Source: a virus. Taken from it: DNA of 64,000 nucleotides. This document shows positions 1 to 64,000 of this stretch, piece after piece. The notes beneath the pieces were generated by a model, which saw only the letters and a program-made list of their open reading frames with translations, was not told the origin of the DNA and did not search any database. A program made the translations under genes and the position numbers. Positions within the stretch are counted from its first letter, which is position 1, and each line of letters starts with the position of its first letter. The stretch covers positions 119,529 to 183,528 of the IMG/VR virus record IMGVR_UViG_3300049846_002130. One strand, 5' to 3'.

Positions 1-38
1 CTAACAAAGCTTTCTGTAGGTTTGAGTAAACAAATGGG

Positions 39-281
39 TTATTTAAATCCCATTTGTTCATATATATACTCCAACACATCTGCCCCATCAGGGGCATTGA
101 TAAGCTCATCTATATCTATAGATATACCTATCGAATAGCAGATAGGACAAATATTACTTATATCGTCTCTAGTTGCTTTATAGCCACATTCTAATTCTGA
201 ACATATAAAGTACTTAGAAGCCAATTCCTGGTTTTCTGCTAGGGGTGGCTTTAGATTTTCTACTAATGACAAATTCTTCAT
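39..281 (-). CDS. Small zinc-ribbon protein
   Basis: A protein of about 80 residues with two cysteine pairs, ICSELEC and CPIC, spaced as in a zinc ribbon (rubredoxin-like knuckles). A TTG start at 305 is possible; the ATG at 281 is preferred. The gene overlaps the 3' end of the Lon-like ATPase gene upstream, so the two are probably translationally coupled. The fold is inferred from the cysteines only, and no specific function is recognised. The C-terminus is acidic (DGADVLEYIYEQ). Confidence 0.6.
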   Translation of the reverse strand: MKNLSLVENLKPPLAENQELASKYFICSELECGYKATRDDISNICPICYSIGISIDIDELINAPDGADVLEYIYEQMGFK

Positions 282-1518
282 CCTTAGCAATATGTTTCTG
301 TACAAGAAGTAGTTTTAAGTTTTTTTCTATTGTTCTTATACTGTCGTGAGTTAGTAGATTACTAATATCTAAGTCATTAGTAATAGTGTCTGAAATAGAT
401 AATTCTTTAGAAATCTTTGGAATAAGTTTGTTTTTTATAAGTTCCTTAAGCTCTTCAGTAGAATAGTTTCTGAAATGAACTTCGGTTAATCGATCTCTAA
501 ACGGCTTAGATAGTTTAGTATTGTCATTACTTGTAAATATAAAGGTAATGTTAGAAACATCAATAGGTTGATTTATATAAGCATCTACCCAATTGGTATT
601 CTGGCTTGGATCTAATAAACTTAAAAAGCTATTTTGTACTTCCGTGGAGCTTTTATCTATCTCGTCACATACAAGAATTGGGTTTAAGCATTTGGTATTA
701 ATTAGTTCTTGAACTATAATTCCTGGAGAACTATTTGTATACGTTCTTAGGAAGCCAGAAACATAATTTTTATCAGTCTTATCTCCGAGACTAAACACTC
801 TCATTGGAGTTTCTAGTAGCTTTGCTAAATCATATGCAAACGTAGTTTTACCTACACCAGGAGGCCCACTAAATAATAATGGTGGAAGGCCAGGCTTATC
901 TAAGAAATAAGAGTAGCGTATGGTTAAGTACAACATAAGCTGATCTTCTTTTGATAAAGGTAAGACTTCTATAAGATTTTTTATCTCTCCAATAGCATAT
1001 TTTAAAGGTAGAGTTGTTTTAGGGATTTGGTCTAGGTACTGAATATAATTATTTAGATTATTATATTCAGTAGATCCAGGAACGAGTTTAGATAAACTGG
1101 ACTTTAAAGAAAGCAACTTATTTGTTTTTTCTAAAAGAAACATAAGTGCTTCTTGAGAAGATAGCTCAAGATATTTTGCTCTTTCCTCTAAAGATGTCAG
1201 TATTAGTTCTGCTTTGCTATCTAATTCTTCAGTTGAAAAGCAATTAAGTGCATTAGCTTCTAGGGGCTCTGCAGAAATTGGTTCATATATATTACTTGTA
1301 TAGTCTCTACAGAATATTTTAGATGTTGGTACAAATCTAATATTAGAGTCTTCAGGAAAAGCAGAGCCTATATAACCTATAGTAAGTAGTTTGTCTTTAT
1401 ATGTAATTAGAACTACTGCTTCATATGGTTCTTGCGAATAGGGCTCAATATTAATTAATTTAAAACTTTGTAAGTATATAGGAATATGTACTTGTAATGG
1501 GACTATATGTATTCTCAT
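214..1518 (-). CDS. Lon-like AAA+ ATPase lacking the protease domain
   Basis: Residues 1-90 look like a Lon N-domain (VPLQVHIPIYLQ start) and are followed by a helical linker. The AAA+ module carries Walker A GPPGVGKT at about 218-225, Walker B ILVCDEID at 281-288, sensor-1 TSND at about 330 and the RDR arginine finger at about 341. The stretches SPGIIVQEL and LLDPSQNTNWVDAY match Lon very closely. The protein ends soon after the AAA+ lid at 434 residues, against about 780 for Lon, so the Ser-Lys protease domain is absent. It is probably an ATP-driven remodeller or unfoldase of unknown target. It is the first of a run of leftward genes that are tightly spaced. Confidence 0.85.
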   Translation of the reverse strand: MRIHIVPLQVHIPIYLQSFKLINIEPYSQEPYEAVVLITYKDKLLTIGYIGSAFPEDSNIRFVPTSKIFCRDYTSNIYEPISAEPLEANALNCFSTEELDSKAELILTSLEERAKYLELSSQEALMFLLEKTNKLLSLKSSLSKLVPGSTEYNNLNNYIQYLDQIPKTTLPLKYAIGEIKNLIEVLPLSKEDQLMLYLTIRYSYFLDKPGLPPLLFSGPPGVGKTTFAYDLAKLLETPMRVFSLGDKTDKNYVSGFLRTYTNSSPGIIVQELINTKCLNPILVCDEIDKSSTEVQNSFLSLLDPSQNTNWVDAYINQPIDVSNITFIFTSNDNTKLSKPFRDRLTEVHFRNYSTEELKELIKNKLIPKISKELSISDTITNDLDISNLLTHDSIRTIEKNLKLLLVQKHIAKDEEFVISRKSKATPSRKPGIGF

Positions 1519-1522
1519 TTAG

Positions 1523-1792
1523 TTATGATTTAACTAGACGAGTTACGAAAGCTTGAACAAGATCTTGTATTTCTTTTCTTAATAAATCACTGTCTTGTTT
1601 AGCTAACCTTCGCTCTTCCTTCTCCTCTTTTAAAAGACTATTCAGAAACTGAACTTCTTTTTGTGTATTTGTTGGAAACCATTTGGCTCTTATATAATGA
1701 TATAAGAGTATGCCTACTGTGCTTTGACCAATAAAAGAAAATAATACTGTGACTGTAAACCAAAAGGTTACAAAGCTATCACTCAATATCAT
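1523..1792 (-). CDS. Small membrane protein with coiled-coil tail
   Basis: The 89-residue protein has one hydrophobic segment (about residues 8-32, FVTFWFTVTVLFSFIG onward) and then a charged, heptad-like region rich in Lys and Glu (KEEKEERRLAKQD), so it is probably a bitopic membrane protein with a cytoplasmic coiled coil. It starts inside the end of the upstream coiled-coil gene. Such a pair resembles a phage spanin or holin-associated arrangement only superficially; no signal for that role is visible. Confidence 0.6.
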   Translation of the reverse strand: MILSDSFVTFWFTVTVLFSFIGQSTVGILLYHYIRAKWFPTNTQKEVQFLNSLLKEEKEERRLAKQDSDLLRKEIQDLVQAFVTRLVKS

Positions 1793-1985
1793 CTTTTTTC
1801 TTTAGTTGACGTTTGGCTGGTTGAGGCTCTAACTTCGATTCTGACTTTGGTTCAGGAGTTGGTTTGCTATCAACACTAATCAATGCTTCTAGCCTTTTAA
1901 CGCTTTGCTCCAAAACTTCAATTCGGCTTCTTAAAAGCTTAATTTGTTTTGCCTGATGTATTGCTGTCATCAGCTCTTGACTCAT
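1779..1985 (-). CDS. Small coiled-coil protein
   Basis: The start is set at the ATG at 1985 because GGAGGAG lies just upstream; an earlier in-frame start at 2012 lacks such a site. The 68-residue product has an N-terminal leucine-heptad region (IKLLRSRIEVLEQSVKRLEALI) and a Pro/Lys/Glu-rich tail ending KKKDDIE. It overlaps the uracil-DNA glycosylase stop as ATGA and the next gene by a few codons. No family was recognised. Confidence 0.6.
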   Translation of the reverse strand: MSQELMTAIHQAKQIKLLRSRIEVLEQSVKRLEALISVDSKPTPEPKSESKLEPQPAKRQLKKKDDIE

Positions 1986-2584
1986 AGCTCCTCCACGATA
2001 CTTATTGCCCACGCAATGTCTTCTACCAGAGTACTTCTCTTACTAGGATTTCTAAGAATATAGCTTGGATGATATGTAGTCAAGACCAATATATCTTGTA
2101 TAGTAAATCTTTGACTAGCAAAGGCTCCAAATCGATCTATTCTTGCTAGGCGACATAATGTATCAGCTGCCACACGGCCCAGTCCAAGTATGAACTTAGG
2201 TTTAACCAACTGTATTTGTTTTACAAGAAAAGGCTGACAAGCTAGTTGTTCTTCAAGCAAAGGGGTTCTGTTATAAGGTGGCCGATGTTTAACTACATTG
2301 GTAACAAATGTCTTATGTCTTTTGTTATCCCACCCAGCTTCAGTCAAGACTTGCTGAAGTAGCTGACCGGCGGGCCCGACAAGGGGCACGCCGAAGCCGT
2401 CATCATAAAGCTCTGGATTACTTTCTACCTCACCAGGAGCCTCAGCACAGATAAATAGCTCAGCAGAGCTATGGCCCTCTCCAGGCACCGGAAGCCATGG
2501 GCTAGAGTGATCGGTATTTAATATACAGCCTGTGCACTGCTTAATTTGGGTTCGAAGACTCTGTAGTGAGTAAGGCTCTGACAT
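1982..2584 (-). CDS. Uracil-DNA glycosylase, family 4/5 type (Fe-S)
   Basis: Removes uracil from DNA. The N-terminal CTGC pair (Cys17, Cys20) plus a later Cys in EEQLACQPFL fit the iron-sulfur ligands of thermophile-type UDGs. Motif 1 is AEAPGEVE (about 47-54), followed by GVPLVGPAGQLL and TNVVKHRPPYNRTP, and the late HPS motif is TYHPSYIL. Length (200 residues) is normal. A family-4 enzyme removes misincorporated or deaminated uracil, which agrees with the dUTPase and reductase genes nearby: this phage keeps uracil out of its DNA. It starts within the end of the nucleotidyltransferase gene. Confidence 0.85.
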   Translation of the reverse strand: MSEPYSLQSLRTQIKQCTGCILNTDHSSPWLPVPGEGHSSAELFICAEAPGEVESNPELYDDGFGVPLVGPAGQLLQQVLTEAGWDNKRHKTFVTNVVKHRPPYNRTPLLEEQLACQPFLVKQIQLVKPKFILGLGRVAADTLCRLARIDRFGAFASQRFTIQDILVLTTYHPSYILRNPSKRSTLVEDIAWAISIVEEL

Positions 2585-3404
2585 GGTTAGGAACCTCTAA
2601 CGAATAACGATTAGCATATTTAAGTATGCGTTGAGAGACTATATCTAGATGACGAGATATTATCTTATGTCTTGGTAAGGAGAACATATCTAGTTGTTCT
2701 TGAGTTAAGGAAAGCTTACTATCAATAATATCTAAAATAGTTGCATCAGAGACTATTACTGTTTTTAGAATAGAGTCGTTAAATACAATAGCTACTTGAG
2801 CATGAGTAATATCAAAAGAAGCTAGATATCTAATTACATCTTTATAAAAACATTCAGCATCTAAATCTAGTACATATTGAGCCGAGAGGGGAATCTGATT
2901 GACAACTTTACTAAGTGAGTAAGTGGCCAACCTTTCTATTACATACCCTCGATGTTTAGTAAATCTTGTATAGGATCTTAATAGGTTGCTTAAGATTACA
3001 GCTGCAGGGTTACAATTAACTATTTGTATACCATTTATATATATATTAGGTAAGGTTGGTTGAAAGTTAAAATCTATAACCGGAACTTTTGTATACGAGG
3101 GAAATGGATTATTAACGACGGAATGCTCTTTTCGAAACTCTTCATAAGCTGGTGAGGCTCTATCTAAATAAATATCTAGATCCTGAGTATAAGTATAAGT
3201 AGGGCCTAGGCCTAAGCTTAATAAAAGATATGTTAATGCTGCGCCACCACAAATTGCCCACTGTCCAGATTGATATTTAGATTTCTGTAGGGTCTCAAAT
3301 ACATTAGAACCTAATATAGCTAATTCTGATTTAATGTTTTCAGGAACCGGATTACAAGAAAATGTTTGCACATATTTCTCAATGTCTCCTATTGAGTATT
3401 TCAT
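2541..3404 (-). CDS. Nucleotidyltransferase-fold protein
   Basis: The N-terminal third contains ICGGAALTYL followed about 25 residues later by QDLDIYLD, the GG...(A/S) and D-x-D signature of the polymerase-beta-like nucleotidyltransferase superfamily. The remainder is mainly helical. Length is 287 residues. This superfamily includes tRNA CCA-adding enzymes, antibiotic nucleotidyltransferases and AbiEii-type toxins that modify tRNA 3' ends; the sequence alone does not say which. Given the number of phage tRNAs without encoded CCA, a tRNA-end role is tempting but unproven. It overlaps both neighbours, so co-translation is likely. Confidence 0.65.
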   Translation of the reverse strand: MKYSIGDIEKYVQTFSCNPVPENIKSELAILGSNVFETLQKSKYQSGQWAICGGAALTYLLLSLGLGPTYTYTQDLDIYLDRASPAYEEFRKEHSVVNNPFPSYTKVPVIDFNFQPTLPNIYINGIQIVNCNPAAVILSNLLRSYTRFTKHRGYVIERLATYSLSKVVNQIPLSAQYVLDLDAECFYKDVIRYLASFDITHAQVAIVFNDSILKTVIVSDATILDIIDSKLSLTQEQLDMFSLPRHKIISRHLDIVSQRILKYANRYSLEVPNHVRALLTTESSNPN

Positions 3405-3598
3405 GAATCCATCTCCTTTCTTCTAGAGTCTAGATAGCCTTGTATGCCTAACCAGAGCATAGTAATCATCATCCAGCTATTAGCATCTATATAACGAGTA
3501 AAGAGTGCAATAGTAGCAATAGTCCAAGCTATAAATTTCCTACTATTTGCCTTATTAACAAAATTTTCTATGTGTTGGCAAAGTTTATCAAGTGTCAT
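3401..3598 (-). CDS. Small membrane protein, about two TM segments
   Basis: A 65-residue product with two hydrophobic stretches (FIAWTIATIALFT and WMMITMLWLGIQGYL) and a basic C-terminus (DSRRKEMDS). It is coupled to the nucleotidyltransferase gene by an ATGA overlap. No good ribosome-binding site is visible; a stem-loop that terminates the previous gene lies immediately upstream. Size and topology resemble phage holin-like or inner-membrane accessory proteins, but no specific role can be claimed. Confidence 0.5.
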   Translation of the reverse strand: MTLDKLCQHIENFVNKANSRKFIAWTIATIALFTRYIDANSWMMITMLWLGIQGYLDSRRKEMDS

Positions 3599-3605
3599 AA
3601 ATAAT

Positions 3606-3632
3606 ATGAGAGCGCCTATTCAGCGCTCTCAT
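3606..3632 (-). terminator. Stem-loop with stop codon in the loop
   Basis: A 10-bp perfect stem (ATGAGAGCGC / GCGCTCTCAT) with a 7-nt loop. The TAG stop of the upstream gene (3616-3618) lies in the loop. There is no clear T-run, so it may be a processing or stabilising hairpin rather than a classical intrinsic terminator. Confidence 0.6.
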
Positions 3633-4086
3633 CCTCCCATAAAGATGGAATCTGCTGTAAAGCTAGATCCCTAATTGTACGAATATATTCCTGTATAGCA
3701 AGAATATCTTTAACCACATAAATCTTTTCTAAGAAGTCTCGTCCAGATACAGTAGGTATTTGGGAAATCCTCATTGCCTTTTTAGTAATGAAGTCATCTT
3801 CATCTAAACTCAAGAAGTAATTAAATTCGTTGAGTGTATGATGGGCTTCATATGGACTAACTTCATGTAGCTTGTTATAGAGTTTAGCTACAAGGGTTGC
3901 CATCGGTCCGCAAGGTAAAAGTTTAGTAGTAAGAGTAAAACTACCAATAGCTATTCTTCTAAACAAATCAGCATAGGGTAATAGAATTGCAAATAAAGCA
4001 TCGTCAACATTCTGACTAGTAGCATTATCTAAATCTTTGTTCTCTAGGTTTGGATTATAGGCAATAGCCTCTGGTTTCAGTTTCAT
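3616..4086 (-). CDS. Hypothetical protein, 156 aa
   Basis: Soluble, mixed composition, no recognised motif. It contains a central hydrophobic patch (FRRIAIGSFTLTTKLLP) and otherwise alternates helical segments. It ends in the acidic WEDESAE, with the stop codon inside the loop of a hairpin. It is the last protein gene before a tRNA and noncoding-RNA block on the same strand, so one transcript could carry both. Confidence 0.55.
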   Translation of the reverse strand: MKLKPEAIAYNPNLENKDLDNATSQNVDDALFAILLPYADLFRRIAIGSFTLTTKLLPCGPMATLVAKLYNKLHEVSPYEAHHTLNEFNYFLSLDEDDFITKKAMRISQIPTVSGRDFLEKIYVVKDILAIQEYIRTIRDLALQQIPSLWEDESAE

Positions 4087-4144
4087 TATCAGCCTCCAAT
4101 AAGAATGAGTCTAACAAATTAGGTTAGCTTAGAAAAGACAAACT

Positions 4145-4262
4145 TTATAGTGCCTGCCACAGGATACTGTCTAACCCAGTATTGATAGAGTTGAACTATC
4201 CACTTATACGTACAAGGTATTAAATGTAATCTTTTCTACATTTAAACTCAAACTTATTATAG
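4145..4262 (-). ncRNA. Noncoding chain of hairpins (candidate structured RNA)
   Basis: No open frame. Read on the minus strand it forms consecutive stem-loops: TTAAATGTA/TACATTTAA (9 bp), GATAG-TTCAACT-CTATC (a T-arm-like 5-bp stem with a 7-nt loop), ATACTG-GGTTAGA-CAGTAT, and CCTG-TGG-CAGG. Seven-nucleotide loops and the TTCAACT loop are tRNA-like, but no acceptor stem closes the unit. It lies in the same array as tRNA-Tyr and tRNA-Phe. Strand is inferred from its neighbours. Confidence 0.4.
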
Positions 4263-4263
4263 G

Positions 4264-4337
4264 TGGGTAAGGCATCGAGTTCAACGATGCTTTCTACTAG
4301 CTACAAGCTAATCTGGATTGTCTTCTTACACATACCC
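4264..4337 (-). tRNA. tRNA-like cloverleaf, possible Thr(TGT), D arm not formed
   Basis: Exactly 74 nt with acceptor GGGTATG/CTTACCC (one T-T mismatch), anticodon arm ATTAG-CTTGTAG-CTAGT (anticodon would be TGT) and a 6-bp T stem. The T loop is TTGAACT instead of a TTCRANN loop, and the D region cannot pair. It may be a decayed tRNA or a tRNA mimic. A better Thr(TGT) tRNA exists at 55.7 kb. Confidence 0.4.
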
Positions 4338-4343
4338 AAGTAA

Positions 4344-4425
4344 TTGGAGAGACTAGATTTGAACTAGTGAACCTTTTGGGAACGGTTTTACAGACCGCAT
4401 GCTTTAGCCTCTTGCATACTCTCCA
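4344..4425 (-). tRNA. tRNA-Tyr(GTA)
   Basis: Type II tRNA with acceptor TGGAGAG/CTCTCCA, anticodon loop CTGTAAA (anticodon GTA), a long variable region and T arm ACTAG-TTCAAAT-CTAGT. CCA is not encoded. It decodes TAT/TAC. Confidence 0.9.
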
Positions 4426-4431
4426 AAAAAA

Positions 4432-4566
4432 CTAGTGTAGATAGATGCTCGGCTCAGCGAATAAACACCTTAAGTGATCAGACAAAAAGTTAATCATTCT
4501 TTTCAGCTTTGCTACAGGATGATCTTCCCAGCTGTAATTTCTTCTACCAACAGCTTTTTACACTAG
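4432..4566 (-). ncRNA. Candidate structured RNA closed by an 8-bp stem
   Basis: This 135-nt stretch between tRNA-Tyr and tRNA-Phe is bounded by perfect complementary 8-mers (CTAGTGTA and TACACTAG). Internal hairpins include AGCTG...CAGCT and CACTTAAGGTG. No ORF and no group I intron core were seen. The location inside a tRNA array suggests co-transcription and release by tRNA processing enzymes. Function unknown. Confidence 0.45.
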
Positions 4567-4587
4567 AGCCCGGTACCAGGCTTTTAA

Positions 4588-4661
4588 TGGCCAAGGTAGG
4601 AGTCGAACCTACGACGCATAGCTCTTCGGGCTATCGCTCATACCAACTGAGCTACTCGGCC
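4588..4661 (-). tRNA. tRNA-Phe(GAA)
   Basis: A canonical 74-nt cloverleaf with acceptor GGCCGAG/CTTGGCC, a D arm with GTTGGT, anticodon loop CCGAAGA (anticodon GAA) and a T arm with TTCGACT. CCA is not encoded. Confidence 0.92.
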
Positions 4662-4758
4662 TAAGGTGTAGATAACAATTTAAACAACTTATTAGTTTAA
4701 TTCCAATTATAAATGTAAAGTTGTTAGCATTTATCTACAAGATAGATTTATCTAGAAA

Positions 4759-4941
4759 CTAAAAGACTTTTTTGGCTTTAGTATAAGCAAAACCCTTTTT
4801 GCCTATACGAGTAGTAACTTGGCCTTTAGAGTTTAGACCTACTCTCGCACCAGGGATACCAATACTAGTGGATATACCTGTTTTACTAATTGTAATGTTT
4901 ATTGGACCTACTTTGAAGGTCTTAGATGCAGAGAGTTTCAT
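4759..4941 (-). CDS. DUF4236-like small protein
   Basis: A 60-residue basic protein with the pattern KVGPINITISKTGISTSIG followed by GIPGARVGLNSKGQVTT, which matches the short DUF4236 family found in bacteria and phages. The family has no assigned function; the repeated Gly-rich beta pattern suggests a small beta-sheet domain. It is followed closely by the VWA gene in the upstream direction. Confidence 0.7.
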   Translation of the reverse strand: MKLSASKTFKVGPINITISKTGISTSIGIPGARVGLNSKGQVTTRIGKKGFAYTKAKKVF

Positions 4942-4957
4942 TACTCCTCCAATAGTA

Positions 4958-5581
4958 CTAGATTAATCTAGAGCCTACCTTATTTTCAACTGCAGCAGAA
5001 CGATCAGCATCTGTAAAGAAGTTGTCGCCACTAACCTTATCTTCAGCCCAGCCATCGATAATATTTAGCAGCGAATTCAATGCTGCTTCAAAGTTATGAG
5101 CTGTGTTGCTCATCTGCAATGTTTTGCCTGGTTTGATACCTAGCTTAGTAGAATATTCGATAGCTTTCTTATCTGTACCCATAAAAAGCCAATCCCACCG
5201 CAGCGCAGTTTCCATTGTTCGAATACGCTCGCAAATGTTTTTGGCTGTACCAGAATCATAGTGACCATCTTGTCCATCAGTGAATACGATGGAAAGTACT
5301 TTATCTGTAGGCTGAAATCCTGTTGAAGTATTTAAACTATCTAAAAATTTAGATAGTGATCCACAAATATCAGTATCACTACCGTTTGCTGAATAGCTTC
5401 TACGAAGGTCAGCAACAGAAACATATTCGTTTCCAATATAGCCGGAGAAAGTTCTGGCATATAACTGGACATCCTTCTTATCTAGTAAAAGCTGTAGCCT
5501 ATCTAGAAAAGAGCGTAGTGTATGTTTATGGCTTGCCATCGAGCCTGAATCATCTAATAATAATGCTAATTTCTTTTGCAT
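4958..5581 (-). CDS. VWA-domain protein
   Basis: Single von Willebrand factor A domain with a complete metal-ion-dependent adhesion site: DDSGSM (residues about 10-15), the Thr-containing GSDTD loop at about 68, and FTDGQD at about 105. The 207-residue length is just one domain plus a short tail. No signal peptide, so it is probably cytoplasmic. Bacterial and phage VWA proteins of this sort often act with MoxR-like ATPases; the Lon-like AAA+ protein is within 4 kb, but a pairing is inference. Confidence 0.75.
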   Translation of the reverse strand: MQKKLALLLDDSGSMASHKHTLRSFLDRLQLLLDKKDVQLYARTFSGYIGNEYVSVADLRRSYSANGSDTDICGSLSKFLDSLNTSTGFQPTDKVLSIVFTDGQDGHYDSGTAKNICERIRTMETALRWDWLFMGTDKKAIEYSTKLGIKPGKTLQMSNTAHNFEAALNSLLNIIDGWAEDKVSGDNFFTDADRSAAVENKVGSRLI

Positions 5582-5599
5582 GTAAGTCTCCTATGCAAT

Positions 5600-5661
5600 G
5601 CCTTCGTTAGAAGGCTTATATTTTAGTACAAAGCCTAGCCAAGGCGACCATTAGGTCGCCT
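5600..5661 (-). terminator. Two tetraloop hairpins between nrdB and the VWA gene
   Basis: Two perfect stem-loops lie downstream of nrdB on the minus strand: AGGCGACC/GGTCGCCT (8 bp, 5642-5661) and GCCTTC/GAAGGC (6 bp, 5600-5615). Both loops are 4 nt (TAAT and TAAC on the minus strand). Neither has a following T-run. They could terminate the reductase operon or protect mRNA ends. Confidence 0.45.
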
Positions 5662-5740
5662 CCCAGCCCCAGGGTTAGGGACTATATAAACTTATTCATA
5701 ATTTATCAGGCTGACTATTTTTTTAATATAATTTTTAAAA

Positions 5741-6727
5741 TTACCAGCCCCAATCGCCCATTAAATTACCAACACTGTAATCGCTCACCCTCCCCTCAAA
5801 GAAATTTTTCAAACTATCTCCACTCATAATCCAGTCTAACCAGGGTAGTGGATTTGTTTCTATTTCATAGTTTGCTTTAAGGCCAAGCATTTGAAGCCTA
5901 CGATCAGCAATATATCTTATATATACTTTCATTTCTTCTGGTGTTAGGCCTTCAATTGGTCCCATAGCAAAAGCTTTATCTATAATAATATCTTCAACTT
6001 CTACAGCTTGACGGTACATACTGTAGATATATTTTTTAAATTCATTACTAATAATTTGGGGGTGCTCTTCGCAGAACTTTTTAAATAGCCAGCTCATGCC
6101 TTGTAGATGTAGTGTTTCGTCCCTAATAGACCATTCAACTACAGTGCACATGCCCTTCATCTTACCAAAGCGTTGGTAGTTCATTAACATGGCAAAGGCA
6201 CTAAAGAGGCTCATGCCTTCATTGCATACTGTATGAGCTAGCTGATAAGCCATAGTCTTTATTTCTGCTTCTCTTATAGACGCTTCATTAGGAAAGGCTC
6301 CTACAGAATGATAATCAGACATAAGATCTACTTTGTGTTTCATATCTTTATCAGATAAAAAAGCACCGTACTCAGATTCATCCATACCTAATGTATCGTT
6401 TAACAACGCATATGCTCGCTGATGAATTGCTTCGCGAGAAGCGAAGCTCATGAGCATTTGTCGTATCTCATGACTTCTAAAGAACGGAATGAATCTGTCA
6501 CAGTAGTTAGAGGCGACCTGCACATCAGTCTGAGTAAACAGCCGCAGAATTTCCGTTATATGGTTCTTCTCTGCAGGGGTTAGGATTCCAGTTTTCCATT
6601 GTTTAATATCTTCTTGAAGTTCTGCTTCCCATTCACCCCACGCAGCGCGATCTGACTGAATGGCAAAGTCAATTGCTTCTGGATATTTAAATGGCTTATA
6701 TGTTTGGCTATAATGTTCTAAGCTCAT
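5741..6727 (-). CDS. nrdB: Ribonucleotide reductase class I beta subunit
   Basis: Makes the tyrosyl radical that drives dNTP synthesis by NrdA. Iron-ligand motifs are visible: REAIHQRAY supplies the E-x-x-H pair and the radical Tyr in the same place as E. coli E115/H118/Y122; NEGMSLF and RDETLH supply the second Glu and E-x-x-H. The ATG giving MSLEHYS is preferred to a GTG three codons earlier. The C-terminus ends GDWGW, as expected for the tail that docks on NrdA. About 328 residues, close to the family norm. It follows nrdA with one small gene between them. Confidence 0.92.
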   Translation of the reverse strand: MSLEHYSQTYKPFKYPEAIDFAIQSDRAAWGEWEAELQEDIKQWKTGILTPAEKNHITEILRLFTQTDVQVASNYCDRFIPFFRSHEIRQMLMSFASREAIHQRAYALLNDTLGMDESEYGAFLSDKDMKHKVDLMSDYHSVGAFPNEASIREAEIKTMAYQLAHTVCNEGMSLFSAFAMLMNYQRFGKMKGMCTVVEWSIRDETLHLQGMSWLFKKFCEEHPQIISNEFKKYIYSMYRQAVEVEDIIIDKAFAMGPIEGLTPEEMKVYIRYIADRRLQMLGLKANYEIETNPLPWLDWIMSGDSLKNFFEGRVSDYSVGNLMGDWGW

Positions 6728-6729
6728 AG

Positions 6730-6939
6730 TTAACACAGTCCACTAACAAGAATAGGCTTGTAACCAACACTTGTATGAAAAGTACGCAATTCTCCAGAAG
6801 GTGCTTTTGCTAACAAACAGAAAGAACCATCTCTTGGATCTATTGATAGACCAACTAATGTCCATGATTGATCATATATTTTAAATGTAGTACCTAGTTG
6901 CAAGCTTGTTACAAAATTTTGTGTAATTATTTTTTCCAT
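6730..6939 (-). CDS. Small beta-rich protein between nrdA and nrdB
   Basis: Start placed at the ATG giving MEKIITQ, which has AGGA upstream, although the frame is open a little further. The 69-residue product reads as one small beta barrel (LGTTFKIYDQSWTLVGLS, then LLAKAPSGELRTFH). Similar short LxxGTxF domains occur in this window at 46.5 kb and, in longer form, at 49-51 kb. It sits in the reductase operon, so an accessory or regulatory role is possible but unproven. Confidence 0.55.
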   Translation of the reverse strand: MEKIITQNFVTSLQLGTTFKIYDQSWTLVGLSIDPRDGSFCLLAKAPSGELRTFHTSVGYKPILVSGLC

Positions 6940-6947
6940 AATTTTTC

Positions 6948-8717
6948 CTACGCATGGCAAGCCATGCATTCGTCTTCATCTTTAGCCATATAATCTTTAA
7001 GAGCTACTCGCTGTATTTTATTAGCTACTTTATCAGCCTGAACAGTAGAACTAGTTCTGTAGTAGTACAAGCCTTTAACCCCAGATTTCCAGGCTTTAAG
7101 ATGGACCTTATTAACATAAGCCCTATCTACATTTGCTGGAAAGAATAGATTAACTGACTGACCCTGACATATATAATGTTGTCTGTCAGCAGCATGTTGA
7201 ACTACCCATTCTTGGTTTAGCTCAAAAGCTGTTTTATATATGTGTTTTTCATGCTCATCTAATTCTTGTAAATGTTGTACTGACCCATTACTAAGAATAA
7301 TGGAATTCCATATTTCATCTAATTTGCTACTACTATAACCTTTAGAGATAAGTAGAGCTTCTAGATGCTTGTTCTTAACTAGCCAACTACCCACACGGGT
7401 TCTATGTGTGTAGGCATTAGACTTATTAGGTTCAATACTGGGGCTGGTATTGGCAATGATAGATGTATTGGCGTTAGGCGCTATAGCTAATAGATGTGCA
7501 TTACGTCTGCCTGTACCTATTCCACCTGGATACTCTCCACGTTCTAAAGCTAATTGCTTAGTAGATTTAATAGCTTCCTGTTGAATATGAGAACTCATAT
7601 TATGATTAACTATAGAAGCTATTGCAGACTCCCATGGAATACCATTCTTTTGTAAATAAGAATGAAATCCCATCAGACCTAAGCCTAACGAACGTTCATT
7701 TATAGCTGCTTTAATAGCAGAGCTTAGCTCTACAGGGGCATGGCTAATAAAGATATCTATTACATTATCTAGTAATCTAATAGCATCTTGAACAATTAAT
7801 GTATCTTTCCAATCATCATAGTGTTCCGCAACTAATGAGCTTAAACAACAGACAGCTGTATAATTGTTGTCTGTTGGAAGCTCAATCTCAATGCACAGAT
7901 TTGAACCTCTGATTTTTAGGCCTTGGTCTTTAAGTGTTTGTGGCAATGCTTTATTAGCTGTATCAATAAAGTGTAAATAAGGCTCTCCAGTTCTAGCTCT
8001 GGTTTCTAATATCTTATGCCAAAGCTGACGAGCATTAATTTGTTCTTTAACTTCATTGTTGTGTGGATCAATTAAATTAAACAAGGAATCGTTTTGAACA
8101 CAATGCATAAACTCATCTGTAATATTAATAGCATTGTGTAGATTAAAACACTTTCTGTTTTCGTCACCACCAGTTGGAACTCTTATATTTAAGAACTCAA
8201 CAATATCTGGGTGTGATATATCTAGATATGCAGCATAAGAGCCGCGCCGGCTGCCTTTCTGATGGTAGGCAGTCATATCGGCATCAACTGTTTTTAAGAA
8301 TGGAATGGGCCCTGGCGACTTCTTGCTAACAGCACGAATGTCAGACCAATGGCCTCCGACACCGCCACCCTTAACAGAAAGCCAACGTAGCTCAGAGCTA
8401 TGGCTAATTAAAGAATGGAGATTATCGTCCACATAGGTTAAGTAACAACTAATTGGTAAGCCCTGCCAAGGCTCACCAGGAGCGGGGGCATTACTAAGAA
8501 CGGGAGTAGAGAACATAAGCCAGTTCTTGCTTACATAATCATAAATACGTTGTGCAAATTGTAGATCGCCAGCACAATAGGCAACTGCTGCCCTGGCATA
8601 CGCTTCTTGTGGAGAAGACTCTGTTGGTAGTAAATAATGTTCTTTTAGGAGAGACATACCAAAATCTGTGATAAGACCATCTCTCGATAGATCAATCTCT
8701 ATCCCGTAAACTTTCAT
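6948..8717 (-). CDS. nrdA: Ribonucleotide reductase class I alpha subunit
   Basis: Catalyses reduction of ribonucleotides to deoxyribonucleotides. Visible landmarks: ISCYL (first active-site Cys), SNLCIEI (the N-x-C-x-E catalytic motif), the GLYYYRT segment holding the paired radical-transfer tyrosines, and the C-terminal CMACHA that regenerates the active-site disulfide. There is no N-terminal ATP-cone, so dATP inhibition is probably absent. The length, 589 residues, is short against about 760 for E. coli NrdA, as is common in phages. It heads the operon nrdA - small ORF - nrdB. Confidence 0.93.
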   Translation of the reverse strand: MKVYGIEIDLSRDGLITDFGMSLLKEHYLLPTESSPQEAYARAAVAYCAGDLQFAQRIYDYVSKNWLMFSTPVLSNAPAPGEPWQGLPISCYLTYVDDNLHSLISHSSELRWLSVKGGGVGGHWSDIRAVSKKSPGPIPFLKTVDADMTAYHQKGSRRGSYAAYLDISHPDIVEFLNIRVPTGGDENRKCFNLHNAINITDEFMHCVQNDSLFNLIDPHNNEVKEQINARQLWHKILETRARTGEPYLHFIDTANKALPQTLKDQGLKIRGSNLCIEIELPTDNNYTAVCCLSSLVAEHYDDWKDTLIVQDAIRLLDNVIDIFISHAPVELSSAIKAAINERSLGLGLMGFHSYLQKNGIPWESAIASIVNHNMSSHIQQEAIKSTKQLALERGEYPGGIGTGRRNAHLLAIAPNANTSIIANTSPSIEPNKSNAYTHRTRVGSWLVKNKHLEALLISKGYSSSKLDEIWNSIILSNGSVQHLQELDEHEKHIYKTAFELNQEWVVQHAADRQHYICQGQSVNLFFPANVDRAYVNKVHLKAWKSGVKGLYYYRTSSTVQADKVANKIQRVALKDYMAKDEDECMACHA

Positions 8718-8890
8718 AACTAACTCCTAAAGTTCCTTTTGTGGGACCCATTGCCCAAGGAATGTAGAAGTCAGTTTATCTAACGGAATAGAGGGAATGT
8801 AAGTATTGAAATTATTATATAGTATTTTAAATAAAGGTAGATTATTACATAGCAATTTTACTTTGGTTTATAGCTTACAGTAAGCTAGAA

Positions 8891-9400
8891 CTAGTTAGAT
8901 GAACCAAGACAAGCCTCACCCCTTAGAGAATCTTTTGTAAGGGCTTGATATTCAGAGTCACTAACTAATTGTAGTGGGAGAGTAGGTGTACAGACTAACT
9001 GAAAGCAGGTCTTCTCACCAGCTGCAAAAGGATAAGGTCTATCGGAGAGATTAATACAGTTAATAAAGAGTTCACCTTTATAACCTGGATCTACTACTCC
9101 TGCACGAACCTTAAGTGGAGTCTTACGAATAGAACCTCGCTCAAGGATTAGACCCTGGCTATTAGGTGGCAAAGCTATTTTAATACCAGTTGGTATTAGG
9201 GTTCGAGTAGTTTCGAACTCCCATTGGTCACGGAAGACCTCCCTATAAGCCTCTGTTGTTAGTAATGGTGGAACAACAAGATCTTTTATACAGTAAAGAT
9301 CTAACCCAATAGATGTACCTTCATATGCAGGCTGATAGTCTTTAAGATCTATTTTTACTTTTTCTTTAAATTCTTGTGTAACTGTAAATTTAACTAACAA
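8891..9400 (-). CDS. dut: dUTPase
   Basis: Hydrolyses dUTP to dUMP and pyrophosphate. The five trimeric-dUTPase motifs can be followed in order: GTSIGLDLYC (1), LILERGSIRK (2), RAGVVDPGYKGEL (3), GEKTCFQLV (4) and RGEACLGSS (5, variant of RGxxGFGS). Motif 2 has RGS in place of RSS. The related dCTP deaminases share the fold, but motif 3 and the RG..GSS tail favour dUTPase. Together with the uracil-DNA glycosylase and reductase it supports uracil-free DNA synthesis. It overlaps the upstream gene by 11 nt. Confidence 0.88.
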   Translation of the reverse strand: MLVKFTVTQEFKEKVKIDLKDYQPAYEGTSIGLDLYCIKDLVVPPLLTTEAYREVFRDQWEFETTRTLIPTGIKIALPPNSQGLILERGSIRKTPLKVRAGVVDPGYKGELFINCINLSDRPYPFAAGEKTCFQLVCTPTLPLQLVSDSEYQALTKDSLRGEACLGSSN

Positions 9401-9827
9401 TATCTACCTCTATTAAATCAGCTTGTTGTTGATAATAAGCTTTCATATGAGCCTTCCATTTTATTAAATCTTGCTCATACTTAACTAAGCGCTTATTATA
9501 CTTGAGTAATTTCTCACTATAAGCTTCTTTATCTTTAACATATTGAATCATCTGTTGATCATAGTTTGGATTAGAAACTTCTTCTGACTCTATTTTAACG
9601 CACCATCGGTTATAATAGTCTTTTGTAATTTTATAACCATGTTCTTTAGCTATATCTTTAAGGTGTTCTAAAAATTTATCATAACTTCTTCTGATTTCTA
9701 AATTAAGAGAACGATAATGAAGGGTAAATAATTCTTCGTTTCTTAGTGTAACAGTTGCTAGTGGTTCAACTGGAACACTAGGAAGTCTGGGCTTGGTAGG
9801 CTTAGGTTTGGGTTCGAACTCTTTCAT
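9390..9827 (-). CDS. Hypothetical protein with coiled-coil C-terminus
   Basis: A 145-residue protein. The N-terminus is Pro-Lys rich (EPKPKPTKPRLP), the middle is globular (RRSYDKFLEHLKDIAKEHG), and the final 60 residues are a Lys/Tyr-rich helix likely to form a coiled coil (AYSEKLLKYNKRLVKYEQDL). No family recognised. It is translated just before dut and ends in an overlap with it. Confidence 0.5.
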   Translation of the reverse strand: MKEFEPKPKPTKPRLPSVPVEPLATVTLRNEELFTLHYRSLNLEIRRSYDKFLEHLKDIAKEHGYKITKDYYNRWCVKIESEEVSNPNYDQQMIQYVKDKEAYSEKLLKYNKRLVKYEQDLIKWKAHMKAYYQQQADLIEVDIVS

Positions 9828-9837
9828 TTAATCTCCC

Positions 9838-9879
9838 AAAACATAAAGATACGCCGTTTCTAGCGTATCTTTATGTTTT
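9838..9879. terminator. Bidirectional intrinsic terminator overlapping a stop codon
   Basis: A 17-bp perfect stem (AAAACATAAAGATACGC / GCGTATCTTTATGTTTT) with an 8-nt loop and U-runs on both strands. The last codons of the TROVE gene form one arm and its TAG stop (9860-9862) lies in the loop. Confidence 0.85.
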
Positions 9880-11257
9880 TAATTGTATCTACTAGAGATG
9901 TGCTATCAGAGGCAAATCTAATAACAGCATTAATTAGCTGTGTATTAAGTCCCGACATGTTTAAGGTATTGTCATCTGAGACGGGGACACAAGGTTTAAA
10001 TTCTAGATCCCAGAATACAACTTTACCTTTAATTTTACCTTGCTCTCTTAAGTCAGCATATACTTCTTTAACAGAGGTACTAGTTTGATTTTCTACCCAG
10101 GTTTCATTGTCAGATAAAATAATTGTTAAATCTGTTTCTGGTTGAATAGCTTCCAAAGCAGCAGTTACTCGAGTGCTACCACCAACAGAGAATAAGGTTC
10201 TAATTGAAGTTGAGAATAGTTGCTCTTTAGTTATTGTCTCTTCAATCTCAGTATTAAAGGTAGTTATAGTTGTTTTATCTGTAGCCATATATCTAGCCAA
10301 CCACAAAGCTTTGTCAATGTATTGATGCCTATACATACTTGTAGAAACATCAATAAAGATTTGTATATTTAAATCTGATGATAAAGCAGGAGTGTACTTT
10401 ATTGACTCATTAAGAGCTTGCTCAAATACTGGGCTATAATTAATATTGCGCCAAGTAATTACTAAAGATTCAAGATCTTTACGAAGTGTAGTTGCATCGA
10501 CATCTAGTAATTTACTATCTGTTAGCTCTTTATTATGACTACTAAACTGATTATAGAATTTTCTAATTTGTGTCCAAGTGCTTCGTGTAATTAGATCATC
10601 CTTTTGCTTATCACTCATTTTGTTCCAATGATTGAGAAGCAAAATGCCCGGAGCATATCTTGGTAGTCTATCTGTTAACTCACCAGATAAGAACATTTTA
10701 TATTCATTTAGAAACAATGGATATTCTTTTGTTCTTTTAAATAACCATGAAAAATAATCAACGTGTGTCGAAGGCGGATTGGGATGTGTAAGAGAAATTA
10801 AGTCTTTTAATGTTGGAGTTCCATAATCTTGCGCAAATAAAACTTCTGGTTCTGTCTGTACTAAAAATTCTTTAATATAGTTTTTAGCTGCAGATCCAAG
10901 AGATCTAATACCAATTTCTCCACCTCTAACTAGTTGAACAAACTTTTTAATCATTCCAAGATTGTCTAGTATATATGGGACTGTTTCATTGAATAGCTCT
11001 GGCTCTTTTCTTACTAATAGTAAGATAAGAAGAACAATTGGTGTATCCTTCATCCCAGCTTGAGTTCTTGCATAGATAGCTGTCTGTGCAATATATTCTG
11101 AATCGCATCTATTTGCTGTATCTAATAGCTGCTGTAAATTAGCAGTAGAACGAGTCTTGGAAGTTAAAATAGCTGTTGTTGCAATTTTTGCTAATAATTC
11201 TTCTGGAGTCATTATATCCATAATTCCACCAGCAGAATTTCTTATATGTCCGTCCAT
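9860..11257 (-). CDS. TROVE-domain Ro60/Rsr-like RNA-binding protein
   Basis: Ro60 family proteins are ring-shaped HEAT-repeat proteins with a C-terminal VWA domain; they bind misfolded small RNAs and Y RNAs, and bacterial Rsr passes RNA to PNPase. Residues about 15-290 show the helical repeat region (TPEELLAKIATTAILTSK; QTAIYARTQAGMKDTPIVLL), and the VWA part carries the metal site IFIDVSTSM near residue 300 and IILSDNE later. Length, 465 residues, is close to Ro60. The ATG has GGAGG upstream. The region 5' of it is divergent with a virion gene. The phage also encodes several tRNA-like RNAs that could be ligands (inference). Confidence 0.85.
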   Translation of the reverse strand: MDGHIRNSAGGIMDIMTPEELLAKIATTAILTSKTRSTANLQQLLDTANRCDSEYIAQTAIYARTQAGMKDTPIVLLILLLVRKEPELFNETVPYILDNLGMIKKFVQLVRGGEIGIRSLGSAAKNYIKEFLVQTEPEVLFAQDYGTPTLKDLISLTHPNPPSTHVDYFSWLFKRTKEYPLFLNEYKMFLSGELTDRLPRYAPGILLLNHWNKMSDKQKDDLITRSTWTQIRKFYNQFSSHNKELTDSKLLDVDATTLRKDLESLVITWRNINYSPVFEQALNESIKYTPALSSDLNIQIFIDVSTSMYRHQYIDKALWLARYMATDKTTITTFNTEIEETITKEQLFSTSIRTLFSVGGSTRVTAALEAIQPETDLTIILSDNETWVENQTSTSVKEVYADLREQGKIKGKVVFWDLEFKPCVPVSDDNTLNMSGLNTQLINAVIRFASDSTSLVDTIKNIKIR

Positions 11258-11368
11258 TTGTCCTCCGCTTGCATTTGATTAATCAATTAAGTAATATCTT
11301 TTTGCTGACTAAATCAACCATGGGGTTGCATTATTAAAGAATGTGGGGTCAGGTCGAAATCATAACAA

Positions 11369-11386
11369 AGGCGTCATAAGACGCCT
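11369..11386 (+). promoter_or_regulatory. Hairpin in the 5' leader of the virion gene
   Basis: A 7-bp perfect stem AGGCGTC/GACGCCT with loop ATAA lies 21 nt before the start codon at 11407, in the divergent region 11258-11406. It may stabilise or regulate the late mRNA. No confident -35/-10 pair was found in this divergent region. Confidence 0.4.
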
Positions 11387-11406
11387 AAATTCGATTGGGA
11401 GTTTAA

Positions 11407-12813
11407 ATGACTGGATGGATAAAAAGAGAGTTCGCTGCCGATGATTTTGGTCCCGGTATAAGAACTAAAGTTACCGCAAGTGCTCAAGTAGAGCCTAATC
11501 GGGTTGTATTGGTATCTTCTACTAATACTGCAGCCCATGCCTCTGTTTACGCACATGAATTTGGTGAGTGTACTGGCGTTTGTGTAGCTAAAAGTACAGT
11601 TAATCCTTCTGAGGCTTTCTATGTAGCTACATCTGGCGATGTAGATATAGATGCTATTGATGAGATATCTGCTGGCTCTCCTGTAAAAGTTTACAGTGCT
11701 GGTAAGGTCGGGCCCGCTCTTAGAAAGAGTGATGTTCTGGCTACAAGAGGTTCCTCTTTTGGAGCCGGGTTTACAAATCAGCCAGCTAACGATGGTATTG
11801 AAGTAGTTAGCTCTAGTGCTCTTGATGTTCAATATCTAGATCTTTATGGAACTACTCATGGCACTACTACTCTAGTACGCGAGAGAATACATCTTACTGG
11901 TACTTCTGTTGTAAGCACAGTTAAAACTAACTGGGGCAGACTACTTGGTGCTTTAATACCTCGTGGGCTAGGAAGAAATGCTGTGGGCACTATTACTATT
12001 CGAGAAGCATCTGGTAATGCCACTATTACTACAATTGTCCCAACTGCTCGTAGCAGTGGCATAGTCTTAGTTAGCTCTGCTAACAGACCAATGTTTGGTT
12101 TGCCAGGTGTCGTTGTGGGTTCAGAACCCAGCACAAGAATAGTTGGTCTTATTGGTACAGCTCTTGATAACTCTACTGCTGTTCTAGAAGCAGTAGCTTT
12201 AGCTGGAACAGATCTTGTTTCTTTAACGGAGTCACTGGCTAGTATCACAGCTTTATTAATTGGTGATATTGATGATACTACTGTTGTAGATATCAAGCTT
12301 CATCCACATTATGATATCTCTACTATAGTAGGAGTAGCTTTAGCTGATGCTGAACCAGCAACTAAAGTTCCTGTTAATTTAATCCATAGAGAGCGTAATC
12401 GTGAACTTGAAGGTGCTGAAGCAGCACGGACTTACTCTGTAACTGTTACTGGTGGAGTTATAGCTGACAGCTATACAACTCCAGTATCAATACTACCACC
12501 ACCTCCTAGTGGTAAGTCTTACCTTGTTGAAAGAGTAAAGGCTTCTTGGGAATATGGTTCAGCTCCTATGGTTTCTGGTAGCTTTACAGATATTGGGTTT
12601 GCTTTTACTAGCTCTGGAACACTAGTAAGTTCTTTAGTTCCATTAGCAGTACTTGAGGGTACAAGTGATTACACTAAAGTACATACTCTCGGTACTAGTG
12701 TTTTAGTGAACGAAGGTCTAGAGCTTGTTGCTGCTGGTGATGATGCTACCGATGGTGGAACAGATAATAGTTTAACACTTACAATTGTCTATAGAATTGT
12801 TTCTATAATGTAA
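11407..12813 (+). CDS. Virion structural protein (head-fibre/decoration type)
   Basis: A 468-residue protein rich in Ser, Thr, Val and Gly with an N-terminal part (RVVLVSSTNTAAHASVYAHEFGECTGVCVA...AGSPVKVY) that resembles the small beta domain of phage head-fibre or DUF2190-like proteins, followed by long repetitive beta segments. The C-terminal 100 residues form another beta domain (PPPPSGKSYLVERVKASWEYG). The ribosome site GGGAG precedes the ATG. It is an isolated rightward gene closed by a strong terminator. The exact virion position is not known. Confidence 0.6.
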   Translation: MTGWIKREFAADDFGPGIRTKVTASAQVEPNRVVLVSSTNTAAHASVYAHEFGECTGVCVAKSTVNPSEAFYVATSGDVDIDAIDEISAGSPVKVYSAGKVGPALRKSDVLATRGSSFGAGFTNQPANDGIEVVSSSALDVQYLDLYGTTHGTTTLVRERIHLTGTSVVSTVKTNWGRLLGALIPRGLGRNAVGTITIREASGNATITTIVPTARSSGIVLVSSANRPMFGLPGVVVGSEPSTRIVGLIGTALDNSTAVLEAVALAGTDLVSLTESLASITALLIGDIDDTTVVDIKLHPHYDISTIVGVALADAEPATKVPVNLIHRERNRELEGAEAARTYSVTVTGGVIADSYTTPVSILPPPPSGKSYLVERVKASWEYGSAPMVSGSFTDIGFAFTSSGTLVSSLVPLAVLEGTSDYTKVHTLGTSVLVNEGLELVAAGDDATDGGTDNSLTLTIVYRIVSIM

Positions 12814-12831
12814 GACTAAACTTAGTAATAG

Positions 12832-12867
12832 ATATAAAAAGAGGGCCTTATGGCCCTCTTTTTATAT
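12832..12867. terminator. Bidirectional terminator between convergent genes
   Basis: A 16-bp stem (ATATAAAAAGAGGGCC / GGCCCTCTTTTTATAT), loop TTAT, U-runs on both strands. The TAA stop of the leftward lipoprotein gene (12848-12850) is in the loop. Confidence 0.9.
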
Positions 12868-13861
12868 ACTTAAATTGAGCTGTTCCAGTAGTTTGATAAC
12901 TTAAAAATTCAGAATAGATACTATTAGTCACAACATCATAAATCCAATCGTTAACTATTATCGTCACATTATCTATTAGATAGTAAACCTCAATAGTATC
13001 TGCTACTGGGAAATAAGATAAGTAATAATTATCGTCTTCCAGATAGGTAAAGTTCTCAGCAATATCATCTAAGGTTGGGGTCCAGTCTGGAGAGTTGATA
13101 TCTATTATTTTACTACTTTGTCCATAGGCTTCAGATAGCTCAATATAGGCTTCTCCTATAAGATTCTCTGGATCTCCATATGGTGCACTAGTTGTAACAA
13201 TAGAATGAATATCTAAGCTCATTCTGGAGTCTCGCTCGTCGTCCATTAGGTTTCTAACAATGTTAGGTGGAACAGATGTATGATCATCTTCATCTGAAAT
13301 TATGATTAATTCTAATGGAACTAGTGGTCTATAATATTGTTGTGTGGCTGACAGTTCCATAGTTAAGGCAATACCCTGTTCGTTTCCTGAGCCTGTAGTC
13401 CCTACTAATAGTAGGTCCCTTAGTAGGATATCTGCTTCTTCAACCAGTGGTGTTAATATTGTATAACCCTGACTCATTTCTAGTTGATATTTAGGAGTAA
13501 AACTAAACACACCAACTCTAAAATCTATATCACTTCCTATTAAGGGATCTATTATAGACACACTATTAACAGAAATTAATTTTTGATTATCATTCATAGA
13601 ACAAGAGTCGTCTACTAAAAAGAATAAATCCATTTTTTTAGTTTTATTGACGACTATGTTCTCGACTATATATTCTGTAAAGTCTATCGTCTGAACACTA
13701 GTTGGCAGTACAGGCTCTGATACTCTAGAAATATTATTTTCAATACAGCCTACAGGCGAACTAGTTACTAAAAGAAACAGTAAGAATATTATGAAGTTCT
13801 TCTTCAGTAAACTCTGAAGGAGATAATTCGTTAATGTCTTCGACTCTGAAAGCTGCTGCAT
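12848..13861 (-). CDS. VWA-domain lipoprotein
   Basis: Start chosen at the ATG at 13861, 8 nt after a GGAGG that is itself inside the GGGGH codons of the upstream DHH gene. After a charged N-terminus comes a hydrophobic segment (FIIFLLFLLV) and a lipobox-like PVGC, so the mature protein is probably a membrane-anchored lipoprotein. The VWA domain shows FFLVDDSCSMND (metal site) and IIISDEDDH; it resembles the periplasmic VWA proteins of Gram-negative bacteria. Calcium- or metal-dependent adhesion at the cell envelope is likely; the partner is unknown. About 337 residues. Confidence 0.7.
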   Translation of the reverse strand: MQQLSESKTLTNYLLQSLLKKNFIIFLLFLLVTSSPVGCIENNISRVSEPVLPTSVQTIDFTEYIVENIVVNKTKKMDLFFLVDDSCSMNDNQKLISVNSVSIIDPLIGSDIDFRVGVFSFTPKYQLEMSQGYTILTPLVEEADILLRDLLLVGTTGSGNEQGIALTMELSATQQYYRPLVPLELIIISDEDDHTSVPPNIVRNLMDDERDSRMSLDIHSIVTTSAPYGDPENLIGEAYIELSEAYGQSSKIIDINSPDWTPTLDDIAENFTYLEDDNYYLSYFPVADTIEVYYLIDNVTIIVNDWIYDVVTNSIYSEFLSYQTTGTAQFKYIKRGP

Positions 13862-14825
13862 TTTTATGGCCTCCACCACCATATAGTTTAGCAAGTTCAG
13901 ATACGTCGAGGCCACCATCTTTTGATGAACGTAAAGATATATTCCACCCTTTCCCAGTACAGTAATAAATAGCAGCTGTCTTAAGCTTATTAGCTTCTGC
14001 TAAATTACTACCTAATTCCGACTGATAAAAATTACAGTTAATAGCAGGTATAACATAGTTGCTTATTAATAGTTTATGTACCTTGTTAGGAGATCCAAGT
14101 ATACCTATTACTTTGTTGTGGTAGCGAAGATAAGATTTACCTTCAGCTACACATTCATCATAATGATCAGTAAGCCTTGCTGATATTTTATCCCACTCAG
14201 GAAAGGTACGCCTATACATCTCTATAACTAATAAGAGTTCTTTTGCATTTGGAACTTTCCATTTCCAAATATCTCGATCTTCAATAAGATCAATAAGTAA
14301 CGGGCGACCTACACCAAGCTCATCTTTACAAAACCAGTCCCAAACAATACCTGCTCCGGATCTGTTCATATCAAAATATGTATATGGCAGATCTCCACAT
14401 TCCTTTTGTGCAGAGATATGATGATCGAGTACAAGTACTTCATCAAAATGATCGGCACATGTAATCAACATATCTCTGTGTGGACAAATATCTGCAAAGA
14501 GAATCTTTTGAGCACCAGATTCTTTTAGAAGTTTTTTGGTTGCTTCAAATTTGTGATCTTCTCTGATAAAACGAATTTTAGTATCTAGTAAACTACATTC
14601 TAAATATTCTAAATCACCATCTGCATCTAACATGCTAGCTATATTTTTAGCACCAAGCTTCTTTATATAGTGATAGTAACCCCATGCTGCTCCAAATCCA
14701 TCAGGACACGGGGCGTGGAATACAATAACGTCATAAAAAAGTAAATCAAGCTTTGCAATAGCTATAGCTAATTTTTGAGCTTTAGGTAATAAATTACTAG
14801 GTATAAAATTTTTACTTTCTATCAT
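13761..14825 (-). CDS. DHH/DHHA1 family phosphoesterase
   Basis: The N-terminal DHH domain shows FHAPCPDGFGAAWG (first metal Asp), FADICPHRDML and VLDHHIS, the signature DHH motif. The C-terminal DHHA1 domain ends with YGGGGHKNAAAFRV. Enzymes of this family hydrolyse nanoRNA, pAp or cyclic dinucleotide products, or act like RecJ on DNA; the short form without an OB domain favours nanoRNase-type activity. The ATG at 14825 is preferred over one five codons upstream. It overlaps the lipoprotein gene by 100 nt, an unusually long overlap. Confidence 0.8.
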   Translation of the reverse strand: MIESKNFIPSNLLPKAQKLAIAIAKLDLLFYDVIVFHAPCPDGFGAAWGYYHYIKKLGAKNIASMLDADGDLEYLECSLLDTKIRFIREDHKFEATKKLLKESGAQKILFADICPHRDMLITCADHFDEVLVLDHHISAQKECGDLPYTYFDMNRSGAGIVWDWFCKDELGVGRPLLIDLIEDRDIWKWKVPNAKELLLVIEMYRRTFPEWDKISARLTDHYDECVAEGKSYLRYHNKVIGILGSPNKVHKLLISNYVIPAINCNFYQSELGSNLAEANKLKTAAIYYCTGKGWNISLRSSKDGGLDVSELAKLYGGGGHKNAAAFRVEDINELSPSEFTEEELHNILTVSFSN

Positions 14826-15042
14826 GTGGATCAATTCCAAAAGCTATAGCAAATATTACTAGTACCGAGCTTATTACTTCAAAACCAATAGGAAGCAAAG
14901 CTAAAACAAGTACAGTATAATGTCTAGCTGTTAATGTTTGTGGCTTAGAATAGAGCCAAGCTCCTAGAACAGCCAATCTAGATACACAAAACCAAGTTAT
15001 GTAGGCTATAGCTACATAGATTAACCATGTAAGTCCTATCAT
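14812..15042 (-). CDS. Small membrane protein, two TM segments
   Basis: Seventy-six residues with hydrophobic segments near both ends (LTWLIYVAIAYITWFCV and VLVLALLPIGFEVISSVLVIFAIAFGI) separated by a polar loop. It ends with the charged DPHDRK and overlaps the DHH gene start. No family recognised. Confidence 0.5.
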   Translation of the reverse strand: MIGLTWLIYVAIAYITWFCVSRLAVLGAWLYSKPQTLTARHYTVLVLALLPIGFEVISSVLVIFAIAFGIDPHDRK

Positions 15043-15049
15043 TTAACTC

Positions 15050-15400
15050 TTATTCCTTTGTAATAGCAACCAGCTTTTTACCATCTCTGATGATTACATT
15101 ATCTTTAACAGGAGATAAGCTAGCTTTTACTATTTTTCGCATATACTCAGCTCGAAACTCACTAATAGCTTTTGCTATATGGTTTGGCACAGGTTCATCT
15201 GTTGTCTTATACCACCAAGTAATTCCCTCACCATAAACTCGATAAGTATCGCCGAACCTATCAGTAATGCTAGCTTCATATGAATTGCCATTAACATGAA
15301 AATCATTAACAACAATTGTTGCTTGCTTTCGTCGATTCCATAAGAACGCTGTTAATCCAGAGCCAAGAGCTAACACGCCAGTAGCTATATATTTAGTCAT
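15050..15400 (-). CDS. Membrane-anchored hypothetical protein
   Basis: The N-terminal 20 residues (MTKYIATGVLALGSGLTAFLW) form a TM anchor followed by NRRK, so the rest is probably cytoplasmic. The body (about 95 residues) is a small beta-rich domain with WWYKTTDEP. Butted to the next gene downstream with 7 nt between. No family recognised. Confidence 0.5.
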   Translation of the reverse strand: MTKYIATGVLALGSGLTAFLWNRRKQATIVVNDFHVNGNSYEASITDRFGDTYRVYGEGITWWYKTTDEPVPNHIAKAISEFRAEYMRKIVKASLSPVKDNVIIRDGKKLVAITKE

Positions 15401-15697
15401 TTATACTCCTGGTATACTCCTAATAATTTTAGAGTCTTTAATTAGGCCCCATCTATAACCAACCTTGTCTGGTATAGCCCAGGTTATTTCTGCTCCTTGT
15501 CGGGCTTCTTGTGCATATACACTAGTTTTTGTTTGATCTTTATTCTGTTCTATAAACTTAATGTTACCAAACTGTATAAATCTACAGCCAGTATTAGGAG
15601 CTGTCTGAACATTATAAATTTTAGAATTAATTTTTATACCAGAATGTTTTGAATGCAGTACTTTATGAATTGTTAAAATTTGATGTTCTGTTAGCAT
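15401..15697 (-). CDS. Hypothetical protein, 98 aa
   Basis: Soluble, slightly basic, with a helical N-terminus (ILTIHKVLHSKHSG) and a beta-rich remainder. Its start overlaps the stop of the PP2C-like gene by one base. No domain recognised; position suggests co-translation with the phosphatase and the membrane-anchored protein after it. Confidence 0.45.
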   Translation of the reverse strand: MLTEHQILTIHKVLHSKHSGIKINSKIYNVQTAPNTGCRFIQFGNIKFIEQNKDQTKTSVYAQEARQGAEITWAIPDKVGYRWGLIKDSKIIRSIPGV

Positions 15698-16380
15698 TAA
15701 AGTTTAATTATAATTGCTGTTTGATTATCAGTAGATAAAGAGTCAAGTTGGTCTAAGTTTTCCTTAGTAAAAGGAAGTAGACTTAGTTCTTCTGGGCCAA
15801 ACCCATCAAGTCCATCAGAATATATAGCTAGATAGTCGTAGTTATTTTGATCAAGCTTAATAGTTTTTACTTCAGTAAGGATATCATTATATCCATTAGA
15901 ACCTAAACAATTAATTAGCCGACCATCTGGAAGCTCATGGGGGTTTGTTTGATATTTAGTATCACCATATATAGATAGATATGAATCTCCAATATGAAGA
16001 TAGGTAACTTTATCGTCACTAACTAGAGCTAAAATTAGTGTAGCTCCTCTAAAATCACCATGACTATTAACTACATAATGAATTACTTTTGCTAAGTCTT
16101 TTAAGTAGCTTTCTAAAGCTTTATCATCGACATAGTTAAAGCTATCAGTAGCCATATCAACTACTTGAATTACTTCTTGAGAAGCTTTATCTCCATTTGG
16201 ATGACCGCCCATTCCGTCAGAGACAGCAATTAAGAGTTTATCGTCCAGTTCTTTAACTAAATAACTATCTTCTTGATAATCTCTCATATGTTGGCGATAG
16301 CAAATGTCTATTTGTTTGTTTTTTAACTTTAAAGATTCTATATGATCATTTTTATTAAAGCTAGTTAACTTCATAGCCAT
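15697..16380 (-). CDS. PP2C-like Ser/Thr protein phosphatase
   Basis: Metal-dependent phosphatase. Motifs in order: YQEDSYLV (the N-terminal acidic metal-binding motif), VSDGMGGH, GATLILAL, HIGDSYLSIY and IYSDGLDG, matching the metal-binding Asp residues of the PP2C fold. 227 residues is a minimal PP2C domain. Phage phosphatases of this class could reverse host Ser/Thr phosphorylation, including defence kinases; this is inference. The gene starts within the end of a small upstream ORF. Confidence 0.8.
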   Translation of the reverse strand: MAMKLTSFNKNDHIESLKLKNKQIDICYRQHMRDYQEDSYLVKELDDKLLIAVSDGMGGHPNGDKASQEVIQVVDMATDSFNYVDDKALESYLKDLAKVIHYVVNSHGDFRGATLILALVSDDKVTYLHIGDSYLSIYGDTKYQTNPHELPDGRLINCLGSNGYNDILTEVKTIKLDQNNYDYLAIYSDGLDGFGPEELSLLPFTKENLDQLDSLSTDNQTAIIIKL

Positions 16381-16538
16381 ATAAGTCCTATGTCTGTTGT
16401 CTTGTCAAATAGAGACACTGATACTTGTAAGCCAGTAAGTTCCTGAGCTGCATTATAGACAACAAAAAACTGAAGTCCCACACCCCATAGGTCAAGCATT
16501 TGATGTCGATCTATCTTTATAGATGGAATAAATCCCAT
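16371..16538 (-). CDS. Small protein, 55 aa
   Basis: Found by reading the gap: ATG at 16538 with GGAGAAC just upstream, and a TGA that overlaps the second ATG of the PP2C gene. The product begins MGFIPSIKIDRHQ, has a hydrophobic middle (GVGLQFFVVYNAAQ) and ends DIGLIWL. Good ribosome site and coupling make it a likely real gene. Function unknown. Confidence 0.6.
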   Translation of the reverse strand: MGFIPSIKIDRHQMLDLWGVGLQFFVVYNAAQELTGLQVSVSLFDKTTDIGLIWL

Positions 16539-16552
16539 AAGTTCTCCAATAA

Positions 16553-16575
16553 TTAGGGGGCTAAGTGCCCCCTAA
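16553..16575 (-). terminator. Terminator-like hairpin
   Basis: Nine-bp stem TTAGGGGGC/GCCCCCTAA with a 5-nt loop immediately after the TAA stop of the gene ending at 16577. It separates that gene from the 55-residue ORF and PP2C gene downstream. Confidence 0.6.
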
Positions 16576-16576
16576 A

Positions 16577-16777
16577 TTACTTCAATCCTTCAAAGTCTTC
16601 ATCGGTTTTAGTACTAGGTTCTGTCTTAGAGGTTCGTCTCCTCTTCATTTTTTCTGCAGCAGCAGCAAAGCCTTTTTCTAGTCCCCGTTCAAGGCCCTTG
16701 GCAGCTCCAGCCGCCACTAGATGTACAGCTGTAGCTTCTACAGCCTTAATTAAAAACTTTCCTATTGCATTACTCAT
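16577..16777 (-). CDS. Small Ala-rich protein with basic tail
   Basis: Sixty-six residues: an Ala-rich amphipathic helix (AVHLVAAGAAKGLERGLEKGFAAAAEKM), then KRRRTSKTEPS and an acidic end. The pattern suits membrane-surface association. Start overlaps the previous stop as TAATG. Confidence 0.5.
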   Translation of the reverse strand: MSNAIGKFLIKAVEATAVHLVAAGAAKGLERGLEKGFAAAAEKMKRRRTSKTEPSTKTDEDFEGLK

Positions 16778-16917
16778 TATTTTTCTCCTGAAGCTGTTTT
16801 AAAGATACCTGTCTTTTCACTAACCTTTCTCATAGCTAAAGCACCCGCTGTAAAACAAAATCCGGTAAGTGCTGCTCCGGTTATTTCTAAAGCAACAAGC
16901 ATAAGTAGTTTTTTCAT
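16777..16917 (-). CDS. Small hydrophobic protein, 46 aa
   Basis: Read from the gap between flanking genes. It starts MKKLLMLVALEITG with GGAGGAG upstream, has one TM segment and a short basic end (MRKVSEKTGIFKT). Both ends overlap neighbours (ATGA and TAATG), the hallmark of a real gene in this genome. Possibly a signal peptide-like or single-pass membrane protein. Confidence 0.6.
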   Translation of the reverse strand: MKKLLMLVALEITGAALTGFCFTAGALAMRKVSEKTGIFKTASGEK

Positions 16918-17279
16918 GCAACTCCTCCGTTAATAACAGACGGAAGAAACTGTAAAGAATAGGTTTTCCATTTCTTTGCTTCTTCTATCTGTCCATCTTC
17001 TTCGTATAAATAAATCTGATAATTAATATACCTAATAGGATCTACAACTAAACCAGTCACTCTCATTTTTATTTTAAGTTTATCTTCTTTGGCATGCAGA
17101 ATGGTTCCTGGTTGAACTATTTGAAACTTATGAGTAAATACGGGAAGCTTTTTCTTTGGAGCTATAAGTCCTTCTACTATTACTTCCCAACTATTAGTTA
17201 GTATAGGTTTAACTAACCTAACACAGTAGGTAATTTGTTCATACTCATATGTAAGCATCATACTGGGTATATATTTCAT
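16914..17279 (-). CDS. Hypothetical beta-rich protein, 121 aa
   Basis: Alternating hydrophobic/polar residues throughout (LTYEYEQITYCVRLVKP; MRVTGLVVDPIRYINYQIYLYEED) indicate a beta sandwich. No motif recognised. It follows an 80-residue beta protein by one base and is followed by two small membrane proteins; these four and the protease gene upstream form one leftward block. Confidence 0.5.
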   Translation of the reverse strand: MKYIPSMMLTYEYEQITYCVRLVKPILTNSWEVIVEGLIAPKKKLPVFTHKFQIVQPGTILHAKEDKLKIKMRVTGLVVDPIRYINYQIYLYEEDGQIEEAKKWKTYSLQFLPSVINGGVA

Positions 17280-17280
17280 A

Positions 17281-17523
17281 TTAACTTAATTCTACTTTAC
17301 TAACAACTATAGTCTGCTTGTTGGTTCCACCGACGGTGGCGACTCCCCCAATCTTTTGTCCATAAACTCGCACCTGTGCTTCTTTGTTAGTCAAAACTAC
17401 TTGATCTAATATAGTTTTTACTGTTGGGTCAGCAGCAAGGTTATAGGTAAGAGTGGGGGTCACAAGCTCATACTTACCAGGACCAATATCCTGGTAAGTG
17501 AGTGTACCTAATATGCTAATCAT
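17281..17523 (-). CDS. Hypothetical beta-rich protein, 80 aa
   Basis: Short strands separated by Gly and Asp (ILGTLTYQDIGPGKYELVTP) suggest a compact beta domain. Start codon overlaps the stop of the subtilisin-like protease gene by one base, so translation is coupled to the protease. It could be an inhibitor, chaperone or substrate, but nothing in the sequence shows which. Confidence 0.5.
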   Translation of the reverse strand: MISILGTLTYQDIGPGKYELVTPTLTYNLAADPTVKTILDQVVLTNKEAQVRVYGQKIGGVATVGGTNKQTIVVSKVELS

Positions 17524-19211
17524 TATACTTCTCCATTCTTGTTTTGGAACTCAGCCACTACTACCATAAGTAGCGCTGTACAAATGGCGCTTATAGCAAT
17601 CCAGGCTCTAGAACCAATACTGTCTAGAAACCAGACAGGATTGAACTGAAGTAAGGCATCAGCTGCCAAATAAGTTGTCATACCTGCAAGTAGACCTAAT
17701 ACAGCGGTTCTAGTTCTACGAAATGGAGTCAATGTAAAGACAGCTGGAAGAGCAATAAGCGGACTTAACCAAAGTGGAAAACCACTAGCACCAGGACCGA
17801 ACATTAGGTCTGGTAAGTCAAATATATGGAACGTGCCTGGAACAGCACCTGTCCACTTAAGTGGTAGAAGATTAAGTGGTGCAAGAGCACCTGCCCAAAG
17901 GCCAGTCCACAAACTAGTTTGAACAGAAAACTTATTAGAAAACGAGTATGTCTTTGAGACCAATCCTACCAGTAGAACACTAAGTAAAGCAATAAGTGTT
18001 GTTTGCTTAATTGGAGGAGAACTTACTGGAAGGTCTGCAATAGCGGACTTACCACCTCGATGCTTAAGTACAGCGTCCTTAAGGTTGATAATACCAGCAC
18101 CTACCTCAACTGACTTTGGACCATGAGCTGTACTTGTAAGTAATGGAGTGACCTCTTTTGGAGCAATACCTTCACTTAGTAAAACTGCTACAGCACCTGC
18201 AACATGTGGGGTAGCCATAGAGGTACCCTGCCACTCTAGGAACTGTTCAGTTCTATTACCAGGATTTGTTAGCTGCCAGACACCTCCACCTGGAAAATTC
18301 TTATTTCCACCAGGCGCAGCCAAGACTAGGTCCGCACCATAGCTCGAGTAATACGAACGCTTATGGTCAGGGCCAGTCGCACCGACGCTAATAACGTCGG
18401 GGTATAGGGCTGGGTAGCCCATACAGCCTTCGCAGCCATCATTACCAGCGGCAGCAACAACTACAACATTATGGTCTACAGCATACTTTACTGCATCACG
18501 TATAACCTTGCTGGGTGTCGGGCCACCAAGACTCATGCTGATAACACCAGCACCCTGATCTGTTGCCCAACGAATACCACCAGCAATCCAGTCATTATAT
18601 CCAAATCCAGCATCAGAAAGTACCTTTACTGGCAATACTTTGACATGACGAGCAACGCCAACACCACTAATACCATTATCTACAACCTCACCAATAGTGG
18701 AGGCACAATGAGTACCATGACCATGCATATCGGTTAGCTTTTCGCCAGTAAAAGACTTGCCCTTTAGAATACGCTCTGGATCCATATCACTAGTCTTAGT
18801 GAATCCAGTATCTAGTACAGCAACAATGATACCTTCTCCACCTTTGGTATTGGTCCAAGCCCAAGGAGCATCAATCTCACCCATATGCCATTGCTTATTA
18901 AACTCTGGATCATTTGGCTTTAAGTCTGGCTCATCGGTAGCTACCAACATTCCAGTAATTACATACTGAATTCTTGGCTCAACAGATGTAACATTGGCCT
19001 GGCTTTCAAAGAAAGCTAAGCCTTCTGAAAGATTGCTAACTTCAACAATAGCAATAGACTCATCTACAAGAGACTCGTCTGCCCAATCTGCAGAAATAAT
19101 GTTTGAGCCAACAAGATTGTGTAGTTCAGTTGTTGAAGTATTGTCTACAAAGTCGACAACAAGAGTACTTGCATTAGCTACTGTTAACAAACTAAGTAAT
19201 ACTGGTATCAT
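17523..19211 (-). CDS. Subtilisin-like serine protease with C-terminal membrane domain
   Basis: S8 family endopeptidase. Signal peptide MIPVLLSLLTVANAS, a propeptide-like region to about 100, then the catalytic domain with Asp134 (AVLDTGF), His165 (MHGHGTHCA), oxyanion Asn257 (AAAGNDG) and Ser331 (QGTSMATPHVAGA). After residue 390 there are about five hydrophobic segments (TLIALLSVLLVGLVS; WISPLIALP-type stretches; AWIAISAICTALLMVVVAEF), so the protease is tethered to the membrane with the active site outside. All catalytic residues are intact. Ribosome site CAGGAG. Phages rarely carry an exported, membrane-tethered subtilase. Confidence 0.88.
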   Translation of the reverse strand: MIPVLLSLLTVANASTLVVDFVDNTSTTELHNLVGSNIISADWADESLVDESIAIVEVSNLSEGLAFFESQANVTSVEPRIQYVITGMLVATDEPDLKPNDPEFNKQWHMGEIDAPWAWTNTKGGEGIIVAVLDTGFTKTSDMDPERILKGKSFTGEKLTDMHGHGTHCASTIGEVVDNGISGVGVARHVKVLPVKVLSDAGFGYNDWIAGGIRWATDQGAGVISMSLGGPTPSKVIRDAVKYAVDHNVVVVAAAGNDGCEGCMGYPALYPDVISVGATGPDHKRSYYSSYGADLVLAAPGGNKNFPGGGVWQLTNPGNRTEQFLEWQGTSMATPHVAGAVAVLLSEGIAPKEVTPLLTSTAHGPKSVEVGAGIINLKDAVLKHRGGKSAIADLPVSSPPIKQTTLIALLSVLLVGLVSKTYSFSNKFSVQTSLWTGLWAGALAPLNLLPLKWTGAVPGTFHIFDLPDLMFGPGASGFPLWLSPLIALPAVFTLTPFRRTRTAVLGLLAGMTTYLAADALLQFNPVWFLDSIGSRAWIAISAICTALLMVVVAEFQNKNGEV

Positions 19212-19236
19212 TCTTTCTCCTGGTTACCTATCCATA

Positions 19237-19252
19237 GCTGCCGTCAGGCAGC
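19237..19252. promoter_or_regulatory. GTCA-tetraloop hairpin in divergent intergenic region
   Basis: Six-bp stem GCTGCC/GGCAGC with loop GTCA, between the leftward protease gene and the rightward promoter at 19262. Same loop recurs in several other hairpins of this window. Confidence 0.4.
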
Positions 19253-19261
19253 ACCTACTTC

Positions 19262-19290
19262 TTGACTACTTTCAAATACAACTATATAAT
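19262..19290 (+). promoter_or_regulatory. Sigma-70-type promoter for the tail-fibre cassette
   Basis: TTGACT (19262-19267), a 17-nt spacer and TATAAT (19285-19290): near-perfect consensus. Expected start point is about 19297, only some 8 nt before the ATG at 19305, which has no Shine-Dalgarno sequence, so the message may be leaderless or nearly so. Confidence 0.75.
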
Positions 19291-19304
19291 TAACTTAATT
19301 TAAA

Positions 19305-20489
19305 ATGCAGACTACGAAACAAATTATTACTTATAATCTTTCTTCTACTTTTGAAGAGCAGGAGCTGATCAAACTAGCTTCACCTCTTCGATTGGTTAAT
19401 ATATCTGCTGAAATTACTGATGGCTCTGGTACCTTTAGTATAGAGATTAGAGAACGATCTGGTACGGTAAATCCGACATATATACCAGTTTCGTATACTG
19501 CTATATCGGAACTTAATGAATATCCCGATGTAGATATATTCCCTTTTAGTTCTAATAATAGAAATATTATTTGGATTGCTCTTAAAAAAGATTCTGGAAC
19601 TATTAATACTCTTAGAGTTAATCTTCGGTTTAATTATGGTCCAGAAACTGATGTGCTAGATGTTTCTAGAGGTGGTACGGGGCAAAGTAATGTTGTTGAT
19701 GCTTTAAATGCTTTATTACCCTCACAGACTGGTAACGCAGGCTTTTATTTATCAACAGATGGTATTAATGCTTTATGGGCTCCCGTAGCCGGGGGTGGGG
19801 GTCCTGGTATCTCTGATGGTGACAAAGGAGATATAACTGTTAGTGGCAGCGGATTAGTTTGGACTATAGATAATAGTACTATTACAAACTCAAAGTTAGC
19901 TGATATGTCGGCCAGTACTTTAAAGGGCAATAATACTGGTAGTTCTGGGGCACCATTAGATTTAACCACCACACAAGTAAAATCAATGTTGGCTATTACT
20001 GAAAGTGATGTAGCTAATCTTACTTCTGATCTTGCAGCAAAAGCTCCTTTAGCTAGTCCGACATTTACAGGAACAGTTGTTTTACCAACAAATACATCTA
20101 TTGGTAGTGTAAGCTCTACAGAAATTAGCTATATAGATGGTGTAACTAGCAGTATTCAAACACAACTAGATAGTAAATCTAGTATAGGTCATACACATGT
20201 TGTTGCAAACATTACTGATTATACTAGTAGTACAAACTCATTAATTTCTACAGCTATAACAGCACATGCAGGAGCAGCCGATCCACATACTGGATATCAA
20301 CTAGAATCTGAAAAAAATGCTACTAGTGGTTATGCTGGACTTGATAGTTCAACCTTAGTTCCAGTAGCCTTATTGGGTACCGGAACAGCTAATTCGTCTA
20401 AGTTTTTACGTGGTGATCGTGTTTGGGCCACGCCAGCAGGTGGTGGTGGCGGAACAATAAATTCATATTTCCCCTCAGGCTGGGGATAG
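19305..20489 (+). CDS. Tail-fibre protein
   Basis: A 394-residue protein with an N-terminal beta domain (residues 1-105), then typical phage fibre sequence: DVSRGGTGQSNVVDAL, GDKGDITVSGSGLVWTID, SKLADMSASTLKGNNTGS, APLASPTFTGTV, and a C-terminal GTGTANSSKFLRGDRVWA followed by a poly-Gly linker. These are common trimeric-fibre shaft and trigger motifs. First gene of the rightward fibre cassette, directly behind a strong promoter and lacking an obvious ribosome site. Confidence 0.85.
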   Translation: MQTTKQIITYNLSSTFEEQELIKLASPLRLVNISAEITDGSGTFSIEIRERSGTVNPTYIPVSYTAISELNEYPDVDIFPFSSNNRNIIWIALKKDSGTINTLRVNLRFNYGPETDVLDVSRGGTGQSNVVDALNALLPSQTGNAGFYLSTDGINALWAPVAGGGGPGISDGDKGDITVSGSGLVWTIDNSTITNSKLADMSASTLKGNNTGSSGAPLDLTTTQVKSMLAITESDVANLTSDLAAKAPLASPTFTGTVVLPTNTSIGSVSSTEISYIDGVTSSIQTQLDSKSSIGHTHVVANITDYTSSTNSLISTAITAHAGAADPHTGYQLESEKNATSGYAGLDSSTLVPVALLGTGTANSSKFLRGDRVWATPAGGGGGTINSYFPSGWG

Positions 20490-20497
20490 GAGCTTAA

Positions 20498-20929
20498 ATG
20501 GCTAAGACAACTACTTTTTCAAACGACTTAGTTGCATTAATTTTTAATGCAACAGCAATAGCTAACATTGCAGACAATGCTGCGTCGTCTCCAATAACCA
20601 TATTGTATGTTAGTCTACATACCTCCAGTCCTGGAGTTGGTGGAAACCAAACAACTAATGAGACTGCATATACTAACTATGCTAGGGTTGCTGTAAACAG
20701 AAACTCTGGAGGTTGGACAGTTGCTAGCGGCAGCGCAGCAAACACTGCGCTAATTCAGTTTCCAACTTGTGGTGCTTCTGGTAGTACAGTCACTCATGTT
20801 GGTATTGGAACCGCATCATCTGGTACCGGAAAGCTTTTGTATTCTGGAGCACTCTCAGCAAGCTTAGGTGTCTCTACAAACATACAGCCACAGTTTAGTG
20901 CAAGTGCTCTAACTACTACGGAATCATAA
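20498..20929 (+). CDS. Tail-associated structural protein
   Basis: 143 residues; the segment ITILYVSLHTSSPGVGGNQTTNE followed by YARVAVNRNSGGWTV matches a widespread family of small phage tail/fibre proteins that often sit beside fibre genes. Rich in Ser, Thr and Ala, beta-structured. Good GGAG upstream. It overlaps the next small ORF as TAATG. Confidence 0.75.
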   Translation: MAKTTTFSNDLVALIFNATAIANIADNAASSPITILYVSLHTSSPGVGGNQTTNETAYTNYARVAVNRNSGGWTVASGSAANTALIQFPTCGASGSTVTHVGIGTASSGTGKLLYSGALSASLGVSTNIQPQFSASALTTTES

Positions 20930-21060
20930 TGCTAATCTGTGGAGATTGTAAGCAACCTGTAGTAATTAAGGATAATGTAATTGTTAGAAGTTGTAATCAT
21001 ACAGGTTCAATAATTGCTAACTTAACTGCAAAAGTAAAAGCACATGGCAATCTTAAATGA
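20929..21060 (+). CDS. Small zinc-knuckle protein (Com-like)
   Basis: A 43-residue ORF found in the gap and coupled at both ends (TAATG before, ATGA after). It reads MLICGDCKQPVV then RSCNHTGSIIA, a C-x2-C...C-x-H zinc-finger pattern similar in size to phage Mu Com and related regulators that sit inside structural operons. RNA-binding control of the next gene is a reasonable guess only. Confidence 0.6.
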   Translation: MLICGDCKQPVVIKDNVIVRSCNHTGSIIANLTAKVKAHGNLK

Positions 21061-21908
21061 GTTTTAGAAGTTATAGAGATATTTATCTAGCAATAGAAGC
21101 TGGACAATATAATGTAAATACTTTTGCTAAAACTCAGTCACAAGTTAATACAGCTGCTATTGGTGTTGATTTATCTATGGCACCTGGTAATCCAAAGGCC
21201 AATTATTATATTGGTGATCCCCTAACTGCAACAACATTAACAGCTGGGGGTTTGACTCCAGCTAATGCTGTATCTCCATATAAAAAATATTTATATAGGC
21301 TTGGCATAGCAATGCCAACTAACGCAAACGGTAACTTAACAACATTTTATCTTTGTGACTACTTACTATTTTATTCGTTTATAGATATGAGTGATACATC
21401 TGAACAGGTGTTGGATAACACTATTAGTCTTCCTCGCTATACAACAGGTGAGGGAGTCCAGATGGCAGCTGTATTATTACAAACTCAAACCGGTGGAGTA
21501 ACCTTTTCTGTAAAGTATGTTAATTCTGATGGAACTACTAATAGAACTACACCAACTATTACCTGTAACACTTCAACAGCAGCTACCTGTATACTTAACA
21601 GTAATACTACTGGGACAACACCTGGTTTGTTTATGCCATTACAAATAGGAGATAAAGGTGTAAGAAGTATTACTTCTATAACATTTGATACAGCAGATAT
21701 AGGAGTAATGGCTTTAATTTTAGTTAAGCCAATAGCGACTTTAAATTACCATAGTAACGCAGCCTATGCAGAGACAGAATATCTTAGAGCTGGAAGCTCT
21801 TTGCCTGAAATTAAAGACGGAGCTTATCTAAACTTAATAGCTTGGGGTGGAGCCGGAAGCTGGGTAGGGTCTCCATTCACAGGAATGATCGAAACTATTT
21901 GGGGTTAA
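21057..21908 (+). CDS. Virion structural protein, paralogue A
   Basis: 283 residues, beta-rich. Shares landmarks with the next gene: a central ISLPRYTTGEGVQ, GLFMPLQIGDKGVRSI, and a C-terminal SLPEIKDGAYLNLIAWGG ending TIWG. The two genes are probably an old duplication. Lies between fibre genes, so a baseplate, collar or receptor-binding role is likely. Starts with an ATGA overlap. Confidence 0.65.
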   Translation: MSFRSYRDIYLAIEAGQYNVNTFAKTQSQVNTAAIGVDLSMAPGNPKANYYIGDPLTATTLTAGGLTPANAVSPYKKYLYRLGIAMPTNANGNLTTFYLCDYLLFYSFIDMSDTSEQVLDNTISLPRYTTGEGVQMAAVLLQTQTGGVTFSVKYVNSDGTTNRTTPTITCNTSTAATCILNSNTTGTTPGLFMPLQIGDKGVRSITSITFDTADIGVMALILVKPIATLNYHSNAAYAETEYLRAGSSLPEIKDGAYLNLIAWGGAGSWVGSPFTGMIETIWG

Positions 21909-21909
21909 A

Positions 21910-23064
21910 ATGCCAGGATTTACATCACAAGATGATATGATTAGTGAGATCTCTACTTTTGGTAAGACTTATAGAAATGATTGGAATAAATCTTTCTTAC
22001 CAACAACAGCAGCAGTAGCTGGTGAATGGCACTGTTTGGCAAGATCGCAGGGAAGTCCAACTGCTGATGCCCTTTATAATACTGGAACTAACTTGGCTTT
22101 TCAACCAGTTACAGATGCAACAGCTAATAATAGTTCATTTGTTCATGGTGGAGATGTAACTACTGATTATAAACACTTGTTAAGTGCTTCTGCTGTAGCT
22201 GCTACTGGTACAATTGTGCCATTTTATTTAATGTTAGTTGATCTAATTGGGTTTTATCGGGTAACTTCTGTTACTACGACAACACCACAATCTTTAACAA
22301 ATACATTAAGTGTTACTAATAACTTTACTGCAGATGCTTCTACAGATGTATGTACACATACATTTTATAATTTATTAGCTTATACAAGAGTAAGATTAAC
22401 TACAACAGTTACTCTTCCTGCTGGTTTAGCAACAGCTACAGACTACTATGTAATTAAGCTAACAGACACTACTTGTAAGTTGGCTTCATCATATGCCAAT
22501 GCTGTTGCTGGTACAGCAATAAATATTACTGATGCGGGTACAGGAACCCATACAATCAATACTTTGCTTCCTCGTTATACTAACGGAGCTAGAGTCCGCC
22601 CCTTTATGTGGAACACAAATGCTACCCCAATGGGAGCAGCAACACCCAACTTAAGTATTGGGTATACTAATGCTGCTCAGACAGGTAGCCGTGCCACACC
22701 AACAACCTTACCTATTGGAAAGACTGCTGCTGCTAATGGGCTCGTATTATATTCTGGAAACGGTTCTGGTAAATATGGACCCTTTATGCCTTTACAGGCG
22801 GGTGATACTGGTGTTGCCCAAGTAGATACGGTAACAATATCTGTTTCTTATGTATCTGGAGAGTTTTCTATAGGTTTAGCAGTACCACTTATGGCACTAC
22901 CTGCAACTACTTTAGGTGTAGCAACTGAAAGAGAATTTGTTAATCAATTTCCGTCATTACCTCGTATTTATGATGGTGCAAATCTACAGTTATTAATGTA
23001 TTCAGGTGCTAACACAGCTACGAGTACCCCAATGATGGGTCATCTTGAGTTTGCCTGGGGATAA
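21910..23064 (+). CDS. Virion structural protein, paralogue B
   Basis: 384 residues, with the same landmarks as paralogue A (LLPRYTNGARV, GPFMPLQAGDTGV, SLPRIYDGANLQLLMYSG, ending FAWG). It carries an insertion of about 80 residues (TTPQSLTNTLSVTNNF to GTGTHTI) that is absent from paralogue A and looks like a grafted beta domain. One base separates the two genes. Confidence 0.65.
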   Translation: MPGFTSQDDMISEISTFGKTYRNDWNKSFLPTTAAVAGEWHCLARSQGSPTADALYNTGTNLAFQPVTDATANNSSFVHGGDVTTDYKHLLSASAVAATGTIVPFYLMLVDLIGFYRVTSVTTTTPQSLTNTLSVTNNFTADASTDVCTHTFYNLLAYTRVRLTTTVTLPAGLATATDYYVIKLTDTTCKLASSYANAVAGTAINITDAGTGTHTINTLLPRYTNGARVRPFMWNTNATPMGAATPNLSIGYTNAAQTGSRATPTTLPIGKTAAANGLVLYSGNGSGKYGPFMPLQAGDTGVAQVDTVTISVSYVSGEFSIGLAVPLMALPATTLGVATEREFVNQFPSLPRIYDGANLQLLMYSGANTATSTPMMGHLEFAWG

Positions 23065-23067
23065 TAA

Positions 23068-23961
23068 TTGCTTTTAAAGAATAAGAACACATTAGCTGGT
23101 CAGCCAGTTAGATATATAACTGGTAGCTTAGGTCACTTTCCAGAAAGCTTCTGGTCTGGTCCGACAAGAAGTCGGACAGCAATGAGTTCTATTTCTGCTG
23201 TACCTAATGGATACAACGATTCTCTTGCCTTAATCTTACCTCGTAGTACTAATGGTATAAGTTCCTATAATCAAATAATTGGGGACTCTGCTATTAGTGC
23301 TACACTAATAGCAGGGGCTCCTATAGTTGCTGCTGTTACTGGTAATGGAGATATTACTACAGCTGTAATTAGTTATATTACTGAGGGCGAAATAGCAGCT
23401 ACTCTTACCGGTAGCGGAGATATAGTTGGAACTCTTTCCTATATTACTCATTCAGATCTTGTAGCGGCCCTTACTGGAGACTCTAGTATTGTTGCAACTT
23501 TAACTGAAGGCAGAGTATTAGAAGCTGTACTTACAGGCGATAATACAATAACTGCAACTTTAATTGGTACATATCCAATTAGTTCTTCTATTGTAGGAAA
23601 TGGAGATATAGTAAGTGATCTACTCGGAATAGGCTATATGATTGTTACCATACCTGGTAGTAGTAGCACATCAGTAGGAGCTACTGATGTGCCAGCCTAT
23701 ATAGGTGCCACAATAACTGCAGCTGGAGAGACACTAACAACAACAAATGTTGCTTCTGCCGTATGGAGTGCTGTAGTCGAAGCTGGGTTCACTTACGAAC
23801 AAGCTATAGAAATACTACTTGCTGTAGCTGCCGGCAAAACAACAATAGTCGATCTAGGTGGAGGTGATGCTACTGTCACCTTTAGAGACCTAGATGATGT
23901 TGTTGATAGGGTAGTAGCAGATATGTCTGGTAGTGAGCGAACTAATGTAACTATTAGTTAG
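23068..23961 (+). CDS. Structural protein with GxGDI repeats
   Basis: Probably starts at TTG (23068) after a GGGGA site. 297 residues. The middle holds about six degenerate repeats of the type (V/L)TGxGDI(V/T)xxL, each about 20 residues, as in beta-solenoid or spike proteins. The C-terminal part is helical (VASAVWSAVVEAGFTYEQAIEILL). It ends head-on with the leftward mnmA unit, stops overlapping by a few bases. Confidence 0.65.
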   Translation: MLLKNKNTLAGQPVRYITGSLGHFPESFWSGPTRSRTAMSSISAVPNGYNDSLALILPRSTNGISSYNQIIGDSAISATLIAGAPIVAAVTGNGDITTAVISYITEGEIAATLTGSGDIVGTLSYITHSDLVAALTGDSSIVATLTEGRVLEAVLTGDNTITATLIGTYPISSSIVGNGDIVSDLLGIGYMIVTIPGSSSTSVGATDVPAYIGATITAAGETLTTTNVASAVWSAVVEAGFTYEQAIEILLAVAAGKTTIVDLGGGDATVTFRDLDDVVDRVVADMSGSERTNVTIS

Positions 23962-24182
23962 AATAAGAAATTATCTAACTTATTTGCAGATAAAGTCTTA
24001 ATTTGATTCAAGATCTTATCTAGTTCTTCAATAGATTGAAATGATTTGGACCCTAAATAGGCTCTATGTCTTGCCCAAGATGGAAATCCCCATACATATA
24101 TTCTATTAGATTCTATCCGTATTGCTAGATTTTTAGCTTCAATTATAGAGTATAAATCAGCTAAACCAATCATCTGATCCAA
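23958..24182 (-). CDS. Hypothetical protein coupled to mnmA
   Basis: Seventy-four residues, overlapping the 3' end of mnmA by 13 nt, so probably translated with it. Contains SNRIYVWGFPSWARHRAYLG and a helical C-terminus (SIEELDKILNQIKTL). No family recognised. Confidence 0.5.
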   Translation of the reverse strand: MDQMIGLADLYSIIEAKNLAIRIESNRIYVWGFPSWARHRAYLGSKSFQSIEELDKILNQIKTLSANKLDNFLF

Positions 24183-25225
24183 CCTCCGCCAATTACTTGG
24201 CCTTGTCTATAAACAACTGCTGCCTGTCCAGGTGTAACTACTGTTGGCGTTTCTATATGTATTGTTTTAGAACCATATACATCGTCTAAAGATATGGTTT
24301 TAACTGGAATACTATTCTTCCTATAGCGAATAACAACTTCAATATCGTTGGTTGGAGTGGGCTCTTCCCAACTAATCCAACCATCTACTCTAAAGCTAGT
24401 AACAGCATTAGCATCTCTAATGTCAGATACATATACTGTACTTGTATCCTTATCTATACGAGTAACAAACAACGGATTATTGCTTTGTGTAATATTTAAT
24501 CCACGACGTTGGCCAATAGTAAAGTTATGAAGACCATTATGCTTTCCTAAAGTGTTTCCATTCTCATGCTTAATTAAACCACTAGTACCAGAAAGATAAG
24601 TTACTATCTGCTTTTCTAAAAATTCTTTATGGGTACCATTAGGAGCAAAGCATAAATTTTGACTTTCTTGCTTATCTGCAATTGGTAAATCAAGCTCCTT
24701 AGCTAAAGCTCTTACATTTTCCTTAGTTAAAGTAGCTAGTGGAAAAAGAATTTTAGATCTAAACAATGGATCTATTGGGAATAGAAAATAAGATTGATCC
24801 TTATTACTATCAAAAGCTTTATAAAGCTTATTGTCAATTAGCTGAGCATAGTGTCCAGTCGCGACATAATCATATCCAAGCGTCTGTGCCAACTCAATAA
24901 GCAAATTGAACTTAAGAATGCCATTGCAATGAGTACACGGAATAGGAGTGCGGCCATTAAAGTATTCCTCCACAAAATTCTGAAGTACAAACTTCTTAAA
25001 GTGTGCTCGGTAATCTGTTACGAAGTATGGTATGTTAAGCTCACTACAAACTATATTGGCATCAATAGCATCTTGTTGTCCACAACAAGACTTTGATATA
25101 ACTTCTTTAACTTCGTCATGGAGCTTCATATGAACTCCAAGTACATCATGGCCATCTCTCTTGAGTAAAGCAGCAGCAACACTGCTGTCAACACCGCCTG
25201 ACATTGCTACTAAAACTTTAGACAT
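24170..25225 (-). CDS. mnmA: tRNA-specific 2-thiouridylase MnmA
   Basis: Installs the s2 group on U34 of tRNA Lys, Glu and Gln. PP-loop SGGVDSS (residues 9-15), the catalytic Cys97 in PCTHCN, and the second Cys192 in NLCFAP are present, as are GQRRGL and the C-terminal PGQAAVVY barrel motif. At 351 residues it is full-length. The phage encodes its own Lys(TTT), Glu(TTC) and Gln(TTG) tRNAs elsewhere in the window, exactly the substrates of this enzyme. It is inverted within the rightward fibre cassette, which suggests later insertion. Confidence 0.93.
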   Translation of the reverse strand: MSKVLVAMSGGVDSSVAAALLKRDGHDVLGVHMKLHDEVKEVISKSCCGQQDAIDANIVCSELNIPYFVTDYRAHFKKFVLQNFVEEYFNGRTPIPCTHCNGILKFNLLIELAQTLGYDYVATGHYAQLIDNKLYKAFDSNKDQSYFLFPIDPLFRSKILFPLATLTKENVRALAKELDLPIADKQESQNLCFAPNGTHKEFLEKQIVTYLSGTSGLIKHENGNTLGKHNGLHNFTIGQRRGLNITQSNNPLFVTRIDKDTSTVYVSDIRDANAVTSFRVDGWISWEEPTPTNDIEVVIRYRKNSIPVKTISLDDVYGSKTIHIETPTVVTPGQAAVVYRQGQVIGGGWIR

Positions 25226-25249
25226 AAAGATTCTCCTAGAGGTTAATTA

Positions 25250-26944
25250 ATGACTGGTGCTTTTAAACCTGGGGCTACATCCGGAACAACAGTAAGTGTC
25301 GAAGAACTTCCAGATACCTTAGGCCAGAGTACAATGGCTGGTAGCCTATCAGTTGTTATTGCAAGTGATCAAACTCCAATACCAATCTCTGGAAGTATTA
25401 CAGCTACCAATCCTAGTGTGGGTCTTACGGGTGATCCAGTTCCCACTTCCGCTACTTTTATTGGTGGAGAGAATGAATTTGGAGATCTATACGGTCCTAG
25501 AGTTTTTGATTTAGACTATTTAGGACCTGCTGAGTGGAACTTAGGTGTCAACCTTAGATTTGGTGCAGACGGAGGAAGTGTCGAAGCTGGTACAGCTCTA
25601 GATCCTATTCGTATTGACCCTACCGGAACCACTGCTCAACCTATTACTGATAATGGGGGAAGCCTTACTATAGATAGCTCTCAACTGCCCCCGGTCTTAG
25701 GATCAACAACTTCAGCTAATAGTTTGTCTGTTGTTCTTGCTAGCGATCATGGATTTGTTTTTGTTCATGATGGGGGCGGGTCTTTATCTGTAGATGATGG
25801 TGGGGGCTCCCTAACTGTAGACGGTACAGTTACAGCTAATATAGGTACTGCAGGTGGACTAGCTCTTAATACAACTCTTACTAATGGAACTCAAAAATCT
25901 ATTGTTCGTAGTGGAGATAAAGGTTCATCTGTTTCTGCAGATATAACATCAACCCCTCAAAGTGTTGATCATGAGGCTCTTGATATTCAATTATATCATT
26001 CTGGAACAGCTATAGATCCCACACAAATCAGAGCACTAACAGCTTCAGATATAGTAACTGCAGAGGTTAGTAGCTGGCTTGGAAGTACAGCTCCTACTGT
26101 TGGTCAAAAGTCTATGGCCAATTCAGTTCCAGTTGTTCTAGCTAGTGATCAAAGTACAATTGTAGTTTCTGGAACCGTTACTGCAAGTAACCCAAGTGTT
26201 GGTACTAATAATACTGCTGCCCCAGGTTCCTCTACACAGATAGGTGGGACTGATGGAACTAATCTTCAATCTGCTAGAGTTTTTGATTTGGATTCAGGTG
26301 GCGGAACCCAATATGTTATTGGGGTTGGATTACGCAAAGCAGCTTCAGGTGGTTCTGTTGAAGCAGGAACCTCAACAGATCCTTTAAGGACAGATCCTAC
26401 TGGAACAACTGCTCAACCCGTAACAGATAATGGTAGTTCTATTACTGTAGATGCACCTGTAGGAACCCCTGTAGCTGTTCGTCTTTCTGATGGAGCTGCT
26501 TTCTATGATGGAACGAAGACTGGTCAACTACCAACAGCTCTTGTTGGAGGGCGACTCGACACTAATATCGGAGCTTGGCTAGGCTCTACAACGCCCACAG
26601 TCGGTCAGAAGACTATGACAGATAGTCTTCCTGTTGTATTAGCTAGCAACCAATCTTCTCTTCAGGTAAACTTTCAGTCTTCAAGTAGTAGTGTAAGTAG
26701 TGTTGCTGCTAGTGCAACTAGTGTCACACTACTTGCCTCTAATTCCTCTAGGAAAGGAGCCAGCATTTATAACGATAGTACTAAGAATCTTTACATTAAG
26801 CTAGGATCTACAGCTTCTAGTACAAGCTTTAGTATATTACTTAATAATGGTGGTTATTATGAAGTACCCTTTGGATATACTGGAGTTATAGATGGTATTT
26901 GGAATATTGCATCAGGTAATGCTAGAATTACGGAGTTAACATAA
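25250..26944 (+). CDS. Repetitive tail-fibre protein
   Basis: 564 residues with recurring modules: TLGQSTMAGSLSVVIASDQT, PTVGQKSMANSVPVVLASDQS and PTVGQKTMTDSLPVVLASNQS, plus GTTAQP(V/I)TDNGGS(L)T(V/I)D and two copies of RVFDLD...GVxLR. These modules are characteristic of long phage tail fibres. Starts with ATG 24 nt from the divergent mnmA start; it may rely on read-through or on a promoter inside mnmA. Confidence 0.8.
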   Translation: MTGAFKPGATSGTTVSVEELPDTLGQSTMAGSLSVVIASDQTPIPISGSITATNPSVGLTGDPVPTSATFIGGENEFGDLYGPRVFDLDYLGPAEWNLGVNLRFGADGGSVEAGTALDPIRIDPTGTTAQPITDNGGSLTIDSSQLPPVLGSTTSANSLSVVLASDHGFVFVHDGGGSLSVDDGGGSLTVDGTVTANIGTAGGLALNTTLTNGTQKSIVRSGDKGSSVSADITSTPQSVDHEALDIQLYHSGTAIDPTQIRALTASDIVTAEVSSWLGSTAPTVGQKSMANSVPVVLASDQSTIVVSGTVTASNPSVGTNNTAAPGSSTQIGGTDGTNLQSARVFDLDSGGGTQYVIGVGLRKAASGGSVEAGTSTDPLRTDPTGTTAQPVTDNGSSITVDAPVGTPVAVRLSDGAAFYDGTKTGQLPTALVGGRLDTNIGAWLGSTTPTVGQKTMTDSLPVVLASNQSSLQVNFQSSSSSVSSVAASATSVTLLASNSSRKGASIYNDSTKNLYIKLGSTASSTSFSILLNNGGYYEVPFGYTGVIDGIWNIASGNARITELT

Positions 26945-26945
26945 G

Positions 26946-29900
26946 ATGTCTAGCACTAATAAAGCAGTAATATTATTAGATAGTACCGATGATATTCTTG
27001 TAGGCCAACGGGTATCTGCCGATAGCATTCCTGTTACAGTTGCATCTGATCAACCTGCTATTGCTGTTAGTATGTCTACATCTCCTTTACCAACAGGAGC
27101 TGCAACTGAAGCTACACTTAGCTCTTTATTAACATCATCACAATTACTTGATGATGTTATTTATACGGCTGGAACAAGTACTTATACAGAAGCAGCTAGT
27201 AAAGGCTCTCTAATTCTAGGTATTAGAAGAGATGCTGATACTTCATTAGTAGACACTACTAATGAGATGGCTCCGTTACAAGTAGATGCAAATGGTAGAC
27301 TAAAAGTTGAAGCTTTTTCTGGAGAGACATTACCAGTATCTCTTACATCTACAACTATAACTGGGACAGTAGCAGTAACCAAGTCTGGGACATGGACCTT
27401 AGATGCTAATTCTGGTGTAGATATTGGTGATGTTACAATTAATAATGCTTCTGGAGCTGGTGCTGTAAATATACAAGATGGTGGCAATTCAATTACTGTA
27501 GACGGAACAATTGCTGCTACTCAATCTGGAACATGGTCAACCAGAACACAAGATGGTTCTGGTAATAATATAACTTCTGCATCTAGAGGTTCTGAAAGAG
27601 CTTTATCTGTTCAGATAGTTGACGGTTCTGGCACACAAATAACCTCATTTGGTGGAGGAACACAATATACAGAAGATATTGCTGCTGCTGCTGATCCTAT
27701 TGGCAATATGCTACTTGTCGTACGAGCAGATTCTCTTGCATCAATAACAGATTCTGATGGCGATAATTTAGCATTAAGAGCAACCAATAAAGGTGAGTTA
27801 TACGTAAAGCAAACCGATGCTATTCCGGTAACTGATAATGCTGGTAGTTTAACTGTAGACAATGGAGGTACTTTTGCGGTTCAAGAAAGTGGAGCTGCAC
27901 TAACTTCACTCCAACTTATAGATGATATTGTTGGTACAGCTGGCTCTGCTATTACAAGTAAAGCTGGTGTTGTAGCTGGTAGTGATGGAACAACTACAAG
28001 AATCATTTCTACAACAGCAACTGGAATAGTAAAAGTAGATTTGTCTGGAACCAATGCTAATAGTACGGCTGTTAAAGTAGATGGCTCTTCTTTTACTCAA
28101 CCAGTTAGTGGTACGGTCACTGCTAATTTGGCTGCTGGAACTAACAATATTGGTGATGTTGATGTTTTAACAGTTCCTGCTCCTTTATCAACAACTGGTA
28201 ATGGAACAGCAGCAACGGCTTTACGGGTTACTGTAGCTTCTGATTCTACAGGTGTTTTAGCTGTTACAGATAATGGTGGAAGCCTCACTGTAGATGGTAC
28301 TGTGGCTGCCACCCAGTCTGGGACATGGAATATTACCAATATTTCTGGAACGGTATCACTACCAACAGGAGCAGCTACACTATCTGAACAACAAACACAA
28401 ACAACTTCTTTGCAATTACTTGATGATGTTGTTGTTGTTGATAATGCTGCTTTTACTGATGGGACAACAAAACTTTCTATGGCTGGCTACATCTACGACG
28501 ATGTAGCTGGAACAGCATTATCTGAAAACGATGCTGCTGCAGCTAGAATCAATAGTAATAGAGCATTAGTTAATACTATTGAAGATGGTGCAACTAGAGG
28601 CAGATACGCGACAGTTACTGCTTCAAATGCTATCAAAGTAGATGGTTCGGCAGTAACACAGCCAATATCTGCTTCCTCTTTGCCATTGCCTACTGGTGCC
28701 GCAACCGAAACAACTCTAACTGGTGTATTAACAACATCGGCCTTTCAGGCAAGAGTAAATACTCTCGGCCAGAAGACTATGGCTAACTCAACACCAGTCG
28801 TCGTCGCTTCTGACCAGACTGCGATACCCTCATCGCAGTCTGGAGCTTGGACAGTCACTGCTAACGCAGGCACCAATCTGAATACGTCTGCTCTAGCTTT
28901 AGAATCTGGTGGTAATCTAGCCTCGGTTGTTACAAATACAACTAACATTCCTAATGTTATAGGTACAGCTGCTTCAGCAATTCCATCTAAACTTATTCAA
29001 GTAGGCGGTAGCGATGGTACAAATGCTAGAGCAATTAGAACAAACACATCTGGTCAGCTAGATATTCGGCCGCTAACAAACGCTGATGTTGTTAAGTCTC
29101 AGCTTCAAGATAATGCTGGAAATGGTTTAACTAGTAACAGTACTACCTATACTGCAAAGTTTGCTTTAGATGAAAACTTGCTAGGTACTTTAGGCACTGC
29201 TTTTTCAACTCCTGGTAAGGTAGATATTAAGGGTGCTGACGGAGATGTCTTTGTCAGACAAGCAACAGCTTCAAACCTTAATGCAACAGTTGTTGGCACA
29301 GGAACTTTTGCCGTCCAAGCAGCTCAAAGCGGTACCTGGACAGTTCAGCCAGGTAATACAGCCAATACAACAGCATGGCTTGTTACTGGAACCGGCGGCA
29401 CCTTCCCAGTAACTGATTCTGGTGGTTCTTTAACTGTAGATAATAATGGAACATTTGCAGTTCAAGCATCTATTGCTGCTGGAGCTACAAGTATTGCAAA
29501 GGCCGAAGACGTTGCAAGTGCTAATGCAGATGTTGGTGTCCCTGCTATGGCAGTGCGTAAAGCTGTCCCAGCTAATACATCTGATACAGATGGCGACTAT
29601 GAAATGCTACAACTTAACCGTGGACGTTTATGGACTACGGCTACAGTTGATGCTTTACCTGCTCATGCATATGATATTTTTGGCAAAATAAGAATCTCTG
29701 AGCAATTTAATGATGTTGAGGTACAGTTCCATAGAGACTCACCGGCAAATCTTGTAACAATTACTGCTGCTGGTACGCCTAATGGAACAGCCGACAACAC
29801 CACTGTACCTGGTTTAATGCAAATGGCAACAGGTACGGGAACAACTGGTGAAATTAAAGCAGTTACAAAAGATTCGGTTATCTATCGTTCGGGTGCTGAA

Positions 29901-31379
29901 GTATTTTGTATGTTTACGGCTGCCTGGCTTGATGGAGGAGTAGCTACTTCCTTCCAAAGAATCGGACTATATGATACAAGTAATGGATTCTTTATTGGCT
30001 ATGAGAATACTACCTTTGGAGTAACTACTAGAACTGGTGCTGTAGACACACAGGTTGCTAAAGCATCATGGTCTGTTGACACTCTTACTGGAGCATCAAC
30101 AAGTAAGTTCACACGTAATGGTACACCGGAAGCAATAGACTTAACAAAGCTAAATGTATTTCGTGTTAGATATGGATGGCTTGGCTCGGCGCCCATTAGA
30201 TGGGAAGTACTTTCTCCAGATGGAGAATGGGTTTTATTTCATCAAACTCTTCAGCCTAACCTCAGTGCTTCGCCCTCAGTACAATCTACTGATCTTCCGA
30301 TAACAGCTCACTTAGCTAAGACAGCTGGCGCTACTTCTTTAAGATTAAATACTGCTTGCTGGGGAGCAGGAATTAATTATTCAGATGTAGATTTTGCTGC
30401 CTCCGCTACACTTGCTACAGCTGCTAATAGTGCTGTTAACTTTAATACACTTGGAGTTGCTTCTCTTCGTATCCGAATTGGAACAACAACAACTGGAACA
30501 ATTGCTTTAGAGGCAACTGTTGATGGCACAAACTGGATAACACATCCAAACTGCTATCTAACAAATGCTGCTGGCTCTGGTGAAACACAGGTCACAAGTA
30601 CCATTACCCCTACCTCAGGTAATGCTTATCGATTAGATGCTACTGGATTTCGTGGAGTTCGAGCTAGAACAGCAACAACATTAGGAGCAAGTGTTGTTAT
30701 AGCATATCTACAAGATACCCATGTATCGATAGCTACGGTAATTGGTGACAAAGCTAATAACTCAGCTGCACCTGGTTCAACAAATGTTGGAGCTCTAGTA
30801 GCTGTAGCTAATGCTAGCGTACCAACTTTTACCGAAGGCAATATAGTTGCGTTATCGTCTAACCTTTCTGGAGCAGTAAGAACAGTACCCTTTGAAGTTG
30901 CAACATACTCAGCAACAAACGTTAATTATACTGTTGCTAGCTCAGCAACAGATATTTTTACTATTACTGGCTCTGGTTCTAAAACAGTTAGAGTCCGCAG
31001 AATGGGTATGTCTGGTATACAGACTACTGCTGGCCAGGGTACAGTAATATTGTTAAAGAGATCAACTGCAAACACAGGTGGTACAGCCACAACTTGTACA
31101 AATGTGCCTTATGATTCTACTAGTGCTGCAGCTACAGCTGTTGTTAGAGCCTATACAGCTAATCCAACAACTGGAACATTAGTTGGTAACCTTTATGCAG
31201 ACCGGTTATTTATAGGTACAGCTACCTCTAATAGCGATAGAGGTATTTGGGAATTTAATTGTTTAAAGGCTCAGCCCCTAGTTCTTAGAGGAACAGGTGA
31301 GGTATTATCTATCAACTTAAATGGTATTACCGCTAGTGGTAATGTCATTAATGCTTGGGTTGAGTGGACAGAAGAATGA
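26946..31379 (+). CDS. Giant repetitive tail-fibre/adhesin protein
   Basis: 1477 residues, the largest gene here. Residues 1-950 are built of many degenerate copies of the module SLPVTVASDQ / TDNGGSLTVDGTVAATQSGTW / LPTGAATETTLxxLLT; the last 500 residues include a carbohydrate-binding-like region (YDIFGKIRISEQFNDVEVQFHRDSP) and a C-terminal beta domain. Such modular proteins are side or long tail fibres. Internal DNA repeats make slippage or recombination likely. One base separates it from the previous fibre gene. Confidence 0.8.
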   Translation: MSSTNKAVILLDSTDDILVGQRVSADSIPVTVASDQPAIAVSMSTSPLPTGAATEATLSSLLTSSQLLDDVIYTAGTSTYTEAASKGSLILGIRRDADTSLVDTTNEMAPLQVDANGRLKVEAFSGETLPVSLTSTTITGTVAVTKSGTWTLDANSGVDIGDVTINNASGAGAVNIQDGGNSITVDGTIAATQSGTWSTRTQDGSGNNITSASRGSERALSVQIVDGSGTQITSFGGGTQYTEDIAAAADPIGNMLLVVRADSLASITDSDGDNLALRATNKGELYVKQTDAIPVTDNAGSLTVDNGGTFAVQESGAALTSLQLIDDIVGTAGSAITSKAGVVAGSDGTTTRIISTTATGIVKVDLSGTNANSTAVKVDGSSFTQPVSGTVTANLAAGTNNIGDVDVLTVPAPLSTTGNGTAATALRVTVASDSTGVLAVTDNGGSLTVDGTVAATQSGTWNITNISGTVSLPTGAATLSEQQTQTTSLQLLDDVVVVDNAAFTDGTTKLSMAGYIYDDVAGTALSENDAAAARINSNRALVNTIEDGATRGRYATVTASNAIKVDGSAVTQPISASSLPLPTGAATETTLTGVLTTSAFQARVNTLGQKTMANSTPVVVASDQTAIPSSQSGAWTVTANAGTNLNTSALALESGGNLASVVTNTTNIPNVIGTAASAIPSKLIQVGGSDGTNARAIRTNTSGQLDIRPLTNADVVKSQLQDNAGNGLTSNSTTYTAKFALDENLLGTLGTAFSTPGKVDIKGADGDVFVRQATASNLNATVVGTGTFAVQAAQSGTWTVQPGNTANTTAWLVTGTGGTFPVTDSGGSLTVDNNGTFAVQASIAAGATSIAKAEDVASANADVGVPAMAVRKAVPANTSDTDGDYEMLQLNRGRLWTTATVDALPAHAYDIFGKIRISEQFNDVEVQFHRDSPANLVTITAAGTPNGTADNTTVPGLMQMATGTGTTGEIKAVTKDSVIYRSGAEVFCMFTAAWLDGGVATSFQRIGLYDTSNGFFIGYENTTFGVTTRTGAVDTQVAKASWSVDTLTGASTSKFTRNGTPEAIDLTKLNVFRVRYGWLGSAPIRWEVLSPDGEWVLFHQTLQPNLSASPSVQSTDLPITAHLAKTAGATSLRLNTACWGAGINYSDVDFAASATLATAANSAVNFNTLGVASLRIRIGTTTTGTIALEATVDGTNWITHPNCYLTNAAGSGETQVTSTITPTSGNAYRLDATGFRGVRARTATTLGASVVIAYLQDTHVSIATVIGDKANNSAAPGSTNVGALVAVANASVPTFTEGNIVALSSNLSGAVRTVPFEVATYSATNVNYTVASSATDIFTITGSGSKTVRVRRMGMSGIQTTAGQGTVILLKRSTANTGGTATTCTNVPYDSTSAAATAVVRAYTANPTTGTLVGNLYADRLFIGTATSNSDRGIWEFNCLKAQPLVLRGTGEVLSINLNGITASGNVINAWVEWTEE

Positions 31380-31390
31380 GGAGTCATCGT

Positions 31391-32266
31391 ATGCAACTTA
31401 CTACTAAAACTTTGGTTCAAACTGATGGTGGACAATCAGTAACACGGACATGGTATGTACATGTACCTTCGCAAGGCTCTACGGGCCGTCCAGTAATTTT
31501 CTTCTTCCATGGCCATGGAGGTAGTGGCCTTGGAATGTCAGGTAACTCCAATATGGATTACTATGCTAACAAAGGTTATGTACTGGTTTACCCAGATGGA
31601 CTACCTTTTGTAGATGGTAAGCTAGGTTGGAGAACCTTAGCAACTCCACAATATAACACTGGTCTTGATCAAAACTTTGTTGAGCTAATGATAGCTGAAC
31701 TAACTTCATCGCCCTATAATTGTGATGCTAGTAAAATCTATTGTTCTGGATTCTCGAATGGAACAGATGTTTGTTGGCAAATGTACACACAAAGGTCAGA
31801 TTTAATTCGAGGATTCTCTACATTTGGTAGAGGTATTGATCAAGAATTTGTTGGATTGACTCCAGCTATTCTTCGTCCCTGGTCAACTACAATTGGTCAG
31901 CAAGACGATTCTTGGGATGGTCATAAAGACCCACCGGAGAATAATGCTTGGGGTGCATTAGAGACTAGAGACTACGTATGTGGGCTTAATAACCGCACTA
32001 CAGTAGCTACACCGCCCGCAGGCACTGCAGCCGGTAGTCCTCCAAATCCATCTACTGGTACAAAACTTACTGTATTTAACTACAATACAGTAGCAACCTC
32101 TGGACAACCTTCTGCTCAGGTCTCAGCAGGTACTGTGTCTCAGGTTACACAACCAGCTCTGCATAGATGGTTCGCTAAGCTTCCTGCTTGGCCCGATAAC
32201 TTCTATGCCACATCTTATACAATAACCTTCTTCAAGACATATGCTGGATTACCAGCAGAGCTATAG
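31391..32266 (+). CDS. Alpha/beta hydrolase, PHB-depolymerase/feruloyl-esterase type
   Basis: The ATG at 31391 is chosen because GAGGAG lies upstream; it overlaps nothing important. Motifs: FFFHGHGGSG (oxyanion region), SGFSNGTDVCWQ with the nucleophile elbow G-F-S-N-G, and an acid/His region in the second half (QQDDSWDGHKD; ALHRWFAKLPAWP). The family includes LpqC/PHB depolymerase and CE1 esterases. Placed at the end of the fibre cassette, it is probably a virion enzyme that de-esterifies host surface polymers (inference). 291 residues. Confidence 0.75.
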   Translation: MQLTTKTLVQTDGGQSVTRTWYVHVPSQGSTGRPVIFFFHGHGGSGLGMSGNSNMDYYANKGYVLVYPDGLPFVDGKLGWRTLATPQYNTGLDQNFVELMIAELTSSPYNCDASKIYCSGFSNGTDVCWQMYTQRSDLIRGFSTFGRGIDQEFVGLTPAILRPWSTTIGQQDDSWDGHKDPPENNAWGALETRDYVCGLNNRTTVATPPAGTAAGSPPNPSTGTKLTVFNYNTVATSGQPSAQVSAGTVSQVTQPALHRWFAKLPAWPDNFYATSYTITFFKTYAGLPAEL

Positions 32267-32275
32267 GATTAACAG

Positions 32276-32593
32276 ATGGGTGTTTCTGCTTTTAAACCAT
32301 CATCTAATGATGGAGACTCTCTTGCAGTAGAGGAACAGTTCTCAAGAGCTTATATCTCTACTGGTGCTACTACAACTATTAAGTCTGGTGCTGGACTACT
32401 TCATACAATAACTATTGGTGAAACAGCAGCAGGTGCTATTACAGTATATGATAATACTGCCGGAAGTGGAACAATAATTGCTGTATTTAAAGCATCTATT
32501 GCAGAACAAACGTTTGTACTGGATGTATTGTTTACTACTGGTCTTACGATAGTAACAGCAGCTGGTTCTAAACTAACTGTTAGCTATAGATAA
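32276..32593 (+). CDS. Small fibre-associated structural protein
   Basis: 105 residues, beta-rich (GAGLLHTITIGETAAGAITVYDNTAGSGTIIAVF), a pattern common in small phage virion proteins that decorate fibres. Its N-terminus MGVSAFKPSSNDGDS resembles the start of the fibre protein at 25250 (MTGAFKPGATSG). Last gene of the rightward cassette; the strong hairpin after it ends the transcript. Confidence 0.65.
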   Translation: MGVSAFKPSSNDGDSLAVEEQFSRAYISTGATTTIKSGAGLLHTITIGETAAGAITVYDNTAGSGTIIAVFKASIAEQTFVLDVLFTTGLTIVTAAGSKLTVSYR

Positions 32594-32598
32594 TTCTT

Positions 32599-32631
32599 CT
32601 ACCCGAAGATTAAAAAACGGTCTTCGGGTAG
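32599..32631. terminator. Hairpin between convergent genes
   Basis: An 11-bp perfect stem CTACCCGAAGA/TCTTCGGGTAG with an 11-nt loop that is A/T-rich. The TAG stop of the leftward macro-domain gene is the end of the stem. Likely acts on both strands. Confidence 0.75.
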
Positions 32632-33096
32632 AATTCTATCTAGCACTTGCTTTACGTCTTCCCAATTAAGTCCACCATTACCGCAACCGGGCTTAGGCAA
32701 AGCCACTATTTTATTTTTAGTTGTGGTTCTTAACTGGGAAGCACTAAGAGCAATTCTCTCTAAGCTAGACTTGCCCATCCACCCAGGGAATGTACCCTGG
32801 GTGTTTTTGTTTTTATACCGAGGTAACAGCTCTTCATAAGGAGATATCTTATTTTTAGTAGGAAAGCTCCATATTTCAGTCCTGCCATCTTGAGCTATTT
32901 TACATGGTTGATTATTACCTTGTAACAATAACGTACCTAAAACCTGAGCACAATCCGGATAACGAGCTTTTGCTTCAGCTGCAATACCTCGCCCCATAAT
33001 AGCTTCGCCTTTTGAATTAGTACAGAGATTGGTTGTGATACATAAAATATCAACACTGTCGATAGTATTCCAAATATCATCATGTTGGATTAGCAT
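32599..33096 (-). CDS. Macro-domain (ADP-ribose-binding) protein
   Basis: Macro domains bind or hydrolyse ADP-ribose adducts. Evidence: ILCITTNLCTNSKGEAIMGRGIAAEAK (the N-G-x-AIMGxG-type phosphate loop) and VALPKPGCGNGGLNWEDVK (the second substrate loop). It resembles Appr-1''-P phosphatases of the Poa1/DarG type. At 165 residues it is a stand-alone domain. DarG-type macrodomains remove ADP-ribose from thymidine in DNA, so a counter to DarT-like defence is plausible. It overlaps the upstream gene by 17 nt. Confidence 0.82.
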   Translation of the reverse strand: MLIQHDDIWNTIDSVDILCITTNLCTNSKGEAIMGRGIAAEAKARYPDCAQVLGTLLLQGNNQPCKIAQDGRTEIWSFPTKNKISPYEELLPRYKNKNTQGTFPGWMGKSSLERIALSASQLRTTTKNKIVALPKPGCGNGGLNWEDVKQVLDRILPEDRFLIFG

Positions 33097-33883
33097 TTAA
33101 TTTCTCCATATACCAATCTCTAACGATAAGACTCAACAAATCTCTATATAATTCGGGTAACTCTAGTATAGCTAGATTGTTATAAACATAGTTATATACA
33201 GTGCTCTTAAGTTCAATAATGTTTGAAGTATCTAGATAATAATTAGCTTTGTTTAGACCAGTCTGGATAGCCACTATATCTTTTAGTTCTGGTATGTCAG
33301 TAAAAACAAAAGTTTTAACTACTTTATTATCTTTAATAAAACTAATTGTATTATTGTCACACTTATTAATAAAAATGTTCTTAATAAGAAAATTAAATTC
33401 TTCAATCATCTTGATTAAGATTATTTGTTTGGTTTTGATTTTCTCATTTGTAAGTGTAATACCATGCTGATCGTAAAATCTTGATATACCATCTTCTGTT
33501 ATGAGTTTATTAAGTTCACATGGATAGTTAACAGGAATTATTAAGAATGGATACTTCTTGTTAGGTCCAGCTTCTATATAAACACCAGGAAGTTTATTAG
33601 TATCAGAAGGTAGTCTAATACATATGTTATAAGAATCTTTACTAACCTGTAAGGTAAATTTTATCTCTCTATTGTCTATATCTAACTTAAATCTAGAGGA
33701 TAAACAATCTAGCCAATCTCTCTCTGTATCTTCTATAGTATTAGTTGGTTCAGAGCTTTCGTTATTTAATGTGCTTGCTAATAATAAGCTTAACAAACTA
33801 AGGCTACCAACTTTTAGAAGAGTGGAAGAGCCTGTCTTTGTTTTAAGATTGTTTTTAGTCTTAATCTTAGGTTTTGTTTTCAT
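33080..33883 (-). CDS. Membrane-anchored protein, Lys-rich N-terminus
   Basis: The N-terminus is very basic (KTKPKIKTKNNLKTKT) and followed by a hydrophobic stretch (LLKVGSLSLLSLLLAST). The 220-residue body is soluble, mixed alpha/beta (FTLQVSKDSYNICIRLPSD). Its N-terminal layout is shared with the proteins at 33.9, 37.7 and 39.8 kb. No family recognised, and no ribosome site is obvious in the 13-nt gap before it. Confidence 0.55.
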   Translation of the reverse strand: MKTKPKIKTKNNLKTKTGSSTLLKVGSLSLLSLLLASTLNNESSEPTNTIEDTERDWLDCLSSRFKLDIDNREIKFTLQVSKDSYNICIRLPSDTNKLPGVYIEAGPNKKYPFLIIPVNYPCELNKLITEDGISRFYDQHGITLTNEKIKTKQIILIKMIEEFNFLIKNIFINKCDNNTISFIKDNKVVKTFVFTDIPELKDIVAIQTGLNKANYYLDTSNIIELKSTVYNYVYNNLAILELPELYRDLLSLIVRDWYMEKLNANPT

Positions 33884-33896
33884 TATTAGCCGGTGG

Positions 33897-34628
33897 TTAA
33901 AATGGTATTAAGGGATCAATAGTAATAGATTTAAACTTCTCTAATATAATCCTTGCTGGTTCTTGGTTATGAGCAACGATACATTCTGAGAAGACAAACA
34001 GCCTTGTCAGCTCATCTATCGTAGGAAGGTTTTGACAATTAATTACTTTGTTTCCTATTACAATTTGAATGTTTTGCCCTTTACGAGAAATTGAGTAAGC
34101 TTTGTTATTAAGCTGTCCAGTTACTGATTTAAACGATTCATATTCTTTAACTGAAATAATAGTATGCTCATACTTGGTTTCTGGTTGATCATATGGATCT
34201 ATAGACTTTCCATAAGCTTGTAATTCTTTTATTATTGCTTCTACGTCTACTGGAAAATCAAAGCAAAGCCTAAAATCTTTTGCATCTAATGCAAGCCACC
34301 TATTATCTTCCCAGTCATTCCACAAGAAAAGAATCATTCCTGTTTCTTGATCAATAATTCTAATATCTATTTCAGACATAACTATATTAAACTTCTTACC
34401 ATAAATATCAATTATTTTTACATAAGAAAAGGGATCTTCTGCTGAGCCTGTTTCATCAATCCAAAAGCCAGGTAATGGCTTAATAATACTAGGAGTTGGT
34501 AGTGAAAGAGTTATAAGACTAGCTAAACCTAATATAGACAAAAGAGCAAAAGAGTTTTTTGTACTATTAGTTTTAGTTAAAGACTTTGCTTTACTTTTTG
34601 GTTTAATCTTGTTTTTAGCTCTTTGCAT
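33897..34628 (-). CDS. Membrane-anchored protein, Lys-rich N-terminus
   Basis: The ATG at 34628 (MQRAKNK) has GGAGAAA upstream and avoids overlap with the tRNA-Ser gene. Basic N-terminus (KNKIKPKSKAKS), then a hydrophobic segment (FALLSILGLASLITLSLP) and a soluble domain with WNDWEDNRWLALDAKDFRL. Relative of the 33.1-kb protein by architecture, not by clear sequence identity. Function unknown. Confidence 0.55.
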   Translation of the reverse strand: MQRAKNKIKPKSKAKSLTKTNSTKNSFALLSILGLASLITLSLPTPSIIKPLPGFWIDETGSAEDPFSYVKIIDIYGKKFNIVMSEIDIRIIDQETGMILFLWNDWEDNRWLALDAKDFRLCFDFPVDVEAIIKELQAYGKSIDPYDQPETKYEHTIISVKEYESFKSVTGQLNNKAYSISRKGQNIQIVIGNKVINCQNLPTIDELTRLFVFSECIVAHNQEPARIILEKFKSITIDPLIPF

Positions 34629-34645
34629 TATTTCTCCAATAAAAG

Positions 34646-34735
34646 CGGAAGGCTGAGGACTCGAACCCCATACGGCTTTACCCGTACCCAAGCTTTCAAG
34701 GCTTGTCGCCGCCCATCGCAGCTGCTTAACCTTCC
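34646..34735 (-). tRNA. tRNA-Ser(TGA)
   Basis: Type II tRNA, 90 nt: acceptor GGAAGGT/GCCTTCC, anticodon arm CAAGC-CTTGAAA-GCTTG (anticodon TGA), long variable arm, T arm with TTCGAGT, discriminator G as usual for Ser. CCA not encoded. Confidence 0.9.
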
Positions 34736-34740
34736 AATAT

Positions 34741-34826
34741 TAGACCTAATAGGACTCGAACCCCCGGAAGTTATTAACTTCAGTGCTTTTCAAGAGCACC
34801 ATCTTAAACCACTTGATCACAATCCC
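34741..34826 (-). tRNA. Chimeric/degenerate tRNA-Ser(TGA)-like gene
   Basis: Good anticodon arm GTGCT-CTTGAAA-AGCAC (TGA) and variable arm GAAGTT/AACTTC. But the acceptor arms GGGATTG and TAGGTCT do not pair properly (mostly wobbles and one clash), nor does the T stem (GGGGG with CCTAT). The 3' strand TAGGTCT is instead perfectly complementary to the 5' strand (AGACCTA) of the other malformed tRNA at 35279-35352. Probably the product of recombination in the conserved T loop. Confidence 0.5.
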
Positions 34827-34831
34827 AGTTA

Positions 34832-35209
34832 TTAACAAATATTATCGGGTAATGAAATTATATTAGCATGCAATTTCATGTGACAGTTTGCGCATAAGCA
34901 AATACACTTAGCCAATTCAGCTTTAAGCTTTAAAGCTGAATAGCTTCCCTTGGCATTACCGATATTAAAATCTTTTTCGTTTGGATCTAGATGATGAGCA
35001 ACTAAACAAACGAATTCTTTTTCTGGACAGAGATTGCATCCGTTGGACTTAAAGTCATTAATTATAAGTTTGTTTCGAATAGCATATTTTTCTCTATTTT
35101 TGTTATTACGAATTTTCATTTTTTGATTATATATAGAATCAGTATGATATCTATTATTATAGTATTCTCTATTATATTCTTTCCGCTTTTCTTTATCTTT
35201 ACTAGGCAT
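34832..35209 (-). CDS. HNH endonuclease
   Basis: A 125-residue basic protein. NLCPE plus VAHHLDPNEKDFN and CICLCANCHMKLH form a zinc-supported HNH (His-Asn-His) nuclease core of the phage homing type. The N-terminus is highly charged (KDKEKRKEYNREYY) and probably binds DNA. It sits between two malformed tRNA genes, so tRNA sequences may be its homing target (inference). Confidence 0.82.
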   Translation of the reverse strand: MPSKDKEKRKEYNREYYNNRYHTDSIYNQKMKIRNNKNREKYAIRNKLIINDFKSNGCNLCPEKEFVCLVAHHLDPNEKDFNIGNAKGSYSALKLKAELAKCICLCANCHMKLHANIISLPDNIC

Positions 35210-35278
35210 AAAAACTCCTAGTAAAGATTGTATAGAAGACTTAATTTTAAGTCAAGAATATCAAACTATAAGTCTAAG

Positions 35279-35352
35279 TGAGAGAGCAGGGATTTGAACC
35301 TTGGACCACTTGCTTAACAGGCACAATGCTCTACCACCTGAGCTATAGGTCT
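35279..35352 (-). tRNA. Degenerate tRNA-like gene, loop CTGTTAA
   Basis: 74 nt with a good D arm (GCTCAGGTGGTAGAGC), an anticodon loop CTGTTAA (GTT, Asn-like) on an imperfect stem, and T arm CAAGG-TTCAAAT-CCCTG. The acceptor arms AGACCTA and CTCTCTC cannot pair at all. Likely a pseudogene or a recombinant; a functional tRNA-Asn lies directly upstream. Confidence 0.45.
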
Positions 35353-35355
35353 ATG

Positions 35356-35429
35356 CGGGCCCTCCTGGACTTGAACCAGGGTATCGCAGCTTAACAGGCT
35401 GCTGCCTTTACCGACTTGGCGAAGGGCCC
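35356..35429 (-). tRNA. tRNA-Asn(GTT)
   Basis: Canonical: acceptor GGGCCCT/AGGGCCC, anticodon arm GCAGC-CTGTTAA-GCTGC, T arm CCTGG-TTCAAGT-CCAGG, discriminator G. The stop codon of the ClpB-like gene lies inside this tRNA gene. Confidence 0.92.
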
Positions 35430-37549
35430 TCTAGTTTAGTACTAAACTTTAATTTTTCTTGATCTCTAGTTACATAGATTATGTCATTGGCTACATATAT
35501 ACCACCTATGACTTCATTAGATAGTGGATCAAGTAAGTAGTTATTAATTGCTCGCTTTAGTGGACGTCCACCAAAAGCAGGGTCATAACCTTTATCAACA
35601 AGTAGTTCCTTAGCTTCAGGAGTTATTATTAGCTTAAGTTCTTTATCTGCTAATTGTTTTTGTACTTTATGTAAGTGAATATCTAGTATCTTACTTATAT
35701 CGGATTTAGTAAGTGGATCAAATATTACTTTACTATCGATTCTATTTAGAATCTCAGGCTTAATAGCTTTAAGTAATTCAGCTTCAACAGCAGCTGTAGC
35801 TTTTTCTCTGTTACCTGCAGCTTCAAATATTTTTACAGAGCCAATATTTGAAGTCATGATGATAACAGTATTCTTAAAGTCTACGCTCCGGCCACGACTA
35901 TCAGTTAGCCTGCCTTCATCTAATAGTTGTAAGAAAACATTAAAGACATCTGGGTGCGCCTTCTCTATTTCATCAAATAGAACCACAGAGTATGGTCTAC
36001 GCAATACTGCCTCAGTTAGCTGGCCACCTTCATCATGACCAGCATAACCTGGAGGTGAACCTAGTAATCTACTAACAGTATGCTTTTCCATATACTCTGA
36101 CATATCGATACGAACAATGGCGTTCTCATCATCAAATAAGAACTCAGCCAAAGCCTTTGCTAGCTCAGTCTTGCCAACACCAGTCGGTCCTAAAAACAAG
36201 AAACTACCTGTCGGCCGGTTAGCATCTTGAAGGCCAGCACGGGCTCGTCGGACAGCCTTAGATAAGGCCACAATGGCTTCGTGTTGCCCAATAACTCGTT
36301 TATGGAGATTATCTTCCATATGCAAAAGCTTCTGAGATTCGCTTTGCTTTAGTTTGTTAACCTTGATGCCTGTCCACTGACCAATAACCTTTGCTATGTC
36401 GTCATAGGAAAGAGCATCCGAAAGAAGTGGTTTCTCACCTTGAACATTAGCTAGATTATTGTTTAGATTCAATAATGTTTGTTCAGCTTCAATCAGAGTA
36501 CTATATCTAATCTTGCTGGCTTGTTCATAATCACCATTAGTTTCAGACTCTTCGGCAATAAGAAAAAGTTCTTCTATGAGTTCTTTTTGAGAAGCAATCT
36601 CATCCAAGATAGTTCTCTCTTGAGACCACTGAAGCTTTAGGTTTGCAAGATCATCTTCTTTTGTTCTAAGCAAGGCTTTAAGCTTATTGTAAGCAGTTAC
36701 ATTACGATCACTTCTTATAGCTACTTCATTAACCCTAAGAGATATAACTTCTCTTTCTAGTAAATCAATCTCATGAGGCTTACTTTCAGATGTAGTCTTT
36801 AATAAGCTACAAGCTTCATCAAGTAAGTCAATAGCTTTATCTGGAAGATTTCGTTCAGTTAAGTACCTGTTGCTTAAAGTAGCTGCAGCTATTAAAGCAG
36901 AATCATTAATCTGAATACCATGATAGGTTTCGAACTTCTCTTTTAGGCCTCGTAGGATTTGCAGGGTTACATCAACACTTGGAGCATTAATAAATACTGC
37001 CTGGAATCTACGATCTAATGTTTTATTCTTTTCGAAGGTCTTCTTATATTCATCAATACTAGTTGTACCAATCACCCTAAGGTTGCTTCTAGATAGACTA
37101 TCCTCAAGCATACTGCTTGCATCAACTCCACCCTCAGACTTACCAGCACCAACAATATTATGAATATTATCTAGAAAAAGAATTAAGTCATCGCTCCTAG
37201 ATTCTAATTCTCTAAGAAGTTTAAGTAGTCGTTCTTCGAATTCACCTCTATAACTAGCCCCAGCTAGAAGACTAGCTATATCTAGGGATAGAATTTTTTT
37301 ATTCTTTAGATATTCTGGGACATCCTCAACTACAATTCTTTGAGCAAGGCCATAAACTATAGTGGTCTTACCTACACCAGAAGCTCCTATTAAAATAGGA
37401 TTATTCTTAGATCTACGAGTAAGAATCTGAATAACTCTTCGAATCTCTTCATCTCTACCAATTGTGGGATCAAGTAAATCTTCTTCAGCTAAAGCTGTAA
37501 TATTCTTACAGTAGCGAGCAACAATATCTTCCTTAGCTGACTTGGTCAT
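35408..37549 (-). CDS. ClpB/ClpA-like double AAA+ ATPase without N-domain
   Basis: Begins directly at nucleotide-binding domain 1 (ALAEEDLLDPTIGRDEE), so the Clp_N domain is missing. NBD1: Walker A GASGVGKT (55-62); Walker B is DLILFLDNIH, with Asn128 in place of the catalytic Glu. Pore loop GASYRGEFEERL. A ClpB-like middle coiled coil spans about 260-370. NBD2: Walker A GPTGVGKT (454-461), Walker B VVLFDEIEK (intact), pore loop GYAGHDEGG. 713 residues. The middle domain favours a ClpB-type disaggregase over a ClpP partner. Start is the ATG at 37549 with TTGGAG. Its 3' end overlaps tRNA-Asn. Confidence 0.88.
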   Translation of the reverse strand: MTKSAKEDIVARYCKNITALAEEDLLDPTIGRDEEIRRVIQILTRRSKNNPILIGASGVGKTTIVYGLAQRIVVEDVPEYLKNKKILSLDIASLLAGASYRGEFEERLLKLLRELESRSDDLILFLDNIHNIVGAGKSEGGVDASSMLEDSLSRSNLRVIGTTSIDEYKKTFEKNKTLDRRFQAVFINAPSVDVTLQILRGLKEKFETYHGIQINDSALIAAATLSNRYLTERNLPDKAIDLLDEACSLLKTTSESKPHEIDLLEREVISLRVNEVAIRSDRNVTAYNKLKALLRTKEDDLANLKLQWSQERTILDEIASQKELIEELFLIAEESETNGDYEQASKIRYSTLIEAEQTLLNLNNNLANVQGEKPLLSDALSYDDIAKVIGQWTGIKVNKLKQSESQKLLHMEDNLHKRVIGQHEAIVALSKAVRRARAGLQDANRPTGSFLFLGPTGVGKTELAKALAEFLFDDENAIVRIDMSEYMEKHTVSRLLGSPPGYAGHDEGGQLTEAVLRRPYSVVLFDEIEKAHPDVFNVFLQLLDEGRLTDSRGRSVDFKNTVIIMTSNIGSVKIFEAAGNREKATAAVEAELLKAIKPEILNRIDSKVIFDPLTKSDISKILDIHLHKVQKQLADKELKLIITPEAKELLVDKGYDPAFGGRPLKRAINNYLLDPLSNEVIGGIYVANDIIYVTRDQEKLKFSTKLEGPSPSR

Positions 37550-37581
37550 ATGCACTCCAATCAATATAAGCTTATTATAAA

Positions 37582-37665
37582 CGGAGCCGGCAGGATTCGA
37601 ACCTACGATAGTGTTACTATGGTTGTTTAGCAAACAACTGGTTTAAGCCACTCACCCACAGCTCC
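37582..37665 (-). tRNA. tRNA-Ser(GCT)
   Basis: Type II: acceptor GGAGCTG/CGGCTCC, anticodon arm GTTGT-TTGCTAA-ACAAC (GCT), variable arm with ATAGT/ACTAT, T loop TTCGAAT, discriminator G. Located between two protein genes on the same strand. Confidence 0.9.
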
Positions 37666-37672
37666 AATGAGA

Positions 37673-38122
37673 CTAGCTTTTCTTTGAATCTCTAATCTCC
37701 ACATATATCCTGGCGACTACCTTTGCAGAAAGCCTGTCTACAGCATCTTTATATGCTACTGCTGTCCACTTATCTTTAATATGAGTGGAAAGATCTTCTA
37801 TTGATCCACTTTTATATACCTCGTTATCATCTATAACTACATGCTTAAAACTATTACTATCTCTATCATAATAATAGTCTGTATAACTATACTGCTTAGG
37901 TAGTACCTGTAATCTATCTTCTAGAAATCCATAGTAAAATAGTTCATCAAAGAGTTTACGTTCTTTTTGTTCCTTAGTTTCTGCTAACTCTGTGTTAGCA
38001 GCCCACAATAAACCAACAAGGCTAGCAAAGCCCAAGATTTTAGTTGCAGAGTTTACTTTTTGTTCATTCTTAACTAACAATTTGGTTTCTTGCTTAGCTT
38101 TAGGTTTTAAATTGTTACCCAA
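37673..38122 (-). CDS. Small membrane-anchored protein, Lys-rich N-terminus
   Basis: 149 residues: basic N-terminus (NLKPKAKQETKLLVKNEQK), hydrophobic segment (ILGFASLVGLLWAA) and a soluble tail with clusters of Tyr and Asp (QYSYTDYYYDRDSN). Shares the basic-then-hydrophobic N-terminal plan with the proteins at 33.1, 33.9 and 39.8 kb. It overlaps the 127-residue ORF upstream by 16 nt. Confidence 0.5.
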   Translation of the reverse strand: MGNNLKPKAKQETKLLVKNEQKVNSATKILGFASLVGLLWAANTELAETKEQKERKLFDELFYYGFLEDRLQVLPKQYSYTDYYYDRDSNSFKHVVIDDNEVYKSGSIEDLSTHIKDKWTAVAYKDAVDRLSAKVVARIYVEIRDSKKS

Positions 38123-38490
38123 TTATCACCATTAATCCATTTGTTTAGATACTCTTCTGGAAAAACAGAATTATCAGAATTTAGCTCTACAAATGGGTCT
38201 GCTTTAGAACTTTGAGTTAATAGCTTATATTTACTTCCTGATGCAGTTGTTACGATACCGTCTTCATATGAAACAATGGGGCCTGTAACTGTCCATCTTG
38301 CAGGAGGCCGACTTCCATCAGCTTCCTCCTCAACCCATCCAGTAAGACACCAGATCTTAAGATTTGGATCAGTATAGGCTTTCTTAGGAAGCAAAGACCA
38401 CTGACTAAGTGTTCTTCTTCTAGGAGAGTCTTTCGTATCAAAATGTAAGGTTACATTTTGAGTAACTAGTGCAATTAAGTTAGGATCCAT
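38107..38490 (-). CDS. Hypothetical protein, 127 aa
   Basis: Soluble beta-rich protein with KIWCLTGWVEEEADGSRPPARWTV and a C-terminal WINGDNWVTI. Overlaps the RNA ligase stop by one base and the next gene by 16 nt, so it is probably co-translated with the ligase. No family recognised. Confidence 0.5.
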   Translation of the reverse strand: MDPNLIALVTQNVTLHFDTKDSPRRRTLSQWSLLPKKAYTDPNLKIWCLTGWVEEEADGSRPPARWTVTGPIVSYEDGIVTTASGSKYKLLTQSSKADPFVELNSDNSVFPEEYLNKWINGDNWVTI

Positions 38491-39788
38491 TAGCTAATCT
38501 CCTCTATATCTATTACATCCTGTTCTTTAGCAATACCTTCAAGGTGTTTAAAGACAAAGCCTTTGTGTTTAAATATTGTACCGAACATATTTGGATGTTC
38601 GACTCTAATACAAACACCTTCAATAGGATGTCTATTATCAATAGGATCTGGTCCATCTGATAGCTGGTGACTAAGTTCCAATAAAGCTTCTTTAGTATCT
38701 AGCTTAAATCTTGTTAGCTCGGGGACATGTTTAAGTCCTAGTTCTTTACACCTAGCTTTAATCTGATCCCAAGATAGTTCTGTTATAGCTCCGTCAGTAT
38801 CACAACTAGTAATTCTATAAACATAAAGTTCATATTGGCCTTCAGAAAGACCATATGAATAAGTAATTGTAGGTGGATAAATCCGGGCTAAAGCTTTTCT
38901 TATATCATCTTTATCTCTTATTAAAGAATGCTGAGCCATGATTGGTTTATTATGCATCCAACCAACTAATTCGTAATATAGAACTTCACCTTTATGAAGA
39001 CTGAGTTTACTGCCTATTGCTTGTCGCCAAGCTCTGTCTCCAAAGTCGGTCTCAATAAGTTTTTCTCTTGGATCAAAAGTAACATTACGACTACCAGTAA
39101 CATGCTTCCAATCACTTTTGGTTTTAAGTACAAATGGAATCTTAAAGAAAGCTAATAACCAATTAATAGCAAGCTTCCAGAACCAAGGTTTTCTTTCAAC
39201 CAAAACATGACCGGTTCTACCACTAGTTCCGTGTAGTTTTTGAGTAATAATTATATCTGCTTGATCTGGAATAGTACTTAAATAATAGCTAAGTTGTTTA
39301 GTGTCATAATGCTTAGGAAGCATTATGATTTCTTTAAGCTTCGTTTTTACTTTGTTTGGCTTCTTTATCAAAGAGGTTGTAGCTTTAGAGAAATATTTAT
39401 TACAAACAAGTTGATTGTTAATTATAGTAAAGGTTTGACCTTCTTTTAGTTCAGCTAAATTAGTACCCGTCCAGCTAAGTTTATCTAGCTCAAGCCAAAT
39501 ACCTTCTGATCTAACTCCTCGAATAGTAATACATTTTATTCTTCGATTAGCTTCGAAGTAACCGTTGGCTTCAGGGTCTTTGTTTTCACCTTTACCACGT
39601 CGGTAAAGATTATTGTGATAACACATCTCATGGCTAAGCTCCCCATCGGAGGGGAAATAAATACCAAGCTGACCATCTTTAACTACATTAGAAACCACAA
39701 CTTCATTACCTAAGCAAGAACCTATTAAAAGTCTACTTGCATTAGGATGTGGTTTTGTTTTTATTCTGGTAATAATTGCTTCATACAT
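38490..39788 (-). CDS. RNA ligase, Rnl5/DraRnl-like
   Basis: ATP-dependent RNA ligase of the covalent nucleotidyltransferase superfamily. An N-terminal OB-like domain (residues 1-125) precedes the nucleotidyltransferase domain, the order seen in Deinococcus-type Rnl5. Motif I is ITQKLHGTSGR (Lys184 as the adenylate acceptor), motif III is LYYELVGW, motif IV EGVCIRVE, motif V GFVFKHLEG. 432 residues, slightly longer than DraRnl. It probably seals nicks in RNA, for example tRNAs cut by host anticodon nucleases. It is adjacent to several tRNA genes. Confidence 0.85.
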   Translation of the reverse strand: MYEAIITRIKTKPHPNASRLLIGSCLGNEVVVSNVVKDGQLGIYFPSDGELSHEMCYHNNLYRRGKGENKDPEANGYFEANRRIKCITIRGVRSEGIWLELDKLSWTGTNLAELKEGQTFTIINNQLVCNKYFSKATTSLIKKPNKVKTKLKEIIMLPKHYDTKQLSYYLSTIPDQADIIITQKLHGTSGRTGHVLVERKPWFWKLAINWLLAFFKIPFVLKTKSDWKHVTGSRNVTFDPREKLIETDFGDRAWRQAIGSKLSLHKGEVLYYELVGWMHNKPIMAQHSLIRDKDDIRKALARIYPPTITYSYGLSEGQYELYVYRITSCDTDGAITELSWDQIKARCKELGLKHVPELTRFKLDTKEALLELSHQLSDGPDPIDNRHPIEGVCIRVEHPNMFGTIFKHKGFVFKHLEGIAKEQDVIDIEEIS

Positions 39789-39795
39789 AGTGTTC

Positions 39796-41019
39796 TCAAT
39801 TAATTAATTCAGAATTGAACCTGTGCGCCGGCGACCACCAGATCGAGGAAACTATTCGTGGAACCAGACTCTGAAACTTTTCTATTATTAACGTCATAGA
39901 ATGTGTTTCTAATAGCTTAATAAGAAGCATGTTATCAGTTGTACGTAGAATTTTTAAGACTAGTTGTCTTATAGCTTCTTTATCTCTTAGGCTATATTCT
40001 TGCTGCTGGTAACTAACAATAGTTCCTTTAAGTTCAAGATTGATTAAATACTCTTTACCAGACTTCCATCTAAGACCAAGCTGGTCTTTATCTGGCAGGC
40101 TATTAAGCTCTATGATTAAGTTGTCTTCTGTAGAAGGCTTAAACTTATCTTCCTTGGTTACAAGCGTGCTAATTATATTAGCTACAGCTGTAGGACCGCC
40201 ACATTTATCTCTAAGATCTACCCAAGTTTGATTGGTCCATCTAGATATTAAAGCTTCAAGCTTATCTGTATCAGTAGTATAAAAACTAGTAGCACCAGTG
40301 GCTTCTGAATGATTTCTTCTAAGTTTAATTTCATCTTTATAAACAACTAAGTCAAATTTACTATAAAACTTATCAATAGTTTTAAAATCATGTATTAAAT
40401 TTGGGTGAAGAATATTAATAAGTTCTGCTAGAATTTTTTCTACAATCTCTACAGTTCCTACAGTATCTCTTATCTTGGTATAAGTTGGTTCGTTCCATGT
40501 ATTAACCCAAGTACTTAACTGGTTACATAAATCTTTTATACAAATAGCATTTATGTTAATACTTGGAATAGATAATCTACTATAAGTACTTGGGTTACCC
40601 TGAACAAATCCTTGACTAAAAGAGTCTATTCTAAAGTCTACTAAATAGGATTCTCCAAGTTCAGGAATTGCTAGTCTTAAGTATTTGTGATTATATTTTT
40701 CAACCACAGATATTTTTAGGTTATCGGATTTAACTGTAGGTTTATTAGTTATATTAGTATTTTCTGATGAATAAACATTTTTTAATGAATAGATATACGA
40801 TTGGTTTATAGCAGATGCTTTAGTAACTATGTTGTCAGGAGAAGGCTTCTCATCAACAGTAGTAACTTTAGGTTCATCTTCTTTACCTAAAGAACTTAAA
40901 GCTCCTACCAAACCTAAACTTAGAAGTAGCGAACCTAAACCTAAGGCGGGTTTTTGTGTTGTTGGCTTCGTAAGAGTCTTAGTTGAAGACCGTATTTTTT
41001 GTTTAACTGGTGAGGTCAT
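39796..41019 (-). CDS. Membrane-anchored protein with internal duplication
   Basis: 407 residues. Basic N-terminus (SPVKQKIRSSTKTLTKPTTQK) then hydrophobic segment (GLGSLLLSLGLVGALSSLG). The body contains at least two related modules, each with W-x-N-(x)T, then (I/L)RD...G and a helical V-x-x-I-x-x-x-L (WVNTWNEPTYTKIRDTVGTVEIV and WTNQTWVDLRDKCGGPTAVA). Coupled to the upstream nuclease by TAATG. Largest of the four proteins with this N-terminal plan. Confidence 0.55.
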   Translation of the reverse strand: MTSPVKQKIRSSTKTLTKPTTQKPALGLGSLLLSLGLVGALSSLGKEDEPKVTTVDEKPSPDNIVTKASAINQSYIYSLKNVYSSENTNITNKPTVKSDNLKISVVEKYNHKYLRLAIPELGESYLVDFRIDSFSQGFVQGNPSTYSRLSIPSININAICIKDLCNQLSTWVNTWNEPTYTKIRDTVGTVEIVEKILAELINILHPNLIHDFKTIDKFYSKFDLVVYKDEIKLRRNHSEATGATSFYTTDTDKLEALISRWTNQTWVDLRDKCGGPTAVANIISTLVTKEDKFKPSTEDNLIIELNSLPDKDQLGLRWKSGKEYLINLELKGTIVSYQQQEYSLRDKEAIRQLVLKILRTTDNMLLIKLLETHSMTLIIEKFQSLVPRIVSSIWWSPAHRFNSELIN

Positions 41020-41495
41020 TAGTTACTCTTTATTGTTTTCCACATATAAGATTTAGCAATTTGTATAGCTAACTTTCTTATAGTTGCAATAGAAATAGGT
41101 TTAATTCTTTGAGAGCGTCGTAAAACGCGTATATCTTTGCCTACTAAAAGGATACCCCAATAATTAGGTAAACCTTTTGTAGATAAATCCTTAACAAGCT
41201 CTTCGTCAGAAGAGCCTCTTAAGATATCTTTTTGACAAGCAATATAACAATGTGAAGCAGCTTTTTCATACTTAAGGTATTTTCGCTTTTGTAAATCTTG
41301 TAATAAATCTGCTCGACTTATTTTTGCTTCTATTGCCAATACTTTAAATGGTCTATATTTTGGGCGAGTGCTGATGCCTATAGCATCAGCTATACCCCGC
41401 CCAAAAGCTATCTCATTAATAGCTAAATCTATACCTGGTCTCGTAAGTAACCAGTCTACTAATTTAATTGTTAATTCTCTATGAGTCATTAACAA
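41019..41495 (-). CDS. MmcB-like PD-(D/E)xK nuclease
   Basis: Restriction-endonuclease-like fold: INEIAFGRGIADAIGI gives the first acidic residues, and VLAIEAKISRADLLQDLQKRKY gives the ExK catalytic pair and following helix. The pattern matches the MmcB (DNA-repair, LexA-regulated) family. 158 residues. Could act in phage recombination or repair. Coupled to the downstream membrane-anchored protein gene. Confidence 0.7.
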   Translation of the reverse strand: MLMTHRELTIKLVDWLLTRPGIDLAINEIAFGRGIADAIGISTRPKYRPFKVLAIEAKISRADLLQDLQKRKYLKYEKAASHCYIACQKDILRGSSDEELVKDLSTKGLPNYWGILLVGKDIRVLRRSQRIKPISIATIRKLAIQIAKSYMWKTIKSN

Positions 41496-41496
41496 A

Positions 41497-41685
41497 TTAT
41501 ACCACTGGTTCTACAAAAACCTTTCCAACTTCTTCATATTGTTCTTTGGTTAACTGAAGCTTTACAGCTCTAGCGGAAACATATGCTTCTGATCGAGTGC
41601 TTCTACCTTCGTACTTCTTACGAGTATAAGCAACTGCTGTACGAGCTGCTGCTTTAGCTAAAGTTCTTTTTTGCTTTCTGTTCAT
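41497..41685 (-). CDS. Small basic protein, 62 aa
   Basis: Very basic N-terminal half (NRKQKRTLAKAAARTAVAYTRKKYEGRS) and an acidic end, suggesting a helical nucleic-acid-binding peptide. The start overlaps the stop of the metallophosphoesterase gene by 4 nt. No family recognised. Confidence 0.55.
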   Translation of the reverse strand: MNRKQKRTLAKAAARTAVAYTRKKYEGRSTRSEAYVSARAVKLQLTKEQYEEVGKVFVEPVV

Positions 41686-42311
41686 ATATTTTCCATAGTG
41701 AATTTTATTGGTTGATTTATTAAGTGGCCCGCACTATCTTTAGAACAAGCATTAATTGTGATTATATCTTGATGAAGTAAAACACCCGCTTGTTCATGAA
41801 TATGACCACAAATATGAATCTTGGGTCTAATTAATCTAATTTGCTCTAATAATATCTTAGAACCAATATGGCCATATTTGTCTTCATTTTCTTTGGGAGG
41901 TCTATAGACTTGGTCAGCAAATCCATAAGCTGGTTCATGAGTTACCAATAAATCGCAAGAGCCAAGTTTATAGTGCTTTGGAGTTCTATATGTACCAAAG
42001 AAATGGCTTCCCCAAATGGTTAGATCCCAGTATTTTAAGTACAAAGGGCTATCCATTAATAGTTGAATACCAATTCTTTTACAGGTAGCAGCTATAGCAT
42101 TTGTGTTCTTCTTAAATGCTCTAGCATCATGGTTACCTGGTACATATATCTTATAACATGCGGGTTGCTGAGCCAACCAGTAAAGAAAATCACAAAGCGA
42201 TTCATAACCTTTATTGGTTGCATCACCTGCATGAATTAAAATATCAGTTGGTTCAATTTCTAATTTCTCATGTTCATCATGAGTGTCAGAAATTGCTGTT
42301 AGGTTAACCAT
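41682..42311 (-). CDS. Calcineurin-like metallophosphoesterase (paralogue 1)
   Basis: Start at the ATG at 42311 (MVNLTAISDTHDEH), overlapping the RecA-like gene by 13 nt. Metal-site motifs: SDTHDEH, IHAGDATN, VPGNHD, LLVTHEP and CGHIHE. Related to UPF0046/MPPED-type phosphodiesterases. The second copy at 43.7 kb shares the same order and spacing, so they are duplicates. Substrates may be cyclic nucleotides or nucleic-acid ends; the sequence does not decide. Confidence 0.85.
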   Translation of the reverse strand: MVNLTAISDTHDEHEKLEIEPTDILIHAGDATNKGYESLCDFLYWLAQQPACYKIYVPGNHDARAFKKNTNAIAATCKRIGIQLLMDSPLYLKYWDLTIWGSHFFGTYRTPKHYKLGSCDLLVTHEPAYGFADQVYRPPKENEDKYGHIGSKILLEQIRLIRPKIHICGHIHEQAGVLLHQDIITINACSKDSAGHLINQPIKFTMENI

Positions 42312-43048
42312 TTTCTCATAAGCTGAATAATTGGATTTTTGGTAATAAAATCTGGTTCTTGAGATTCCTGCCAACCTTCGCCTGCTTTTAAGAATAACTT
42401 AATTGGATCAGTATAGTCTGTAGCTAATCTATTCTTTTCTGGTGCGTGTAATATTCTATATACATCCATTACAGTAATGATTAGATTTGCATCGGACAAT
42501 CTTGCAAATTGAGCTGGACCAGCTAGAACTCTTTTACTACCTTTAACTAAGTGAGCTACGGTAATTAAGATAAAATTAGGATTTTCTCGAAGCTTATGTA
42601 ACTCTCGAGCCAGATCTCTAGATTCTTTTATGTTATCGCCAGCCCACTCATTCAGAGTATCTATAGCAGCTACATATATCTTCTTACTGTCAGCACATTC
42701 TTTAACCATTCTTTTAATTCTTGGTAGTACAGCTTCTTTAACACCACCTAAAATATTATGAATATTAGTGCTTCCAACTAGTTTCTGATACTTAATGATT
42801 TTATTTTTGCCTGTCTCAAAGTCAAATAAATCAACTATACAATCAGTATTCTGTGCATAACCACTAAGAATATCTAGTAAAATTAAAGTCTTACCAGAAC
42901 CAGGAACTCCAGATATATTAATCCAGCTACCACCAGGAGTACCAAAATCTTTACCATTTTGCTCTCCAATAATTTTGTCCCAAAACTCTCTATGTGAAGA
43001 AAGTACTGGTGGATGTTTAGCATTCTTTCTTATATCTAGTTCGTTCAT
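42299..43048 (-). CDS. RecA/RadA-like P-loop ATPase
   Basis: 249 residues with Walker A GVPGSGKT at about 47-54, Walker B-like YVAAIDTLNEW, and ILITVAHLVKGSKRVLAGP as in RadA/Sms and archaeal RadB-like ATPases. No zinc finger or Lon-like domain, so it is a bare RecA core. Likely acts in phage recombination or as a DnaB-like motor accessory. The 5' leader has AGGGG. Confidence 0.8.
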   Translation of the reverse strand: MNELDIRKNAKHPPVLSSHREFWDKIIGEQNGKDFGTPGGSWINISGVPGSGKTLILLDILSGYAQNTDCIVDLFDFETGKNKIIKYQKLVGSTNIHNILGGVKEAVLPRIKRMVKECADSKKIYVAAIDTLNEWAGDNIKESRDLARELHKLRENPNFILITVAHLVKGSKRVLAGPAQFARLSDANLIITVMDVYRILHAPEKNRLATDYTDPIKLFLKAGEGWQESQEPDFITKNPIIQLMRKWLT

Positions 43049-43066
43049 AAATATCCCCTAAAAGAT

Positions 43067-43092
43067 AAAGGCTAAGCTTTTGCTTAGCCTTT
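43067..43092. terminator. Terminator-like hairpin
   Basis: Eleven-bp perfect stem AAAGGCTAAGC/GCTTAGCCTTT with a 4-nt T loop (A loop on the minus strand), between the gene ending at 43124 and the RecA-like gene. Short U-run only. Confidence 0.6.
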
Positions 43093-43115
43093 GAGATTAA
43101 CTAAGACCTAGTCAT

Positions 43116-43133
43116 AGCGCAGGTCACTGCGCT
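43116..43133 (-). terminator. Hairpin with TGA stop in a TGAC tetraloop
   Basis: Seven-bp stem AGCGCAG/CTGCGCT; the four-base loop contains the whole TGA stop codon (43124-43126) of the upstream gene. Confidence 0.6.
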
Positions 43134-43459
43134 GGTTCTACTAGTAAGATCCAATTAAATGGTATACGATATTTAACTTTTGTTTTTGTAGTCGTTGTTA
43201 CTAAACAATTATGAACTACTGCATCGGGTGGAAAAGAATAAATAAACCTAGCAGGATCTTTTCCAAATAAAAGATCACTAATGTGTTCTTTTAAAGAAGA
43301 CGGTTTTTGATACTCAACAATATGAGAATCTATAGGAGTTGTTTTTGAGTCACATCTAATACCTCTAATGGTAACCCATCGACTACTATCATTAGATACA
43401 GTAACATCTTCTAAGAATAACACTTCTTTAGTAGGCAAATAGATAAAAGCATTAGTCAT
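43124..43459 (-). CDS. Hypothetical protein, 111 aa
   Basis: Beta-rich soluble protein (AFIYLPTKEVLFLEDVTVSND; VKYRIPFNWILLVEPAQ). Start overlaps the end of the previous gene by 8 nt. No recognised motif. It closes a three-gene group that begins with the second metallophosphoesterase. Confidence 0.5.
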   Translation of the reverse strand: MTNAFIYLPTKEVLFLEDVTVSNDSSRWVTIRGIRCDSKTTPIDSHIVEYQKPSSLKEHISDLLFGKDPARFIYSFPPDAVVHNCLVTTTTKTKVKYRIPFNWILLVEPAQ

Positions 43460-43748
43460 CGTCTATCTCTTCTAGTAGATAATCTAGAATTTTTATGAAT
43501 TCTTTTTGAGTTGGCTCAGGATTAACATCTTTAATTCGTAGTCTATATTGTGGTTGAAACCTAATAATATACTCTCTAAAATTACCAAGACTAATTGAAA
43601 TTTTAATAGGATTTAAATTTATCTTTTGAGTTTTTTCATATAGGAGAGTTGTTTTAGGACCAATAAGCTCTTCTAAAGCTTGTGCCTCAGCTTCCTCTTC
43701 TTTTTTTCTCAAGATAAATGGATTTAGTAATTTAAGTATTCTAATCAT
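43452..43748 (-). CDS. Hypothetical protein, 98 aa
   Basis: Basic N-terminus with a leading hydrophobic helix (MIRILKLLNPFILRKKEEEAEA), then a Lys/Arg-rich beta region and an acidic C-terminus (YLLEEIDDD). Coupled to the metallophosphoesterase by a short overlap. No family recognised. Confidence 0.5.
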   Translation of the reverse strand: MIRILKLLNPFILRKKEEEAEAQALEELIGPKTTLLYEKTQKINLNPIKISISLGNFREYIIRFQPQYRLRIKDVNPEPTQKEFIKILDYLLEEIDDD

Positions 43749-44404
43749 AGATCTACTACAATAGGCTTGTTAAGCTTACGATAGTTTTCATCTAATGATG
43801 CTGCATTAACAGCAATAGTCTTATTATTAGAATACTTATATTGACCATAGCCTTCATGGATATGACCAAAGGCATGAAGATCTATACTTAAGCCTTCTAC
43901 TCTAGATCTTAAAGGTTTACTACCAACATTGTAATCTACTTCACCATCAAACAAATGGTTTACTTGATCGCCAAGACCATAAGGTGGAACATGGGTAAGT
44001 AATATGTTGGTATCATCTGGTATGTGGTCCCAAACGGAATCTTGTTCATTATAGAATGCCCAACCCTTTAGGTCCTTCTGTAGAGGTGAGCCATAGAACT
44101 TAAGAGAATCAATTATAATTGATTCTCTATACAAATAATGACAGTTTTCTGGCAAAGTCTTAAGAAGCTCTCTAAATCGTGGCTTCTGCCTTTCGCAGAA
44201 GAAGTCATGATTACCGGCAATAAATACGATATGTCTAGCTGGTATTGGCTCTTCATGACCGTTGCCTAGCCAATTAAGAAAACCCAAAACTTCACGCTCT
44301 GTTCCGTTCATTGTAAAATCACCAGTATGAATTAAGAAATCACATTCTGGGATATGTAATTTATGTGCTTGGTTATGAGTATCAGAAATAAAAGTTAAAC
44401 GCAT
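43745..44404 (-). CDS. Calcineurin-like metallophosphoesterase (paralogue 2)
   Basis: 219 residues. Motifs: FISDTHNQAH, IHTGDFTMNG, IAGNHDFF, LLTHVPPYGLGDQ and FGHIHEGYG, spaced like paralogue 1 (41.7 kb) and ending with the same AVNAAS..., NKPI... block. A tandem-type duplication separated by three genes. MPPED/UPF0046-like phosphodiesterase. Confidence 0.85.
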   Translation of the reverse strand: MRLTFISDTHNQAHKLHIPECDFLIHTGDFTMNGTEREVLGFLNWLGNGHEEPIPARHIVFIAGNHDFFCERQKPRFRELLKTLPENCHYLYRESIIIDSLKFYGSPLQKDLKGWAFYNEQDSVWDHIPDDTNILLTHVPPYGLGDQVNHLFDGEVDYNVGSKPLRSRVEGLSIDLHAFGHIHEGYGQYKYSNNKTIAVNAASLDENYRKLNKPIVVDL

Positions 44405-44405
44405 A

Positions 44406-44900
44406 TTAGTTCTCTATAGTGTTGCAGATAAGAGCCCATCTTGTTGTATAAGAAACACAGCCTTGCTGTTTTGGATTACTCCAATCTACTTTATGATATG
44501 GCCTTTCAAGACCAGGTATGTTAGTTGGGAAGATAAATATCTGGCCAGGATTTTGATTAAACTTTTGGCTATCTACAGTTAACACTGTATGCCATAAATT
44601 TCCATAAAGGCTAACTACTGTAAGTCCTTTATTGTTTAATGGATCTTTGTGTCCAGATACATTTTGTCCTGGCTCATATTTTTGAATAAACCAAGTATTG
44701 AATACTTGTGCGGGAACCAATGAGTTTAAATTTAAAAACTCTTCTTGAATTAGCTTAGGTAACTTATCTAAGGATTTAATCATTTTAAACTGAAAGTTAC
44801 CTAGCCAAGTTGGACAATTTCTATACGAAAGGTTTTCTAACTCACCTATTAAACTTGGTTCAGCTCCATAAGTAAATGGATTGGGTATTCTAATTAGCAA
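44406..44900 (-). CDS. AlkB-like 2-oxoglutarate/Fe(II) dioxygenase
   Basis: The double-stranded beta-helix iron site is visible as His84 and Asp86 (SGHKDP) and His136 (RPYHKVDW), with the 2-oxoglutarate-binding Arg154 in TTRWALIC. FIQKYEPGQNVSGH resembles AlkB-type and phage-encoded hydroxylases. Could repair alkylated nucleic acid or modify bases or tRNA; the family alone does not decide. 164 residues, a compact form. Confidence 0.75.
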   Translation of the reverse strand: MLIRIPNPFTYGAEPSLIGELENLSYRNCPTWLGNFQFKMIKSLDKLPKLIQEEFLNLNSLVPAQVFNTWFIQKYEPGQNVSGHKDPLNNKGLTVVSLYGNLWHTVLTVDSQKFNQNPGQIFIFPTNIPGLERPYHKVDWSNPKQQGCVSYTTRWALICNTIEN

Positions 44901-45090
44901 TTAGAATACCCATAAATATAGCAAATGGTAACTGCCATATTAAAGCTAAGCCCAAAATCTTAAGTTTGGCTTCTATTGAAATTAACTTAGAATCTATATG
45001 GGTTGTAATTCTTCTATAAAAAATAGTCCAAACAAAGAAATTAATTATGGAAAGTATTGCTAAGGTACTACTTAGATTTAATAACGGCAT
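44890..45090 (-). CDS. Small membrane protein, two TM segments
   Basis: Sixty-six residues: LAILSIINFFVWTIFY, a short charged loop, and LGLALIWQLPFAIFMGILI. Overlaps both neighbours. Probably inner-membrane; no role can be assigned. Confidence 0.5.
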   Translation of the reverse strand: MPLLNLSSTLAILSIINFFVWTIFYRRITTHIDSKLISIEAKLKILGLALIWQLPFAIFMGILIAN

Positions 45091-45487
45091 TTTGACTCTC
45101 TAAAATTTCTGTTCTTAAATTTAATAGCTCTCTTCTTATAAGCCGGCAATATGTCATTGATCTAAAAGTTGAAGCTAAATAAATATCAACAACTAATCGT
45201 TTTTGAGTAGAAGTTAGATGATCTTCCCAAAAGCCAATAACCTGATGTGCATCGATATTAGATCTTATATAAGTTGTAACAGGAATATGACGAAGAGTTT
45301 CTAGTCTATCAAGGTAGACTAGGGCCTTATCTATGTCTTGAACTCCATTCTTTTGATAGGCTCTTACTGCGTATTTAAAGATATTAAACAGATGTGGACA
45401 AAGTCTCCATGCTTCTGCAACATCATTTACAGAATAGACAGGTAGCTCGTAGTAGCTAGGATTAATAACTGTACGAAGAAAGTCCAT
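45068..45487 (-). CDS. DUF3310-like protein
   Basis: Start placed at the ATG at 45487 giving MDFLRTVINPSYYELP. The stretch NIFKYAVRAYQKNGVQDIDKALVYLDRL matches the DUF3310 (phage 'nucleotide kinase'/SaV-like) helical pair. Family function is unknown. The start codon lies 17 nt after the stop of the upstream gene, behind a stop-containing hairpin. Confidence 0.65.
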   Translation of the reverse strand: MDFLRTVINPSYYELPVYSVNDVAEAWRLCPHLFNIFKYAVRAYQKNGVQDIDKALVYLDRLETLRHIPVTTYIRSNIDAHQVIGFWEDHLTSTQKRLVVDIYLASTFRSMTYCRLIRRELLNLRTEILESQNAVIKSK

Positions 45488-45495
45488 AAATAATA

Positions 45496-45516
45496 AGCTG
45501 GCACTAAGTGCCAGCT
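45496..45516 (-). terminator. Hairpin with TAG stop in the loop
   Basis: Nine-bp perfect stem AGCTGGCAC/GTGCCAGCT with a 3-nt loop. The TAG stop (45504-45506) of the upstream gene occupies the loop. Confidence 0.6.
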
Positions 45517-46262
45517 CCTCCCTGAGAACCAACAAGCTTCTCAAACATCTCATAGCTATGTCTAGTCCGGGCAGCACTTGCAGTCGCCTTATTTACAAGG
45601 CGACTGATAGCTCGGCTTGTACTATCAGTACCATACTTGGGAAGTAAAAAGCTTCGAATAGCCTCAGCAATCTTATTCTCGTCAGCAGGATCCTTAGTAC
45701 GGCCATCTACAAAAGTAATGTTGTTTAGATAAGAGGCAGCCTTATCTGCACCCGCATCAAAAGCTTCTTCTGCTAGATCTGTAAACTTTACTAATACTGG
45801 TGTAGTCATAAATCTACCAAAAGCTGTTGCTCTATGCTGCTTGCGCCGCCACTCTTCTGCAACATGATCCTTACAGAATACAGCTGCCCCATAGACAACG
45901 TATCTTGGATGACCATCAGAAGTAAGAACACCATTACTATATGTTGCTGGAATTTCAGGAGTTAGGCCCCAGACAAGAGTAGTAACACGCTCACCAATAC
46001 GTAATGCTGTATTTACGCTCTTTCTAGCCTCTGTATAGGCTAAAGCTAAGAGGTGATCGTATTCTGCACTTTCTGGGTCTAGATTATCGGCAACAACTTG
46101 CTTGCTGAGCTTCTTAACAGTAGCTACCATCATCTTTTCAAGTCGCTCACGACCAGGATGAAAGTACTTTGTATTTACTCTAACATCTCTAAAAATAGTG
46201 TTAGTTAGAGTAGTATCTAGCTTAACTCGACGATCTACAACAGTCATTTTATTATCCTTCAT
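45504..46262 (-). CDS. Hypothetical protein, 252 aa
   Basis: Helical soluble protein with higher-GC codons than its neighbours. Features: FHPGRERLEKMMVATVKKL near the N-terminus, HVAEEWRRKQHRATAF in the middle and an Ala/Arg-rich helical end (SRLVNKATASAARTRHSYE). No family recognised. Coupled to the next small ORF by a short overlap; together with 46252 and 46692 it forms a block of similar base composition. Confidence 0.5.
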   Translation of the reverse strand: MKDNKMTVVDRRVKLDTTLTNTIFRDVRVNTKYFHPGRERLEKMMVATVKKLSKQVVADNLDPESAEYDHLLALAYTEARKSVNTALRIGERVTTLVWGLTPEIPATYSNGVLTSDGHPRYVVYGAAVFCKDHVAEEWRRKQHRATAFGRFMTTPVLVKFTDLAEEAFDAGADKAASYLNNITFVDGRTKDPADENKIAEAIRSFLLPKYGTDSTSRAISRLVNKATASAARTRHSYEMFEKLVGSQGGAGT

Positions 46263-46509
46263 AAGCCTTCATCTTAAGAATTTCAATATAGTATGTATGA
46301 AACTGGTCCTTATCCTTATAATGGATGCCAACAGCATGCGTAATTAGGGGATTACCATCTGGACCTAGAACCTTAGTAATATCTTCTCGGTCCTTTAAAC
46401 CCTTATTCCACTCGCTAGTGGTAACCCAATCCAGTTTACCATCGGAATACTTAATCTGCATTAGCTTTACAACATTAAAGCCCTTAAAGCGTTCAAGTAG
46501 TTCAAACAT
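46252..46509 (-). CDS. Hypothetical protein, 85 aa
   Basis: Mixed alpha/beta small protein (LLERFKGFNVVKLMQIKY; PDGNPLITHAVGIHYKDKDQFHTYYIEIL), rich in charged residues. Overlaps the next gene by 11 nt; its start overlaps the stop of the small ORF at 46510. No family recognised. Confidence 0.5.
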   Translation of the reverse strand: MFELLERFKGFNVVKLMQIKYSDGKLDWVTTSEWNKGLKDREDITKVLGPDGNPLITHAVGIHYKDKDQFHTYYIEILKMKAYEG

Positions 46510-46689
46510 TTAAACCTCAACTTCTACAAACGTAGAAGAATCAAATCTAGTCATCTTTCCAGTTACTAAGCAAACAGCGTTATAAGTTAATTCGAAGACA
46601 TATGTATATCCAACAGGATATACCTTAACATAAGTACAGCCATCAACTATAAATTCAGTTGATGGCTGTAAGTCTTCGAAGCGCTTGAT
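46510..46689 (-). CDS. Small beta-barrel protein without a canonical start codon
   Basis: The frame is open for 59 codons and reads KRFEDLQPSTEFIVDGCTYV, ...YNAVCLVTGKMTRFDSSTF, a typical phage F-x-D-L-x-x-x-T-x-F domain like the gene at 6730. No ATG, GTG or TTG exists between the last in-frame stop and this domain. The likely N-terminus falls at an ATC codon (46689). Either a rare start, a frameshift from the gene upstream, or an indel. Confidence 0.45.
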   Translation of the reverse strand: MKRFEDLQPSTEFIVDGCTYVKVYPVGYTYVFELTYNAVCLVTGKMTRFDSSTFVEVEV

Positions 46690-46691
46690 AG

Positions 46692-47906
46692 CTAGATGGT
46701 CTTCGTTCTTTCCATTCCTGACCCAGCAGCAGCAAGCGCTCTCTCCCGCTGGCGAGATGTTGAAGGGACAGAGGGCTCTTCGAACTCCTCTTCCTCTTCA
46801 GAAGTCTCTGTCAACTCAAGACTAGCTGCAGCTTGACGATACTCGTCAAGGAATGGTCCAACAAAGTCCAAAATACCATCAGTGAGTAGCGCTGCACCAT
46901 CACCAGCCCAATCGTCGAGTGCAACAGTAGCTACCTTCTCAACGGCAGCCTTATATGGAATTTTATTACTAACATCAAACTGGATAGCAATCAAAGCCAA
47001 AGCTGGTAAAAGTCCTTCGAGAGCCTTCTGTCCAGGGACAGTATGGAAGAATTGTGGAAGGGAGTTACCAAACTTAGCAGTAACCTCTCGAACAAATCGA
47101 CGGTTGATTGAACCAACTACACCACGCTGCGCGCCCTTAAGACCAATATCCTTGATCTTGGCAAACGCATTACCTGCTGGACTTGCCATTTTTACTCCTG
47201 CTGACTTTTTTACTTTAAGTTCTTTGTATAAAGCTTCGATAGTCGAAGAGTCTAGATGTCTATTATGGATTAGCTCTTGATGCAATCTAGAATGATCTGG
47301 ATGTGTAGTATCAAGAGAATCAATAAGCTCTAGCCATCGCTCGAAGGAAATATTGGGGGCATAATTGGAATGAATAAATTTAAGAGTGGCTAAATTAAAA
47401 GCATCTTTGGTTAAACCTACTTCGCTTGTAATTGTACCAACCTTAATTAAATTCCAATCATTCTTATGGGCTTGCTCTGCTATAGAAAGATTTTTTGCTG
47501 TAACAGCAATTCCATTTCTATTAACTTTTGTCTGCATTACCTTACCAATATTTTGACCGCTCGGTAGTTTATATTGGTTTTTAGGTAAAGCATAAATACC
47601 TGAATTGAGTGTTTTAAAAGAGTTTATAATATCTACTTTTGCAGCCACTCTATCTATTTTTTCACTATCACTTCTACTAAGAAATGTTTTTAGGTCTTTA
47701 TGTATCATATAACTCTCTTTTAAAGAAGAGAGTACTGGAGTGATTTCGTGAATAGTAAGATTATTGTCTTTATCAAAAGATACTCTTACATCTAAGTTTA
47801 GTTCACTAAACAAATCTGTGTCCCAATCATCAAAAACAGAATCAATGTCAAACCAGGCTTCATCTGGAAGATCACTGAAATTATTTGATGCTAGGAACTC
47901 TTTCAC
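46692..47906 (-). CDS. Hypothetical protein, 404 aa, two-part
   Basis: Residues 1-235 are AT-rich in codon use and soluble (DEAWFDIDSVFDDWDTDLF; PSGQNIGKVMQTKVNRNG). From MASPAGNAFAKIKDIGL on, codons are richer in G/C and the protein resembles a separate gene: helical, slightly hydrophobic (LLPALALIAIQFD), then a Glu-rich stretch (TSEEEEEFEEP) and a basic end. An internal start at that Met is possible. No family recognised. Confidence 0.5.
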   Translation of the reverse strand: MKEFLASNNFSDLPDEAWFDIDSVFDDWDTDLFSELNLDVRVSFDKDNNLTIHEITPVLSSLKESYMIHKDLKTFLSRSDSEKIDRVAAKVDIINSFKTLNSGIYALPKNQYKLPSGQNIGKVMQTKVNRNGIAVTAKNLSIAEQAHKNDWNLIKVGTITSEVGLTKDAFNLATLKFIHSNYAPNISFERWLELIDSLDTTHPDHSRLHQELIHNRHLDSSTIEALYKELKVKKSAGVKMASPAGNAFAKIKDIGLKGAQRGVVGSINRRFVREVTAKFGNSLPQFFHTVPGQKALEGLLPALALIAIQFDVSNKIPYKAAVEKVATVALDDWAGDGAALLTDGILDFVGPFLDEYRQAAASLELTETSEEEEEFEEPSVPSTSRQRERALAAAGSGMERTKTI

Positions 47907-48268
47907 GTACCCACTCCATTTTATCGTTTAGGTACTCAATCTTCTTAATGTTACACTGTTGTATGTAACCCATGCAATATTTGCATGGTCTAGAAGGTTT
48001 AGGTTTACCAGCTGGGCTCCATCTATAAATTCTAAGGATATCCCCTGGTCTAGAAGCTAGTAGGGCATGGGTTTCTGCATGCAATTTACACACTTCAATA
48101 GGATTTTGTGTCTCGTCATCTACAACACTATACCTAAATTTGGTATGTGTTTTTGCATTATTGACTGTAATCTTAATTACAGTCTTACCTCTAATTAATA
48201 TGGCTGCAACATGCCATAAACTTGGAGATTGTAAAGCTAGATGACGAGCCCGCTCATAGAGGGCTCAT
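47881..48268 (-). CDS. Zinc-dependent nucleoside/nucleotide deaminase, disrupted or frameshifted 5' end
   Basis: The deaminase core is complete: HVAAILIRGKTVI, then KLHAETHALLA (H-A-E zinc/proton shuttle) and SRPCKYCMGYI (P-C-x-x-C zinc ligands). Upstream, the only ATG with a good ribosome site (GGAGAG; ATG at 48268) gives a four-codon ORF ending in TGA; a +1 shift at CTA-TGA joins the deaminase frame, giving an N-terminus like MSPLERARHLALQS. Either a programmed +1 frameshift (as in RF2) or an indel. Cytidine, dCMP or tRNA-adenosine deaminase cannot be separated by eye. Confidence 0.65.
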
Positions 48269-48305
48269 TTTATCTCTCCAAACCATACCCTGCGTCAGCA
48301 GGGTA
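48246..48305. terminator. Two hairpins around the deaminase start
   Basis: GAGCCC/GGGCTC (48246-48266) overlaps the deaminase start region. TACCCTGC/GCAGGGTA (48286-48305, 8 bp, loop GTCA) follows the gene ending at 48313 and is the better terminator candidate. Confidence 0.5.
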
Positions 48306-48312
48306 GTAACAT

Positions 48313-48957
48313 TTATTGTCGCTCTTCCAGGGTATATGAAAGATATTTTTCTACTTCTTCTTCAGCTTTAATTAGTTCCCGGTTAGAACTAAGCTCTTTT
48401 TTATAAAATGAACTAGCTGCAATAAAATCAGCTTCTAATTCATGATAATATTCAGGCGTACAGTTTGGAGCATAAGTAGGAAGTAAAGCTATAGCCCCTT
48501 CTTTATTAGTAGGGTCTGAAGGCAAAATCATTTTTTGTGCCTTATAGGCACTAAGAATTTGTCTATCTATATTTTGCTTATGAGTTTTTAGTAAATGAAA
48601 AACACTAAGAGCCTCAAGCGGGTCTACTATAGGATAGTACTTAGAATCTCTATTATTTCTAATTTCTACTTCACCATAGCTTTTATAGAAAGTCTTCTTT
48701 ATTGGATCCCACGAATATAAAGTATAGTTAGTGAATAATAAATTATATGGATCAGACCACCAATCACTTCTTGTCAACCACCATCTTATTGCCATATTAA
48801 AAAGCCAGGCAATAGGATAAAACCATATTGTAATTAGCCATGTAATAGGATGCCAAAGCTTAACAGTTATTTGTTCTGGTAATTCTGTTTCAGCTTTAGA
48901 AATAAGAGTCTCTAAAGCTTCTTGTTGAACAAGAAATAGCTTGGGCTTCTGTAGCAT
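48313..48957 (-). CDS. Membrane protein with Trp-rich hydrophobic region
   Basis: The ATG at 48957 has GGAGT upstream. After 30 helical residues there is a membrane-associated block (WHPITWLITIWFYPIAWLFNMAIRWW), then a soluble domain of about 140 residues rich in Tyr and charged residues. Could be a membrane-anchored scaffold. No family recognised. Confidence 0.5.
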   Translation of the reverse strand: MLQKPKLFLVQQEALETLISKAETELPEQITVKLWHPITWLITIWFYPIAWLFNMAIRWWLTRSDWWSDPYNLLFTNYTLYSWDPIKKTFYKSYGEVEIRNNRDSKYYPIVDPLEALSVFHLLKTHKQNIDRQILSAYKAQKMILPSDPTNKEGAIALLPTYAPNCTPEYYHELEADFIAASSFYKKELSSNRELIKAEEEVEKYLSYTLEERQ

Positions 48958-48959
48958 AA

Positions 48960-49169
48960 TTACTCCTTCTGACGTAATTCGGTACACCAGTTAGCTAGAG
49001 TCCTAAACTCTTCCTTGGAAACAGTAGCATCCACAAAACACATGTCATGATGTACATATGTAGCATTCTTACTAGGATGAACTGAGACCTGATTACATTG
49101 TCCAAGACCAATAATACTTATAAGTATAAAAAGAGCAAATATAACTAGGTTTCTTATAAGTCTAATCAT
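48960..49169 (-). CDS. Small exported/membrane-anchored protein
   Basis: Signal-anchor start MIRLIRNLVIFALFILISIIGLG, then a periplasm-type segment with three cysteines (QCNQ, MCFVDA, WCTELR), possibly disulfide-bonded. 69 residues. Overlaps the next tandem paralogue gene as ATGA. Confidence 0.5.
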   Translation of the reverse strand: MIRLIRNLVIFALFILISIIGLGQCNQVSVHPSKNATYVHHDMCFVDATVSKEEFRTLANWCTELRQKE

Positions 49170-49600
49170 TCTTTCACCTTTTCAAATCCTAAAGCACAAT
49201 GATCATATGTAAGATAATCATCTGAACTTGTAGAATAGTTACATGCTATTGAACCACCTTCTAACCAAAGTTTATAGCTTGTCTGGTTATACTCTCCTAA
49301 TAGAAACCATTTAGGATCAGTGGTGTTACGCGCAAGGATGCCAGGCTTTGCAAACTTACTTTTGATTAGTTTATATGGAGGTCCCGGAAAGCTAACTAGT
49401 CTATATCCTCCAAGAATATCAACTTGTTTAATATCAAAGCTTAATGGAAAGCCTGTTTGTAACGAAAAAGCTAAAGTCTTACTTTCTATGTATTTAACAA
49501 AATAAATATTTGTAGGATTACATGAAAGTCTAATCCAATAGCCAAGGTATTGCTCAAGAGGACTTTGAGTCAACTCTGTTGAATAGTAAGGTATTGACAT
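49166..49600 (-). CDS. Tandem paralogue 4, beta-barrel protein
   Basis: 144 residues. Two beta modules: NIYFVKYIESKTLAFSLQTG, then the GPPYKL...KPGILARNTTDPKWFLLGEYNQTSYKLW module shared with the next two genes upstream. One of four tandem genes likely made by duplication (49166-50834). No motif with known activity; the LxxGxx(L/I) turn recalls small SH3-like barrels. Confidence 0.5.
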   Translation of the reverse strand: MSIPYYSTELTQSPLEQYLGYWIRLSCNPTNIYFVKYIESKTLAFSLQTGFPLSFDIKQVDILGGYRLVSFPGPPYKLIKSKFAKPGILARNTTDPKWFLLGEYNQTSYKLWLEGGSIACNYSTSSDDYLTYDHCALGFEKVKE

Positions 49601-49955
49601 GTAAAACTCTTGGAGAGGTTAAAGTTGTAGCTTCAACTACAGTGTTAGGATTAATTCCATAAAGGATATTCTCATAAGATACTATTAAGTAGTATTTATC
49701 TTTACTTATAGCAATATCCCCTGGTTTTAGGCATTCTAGTTTTATTACAGAGGTATAACCTGGAGGATGTCCGAACATCTTAAATATAAATTGATTTTCT
49801 AAGATATTGCTTACTAAAGTAGCGTCTAAGAAGTTTCCATTATCTAAATTAAATAACATATATCTACAATCTGGCATAAACTGAAGTAAATAAATCTTAT
49901 TGGTTAATGGACTTACAAAGTATTTACCAACTAGTCTATGAATTGGGAGCCTCAT
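49554..49955 (-). CDS. Tandem paralogue 3, beta-barrel protein
   Basis: 133 residues: KIYLLQFMPDCRYMLFNLDNGNFLDA, GHPPGYTS, then LKPGDIAISKDKYYLIVSYENILYGI. Shares order and key residues with paralogues 1 and 4. Overlaps the next gene by 47 nt, an unusually long overlap. Confidence 0.5.
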   Translation of the reverse strand: MRLPIHRLVGKYFVSPLTNKIYLLQFMPDCRYMLFNLDNGNFLDATLVSNILENQFIFKMFGHPPGYTSVIKLECLKPGDIAISKDKYYLIVSYENILYGINPNTVVEATTLTSPRVLHVNTLLFNRVDSKSS

Positions 49956-50401
49956 GGTTTTATAACCTCAAGACACTGCAAAGTAACCAAAGCTTCTCTA
50001 ATTAAAGAGAGTGCTGGACTTGGTGGTAGTAAATTAATCATAAGCCCAGTTTTAAGATTAAGAAACTTAGTTGTTCCACCAATTAGACTAAAAGAATAAA
50101 ACATATCTTCGTTAACCATGTAAACATTATTACTTTTAATATTAGGGCACGGATAAACTGCTCTTCTAAAAGAATAAACAGGGGCACATGCATGATAATA
50201 AGAATTAGAGTCTAAGATTTGATTACTTGAAAAGGTACCAGAGGTAATATCTACTACTCCTGGACTTCCATAAAAATTAATAGCTATATACTTCTTATTA
50301 TTAGGAACCGAAACTAATCCTGCTAATGATTCTATAGCACTCTTAACAAAGATAGTATTTTGAGGTAAGCAATATGTAGTTAGTGCTTCTGAAAAAGTCA
50401 T
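49952..50401 (-). CDS. Tandem paralogue 2, diverged beta-barrel protein
   Basis: 149 residues with the most diverged sequence of the four (KKYIAINFYGSPGVVDITSGTFSSN; NNVYMVNEDMFYSFSLIGGTTKFLN). Adjacent and overlapping by ATGA, so part of the same unit. No known domain. Confidence 0.45.
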   Translation of the reverse strand: MTFSEALTTYCLPQNTIFVKSAIESLAGLVSVPNNKKYIAINFYGSPGVVDITSGTFSSNQILDSNSYYHACAPVYSFRRAVYPCPNIKSNNVYMVNEDMFYSFSLIGGTTKFLNLKTGLMINLLPPSPALSLIREALVTLQCLEVIKP

Positions 50402-50402
50402 G

Positions 50403-50834
50403 TCATAACCTATATAAAGTTATATTAGACTTATTTAGAACCTCATACTCAAACTTATCATCAGTTGTATAATATCCTTCAGAAGTACCAGAAAATCTTA
50501 GCTTATATAAGAAATTTTTATAGTTTACTAATAAAAACCATGGGTATACTGGAGTACCTTTTCGTCTAACGATATCTCCAGATGAAAGTTTAGAGCCCTT
50601 ATATTTATTTACTCCATTAACTTTACTTAATGAATCAATATAAATATCTGAGGGTGGATGATAAAACACATTGCCATAAAGCTTAGCTACTGTGCAATCC
50701 TTGGCTTTCCCGGTTACGATATTGACTAATACTAATTTAGATTCTTTAGTTAATGTTGTAAAATAATATAAAGAGTTATCAATCTTTATTATCTTATTAG
50801 AATATCTAGATAGCTGTTCTGTAGATAGCTGCAT
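50403..50834 (-). CDS. Tandem paralogue 1, beta-barrel protein
   Basis: 143 residues: SLYYFTTLTKESKLVLVNIVTG, YHPPSDIYI, then LSSGDIVRRKGTPVYPWFLLVNYKNFLYKL. The modules match paralogue 3 well in spacing. First gene of the tandem set. Confidence 0.5.
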   Translation of the reverse strand: MQLSTEQLSRYSNKIIKIDNSLYYFTTLTKESKLVLVNIVTGKAKDCTVAKLYGNVFYHPPSDIYIDSLSKVNGVNKYKGSKLSSGDIVRRKGTPVYPWFLLVNYKNFLYKLRFSGTSEGYYTTDDKFEYEVLNKSNITLYRL

Positions 50835-50851
50835 AATATTAATTCCCTTAA

Positions 50852-51013
50852 TTATAGATTAAAAATAACCATAAATGTTGCAGCTACAAAGCTACTAAAA
50901 ATTATCCAAACAATTTCTAGAAGAAGAAACTCTTTTCTAGAAGTACTTAAAAAGCTAATTGCTAGATGACCTAAAGTAAAGGTTATTAGCAGTAACAGTA
51001 AGAATATAATCAT
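50852..51013 (-). CDS. Small membrane protein, 53 aa
   Basis: Read from the gap. ATG overlaps the NADAR stop as TAATG. Two hydrophobic segments (IIFLLLLLITFTLGHLAISFL and IVWIIFSSFVAATFMVIF) around STSRKE. Probably inner membrane. Confidence 0.6.
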   Translation of the reverse strand: MIIFLLLLLITFTLGHLAISFLSTSRKEFLLLEIVWIIFSSFVAATFMVIFNL

Positions 51014-51441
51014 TATTGTCCCTTAATTAATTCTTCTCTAATTTTCATTAAGAGTTTTCCTAAGTGGTTATGACCCTTACCTTTACAGATACCCCAAAAG
51101 GTGTCTCCCCAAGTATTACCTTCAATTAATTTTCTACCTTGAGTTGAAATTAATTTAACAGCTAAATCAGAACCTGGCTTAAACTTTTGTCTAAGTAAAT
51201 CTTCCATTACTTTAAGTTTAACAAGTTCCCAATCTAGACGAAGACCAGCTGCGTAACCTAAATGCTTAGCTTGCTTAAATGTAGCAGCTTTACAAATATT
51301 GTCTCGCATTTTGGGATCATCAAATTTAGCAGCCTGATATGCATGTTCAGTAGATGGATAAACAATACCATCTAAGGTAACTGGACAAAACCAAAAATTA
51401 CTTAACCACCTATATTCACCAGAAAAGCTATCTATATTCAT
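51013..51441 (-). CDS. NADAR (YbiA-like) N-glycosidase/ADP-ribosyl-guanosine hydrolase
   Basis: Clear match to the NADAR fold: FSGEYRWLSNFWFCPVTLDGIVYPSTEHAYQAAK at the start and EGNTWGDTFWGICKGKGHNHLGKLLM near the end. NADAR proteins remove ADP-ribose from guanosine bases (countering DarT2-type toxins) or act in riboflavin-intermediate hygiene. 142 residues, a single domain. Together with the macro-domain protein it gives this phage two ADP-ribose-removal candidates. Confidence 0.88.
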   Translation of the reverse strand: MNIDSFSGEYRWLSNFWFCPVTLDGIVYPSTEHAYQAAKFDDPKMRDNICKAATFKQAKHLGYAAGLRLDWELVKLKVMEDLLRQKFKPGSDLAVKLISTQGRKLIEGNTWGDTFWGICKGKGHNHLGKLLMKIREELIKGQ

Positions 51442-51476
51442 TTTAATCTTCTTTATTTAATATAATTAGATTAGAA

Positions 51477-51662
51477 CTAGTTGGCATCTTTAGTAATATT
51501 TTCAAGCTGTTGAACAATTTCACGAATTATAAAATAGCTTTGACGAGCACTGTTTTGAATCTGTCGTGCCATTTCTAAACCAGCCTGACGTGCTTCTTCT
51601 GGAAGTGTAATATAGTTCTTAAGCAGAAGATTTAATGTTTCAAGAGTATCGTCATCAGCCAT
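51477..51662 (-). CDS. Small acidic helical protein
   Basis: The ATG at 51662 has GGGAG five bases upstream and replaces a start four codons earlier. 61 residues: acidic start (ADDDTLETLNLLL) and a helical middle (EEARQAGLEMARQIQNSARQ). No family recognised. Confidence 0.5.
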   Translation of the reverse strand: MADDDTLETLNLLLKNYITLPEEARQAGLEMARQIQNSARQSYFIIREIVQQLENITKDAN

Positions 51663-51721
51663 AGTTGCTCCCAAAACTTGAGTAAGCTATCTAAAGTTTT
51701 GACAAAGATGCTAAGAGTTAA

Positions 51722-51886
51722 TTAATCAGTATTCTTAATTTCTTCAGCATCAATTAGATGAGAATCAAGCTCATCTTTTTGTTCTGGTATAGGAATTTCA
51801 GCAATAATGTTATCTACAACCTTCTCTACTAATAATAGTAGTTTACTGGCTAGCCTATTAAGAATAGCTTCTCGATCTTCAGTCAT
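51722..51886 (-). CDS. Small acidic protein, 54 aa
   Basis: Read from the gap. Its ATG overlaps the stop of the HD-domain gene (TAATG). Sequence MTEDREAILNRLASKLLLLVEKVVD then an acidic tail. A likely helical peptide, possibly a regulator of the HD enzyme it is coupled to (inference). Confidence 0.6.
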   Translation of the reverse strand: MTEDREAILNRLASKLLLLVEKVVDNIIAEIPIPEQKDELDSHLIDAEEIKNTD

Positions 51887-52452
51887 TAAGGCTCCCATAA
51901 CATTAGTTTATCAAGCTCTGTCCAAAGAGCAGCAAGAATTGGTCTATTAGTAGCTCTATATAGAGCTTTTCTAAATGCACCATATTCTTTCTTATACATA
52001 CCATATAAGCTTTTGTTTCTTTTATTAGAGCTAATATCTTCAAGAACACTAATACAGCTTCTAACGTTTGCTATACGATCACAAAGCTTAACGTAAATAG
52101 CATCTTCGGTCTGATTGATCTTCTTGTAGGTATAAACAAACTTCTCTTTACGAGTAGTTAATTCGTTGTTTTGGTCATCATATTCTTCATTTGTAACAGC
52201 TTCAACTAAGCTTGTTACTCCATGTCCAAAGAGTTCTTCTAGTTTAGCAGGAGCGACATTAGTATCTTCTAGTATGTCGTGAAGTACGATAGCTTGTAAT
52301 ATAAACCAATCGTTAATTCCAAACTCAATGGCTACAGAGAGTACTGCAATTAAATGTACCTTATATGGATGTCGACCATATCTACAACCAGCTTTATCGT
52401 GCTCTTCAATAGCAAACTCTAAAGCTCGTTGGACTTCAGAGTAGGTGTCCAT
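51886..52452 (-). CDS. SpoT/Mesh1-like HD phosphohydrolase
   Basis: HD-domain residues in order: Arg25 and His33 (YGRHPYKVHL), His58-Asp59 with Glu62-Asp63 (LHDILEDT) and Asp125 (KLCDRIANV). This is the pattern of small alarmone synthetase/hydrolase proteins of the Mesh1 type, which remove the 3' pyrophosphate of (p)ppGpp. No synthetase domain is present (188 residues). Could reverse the stringent response or alarmone-based defence such as (p)ppApp-type toxins (inference). Confidence 0.8.
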   Translation of the reverse strand: MDTYSEVQRALEFAIEEHDKAGCRYGRHPYKVHLIAVLSVAIEFGINDWFILQAIVLHDILEDTNVAPAKLEELFGHGVTSLVEAVTNEEYDDQNNELTTRKEKFVYTYKKINQTEDAIYVKLCDRIANVRSCISVLEDISSNKRNKSLYGMYKKEYGAFRKALYRATNRPILAALWTELDKLMLWEP

Positions 52453-53096
52453 TAAACTTCTACCTCTCTTTTCCGACTAGTATTCCAATCGTCTAGAATC
52501 TTGCCTCTAACTACTGTATAAATACCCCTATTAGTTTCTAATACAGCAGGAAGCAATGTGTTTCTAACTCGGTTACGATATCCACTGGTTGGATCTCTAT
52601 TGGTAGGATCTTCAAGCCAAGGAATATTATGCTGCTTAGCGTACTCATAAAGATTATGCTTACGAGTTAAAATAAATGGTCGGTAGCAATTAAAAGGGGT
52701 GCTCCATGGCATAAGAGCTGAACGTCCCTGAAGGCAACTCATTAGCCATGTTTCTACCTGATCATCAAGATGATGAGCAAGATAGACTGGTACGCCAAAG
52801 CTTGCAAACCATTCCCGACGATGCTTGCTCCACCAGTGCTCAAGGCTTGTAGACGCATCTAGCTGTTCTGGCATATCATAGATGTCTAAGTGTAGGTCCC
52901 GTGCCTTACAATAGGCACGAACAAACTCCATATAGTCATTTGCTCTCTCAGTATGGTGGTTGACATGCAATACACTTACATCTCTCTCCCGCACTTGAGT
53001 TAAGAAGTGAAGTAGCGACATGCTATCAACACCACCACTAACAGCTACTTTAAGTCTCGAATGCATCTTCCATTTAGGAAGTAGTTCGATAAGCAT
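52452..53096 (-). CDS. tilS: tRNA(Ile)-lysidine synthase, minimal TilS
   Basis: Adds lysine to C34 of tRNA-Ile2 (CAT) so that it reads ATA. PP-loop SGGVDSM (residues 20-26), then HVNHH, AHHLDDQVETWLMS and WLEDPTNRDPTSGYRNRVRNTLLP, all TilS signatures. At 214 residues it keeps only the catalytic core; the C-terminal substrate-binding domains of larger TilS proteins are missing, as in Aquifex-type minimal forms. The phage encodes a CAT-anticodon tRNA at 62.2 kb that could be its substrate. Confidence 0.9.
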   Translation of the reverse strand: MLIELLPKWKMHSRLKVAVSGGVDSMSLLHFLTQVRERDVSVLHVNHHTERANDYMEFVRAYCKARDLHLDIYDMPEQLDASTSLEHWWSKHRREWFASFGVPVYLAHHLDDQVETWLMSCLQGRSALMPWSTPFNCYRPFILTRKHNLYEYAKQHNIPWLEDPTNRDPTSGYRNRVRNTLLPAVLETNRGIYTVVRGKILDDWNTSRKREVEV

Positions 53097-53098
53097 AA

Positions 53099-53302
53099 TT
53101 ATGCTCCTGGTCTAATAAAAGCCTCAGCTGCCATCCATCGTTGCAGATCTGCTAAATCTGGTTTAGGTAAAGACTCTCTTGTATAGGAATAACCCATGAA
53201 AGCATCATCTACATCTATCTCTTTAGTATCTTTTGGGAACCTAAGAATCTCAAACTTATTAATGTTTTTTACTCTTTGGTTTTGCTTAGCAAATCTACGC
53301 AT
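53099..53302 (-). CDS. Small protein, 67 aa
   Basis: Basic N-terminus (MRRFAKQNQRVKNINKFEILRFP) and an acidic middle (KEIDVDDAFMG). Overlaps the upstream gene by 34 nt and precedes tilS by 2 nt, so translation is probably linked to tilS. No family recognised. Confidence 0.5.
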   Translation of the reverse strand: MRRFAKQNQRVKNINKFEILRFPKDTKEIDVDDAFMGYSYTRESLPKPDLADLQRWMAAEAFIRPGA

Positions 53303-53550
53303 GTAAAGCCTTCCTCAATTAAACGTTTATCACAAGAATCTTTATCACTTTCAGTAGAAATACACTTAACTAACCCGAGTAAGTTTCTTCTTTCAAGAGA
53401 ATTTTCCGTAGTTGGAATCCAACTAGTTAATGTTGTATTTAATGCTTGATAAAGCTCTTGGCGGAATTCTGTATCTGCCTCTACTAAAATAGCAAATAGG
53501 TTTTCTATAGTTTCCTCTATAAGTTGTTCTCTTTGTTGCTCAATAGACAT
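53269..53550 (-). CDS. Helical protein, 93 aa
   Basis: Acidic amphipathic helix over most of its length (QREQLIEETIENLFAILVEADTEFRQELYQAL), with three Cys in the second half. No family recognised. Overlaps the next gene. Confidence 0.45.
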   Translation of the reverse strand: MSIEQQREQLIEETIENLFAILVEADTEFRQELYQALNTTLTSWIPTTENSLERRNLLGLVKCISTESDKDSCDKRLIEEGFTCVDLLSKTKE

Positions 53551-53552
53551 AA

Positions 53553-53819
53553 CTAATCTCCTATAGCAGGCCCCTCGTCAGAGGGAGGCTCACAAATTTG
53601 CACATGTCCTCGACCATAGCCAGGAATAAGAGTTCGTTGAAGATTTGAGTCAATAGTTGACTCAAGTTTATTAGGATCATCTCCAAGGAAAGCTCCATAC
53701 CACTTGCCATTGATTTCTTCTTTTAAAATCCAATATTGAGAACAATGAGCAATAAGTTGACCAGGAATCATCATTTCTGGATTAGTCTTATTTGTCTTAC
53801 CTCTTGGCCGCAGATTCAT
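53553..53819 (-). CDS. Hypothetical protein, 88 aa
   Basis: Contains YWILKEEINGKWYGAFLGDD, a beta hairpin-like stretch, and a C-terminal PSDEGPAIGD. A hairpin (CCCTC-GTCA-GAGGG) lies in the last codons. The start is adjacent to the Nudix stop. No family recognised. Confidence 0.45.
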   Translation of the reverse strand: MNLRPRGKTNKTNPEMMIPGQLIAHCSQYWILKEEINGKWYGAFLGDDPNKLESTIDSNLQRTLIPGYGRGHVQICEPPSDEGPAIGD

Positions 53820-54218
53820 TTATCCTCCACGAAGATAAAGATATAGAAACTTAAATAACTCCACGTTATAGTTTCCAAATGGGCCCCTAAAGAGATCTGC
53901 CCAAGTAACCCATGTTACAAGACCTTCATGAGAAGAGCTTGGTGGCGGAAACTTCTCAACTAAGTTTTCTCTAATGGAGAATGCATGAACTAAACATCTC
54001 CCACTATCAGACTTTCTCTGAAAACTAAGATCATAAAAGTCATTTACATCAACTTTAATCTTTGTCTCTTCATAAAACTCTCGTGCAATTGCATCAACTA
54101 AGGCTTCATTGGGTTCAACCATACCCCCAATCAATCCCCACTGATTTGGATCAAACTTACGAGAAATACCTAATACTAGGCCAGATCTTTCTGCTACAGC
54201 AACAACAGCATCTTTCAT
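53820..54218 (-). CDS. Nudix hydrolase
   Basis: The full Nudix box is present: GGMVEPNEALVDAIAREFYEET matches G-x5-E-x7-R-E-U-x-E-E-x-G-U apart from the terminal Gly (T/K). 132 residues, a minimal Nudix domain. Substrates include ADP-ribose, nucleoside triphosphates or RNA caps; an ADP-ribose role would complement the macro and NADAR proteins but is not shown by the sequence. Confidence 0.85.
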   Translation of the reverse strand: MKDAVVAVAERSGLVLGISRKFDPNQWGLIGGMVEPNEALVDAIAREFYEETKIKVDVNDFYDLSFQRKSDSGRCLVHAFSIRENLVEKFPPPSSSHEGLVTWVTWADLFRGPFGNYNVELFKFLYLYLRGG

Positions 54219-54222
54219 GGGT

Positions 54223-54426
54223 TCACCTGCTAGAGTTTTTAAGATAATATAAATGTCTTAGAATAAGAAGGGTATACTCTTCTTCTACTTTAGAGATTTG
54301 CTCTCTAATATAGTCTCCGGTATTAAAATACTCATCGTCTGTGAGAGTTCCAGCAATATCTTCACAATGAAGTGCCTTCCAGCATTCATACCAAAACTGA
54401 AGTTCGTTTAAAATAGGTAACTTCAT
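54223..54426 (-). CDS. Small helical protein, 67 aa
   Basis: Reads MKLPILNELQFWYECWKALHCEDI, then an acidic middle and a hydrophobic C-terminal helix (YTLLILRHLYYLK). Four bases separate it from the Nudix gene. No family recognised. Confidence 0.5.
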   Translation of the reverse strand: MKLPILNELQFWYECWKALHCEDIAGTLTDDEYFNTGDYIREQISKVEEEYTLLILRHLYYLKNSSR

Positions 54427-54441
54427 TAGCTATTCCTGTTG

Positions 54442-54699
54442 TTAATAGCAACCCAAAGGTTGACCTCTAATTAAGGTTTGCAGTGCATAGTTCTTATATG
54501 CACAAACAACATAATCTGTTTGATTATTGTCTCTAAGTAATGTACAGGGTACAAAGTGATCGTGATTAACATCGTCACTTACACATGTTGTGGCTATACA
54601 TGATGTCCAAAGCTTAGCACAATAAGCTTCAGCATTAAGCTCTGCACTTCGTTGTATCTCTCTAGAAGAGACACAGGCTAATAATACTATTGTAAACAA
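54442..54699 (-). CDS. Small lipoprotein
   Basis: Short signal MFTIVLLACVSS contains a lipobox (L-L-A-C), so residue 9 is the likely lipidated Cys. The 75-residue mature part has six further Cys (AYCAKLWTSCIATTCVSD...), suggesting disulfides in the periplasm. Function unknown. Confidence 0.6.
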   Translation of the reverse strand: MFTIVLLACVSSREIQRSAELNAEAYCAKLWTSCIATTCVSDDVNHDHFVPCTLLRDNNQTDYVVCAYKNYALQTLIRGQPLGCY

Positions 54700-54702
54700 G
54701 AT

Positions 54703-54810
54703 TTAATTAAAGAAATCTATGATATTAAATGCTATAAATGCGCCAACTAAAAGCCAAGCCCAAGATGGAACTTGCTCAATTAGTTCAACAACTAGATTTT
54801 TCTTTTTCAT
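54703..54810 (-). CDS. Small membrane peptide, 35 aa
   Basis: Read from the gap: MKKKNLVVELIEQVPSWAWLL then VGAFIAFNIIDFFN, a single TM with a lysine start. ATG overlaps the preceding stop (TAATG), supporting expression. Too short to assign. Confidence 0.55.
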   Translation of the reverse strand: MKKKNLVVELIEQVPSWAWLLVGAFIAFNIIDFFN

Positions 54811-55223
54811 TAATTAAACCTTGTATCACAAGTAACAAGAACCAAAGCATCATTATTCTGATCAGTAAGAAATATAACCCTTTGAGGTAAATGTCTCTTA
54901 TGCTTTTTAAGCTCGTAATACCGAAGATCTGGTTCTTTAATAAAGCTGTATTTCTTGTTTGCCTGATTAAACAAAGGCTTTAAAAGTTCTTCTTTGTCTT
55001 CGGCTCTAACAATAACTCCAGCTAAGTTATAGCCATAACCTTCAAATACTGCAAAATCAGTAGCTCCCTTAAACCAACGATCGGGATAGGGCGTAGCTAC
55101 GCCTTCAAGGTCATAATAAGTAGCTCCAACCCAAGATTCATCAACCTTGGGTGGATGAGTACAATAATGGTCTAGCTCATTTAAATCCCAAGACGGGAAA
55201 AGCAGTGCAAGCCAAAGTAACAT
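54810..55223 (-). CDS. Exported protein, 137 aa
   Basis: Short hydrophobic start (MLLWLALLFPSWDL) likely a signal peptide, then a soluble domain (GATYYDLEGVATPYPDRWFKGATDF; EGYGYNLAGVIVRAEDKEEL) with a C-terminal LVTCDTRFN. Probably periplasmic. No family recognised. Confidence 0.5.
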   Translation of the reverse strand: MLLWLALLFPSWDLNELDHYCTHPPKVDESWVGATYYDLEGVATPYPDRWFKGATDFAVFEGYGYNLAGVIVRAEDKEELLKPLFNQANKKYSFIKEPDLRYYELKKHKRHLPQRVIFLTDQNNDALVLVTCDTRFN

Positions 55224-55235
55224 GATGTCTCCTAT

Positions 55236-55562
55236 TTATTGAAATATAAACTGTTTTGCTAATGAATGCTCTTGTGTAATAGGGTTCCATACCCAAATTC
55301 GTCTTCGTTTAGTTCCTATTAAATGAAAGCCAGTAGGTATATTGCCGGCCCAACCATTTTTCCGAGCCTCTGATACAGATTTAAAGATCTTAGCTTCCAC
55401 AGCTAATTTTTCTAGAGTCTTAGATCTAGAAATTGTTTGAACTTCTGATTCAAATAAAATATTAGCTGTTTCTAATTCTTTTTCATCAGAAATATTAACT
55501 ATCCAATTAAAGTTAGCATCTCGTAGAGATACCTCTTCTAGATTTTCTTCAGCTATAGTCAT
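55236..55562 (-). CDS. Phage small protein with KNGW motif
   Basis: Start set at the ATG at 55562, preceded by GGAG and coupled to the 43-residue ORF (ATGA). 108 residues. The C-terminal half (SVSEARKNGWAGNIPTGFHLIGTKRRRIWVWNP) resembles a short domain seen in other phage proteins. The N-terminal half is acidic and helical. Function unknown. Confidence 0.5.
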   Translation of the reverse strand: MTIAEENLEEVSLRDANFNWIVNISDEKELETANILFESEVQTISRSKTLEKLAVEAKIFKSVSEARKNGWAGNIPTGFHLIGTKRRRIWVWNPITQEHSLAKQFIFQ

Positions 55563-55690
55563 GGCAATCTCCATAATACGATAATTATCGTGGTAACTAA
55601 AAACCATAATAATTTAGCTGGACCAGTTAATGATATTTCTACTTCTAATATCTTTTTAGTAAATATTAGATAAAGGAATAGCAATAACAT
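55559..55690 (-). CDS. Small membrane protein, 43 aa
   Basis: Read from the gap: MLLLFLYLIFTKKILEVEISL then LWFLVTTIIIVLWRLP. Two TM segments. TGA overlaps the next ATG. It starts 17 nt from tRNA-Thr. Confidence 0.55.
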   Translation of the reverse strand: MLLLFLYLIFTKKILEVEISLTGPAKLLWFLVTTIIIVLWRLP

Positions 55691-55707
55691 GACAAATCCT
55701 TTAGTGG

Positions 55708-55778
55708 AGCCCGAAACTAGAATCCAACTAGTGTCTATTACTTACAAGGTAATTGCTTTAGCACTAAGCTATACGGGC
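55708..55778 (-). tRNA. tRNA-Thr(TGT)
   Basis: 71 nt: acceptor GCCCGTA/TTCGGGC (one T-T mismatch), D arm GCTT...AAGC, anticodon arm ATTAC-CTTGTAA-GTAAT (TGT), T arm ACTAG-TTGGATT-CTAGT. The T loop TTGGATT is slightly unusual. Confidence 0.8.
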
Positions 55779-55786
55779 TTAATTAA

Positions 55787-55816
55787 GTGGGGGCTGGGAA
55801 GTCTCCCAGCCCCCAC
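55787..55816. terminator. 13-bp GC-rich hairpin
   Basis: Perfect stem GTGGGGGCTGGGA/TCCCAGCCCCCAC with a 4-nt loop. It lies between the noncoding region at 55.8-56.1 kb and tRNA-Thr. No strong U-run, so a transcription barrier or processing element. Confidence 0.6.
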
Positions 55817-55819
55817 CAT

Positions 55820-56092
55820 GATTTGATAAGTAGTTTACTCTACTGATCTTTGTGTAGTCGAGATCTTACTGATAGTCAATTACAGTCTACTATCCGGGCG
55901 CCGAGCTTTGTACTATGAACAAGCTGTACTTCATAGTCCGATCAAGATTTCTTCAGTTTCCTTACTATCTCTCAGGCTCAATTGCCGACATTGCTTTAGC
56001 GCAAGATTAGAAGTTAAGTTGATATTTCGCGTTGATCTACCAACCTAAAGTTGTTGTCTCTTCCCATTTCTGGGATCTGACTTTTATTATAG
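55820..56092 (-). ncRNA. Candidate structured noncoding RNA, about 270 nt
   Basis: No ORF. Hairpins: ACTATGAA/TTCATAGT (55912-55937, 8 bp), GATCT/AGATC, GATAGT/ACTATC, and on the minus strand TCCCA-GAAA-TGGGA, a GNRA tetraloop that supports the minus strand as the transcribed one. Lies directly upstream (5', minus) of the 13-bp hairpin and tRNA-Thr. Not a recognised RNase P, tmRNA or 6S. Function unknown. Confidence 0.45.
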
Positions 56093-56156
56093 AATACTCA
56101 GTAAAAACATAGATAGAATCATTTAATTATAGTTACCTTCATTGATTGAGGGCACC

Positions 56157-56171
56157 GGGGGCTATGCCCCC
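56157..56171. terminator. GC-rich short hairpin
   Basis: Six-bp stem GGGGGC/GCCCCC with a 3-nt loop, downstream of the Ala-rich gene at 56210. A second, stop-containing hairpin (56200-56223) precedes it on the minus strand. Confidence 0.4.
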
Positions 56172-56199
56172 ACGCACTAGCCTTAAGCCCTGCTAGTAG

Positions 56200-56223
56200 C
56201 TGCTAGCTATCAAGAGCTAGCAG
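56200..56223 (-). terminator. Hairpin with TGA stop in the loop
   Basis: Eight-bp stem CTGCTAGC/GCTAGCAG; the 8-nt loop holds the TGA stop (56210-56212) of the upstream gene. Confidence 0.55.
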
Positions 56224-56659
56224 TAGTCTTGGCAGCCTTAATGGCTGCAAAAAACTCAGTACGGAAGCTGTCAGGTACTGACTTCACTCGCTCCCAGTCT
56301 TCATGACTAAGACCAACATCGTGACAACAAGTGATCCGATTAAGAGCCAAACACCAGGGAATAAAATTATTGGTAGCTGCAGCATAAGCCTTAGCAATAT
56401 CAATCTCCAAAAGCTTATTCTTAGCAGCTCCTTCAAGAACCCTGAGTCGACGAATCTCGCCACGAAGAGCTTCCTTTCTAATAGCCTCTCCATCCATAAG
56501 GGTCTTGATGGCCTCAACAGCATCTCGCTCAGCAGCAGCCTTCCTCTCTGCAGCAGCAGTCTTAAAGGCATCACTTAGCTGAGGAAATGCCTCAGTCTCC
56601 GTATTAGAAGTAACCGTAGTAAGGGCCAGTAAGCCCAAAGTATTGTACGTCATTGGCAT
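56210..56659 (-). CDS. Ala-rich helical protein, 149 aa
   Basis: The ATG at 56659 has AAGGAG six bases upstream; an earlier frame start lacks one. Body is an Ala/Glu/Lys/Arg-rich helix (FKTAAAERKAAAERDAVEAIKTLMDGE...) over about 90 residues, so a coiled coil is likely, then a segment with Cys pairs (IPWCLALNRITCCHD). Higher-GC codons than neighbouring genes. Function unknown. Confidence 0.55.
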   Translation of the reverse strand: MPMTYNTLGLLALTTVTSNTETEAFPQLSDAFKTAAAERKAAAERDAVEAIKTLMDGEAIRKEALRGEIRRLRVLEGAAKNKLLEIDIAKAYAAATNNFIPWCLALNRITCCHDVGLSHEDWERVKSVPDSFRTEFFAAIKAAKTTASS

Positions 56660-56718
56660 ATCAGACTCCTTATTGTGCTTTAAGCACAGCGTTCGCACTG
56701 CTAAAGTAATTTTAGTGG

Positions 56719-56802
56719 TGAGAGCTAGGGTATTCGAACCCCGAAGCTTTGCTTGCTACAGACATAAGAGTCTGGCTAGACACCTATCTAGCTTAAGCTC
56801 TC
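56719..56802 (-). tRNA. Unusual type II tRNA-like gene, anticodon unclear
   Basis: 84 nt: perfect acceptor GAGAGCT/AGCTCTC, a 6-bp D stem GCTAGA/TCTAGC, anticodon stem CAGAC/GTCTG with only a 6-nt loop (TCTTAT), variable arm AAGC/GCTT, and a T stem GGGGT/ACCCT with a 6-nt TCGAAT loop. Both the anticodon and T loops are one base short. The anticodon could be CTT (Lys) or TTA; neither is safe. Confidence 0.5.
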
Positions 56803-56829
56803 ATAAATATATGTTTTTGAGTAGGGAAT

Positions 56830-58010
56830 ATAACCACCCCGTCTATCGGATTTGCCGTCCTCTTTACAAAGGATAGGCTCCCAGACCCGTTCCGGACTCT
56901 ATGTTGTACCTGACTTTACTAACGTCAATTAATCTGGCCTACAACAATAAAGACCGATTAACCAATGTGGCGGTAGTAAAGCAACTATATTTGGTCTGAG
57001 TTTCACAGACACTTAATACTTGCTAAAGCAAGTACTGGCTCTGACGCTTGGAGGCCAATCCATTTAATACTCATTGGAGCTTACCCTTGAGAGCGGCCCT
57101 AGCAAATATAGTCTAGATTAATTAGCTACTATTAAGCTATTGGATCCTTTAATAACTAATCAACCATATGAGAGGTTTTTATTATCTTCTTTTATTCTAG
57201 ATAACTTAGAGCCTGGGCCAGGCATAAATACCCCGCTTACTACAAAGGTAGTAAGCTTTAATAATTGCAGGAGACCTCTCTTAACCTTGCTAGTGTGCCA
57301 TTTGATATGTAGTTGGCTCTACTTAATATGATTACTATTAAGGCTAGTAACCTTGCCTTTACAGATTCGTTTTATCTGCCTATCTACTTGTCGTCAATAA
57401 GAGTAAAACTAACACGGATGATTCACCGGATAGGTCGATGTCCATCGGGATTAGTTAATTTATCTTATATCCCCTGTGGCTTTAGAAGGCCACATCCCAA
57501 AGGGTCCCAGCAGAGAGTATGAGTCAGGCCGGCTGGATAGGCATTATCCGCAATAAGCTTTAGATATCTCAATATCTAAGGTTGCCGCCTTAGTATCTTG
57601 ATAACTACAGCTTATTAACCCCTTGAAGTACGATTAACTAGCGTACTCTAGGTATAGCTTGAAGGACTATACAGCCTGATGAGCAAATGGAGGTCCAGGA
57701 GTACTAAGTACCAGTAGCTTCTGCTACTACACTTTAATATGTTATTGCCTTCCCGGACCGCAATACATCGTTTTACTTCTTAGATAACAGTAACAATAAA
57801 TAATTTAGAAGCTTATCGATGACTTTATAGCCACTTATCTAGCTACTAGTGTTTTGATAGGAAGATAGACACTACTATCATGCACATTCAATCGTTTCGG
57901 TAGCTAATCCTTATCGATTACTTCATAGACAGGCGCAAGCGTCCTCTACTAGATAGGTATAGATGCATTCCAGCGGGTGTTACCTCAAGCGATCAAATTG
58001 AGGCAGACTA
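56830..58010. ncRNA. Candidate giant structured noncoding RNA, about 1.2 kb
   Basis: No convincing coding frame over about 1.2 kb, but dense complementary pairing. Examples: ACTATATTTG (56984-56993) with CAAATATAGT (57103-57112), 10 bp; hairpin TACTTGC/GCAAGTA (57017-57034); GAGAGGT (57170-57176) with ACCTCTC (57274-57280), enclosing GCTTACTAC/GTAGTAAGC (57235-57256); TGTGGC/GCCACA (57475-57494); AATAAGCT with AGCTTATT (57552-57616) enclosing TTAGATAT/ATATCTAA; AGTAGC/GCTACT (57713-57728); CCTCAA/TTGAGG (57983-58003). Size, tRNA neighbours and phage setting recall GOLLD and ROOL RNAs. Directly 3' of the pentapeptide gene if transcribed leftward. Confidence 0.6.
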
Positions 58011-58026
58011 AGTCCTATCATCTCAG

Positions 58027-58044
58027 GCGTCCTGTCAAGGACGC
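58027..58044 (-). terminator. Hairpin with TGA stop in a tetraloop
   Basis: Seven-bp stem GCGTCCT/AGGACGC with loop GTCA (TGAC on the minus strand); the TGA stop of the pentapeptide gene (58035-58037) lies within it. Confidence 0.6.
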
Positions 58045-58490
58045 TCAATACCAGTAGCATCTCTAAGGTCGGCCCCCTGGAGGTTGGCCCCCTGGAAGTT
58101 GGCCCTCTGGAGGCTGGCCCCTCGGAGGTTGGCCCCCTGGAGGTCAGCCTCCTGGAGGTTGGCCTCCTGGAGGCTGGCCCCTCGGAGGTTGGCCCCCTGG
58201 AGGTTGGCCCCCTGGAAGTTGGCCCTCTGGAGGTTGGCCCTCTGGAGGTTGGCCCCCTGGAGGTTGGCCCCTCGGAGGTCAGCCCCCCGGAGGTCAGCCA
58301 CCAGGAGGTCAGCCCCCTGGAGGTTGGCCCCCCGGAGGTCAGCCCCCCGGAGGTCAGCCCCCTGGAGGTCAGCCCGCTGGGGTGCAGTTCCTTCCTCGAC
58401 AGGATGGGCTTCGAAGCCTTGGCTTCGAAGCCAAGCTTGGTGAGGCCCGTACCAAGGGAAGCGGGCCATGAGGTTGGTATAATCAATCAT
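58035..58490 (-). CDS. Pentapeptide-repeat protein
   Basis: After an N-terminal segment of about 38 residues (MIDYTNLMARFPWYGPHQAWL), some 22 tandem A(D/N)L(Q/R)x pentapeptides follow (ADLQG, ADLRG, ANLQG, ASLQE). Such repeats fold into a right-handed quadrilateral beta helix; known members mimic DNA (MfpA, Qnr), others have no known role. 151 residues. Its DNA is GC-rich and repetitive. A second member runs off the end of the window. Confidence 0.88.
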   Translation of the reverse strand: MIDYTNLMARFPWYGPHQAWLRSQGFEAHPVEEGTAPQRADLQGADLRGADLRGANLQGADLLVADLRGADLRGANLQGANLQRANLQRANFQGANLQGANLRGASLQEANLQEADLQGANLRGASLQRANFQGANLQGADLRDATGIERP

Positions 58491-58518
58491 AGAATCTCCT
58501 AAAGATATTAATTTCTAG

Positions 58519-58591
58519 TGGATCCGGTGGAAATCGAATCCACCTCAAACGGCTTGCAAGGCTGTTTCGCCCCCTTGGTACATGCGGACCC
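58519..58591 (-). tRNA. tRNA-Ala(TGC)-like, weak D arm
   Basis: 73 nt: acceptor GGGTCCG/CGGATCC, anticodon loop CTTGCAA (TGC) on a stem with one A-C mismatch, T arm GTGGA-TTCGATT-TCCAC. The D region does not form a good stem. If read with a shifted loop it could be Cys(GCA). Confidence 0.6.
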
Positions 58592-58597
58592 ATTAAG

Positions 58598-58669
58598 TAC
58601 TTCCGAGGGTAGTCGAAACCCTGTTGCATGGATGAAAACCATGAGTCCTGACCGCTAGACGACGGAAGC
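58598..58669 (-). tRNA. tRNA-Glu(TTC)
   Basis: Acceptor GCTTCCG/CGGAAGT (one G-T pair), D arm GTCTAGCGGTCAGGAC typical of Glu, anticodon arm CATGG-TTTTCAT-CCATG (TTC), T arm AGGGT-TTCGACT-ACCCT. A substrate of the phage MnmA. Confidence 0.9.
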
Positions 58670-58748
58670 AAAAGTTAGAAAACCTAGACTATCACAAGTA
58701 CTAGGTTTTTATATTAAGCTCTGATATATAGACTTAATAACTAAATTG

Positions 58749-58823
58749 TTGGGGGATTAGGCTTCGAAACCTAATTATCTAAGCATGTCTTGCTCAAGTT
58801 AGAGTGATCAACCTCTATCCCCA
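58749..58823 (-). tRNA. tRNA-like structure, orientation and identity unclear
   Basis: 75 nt with an acceptor-like stem (TGGGGA/TCCCCCA, imperfect), a D-like arm AGAG...CTCT and a T-like arm TTAGG-TTTCGAAG-CCTAA with an 8-nt loop. No canonical anticodon arm on the minus strand. On the plus strand the loop ATGTCTT (GTC, Asp) appears but the T arm is lost. Could be a pseudogene or tRNA mimic. Confidence 0.35.
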
Positions 58824-58825
58824 AA

Positions 58826-58924
58826 CTATAGCCATAAAATCACAGCAGTTACTACTAAGGCTACTAAATAACTTAGCAATACACCAAGCACAAAACCAAA
58901 GATAATGGTTAAAAGCTTTTGCAT
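58826..58924 (-). CDS. Small membrane peptide, 32 aa
   Basis: Read from the gap: MQKLLTIIFGFVLGVLLSYLV then ALVVTAVILWL, almost fully hydrophobic. It follows the 60-residue ORF upstream by a few bases. Too short to assign. Confidence 0.5.
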   Translation of the reverse strand: MQKLLTIIFGFVLGVLLSYLVALVVTAVILWL

Positions 58925-58928
58925 GGCT

Positions 58929-59111
58929 TTAGGAACACCTATTAAAGACAACCTTAGCAAGAGCAAGATCATCATCAGTGGCACAGAACTTAAGAATCAT
59001 AACCTCTGTTCCAGGAAGAAGATCAGCTAAAAGCTTAACTTCATTTTCATGAATAACTAACACTGGATAGATATTAGGAACAAAAGGAGCGACACAGGTA
59101 TCATTAGGCAT
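58929..59111 (-). CDS. Hypothetical protein, 60 aa
   Basis: Alternating hydrophobic residues (NIYPVLVIHENEVKLLADLLPGTEVMILKF) suggest a small alpha/beta fold. Follows the SLOG-like gene by 3 nt. No family recognised. Confidence 0.5.
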   Translation of the reverse strand: MPNDTCVAPFVPNIYPVLVIHENEVKLLADLLPGTEVMILKFCATDDDLALAKVVFNRCS

Positions 59112-59114
59112 CTA

Positions 59115-59738
59115 TCACCTCATAGTATCTAGTGGAATATGAAACTTTTGTTTACTATTTGAATTCTTCCAGCAATGGCTAGTTCCACCATCTTTAGGGG
59201 TTGTCGCATCAATACCCCAAGTAAAGGCATAAAGCCTATCAAGGTTCTTACCAACCTGAAGGTTTCGGTAATGAAGTGGAGAAGCTTTATAGTCTTCTGG
59301 TGGATAATGAACGCTAAAGATTGCACCTTTCTCAATTGCCCATGCAATACCAGCCATAGTATTAGCTTGCATCACGTCACTAAATCTACGATGGTAATAA
59401 TTTAAGGTTCCGCCTGGATTTTTATTGAAATCAACAGTCCCGTCATCTACATATCCAGGAATAGAAGACTTTAGAGACCAAAACCAGTTATCCATGTTAT
59501 CAATATGAAACTGACAGGGAGCATGAATCTGCAATGAGGCTGCCTTGCCAGCTAAGAACAAACTAACAGCAAGATGGTCACTAAAAGCAGCACCACCACT
59601 GATTAAGTTTCTTTCAGAAACAGGGGTGTCTGCCAGTAGTACCTGGTCTAGATGATGAAAGCAGTTTACATAGATCTGCTTTGTCCATTTAGTAGCATCT
59701 ACTCCTCTACCTGCACTACCAATAATACCAATAAACAT
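59115..59738 (-). CDS. SLOG-like Rossmann nucleotide-binding protein
   Basis: N-terminal MFIGIIGSAGRGVDATKW and the later NLISGGAAFSDHLAVSLFLAG are the two halves of a SLOG/DprA-type nucleotide-binding site (GxxGS...; SGGA...D). The C-terminal half contains TMAGIAWAIEKGA. 207 residues. SLOG domains bind nucleotide ligands such as NAD-derived molecules or cytokinin-type substrates; the specific ligand is not shown. With macro, NADAR and Nudix proteins it may form an ADP-ribose theme. Confidence 0.65.
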   Translation of the reverse strand: MFIGIIGSAGRGVDATKWTKQIYVNCFHHLDQVLLADTPVSERNLISGGAAFSDHLAVSLFLAGKAASLQIHAPCQFHIDNMDNWFWSLKSSIPGYVDDGTVDFNKNPGGTLNYYHRRFSDVMQANTMAGIAWAIEKGAIFSVHYPPEDYKASPLHYRNLQVGKNLDRLYAFTWGIDATTPKDGGTSHCWKNSNSKQKFHIPLDTMR

Positions 59739-59756
59739 TGGTCACCTCATTGCAGA

Positions 59757-59772
59757 TAGCTCGTCAGAGCTA
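59757..59772 (-). terminator. GTCA-tetraloop hairpin
   Basis: Six-bp stem TAGCTC/GAGCTA with loop GTCA, 10 nt downstream of the stop of the 49-residue ORF. Short and without U-run; one of the recurring GTCA-loop hairpins. Confidence 0.45.
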
Positions 59773-59781
59773 CTAAGCAAC

Positions 59782-59931
59782 CTAGGTATGAGTCGGATCA
59801 GTCCACTTACGACGATTAGTCCAGTAGTAAGTACTCTGTCTATTAAGACAATGGTTACCTAATAGGCCAAGCCCAATGGTAATAACTGCAACAGCAGCAC
59901 ACCAGACAATGAACATTTTATCTGCAGGCAT
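59782..59931 (-). CDS. Small membrane protein, 49 aa
   Basis: Read from the gap: ATG at 59931 with GGAGG upstream. MPADKMFIVWCAAVAVITIGL is a TM segment, followed by a basic Trp/Arg tail (YYWTNRRKWTDP). Probably a single-pass inner-membrane protein. Confidence 0.6.
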   Translation of the reverse strand: MPADKMFIVWCAAVAVITIGLGLLGNHCLNRQSTYYWTNRRKWTDPTHT

Positions 59932-59939
59932 AAAACCTC

Positions 59940-60671
59940 CTAGAATGAACTACAGTAGGTTCCTTCACTTTGACACCAGAAGTGAGTCCACAAGCGATTG
60001 AATCTAAAGCCATTATTAGTCTTTCGATCAAATAGAACATCCCACTCTCTATTACGATCGGGAGCATAAACTACATTGCCAGTATTCCAATATACACTTC
60101 TGGCTTCCAAATAAGAACCTTCCCAAAGCTGAATGGCACCCCATGCATCTTGAGATACATTATCATAAATAGCTCCATGAATAATGTATAGGTCACTATT
60201 AGTAAGCTCAATAACAGATGTTTCTGGTAAGTAGTTATTAGTGTAGATCGTATCTACAAGTAGTCCTTGACTATCAATTAAAATAGTGGGGTTACTCTGC
60301 CAAGTGACCTCTACATGATTTAACAACAAGTTACTGTCCTGGGCCACAATTTCAGTGTTATAAGCCTTAAGGTTCATTAACTTAAGAGTAGCGTCAGTCA
60401 CTCTAATATAGCCGCTTAAAACAGTATCTGCGTGTCCAGAAATGGTCAAATCATGATCAACTTCAAGATCATAAAATACACCATCACAAAGGACTAGCAT
60501 ATCAGTTTCACTTGCTTGAGACTGAAGATCTCCGTCCCAACAAGTACTGGTAGTAGTATGAATAGTAGGTGTAGTAGAAACTACATTCACTGCTTCATTA
60601 GAGACAGTAGGTTTCTTAGTTACATCAACATCAATTGGAGAATTAGAGCAAGCAATTAACAGCCACATCAT
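59940..60671 (-). CDS. Lipoprotein with beta-helix-like repeats
   Basis: Signal peptide with lipobox LLIACS near the N-terminus, then a Thr/Ser-rich linker and about 190 residues of regular short beta strands (DLTISGHADTVLSGYIRVTDATLKLMNL; SDLYIIHGAIYDNVS), typical of right-handed parallel beta-helix surface proteins. Two Cys pairs near the ends. Probably exported and membrane-anchored, with a surface or superinfection-related role that cannot be specified. Confidence 0.6.
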   Translation of the reverse strand: MMWLLIACSNSPIDVDVTKKPTVSNEAVNVVSTTPTIHTTTSTCWDGDLQSQASETDMLVLCDGVFYDLEVDHDLTISGHADTVLSGYIRVTDATLKLMNLKAYNTEIVAQDSNLLLNHVEVTWQSNPTILIDSQGLLVDTIYTNNYLPETSVIELTNSDLYIIHGAIYDNVSQDAWGAIQLWEGSYLEARSVYWNTGNVVYAPDRNREWDVLFDRKTNNGFRFNRLWTHFWCQSEGTYCSSF

Positions 60672-60688
60672 AACCTCCTATTAAATGG

Positions 60689-60720
60689 TGGGCACGGAGA
60701 GATTCTAACCCCTAACCATA
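60689..60720 (-). pseudogene. tRNA 3'-half fragment
   Basis: Reads as a T arm (AGGGG-TTAGAAT-CTCTC, poor stem) followed by a 3' acceptor strand CGTGCCC and A. No matching 5' GGGCACG strand exists nearby, so this is a truncated tRNA remnant. Confidence 0.4.
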
Positions 60721-60762
60721 CAAGTAGTTGAAAATAACTAATTAATTAAGTTAGAATTAGAG

Positions 60763-60836
60763 TGAGAACGACAGGACTCGAACCTGTATAATCCACTTAC
60801 GGTACTTTGATTAGAAGGCAAAGCCGATACGTTCCC
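60763..60836 (-). tRNA. D-armless tRNA-Arg(TCT)-like gene
   Basis: 74 nt. Acceptor GGGAACG/CGTTCTC and T arm ACAGG-TTCGAGT-CCTGT are intact. The anticodon loop CTTCTAA (TCT) sits on stem TTTGC/TCAAA only about 19 nt from the 5' end, so the D arm is missing; in compensation a 17-nt variable region follows. Total length is normal for a tRNA. Either a rearranged tRNA or a tRNA mimic. Confidence 0.5.
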
Positions 60837-60845
60837 AGGAGTCTT

Positions 60846-61463
60846 ATGAATTGTTTAAACTGTAATAAGGAAACAACAAATCCTAAATATTGTAGCAAAT
60901 CTTGTTCTGCTAAGATAAACGGAAAGCTATTTCCTAAACGCAAACTTAAAAACTTATGTAGTCGTTGTAAGAATATTAGAGATACTTATACCTCATCCCT
61001 ATGTAAGAGTTGTAGAGCTCAAGGTATTCATATTGGAAATCCAAAAGGAAATTCTAATATTTCTATTGAGCGGCTGAAAAGTATTTCGGTTAATGAAACA
61101 ACTAAAAAATGCCCAAGCTGTAAAGAAATATTGCCGCTTATGCAATTTTATATTCGTCGAGGATTTCGAACTCATTCTTACTGCCGAACATGTGTTTTAA
61201 AACAAACTTCAGATCGGCAAAAGAACTTTAAACTAATGTGCGTTGAATACAAAGGTGGGAAATGTATTTTTTGTGGATATAATCGATGTGTCCAAGCTAT
61301 GGACTTTCATCATTTAGATCCATCTCAAAAAGATTTCGCAGTTTCACAAAGAAAGTCTTTAGCATTTACAGATGTAGTAAGAGCTGAACTAGATAAATGT
61401 GCTTTACTATGTGCTACTTGTCATCGAGAAGTACATGCGGGAGTAATAACTCTTATGCCTTAG
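60846..61463 (+). CDS. HNH endonuclease with zinc fingers
   Basis: Start at the ATG at 60846, preceded by AGGAG that forms the end of a minus-strand tRNA. The N-terminal half carries several C-x2-C knuckles (CLNCNK, CSRCKN, CPSCKE, CRTC), then the HNH core CIFCGYNRC...MDFHHLDPSQKDF...CALLCATCHREVH, closely like the 34.8-kb HNH. 205 residues. Orientation is opposite to its neighbours and it sits against tRNA genes, as expected of a mobile homing endonuclease. Confidence 0.85.
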   Translation: MNCLNCNKETTNPKYCSKSCSAKINGKLFPKRKLKNLCSRCKNIRDTYTSSLCKSCRAQGIHIGNPKGNSNISIERLKSISVNETTKKCPSCKEILPLMQFYIRRGFRTHSYCRTCVLKQTSDRQKNFKLMCVEYKGGKCIFCGYNRCVQAMDFHHLDPSQKDFAVSQRKSLAFTDVVRAELDKCALLCATCHREVHAGVITLMP

Positions 61464-61473
61464 GCTACGCGCC

Positions 61474-61596
61474 CTAAAAAGATGGTGTATCTTTATCTTC
61501 TGGATTTATTGGTTTCTTAGGTTGTTCTAGGCTCCACTTCAAAAGTATATAAACCATACAACCTAATAATAAGATAGCTCCTGTAAAAAAATCCAT
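61474..61596 (-). CDS. Small membrane protein, 40 aa
   Basis: Read from the gap. MDFFTGAILLLGCMVYILLKW is a TM helix, followed by a polar tail (SLEQPKKPINPEDKDTPSF). Converges with the HNH gene. Probably a single-pass membrane protein. Confidence 0.5.
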   Translation of the reverse strand: MDFFTGAILLLGCMVYILLKWSLEQPKKPINPEDKDTPSF

Positions 61597-61603
61597 ATAG
61601 TAC

Positions 61604-61963
61604 CTAATTAAAAGTAGATTCAACTGCCGTCATTAGTTCTTTAACATTATCAGAACTACCAATAACCTGAAGTTTATTGTTCTTCCAGATCTTAGCTGTC
61701 CAGATAGACTCATTTTTCCATACTAGTCCCATTAGCTCATGACTACCTGCCATGCCATAGGACCAATAGTATTCTGCATGTCTAGTCCAACTAGGAATTG
61801 GTTTGGTAACTGTAACCGGCTTAATAGCTACAAGTGCTTTATTAGCACAAGAAACTGCTGTTACTACCACTACAATATTTGAAATGGTGAACAGAATCAC
61901 GTACAAAAGTACAAATAAATTTAAGTAAGTAAAGGTATTAATAAATGAACTTAAATTACTCAT
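61604..61963 (-). CDS. Membrane-anchored protein, 119 aa
   Basis: A long hydrophobic N-terminal region (YLNLFVLLYVILFTISNIVVVVTAVS) followed by a soluble domain with AEYYWSYGMAGSHELMGLVWKNES. One TM helix. No family recognised; overlaps nothing. Confidence 0.5.
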   Translation of the reverse strand: MSNLSSFINTFTYLNLFVLLYVILFTISNIVVVVTAVSCANKALVAIKPVTVTKPIPSWTRHAEYYWSYGMAGSHELMGLVWKNESIWTAKIWKNNKLQVIGSSDNVKELMTAVESTFN

Positions 61964-61977
61964 TTGTACTCCAAAAG

Positions 61978-62051
61978 TTGAAGCGGCACGACTCGAACGT
62001 GCAATTAGACAGCTTCAAAGGCTGTTACCATACCAATTAGGTGACGCTTCA
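61978..62051 (-). tRNA. tRNA-Gln(TTG)
   Basis: Acceptor TGAAGCG/CGCTTCA, anticodon arm ACAGC-CTTTGAA-GCTGT (TTG), T arm GCACG-TTCGAGT-CGTGC. 74 nt. A substrate of the phage MnmA. Confidence 0.9.
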
Positions 62052-62064
62052 ATAACTAAATTAA

Positions 62065-62094
62065 GGGCTCGACCTATATTTCAAAGTCGAGCCC
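62065..62094. repeat. Inverted repeat between tRNA genes
   Basis: Nine-bp perfect stem GGGCTCGAC/GTCGAGCCC with a 12-nt loop, followed to 62162 by two weaker hairpins (ATGGAT/ATCCAT; GAGGT/ACCTC). May guide processing of the tRNA precursor. Confidence 0.45.
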
Positions 62095-62162
62095 ATGGAT
62101 CTTATCGCTGTTAAATCCATTTAGAGGTGATTTAAGCGACCTCGTGGTGAGATGATTGGTGG

Positions 62163-62236
62163 TGGGCCCTCGGTGATTTGAACACCGGCCTTCATGCTTA
62201 TGAGGCACGCACTCTAACCAACTGAGTTAAGGGCCC
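62163..62236 (-). tRNA. tRNA with CAT anticodon (Met or Ile2)
   Basis: 74 nt, acceptor GGGCCCT/AGGGCCC, anticodon arm CGTGC-CTCATAA-GCATG (CAT), T arm CGGTG-TTCAAAT-CACCG. The acceptor and D-arm sequence (AACTCAGTTGGTTAGAG) resemble E. coli tRNA-Ile2. The phage TilS would convert it to an ATA reader if it is Ile2. Confidence 0.88.
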
Positions 62237-62258
62237 ATTAAAATTACATTTTACAAAC

Positions 62259-62288
62259 TTGTTCTAAGTACTATAGCTTTAGTATACT
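62259..62288 (+). promoter_or_regulatory. Possible promoter for the isolated rightward gene
   Basis: TTGTTC (62259-62264), 18-nt spacer, TATACT (62283-62288). Moderate match only. It would give a very short leader before the ATG at 62309, whose AAAGGAG overlaps a small palindrome (CTCC/GGAG). Confidence 0.35.
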
Positions 62289-62308
62289 CCTTAAAGGAGC
62301 AGCTATGA

Positions 62309-62557
62309 ATGATCCTGGCGGGCCAAGTACTAGCACTATTCATTACTGGAGCAGTCGAGTATGCCTTGGCTGCCGCATGGACGGAGTCTGTGAGTCGTAA
62401 ACATGCTACTGCATGTGCAGGAATTAGCTTTGTAAACGTTATGATTTGGGGAACTGTTGTTACCTACGTATCTACAGGTGGTTGGCCAGCACTTGTAGCA
62501 CATGCATTAGGTTGTGCAGCTGGTGCTTGGCTTACTGTTAAATATAACAGTAAATAA
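62309..62557 (+). CDS. Small membrane protein, about three TM segments
   Basis: 82 residues, nearly all hydrophobic and rich in Ala/Val (LALFITGAVEYALAAAWTESV; VNVMIWGTVVTYVSTGGWPALVAHALGC). AAAGGAG lies about 10 nt upstream. Codon use is richer in G/C than most neighbours. It stops 2 nt before the 3' end of the convergent split tRNA-Lys gene. No specific family assigned. Confidence 0.6.
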   Translation: MILAGQVLALFITGAVEYALAAAWTESVSRKHATACAGISFVNVMIWGTVVTYVSTGGWPALVAHALGCAAGAWLTVKYNSK

Positions 62558-62558
62558 A

Positions 62559-62881
62559 TGGGCCGTATAGGATTCGAACCTATGACCTCGGGCTTAACGT
62601 CACTGCACTTAGTTTCCTAAGCTACCTTAAAGGCTTGCAGTGCTGGACTATATCATCACCTTCACCTTAAGTGGTCAGGTGCTGTACGTGTAGTCTCTGA
62701 GGACTCTCTGCTAATGCAGGTTGCCTGCTGATTGTCCAATCCATTAAATTTTTACGTTTAGGCACGTATTAATGGCTCTAAGGAGTTTCCAGCATATAGT
62801 ACAGTTCATTTACTATATTTCTATAGTAACGCTCTTATTACACGTTTAAGGCCCTCGCTCTACCAACTGAGCTAACAGCCC
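62559..62881 (-). tRNA. tRNA-Lys(TTT) interrupted by a group I intron
   Basis: 5' exon 62848-62881 (acceptor GGGCTGT, D arm GCTCAGTTGGTAGAGC, anticodon stem AGGGC and CTT of the loop), 3' exon 62559-62597 (TTAA, stem GCCCG, T arm ATAGG-TTCGAAT-CCTAT, acceptor ACGGCCC, A). Joined, the loop is CTTTTAA with anticodon TTT, and the sequence is strongly like bacterial tRNA-Lys. The exact junction (inside the anticodon) is inferred from restoring this loop. A substrate of the phage MnmA. Confidence 0.85.
62598..62847 (-). other. Group I intron, 250 nt, no ORF
   Basis: Read on the minus strand it contains the group I core: a P7 strand CAGAGACTACACG (the R element) and the matching GATGATATAGTCC (the S element), P4/P6-type pairing (GATTG...CAATC, GCAGG/CCTGC) and an early hairpin TTACTATA-GAAA-TATAGTAA. 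The last intron base is G, as expected of the terminal omega-G. No homing endonuclease is encoded inside. Confidence 0.85.
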
Positions 62882-62897
62882 CTAACTACCCTCTCAC

Positions 62898-62915
62898 CGG
62901 TCCCGTCAGGGACCG
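62898..62915 (-). terminator. Hairpin with TGA stop in a TGAC tetraloop
   Basis: Seven-bp stem CGGTCCC/GGGACCG with loop GTCA (TGAC on the minus strand); the TGA stop of the gene at 62906 is the loop. Confidence 0.6.
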
Positions 62916-63106
62916 AGATGTGGACCAATTGTGTTAACTACATACCAGCAGAATCCTACAAAAACTATAGCTACTACGGGCACAAACATCGAAATTAAAT
63001 CAGGATATTCATTAATAGATACAGCCATTGCAACAGGAGCCCAAATAATTAATGATACAGCACCAATAATACCACAAATAAGAGCTACTAAAAAAATGAA
63101 TAACAT
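62906..63106 (-). CDS. Small membrane protein, two TM segments
   Basis: 66 residues: LFIFLVALICGIIGAVSLIIWAPVAMA and then MFVPVVAIVFVGFCWYVV, with a short loop between. Stop codon in a hairpin loop. Possibly a phage accessory membrane protein; no role assigned. Confidence 0.5.
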   Translation of the reverse strand: MLFIFLVALICGIIGAVSLIIWAPVAMAVSINEYPDLISMFVPVVAIVFVGFCWYVVNTIGPHLGP

Positions 63107-63165
63107 TAGTCCTCATTATTACGTAGGTTACTTAGTTTATAACCTGCTAGAGTTAAAATCTCATA

Positions 63166-63357
63166 TCAAGGATCGCCGTGGTATGGAAAAGTGGTGAGTT
63201 GCATGACATGAAAGACATCATACCAAGCGGCAAAAGCCATAACACCAGAAAACATAAACAGAAGCAGATGAATTAATCTATTTTTATTTGAAACTAAAAA
63301 CGAGTAAAGATAACAACAAGTTGCTAATATCCAAAGCAATGTAAGAGCGATATTCAT
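63166..63357 (-). CDS. Small membrane protein, 63 aa
   Basis: Two TM segments (IALTLLWILATCCYLYSFLVS and LLLFMFSGVMAFAAW) joined by a basic loop. Coupled to the basic 59-residue ORF upstream, whose stop region supplies the ribosome site GGAG. Confidence 0.5.
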   Translation of the reverse strand: MNIALTLLWILATCCYLYSFLVSNKNRLIHLLLFMFSGVMAFAAWYDVFHVMQLTTFPYHGDP

Positions 63358-63359
63358 AT

Positions 63360-63539
63360 TTACTCCTGTTCAGTAATAGCTAGCTGACGTTGAGTGCGAC
63401 GATTCTGTCGCTTAGCAAGCTTATGCTTATAGATAGCTGTTCTACCACGCCATGTAGCTGGAGTACCACCAGCCTTAAAATGTTGCTTACGAAGTTCACC
63501 TTTAATGCCTCGTAAGATTTTGTTTTTAAGTTTGGCCAT
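63360..63539 (-). CDS. Small very basic protein, 59 aa
   Basis: Read from the gap: MAKLKNKILRGIKGELRKQHF then GTPATWRGRTAIYKHKLAKRQNRR. Strongly positive, probably nucleic-acid-binding. It precedes the 63-residue membrane protein in the same transcript. Confidence 0.6.
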   Translation of the reverse strand: MAKLKNKILRGIKGELRKQHFKAGGTPATWRGRTAIYKHKLAKRQNRRTQRQLAITEQE

Positions 63540-63540
63540 A

Positions 63541-63784
63541 GTAACTCCTATTACTTAGATGGTGTCCAATCAGCTATTTAAATAGCTTGTTCATATGAAC
63601 TGCAATCTACACAGATTACCATTTACCTATGATTAGCAATACGAATGATAAGCAATCAGTTGAAAAGGTTCAGTGAAGTTAAGGTAAAGATTGTGGGTTT
63701 TGTAACCAACCCTCCACATTTTCCCTTGAAAACCATTAACGCGGGCTCGAAAGAGCCACGGTAAATCTGAGTATGGATTAAACA
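63541..63784. ncRNA. Candidate structured noncoding RNA next to the second pentapeptide gene
   Basis: About 240 nt without an ORF. Pairings: 16-nt palindrome AGCTATTTAAATAGCT, CAATCT/AGATTG plus TTTACCT/AGGTAAA forming one bulged long stem, TGTGG/CCACA, and GGCTC-GAAA-GAGCC (a GNRA tetraloop on the plus strand). Strand is therefore uncertain. Confidence 0.45.
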
Positions 63785-64000
63785 TTAGTCAATAGCTCCT
63801 TCAAGGTCAGCTCCCTGGAGGTTAGCTCCCTGGAGGTCAGCTCTCTGGAGATCAGTTCTCTGGAGGTTGGCCCCCTGGAGGTCAGCCCCCTGGAGGTAGG
63901 CGTCCCGAAGGTAGGCATCTTGGAGGTTGACATCTTGGAGGTTGGCATTCTGAAGGTAGGCCCACCGGAGGTAGGCCCTCTGGAGGTTAGCCCCCCAGAG
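63785..64000 (-). CDS. Pentapeptide-repeat protein (C-terminal part, runs off the window)
   Basis: 71 codons up to TAA at 63785. Reads as tandem A(D/N/Y)L(Q/R)x repeats (ANLQR, AYLRW, ADLQG) ending DLEGAID. The 5' end lies beyond the window. Same codon style as the 58-kb gene, so the two are paralogues. Confidence 0.8.
   Translation of the reverse strand, partial: LWGANLQRAYLRWAYLQNANLQDVNLQDAYLRDAYLQGADLQGANLQRTDLQRADLQGANLQGADLEGAID

What the first reader, a model, noticed from the sequence alone, without database searches (positions are those of the whole stretch)
56830..58010. About 1.2 kb of highly self-complementary noncoding DNA: candidate giant RNA
At least seven perfect stems of 6-10 bp, some nested over more than 60 nt, in a gene-free stretch flanked by tRNA genes. 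Size and tRNA context resemble GOLLD/ROOL-class ornate RNAs of phages, but no specific family motif was identified. It may be a new class.
Basis: partly seen in the sequence, partly recalled or inferred. Interest (0 to 1): 0.8.

Follow-up and report, generated by a model that had tools for sequence, protein, structure and literature searches.

The report
Orphan gene-free tract in phage tRNA island
A large, nearly unknown bacterial virus carries a 1.2 kb stretch without genes inside its cluster of tRNA genes; it may encode a long non-coding RNA as such stretches do in some other phages, but its folding is no stronger than the rest of this genome and no relative was found to test it.

Summary
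The window is the end of a probably circular phage contig of about 183 kb. Window 56815-58034 really has no protein gene: stop codons occur at about chance rate in six frames, there are no protein-family traces, and it is the longest intergenic region in its half of the genome. It lies in a tRNA island. The perfect stems exist (33 of at least 6 bp, against 20 +/- 5 in shuffles), but other 1.2 kb pieces of this window have 31 +/- 6, and its folding energy (z about -4.6 on the minus strand) sits in the background of this genome (-3.6 +/- 1.7). No Rfam family matches at E <= 5, including GOLLD, ROOL, OLE and HEARO. No homologue was found in INPHARED, PLSDB, 50 related viral contigs, or by three short exact IMG/VR patterns, so covariation could not be tested. 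The best reading remains an orphan minus-strand lncRNA like those of phage K and ICP1. The rival is an eroded tRNA-island spacer. Stronger candidates turned up in distant relatives: a 1.2 kb gene-free tract in G017 folds at z -13.5 and carries an HDV/theta-like ribozyme. A tRNA-Lys gene in the window holds a group I intron.

The parts
56815..58034 (-). Gene-free tract, candidate orphan lncRNA (strand inferred from neighbouring genes, tRNAs and the lower folding energy on this strand)
   Evidence: no coding; fold energies; longest intergenic region of its half, GC 0.40 against 0.364 +/- 0.054 for other intergenic regions
57093..57299 (-). Best-defined predicted domain: closing helix GGC.C.CUAGCAA/UUGCUAGGGCC around a multibranch core with hairpin GCUUACUAC-CUUU-GUAGUAAGC; chosen after the fact
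   Evidence: pair probabilities near 0.9 or above in most helices; 207 nt, z -3.7
56717..56803 (-). Class II tRNA-like element, Leu/Ser-like, 8-nt anticodon loop, reported as (ctta) only at 60% ARAGORN threshold
56210..56698 (-). 162-aa orphan ORF downstream of the tract
   Evidence: no Pfam hit, no relative
55779..56209 (-). Second gene-free, structured stretch of 431 nt, ending in a GC-rich hairpin
   Evidence: z -3.15; z -4.84
55705..55778 (-). tRNA-Thr(UGU)
58035..58490 (-). Pentapeptide-repeat protein gene upstream of the tract
58518..58591 (-). Low-scoring tRNA-Ala(UGC)-like element
58597..58669 (-). tRNA-Glu(UUC)

Best explanation
Window 56815-58034 is most likely the template of an orphan, roughly 1 kb non-coding RNA, transcribed from the minus strand as part of the phage's tRNA island or from its own promoter. 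The likely outcome is a stable, abundant, folded transcript that acts as an RNA during infection, in the way of the tRNA-adjacent lncRNAs of Staphylococcus phage K and the ORF-less ~0.8 kb transcript of phage ICP1. Shown here: no protein coding, position, orientation of neighbours, length, and lack of a known RNA family. Inferred: transcription, strand, stability and function. Exceptional structure is not shown.
For: No coding signal. It is the longest intergenic region of the 86-183 kb half, and slightly richer in G+C than other intergenic regions and genes there; long GC-raised intergenic regions are the criterion of the published GC-IGR pipeline (PMC8632094). It lies in a tRNA island, all on one strand. 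The minus strand folds lower than the plus strand. Precedents: phage K lncRNAs next to tRNAs are among its most abundant transcripts (PMC9241854; PMC7698491), and the most abundant ICP1 transcript comes from a ~1 kb ORF-less space (PMC7567579). Controls folded in the same way: phage K lnc001 z -5.7, lnc002 z -2.8, ICP1 gap -2.7 kcal/100 nt; the window tract has z about -4.4 and -3.3 kcal/100 nt.
Against: Fold energy and stem number are at this genome's background, whereas in phage K and ICP1 the lncRNA loci mostly stand out from their coding background. No homologue in any searched collection. No convincing own promoter or terminator at the ends (consensus scans, weak).
Confidence: 0.5

Rival explanations
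1. Eroded tRNA-island spacer: what is left after tRNA genes and small genes were gained, decayed and lost; its stems are the general high self-complementarity of this genome, with no RNA function.
For: Stem counts and folding at genome background; decayed or odd tRNA-like elements nearby; no homologue, and its neighbours are orphans too.
Against: The genome is otherwise tightly packed, with only four intergenic regions of 300 nt or more in 97 kb; no recognisable gene or tRNA remnant inside the tract.
Confidence: 0.33
2. A new giant structured RNA class in the sense of GOLLD/ROOL, possibly assembling into large complexes.
For: Size, tRNA context and a compact predicted domain at 57093-57299; distant relatives hold kb-scale gene-free tracts with extreme folding (G017 z -13.5, G034 z -10).
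Against: The tract is not more structured than background; no sequence similarity to the relatives' tracts.
Confidence: 0.12
3. A cis-acting DNA element such as a replication origin, or a cluster of very short genes.
For: Cumulative AT skew has its minimum near 177.95 kb of the record, window 58424; ten short ORFs of 25 aa or more overlap it.
Against: GC-skew extremes lie elsewhere (19.3 and 91.5 kb); no iteron-like repeats; ORFs inside the tract on the gene strand are at most 35 aa, and no frame is open beyond chance.
Confidence: 0.05

Closest known systems
Staphylococcus phage K lnc001 and lnc002 (and the same RNAs of phage vB_SauM-515A1)
   Same: ORF-less stretch of 0.5-1 kb next to tRNA genes, same strand as the tRNAs, no Rfam family reported (PMC9241854, PMC7698491)
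   Different: Theirs are shown by RNA-seq; lnc001 folds well beyond its own genome's coding background (z -5.7 against -2 to +1), this tract does not
Vibrio phage ICP1 ORF-less transcript between gp139 and gp140
   Same: ~1 kb ORF-less space in a large lytic phage (PMC7567579)
   Different: Transcription shown there; ICP1 has no tRNAs
GOLLD RNA
   Same: Length over 800 nt, phage, near tRNA islands (PMC12286853)
   Different: No match to any Rfam model up to E 5
ROOL RNA (RF03087)
   Same: Phage, near tRNA islands (PMC12286853)
   Different: No match in the window; twice as long as the 574-position ROOL model
Theta (HDV-like) ribozymes of phages
   Same: Phage tRNA islands; found in distant relatives of this phage (PMC10879173)
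   Different: None in the window or the rest of this genome

Membership tests
GOLLD RNA | Match to the Rfam covariance model (conserved 3' region) | tested here: not met
   cmscan of the window at gathering and of 55600-59000 at E <= 5: no GOLLD
GOLLD RNA | Near tRNA genes in a phage or prophage, over ~800 nt | tested here: met
ROOL RNA | Match to RF03087 | tested here: not met
   Window. In 50 relatives none either, but the control did not ring, so absence there is not shown
OLE / HEARO | Match to their Rfam models | tested here: not met
   (all 4227 families)
Group I or II intron | Catalytic core match, or tRNA halves on either side | tested here: not met
   none in the tract; at default score no tRNA is split around it (a positive control, tRNA-Lys at 62560-62881, is found)
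Theta / HDV-like ribozyme | P1-P4 core with CAGGCAAT and AGCAGAGG segments | tested here: not met
   Model R1: true hits only in relatives
Orphan phage lncRNA (phage K, ICP1 type) | ORF-less stretch of 0.5 kb or more in a large phage | tested here: met
Orphan phage lncRNA (phage K, ICP1 type) | Abundant transcript during infection | not testable with these tools
   No expression data for this uncultivated phage
Orphan phage lncRNA (phage K, ICP1 type) | Folding beyond own coding background (seen for lnc001 and ICP1, weaker for lnc002; not strictly defining) | tested here: not met
New structured RNA class | Covariation in homologues | not testable with these tools
   No homologue found

The most novel reading that the evidence does not exclude
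The tract encodes a member of a new giant structured RNA class confined to this uncultivated myovirus lineage, of which the strongly folded gene-free tracts in relatives G017, G034, G022, G035 and G032 are further members too diverged to align by sequence.
Probability: 0.1. Interest if true: 0.75.

Novelty: new member of a known kind. Interest (0 to 1): 0.3.

Why it matters
If transcribed, it adds another orphan, tRNA-linked long RNA from a phage lineage with almost no cultured relatives. The function of such RNAs is an open question even for GOLLD and ROOL. The comparison also gives a caution: in this genome shuffles make any 1.2 kb piece look structured, so first-look stem counts cannot be read as evidence for an RNA. 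The better leads are the relatives' tracts (G017 above all), where the fold signal is far beyond this background.

Tried and rejected
Rfam at relaxed threshold: only tRNAs, plus chance hits, mostly microRNA models on the pentapeptide repeats. Homologue searches: blastn against phages and plasmids (only pentapeptide genes matched in plasmids); neighbours' proteins in IMG/VR; terminase and terminase profile to find relatives, then blastn of the tract in 50 relatives (chance matches only); three exact DNA patterns in IMG/VR (the one hit, L180, proved chance). G-U against A-C mismatch counts in long helices, as a test for the RNA strand, had no power: phage K lnc001, known to be transcribed, gives 6 against 7. 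Split tRNA across the tract: none at default score. Pseudogene: none. GOLLD in relatives by accession: I used a wrong accession, RF01998, which is a group II intron part, so that search says nothing about GOLLD.

Full report
What the window is. The window is bases 119529-183528 of a 183,528-base IMG/VR record. The record starts and ends with the same 127 bases, so it is probably a complete circular assembly. It encodes a tail sheath, a major head protein and a large terminase, so it is a myovirus-like phage. In INPHARED the terminase meets only four records, at 24-29% identity. In IMG/VR the nearest terminases are 39-53% identical over most of the protein, with one short fragment at 65%, apart from one 6 kb fragment with an identical structural protein. 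The lineage is thus poorly sampled.

Is there a gene in the tract? No. Between the pentapeptide-repeat ORF ending at 58035 and the 162-aa ORF starting at 56698 there are 1.3 kb, of which 56815-58034 holds no plausible gene. Stop codons per frame are 25-40, with 24-26 expected from composition. With stops read through, no Pfam or PHROGs family reaches E 0.01, and blastx against the ORFs of eleven relatives and of this genome gives only the region's own ORF fragments. It is the longest intergenic region of the 86-183 kb half (1103 nt free of counted ORFs; only three others reach 300 nt). Its G+C of 0.40 is slightly above the intergenic mean of 0.364 +/- 0.054. Long, GC-raised intergenic regions are what the GC-IGR method looks for (PMC8632094), but the rise here is under one standard deviation.

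Is it unusually self-complementary? Against dinucleotide shuffles, yes: 33 perfect stems of at least 6 bp against 20.0 +/- 4.9, and a minus-strand fold at z -4.3 to -4.9. Against the rest of the same genome, no. Eighty other pieces of the window have 30.7 +/- 5.9 such stems, and 31 of them reach 33. Seventy-one windows of 1216 nt average z -3.6 +/- 1.7. The 200-nt scan puts the tract at rank 213 of 628. This is a property of the genome: coding pieces of phage K and ICP1 treated in the same way lie mostly between z -2.4 and +1.4 (one at +3.7), while pieces of this window, mostly coding, lie largely between -2 and -6. A compact predicted domain at 57093-57299 has most helices at pair probabilities near 0.9 or above and z -3.7, but it was picked after the fact.

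Context. Neighbouring genes and tRNAs are on the minus strand. Reading 5' to 3' on that strand: tRNA-Lys(UUU) with a 250-nt group I intron (exons 62881-62848 and from 62597 down), tRNA-Met and tRNA-Gln, a low-scoring Val-like element (58748-58823), tRNA-Glu, a low-scoring Ala-like element (58518-58591), the pentapeptide gene, the tract, a class II tRNA-like element with an 8-nt anticodon loop (56717-56803), the 162-aa ORF, a second gene-free structured stretch of 431 nt, and tRNA-Thr.

Known families. cmscan against all 4227 Rfam families finds only tRNAs and the group I intron in the window at gathering score. In 55600-59000 at E <= 5 it finds only tRNAs and low-scoring chance hits, mostly in the pentapeptide repeats, none of them inside the tract. 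So the tract is not GOLLD, ROOL, OLE or HEARO as Rfam models them.

Homologues. None were found: INPHARED, PLSDB, 50 relatives, gap-against-gap comparison of eleven relatives and this genome, and three exact patterns in IMG/VR. Covariation cannot be tested with what was available.

Relatives. Several distant relatives have kb-scale gene-free tracts, and some fold far more strongly against shuffles than the tract: G017 43691-44887(+) z -13.5, G034 103045-104078(+) z -10, G022 11000-12109(+) z -8.3, G035 1824-2669(-) z -7.5 (12 shuffles each, so z is rough). The backgrounds of those genomes were not measured. The G017 tract has no Rfam family at gathering and one sub-threshold hit, an HDV ribozyme (29.4 bits, E 0.0046). 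That segment recurs in G012, G014 and G015. In G012 it sits directly after a tRNA 3' end, the arrangement described for theta ribozymes (PMC10879173). A model built from these finds none in the window's genome.

Most likely explanation. An ORF-less kilobase in a large phage has, where RNA-seq exists, more than once proved to be an abundant lncRNA, in phage K and vB_SauM-515A1 next to tRNA genes and in ICP1 without them. On that precedent and on the lack of coding I put an orphan minus-strand lncRNA at 0.5. An eroded spacer is the serious rival (0.33), because nothing measured here lifts the tract above the genome's own background. A new giant RNA class remains possible but is not supported by data.

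Noticed in passing
window 62560-62881 (-): tRNA-Lys(UUU) gene interrupted in its anticodon loop by a 250-nt group I intron (intron 62598-62847; Rfam RF00028, 67.9 bits). ARAGORN in intron mode finds the same tRNA and intron. A search for group I intron, tRNA-Lys and phage in the paper library gave nothing relevant.
   Followed up: yes
L146 3500-5100 (G017 43500-45100, + strand): 1.2 kb gene-free tract in a distant relative with folding z -13.5 and no Rfam family, containing an HDV/theta-like ribozyme (L146 4636-4713). A much stronger giant-RNA candidate than the window's tract.
   Followed up: partly
L134 8520-8598 (-), L182/L183 1483-1589 (+): HDV/theta-like ribozymes in relatives G012 and G014/G015; in G012 directly after a tRNA 3' end, in G014/G015 after a tRNA-like end with an altered T-loop.
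   Followed up: partly
L162 2900-4200 (G034), L088 10000-14600 (G022), L108 1700-2800 (G035): Further kb-scale gene-free, strongly folded stretches in relatives (z about -7 to -10).
   Followed up: partly
window 1-64000: The whole genome is more self-complementary than dinucleotide shuffles on both strands, genes included (1.2 kb windows average z about -3.6; phage K and ICP1 genes are mostly between +1 and -2).
   Followed up: partly
window 9860-11257 (-): TROVE/Ro60-like RNA-binding protein (phrog_850, E 6e-17; a match in Myxococcus phage Mx1). Ro60 proteins bind Y RNAs, so a phage Y-like RNA may exist.
   Followed up: partly
L003 7500-17500: Stretch of about 10 kb with G+C near 0.56 in a 0.40 genome; its 1014-aa ORF (10840-13884, -) carries MQGDDDGDILG, which by eye resembles the catalytic motif of double-psi-barrel RNA polymerases (not tested).
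   Followed up: no
window 58035-58490; L003 608-1060 and 13860-14354: Several pentapeptide-repeat proteins share the leader RYPWYGPHQAWLRSQGFEA or a close variant; the record also ends inside such repeats.
   Followed up: no
window 56717-56803, 58748-58823 (-): tRNA-like elements with odd anticodon loops (8-nt loop with 'ctta'; Val-like without U33), reported by ARAGORN only at a lowered threshold.
   Followed up: partly
G022 26741-27105 and L142 12159-12549 (G001): tmRNA genes encoded by two relatives; none found in this phage.
   Followed up: no
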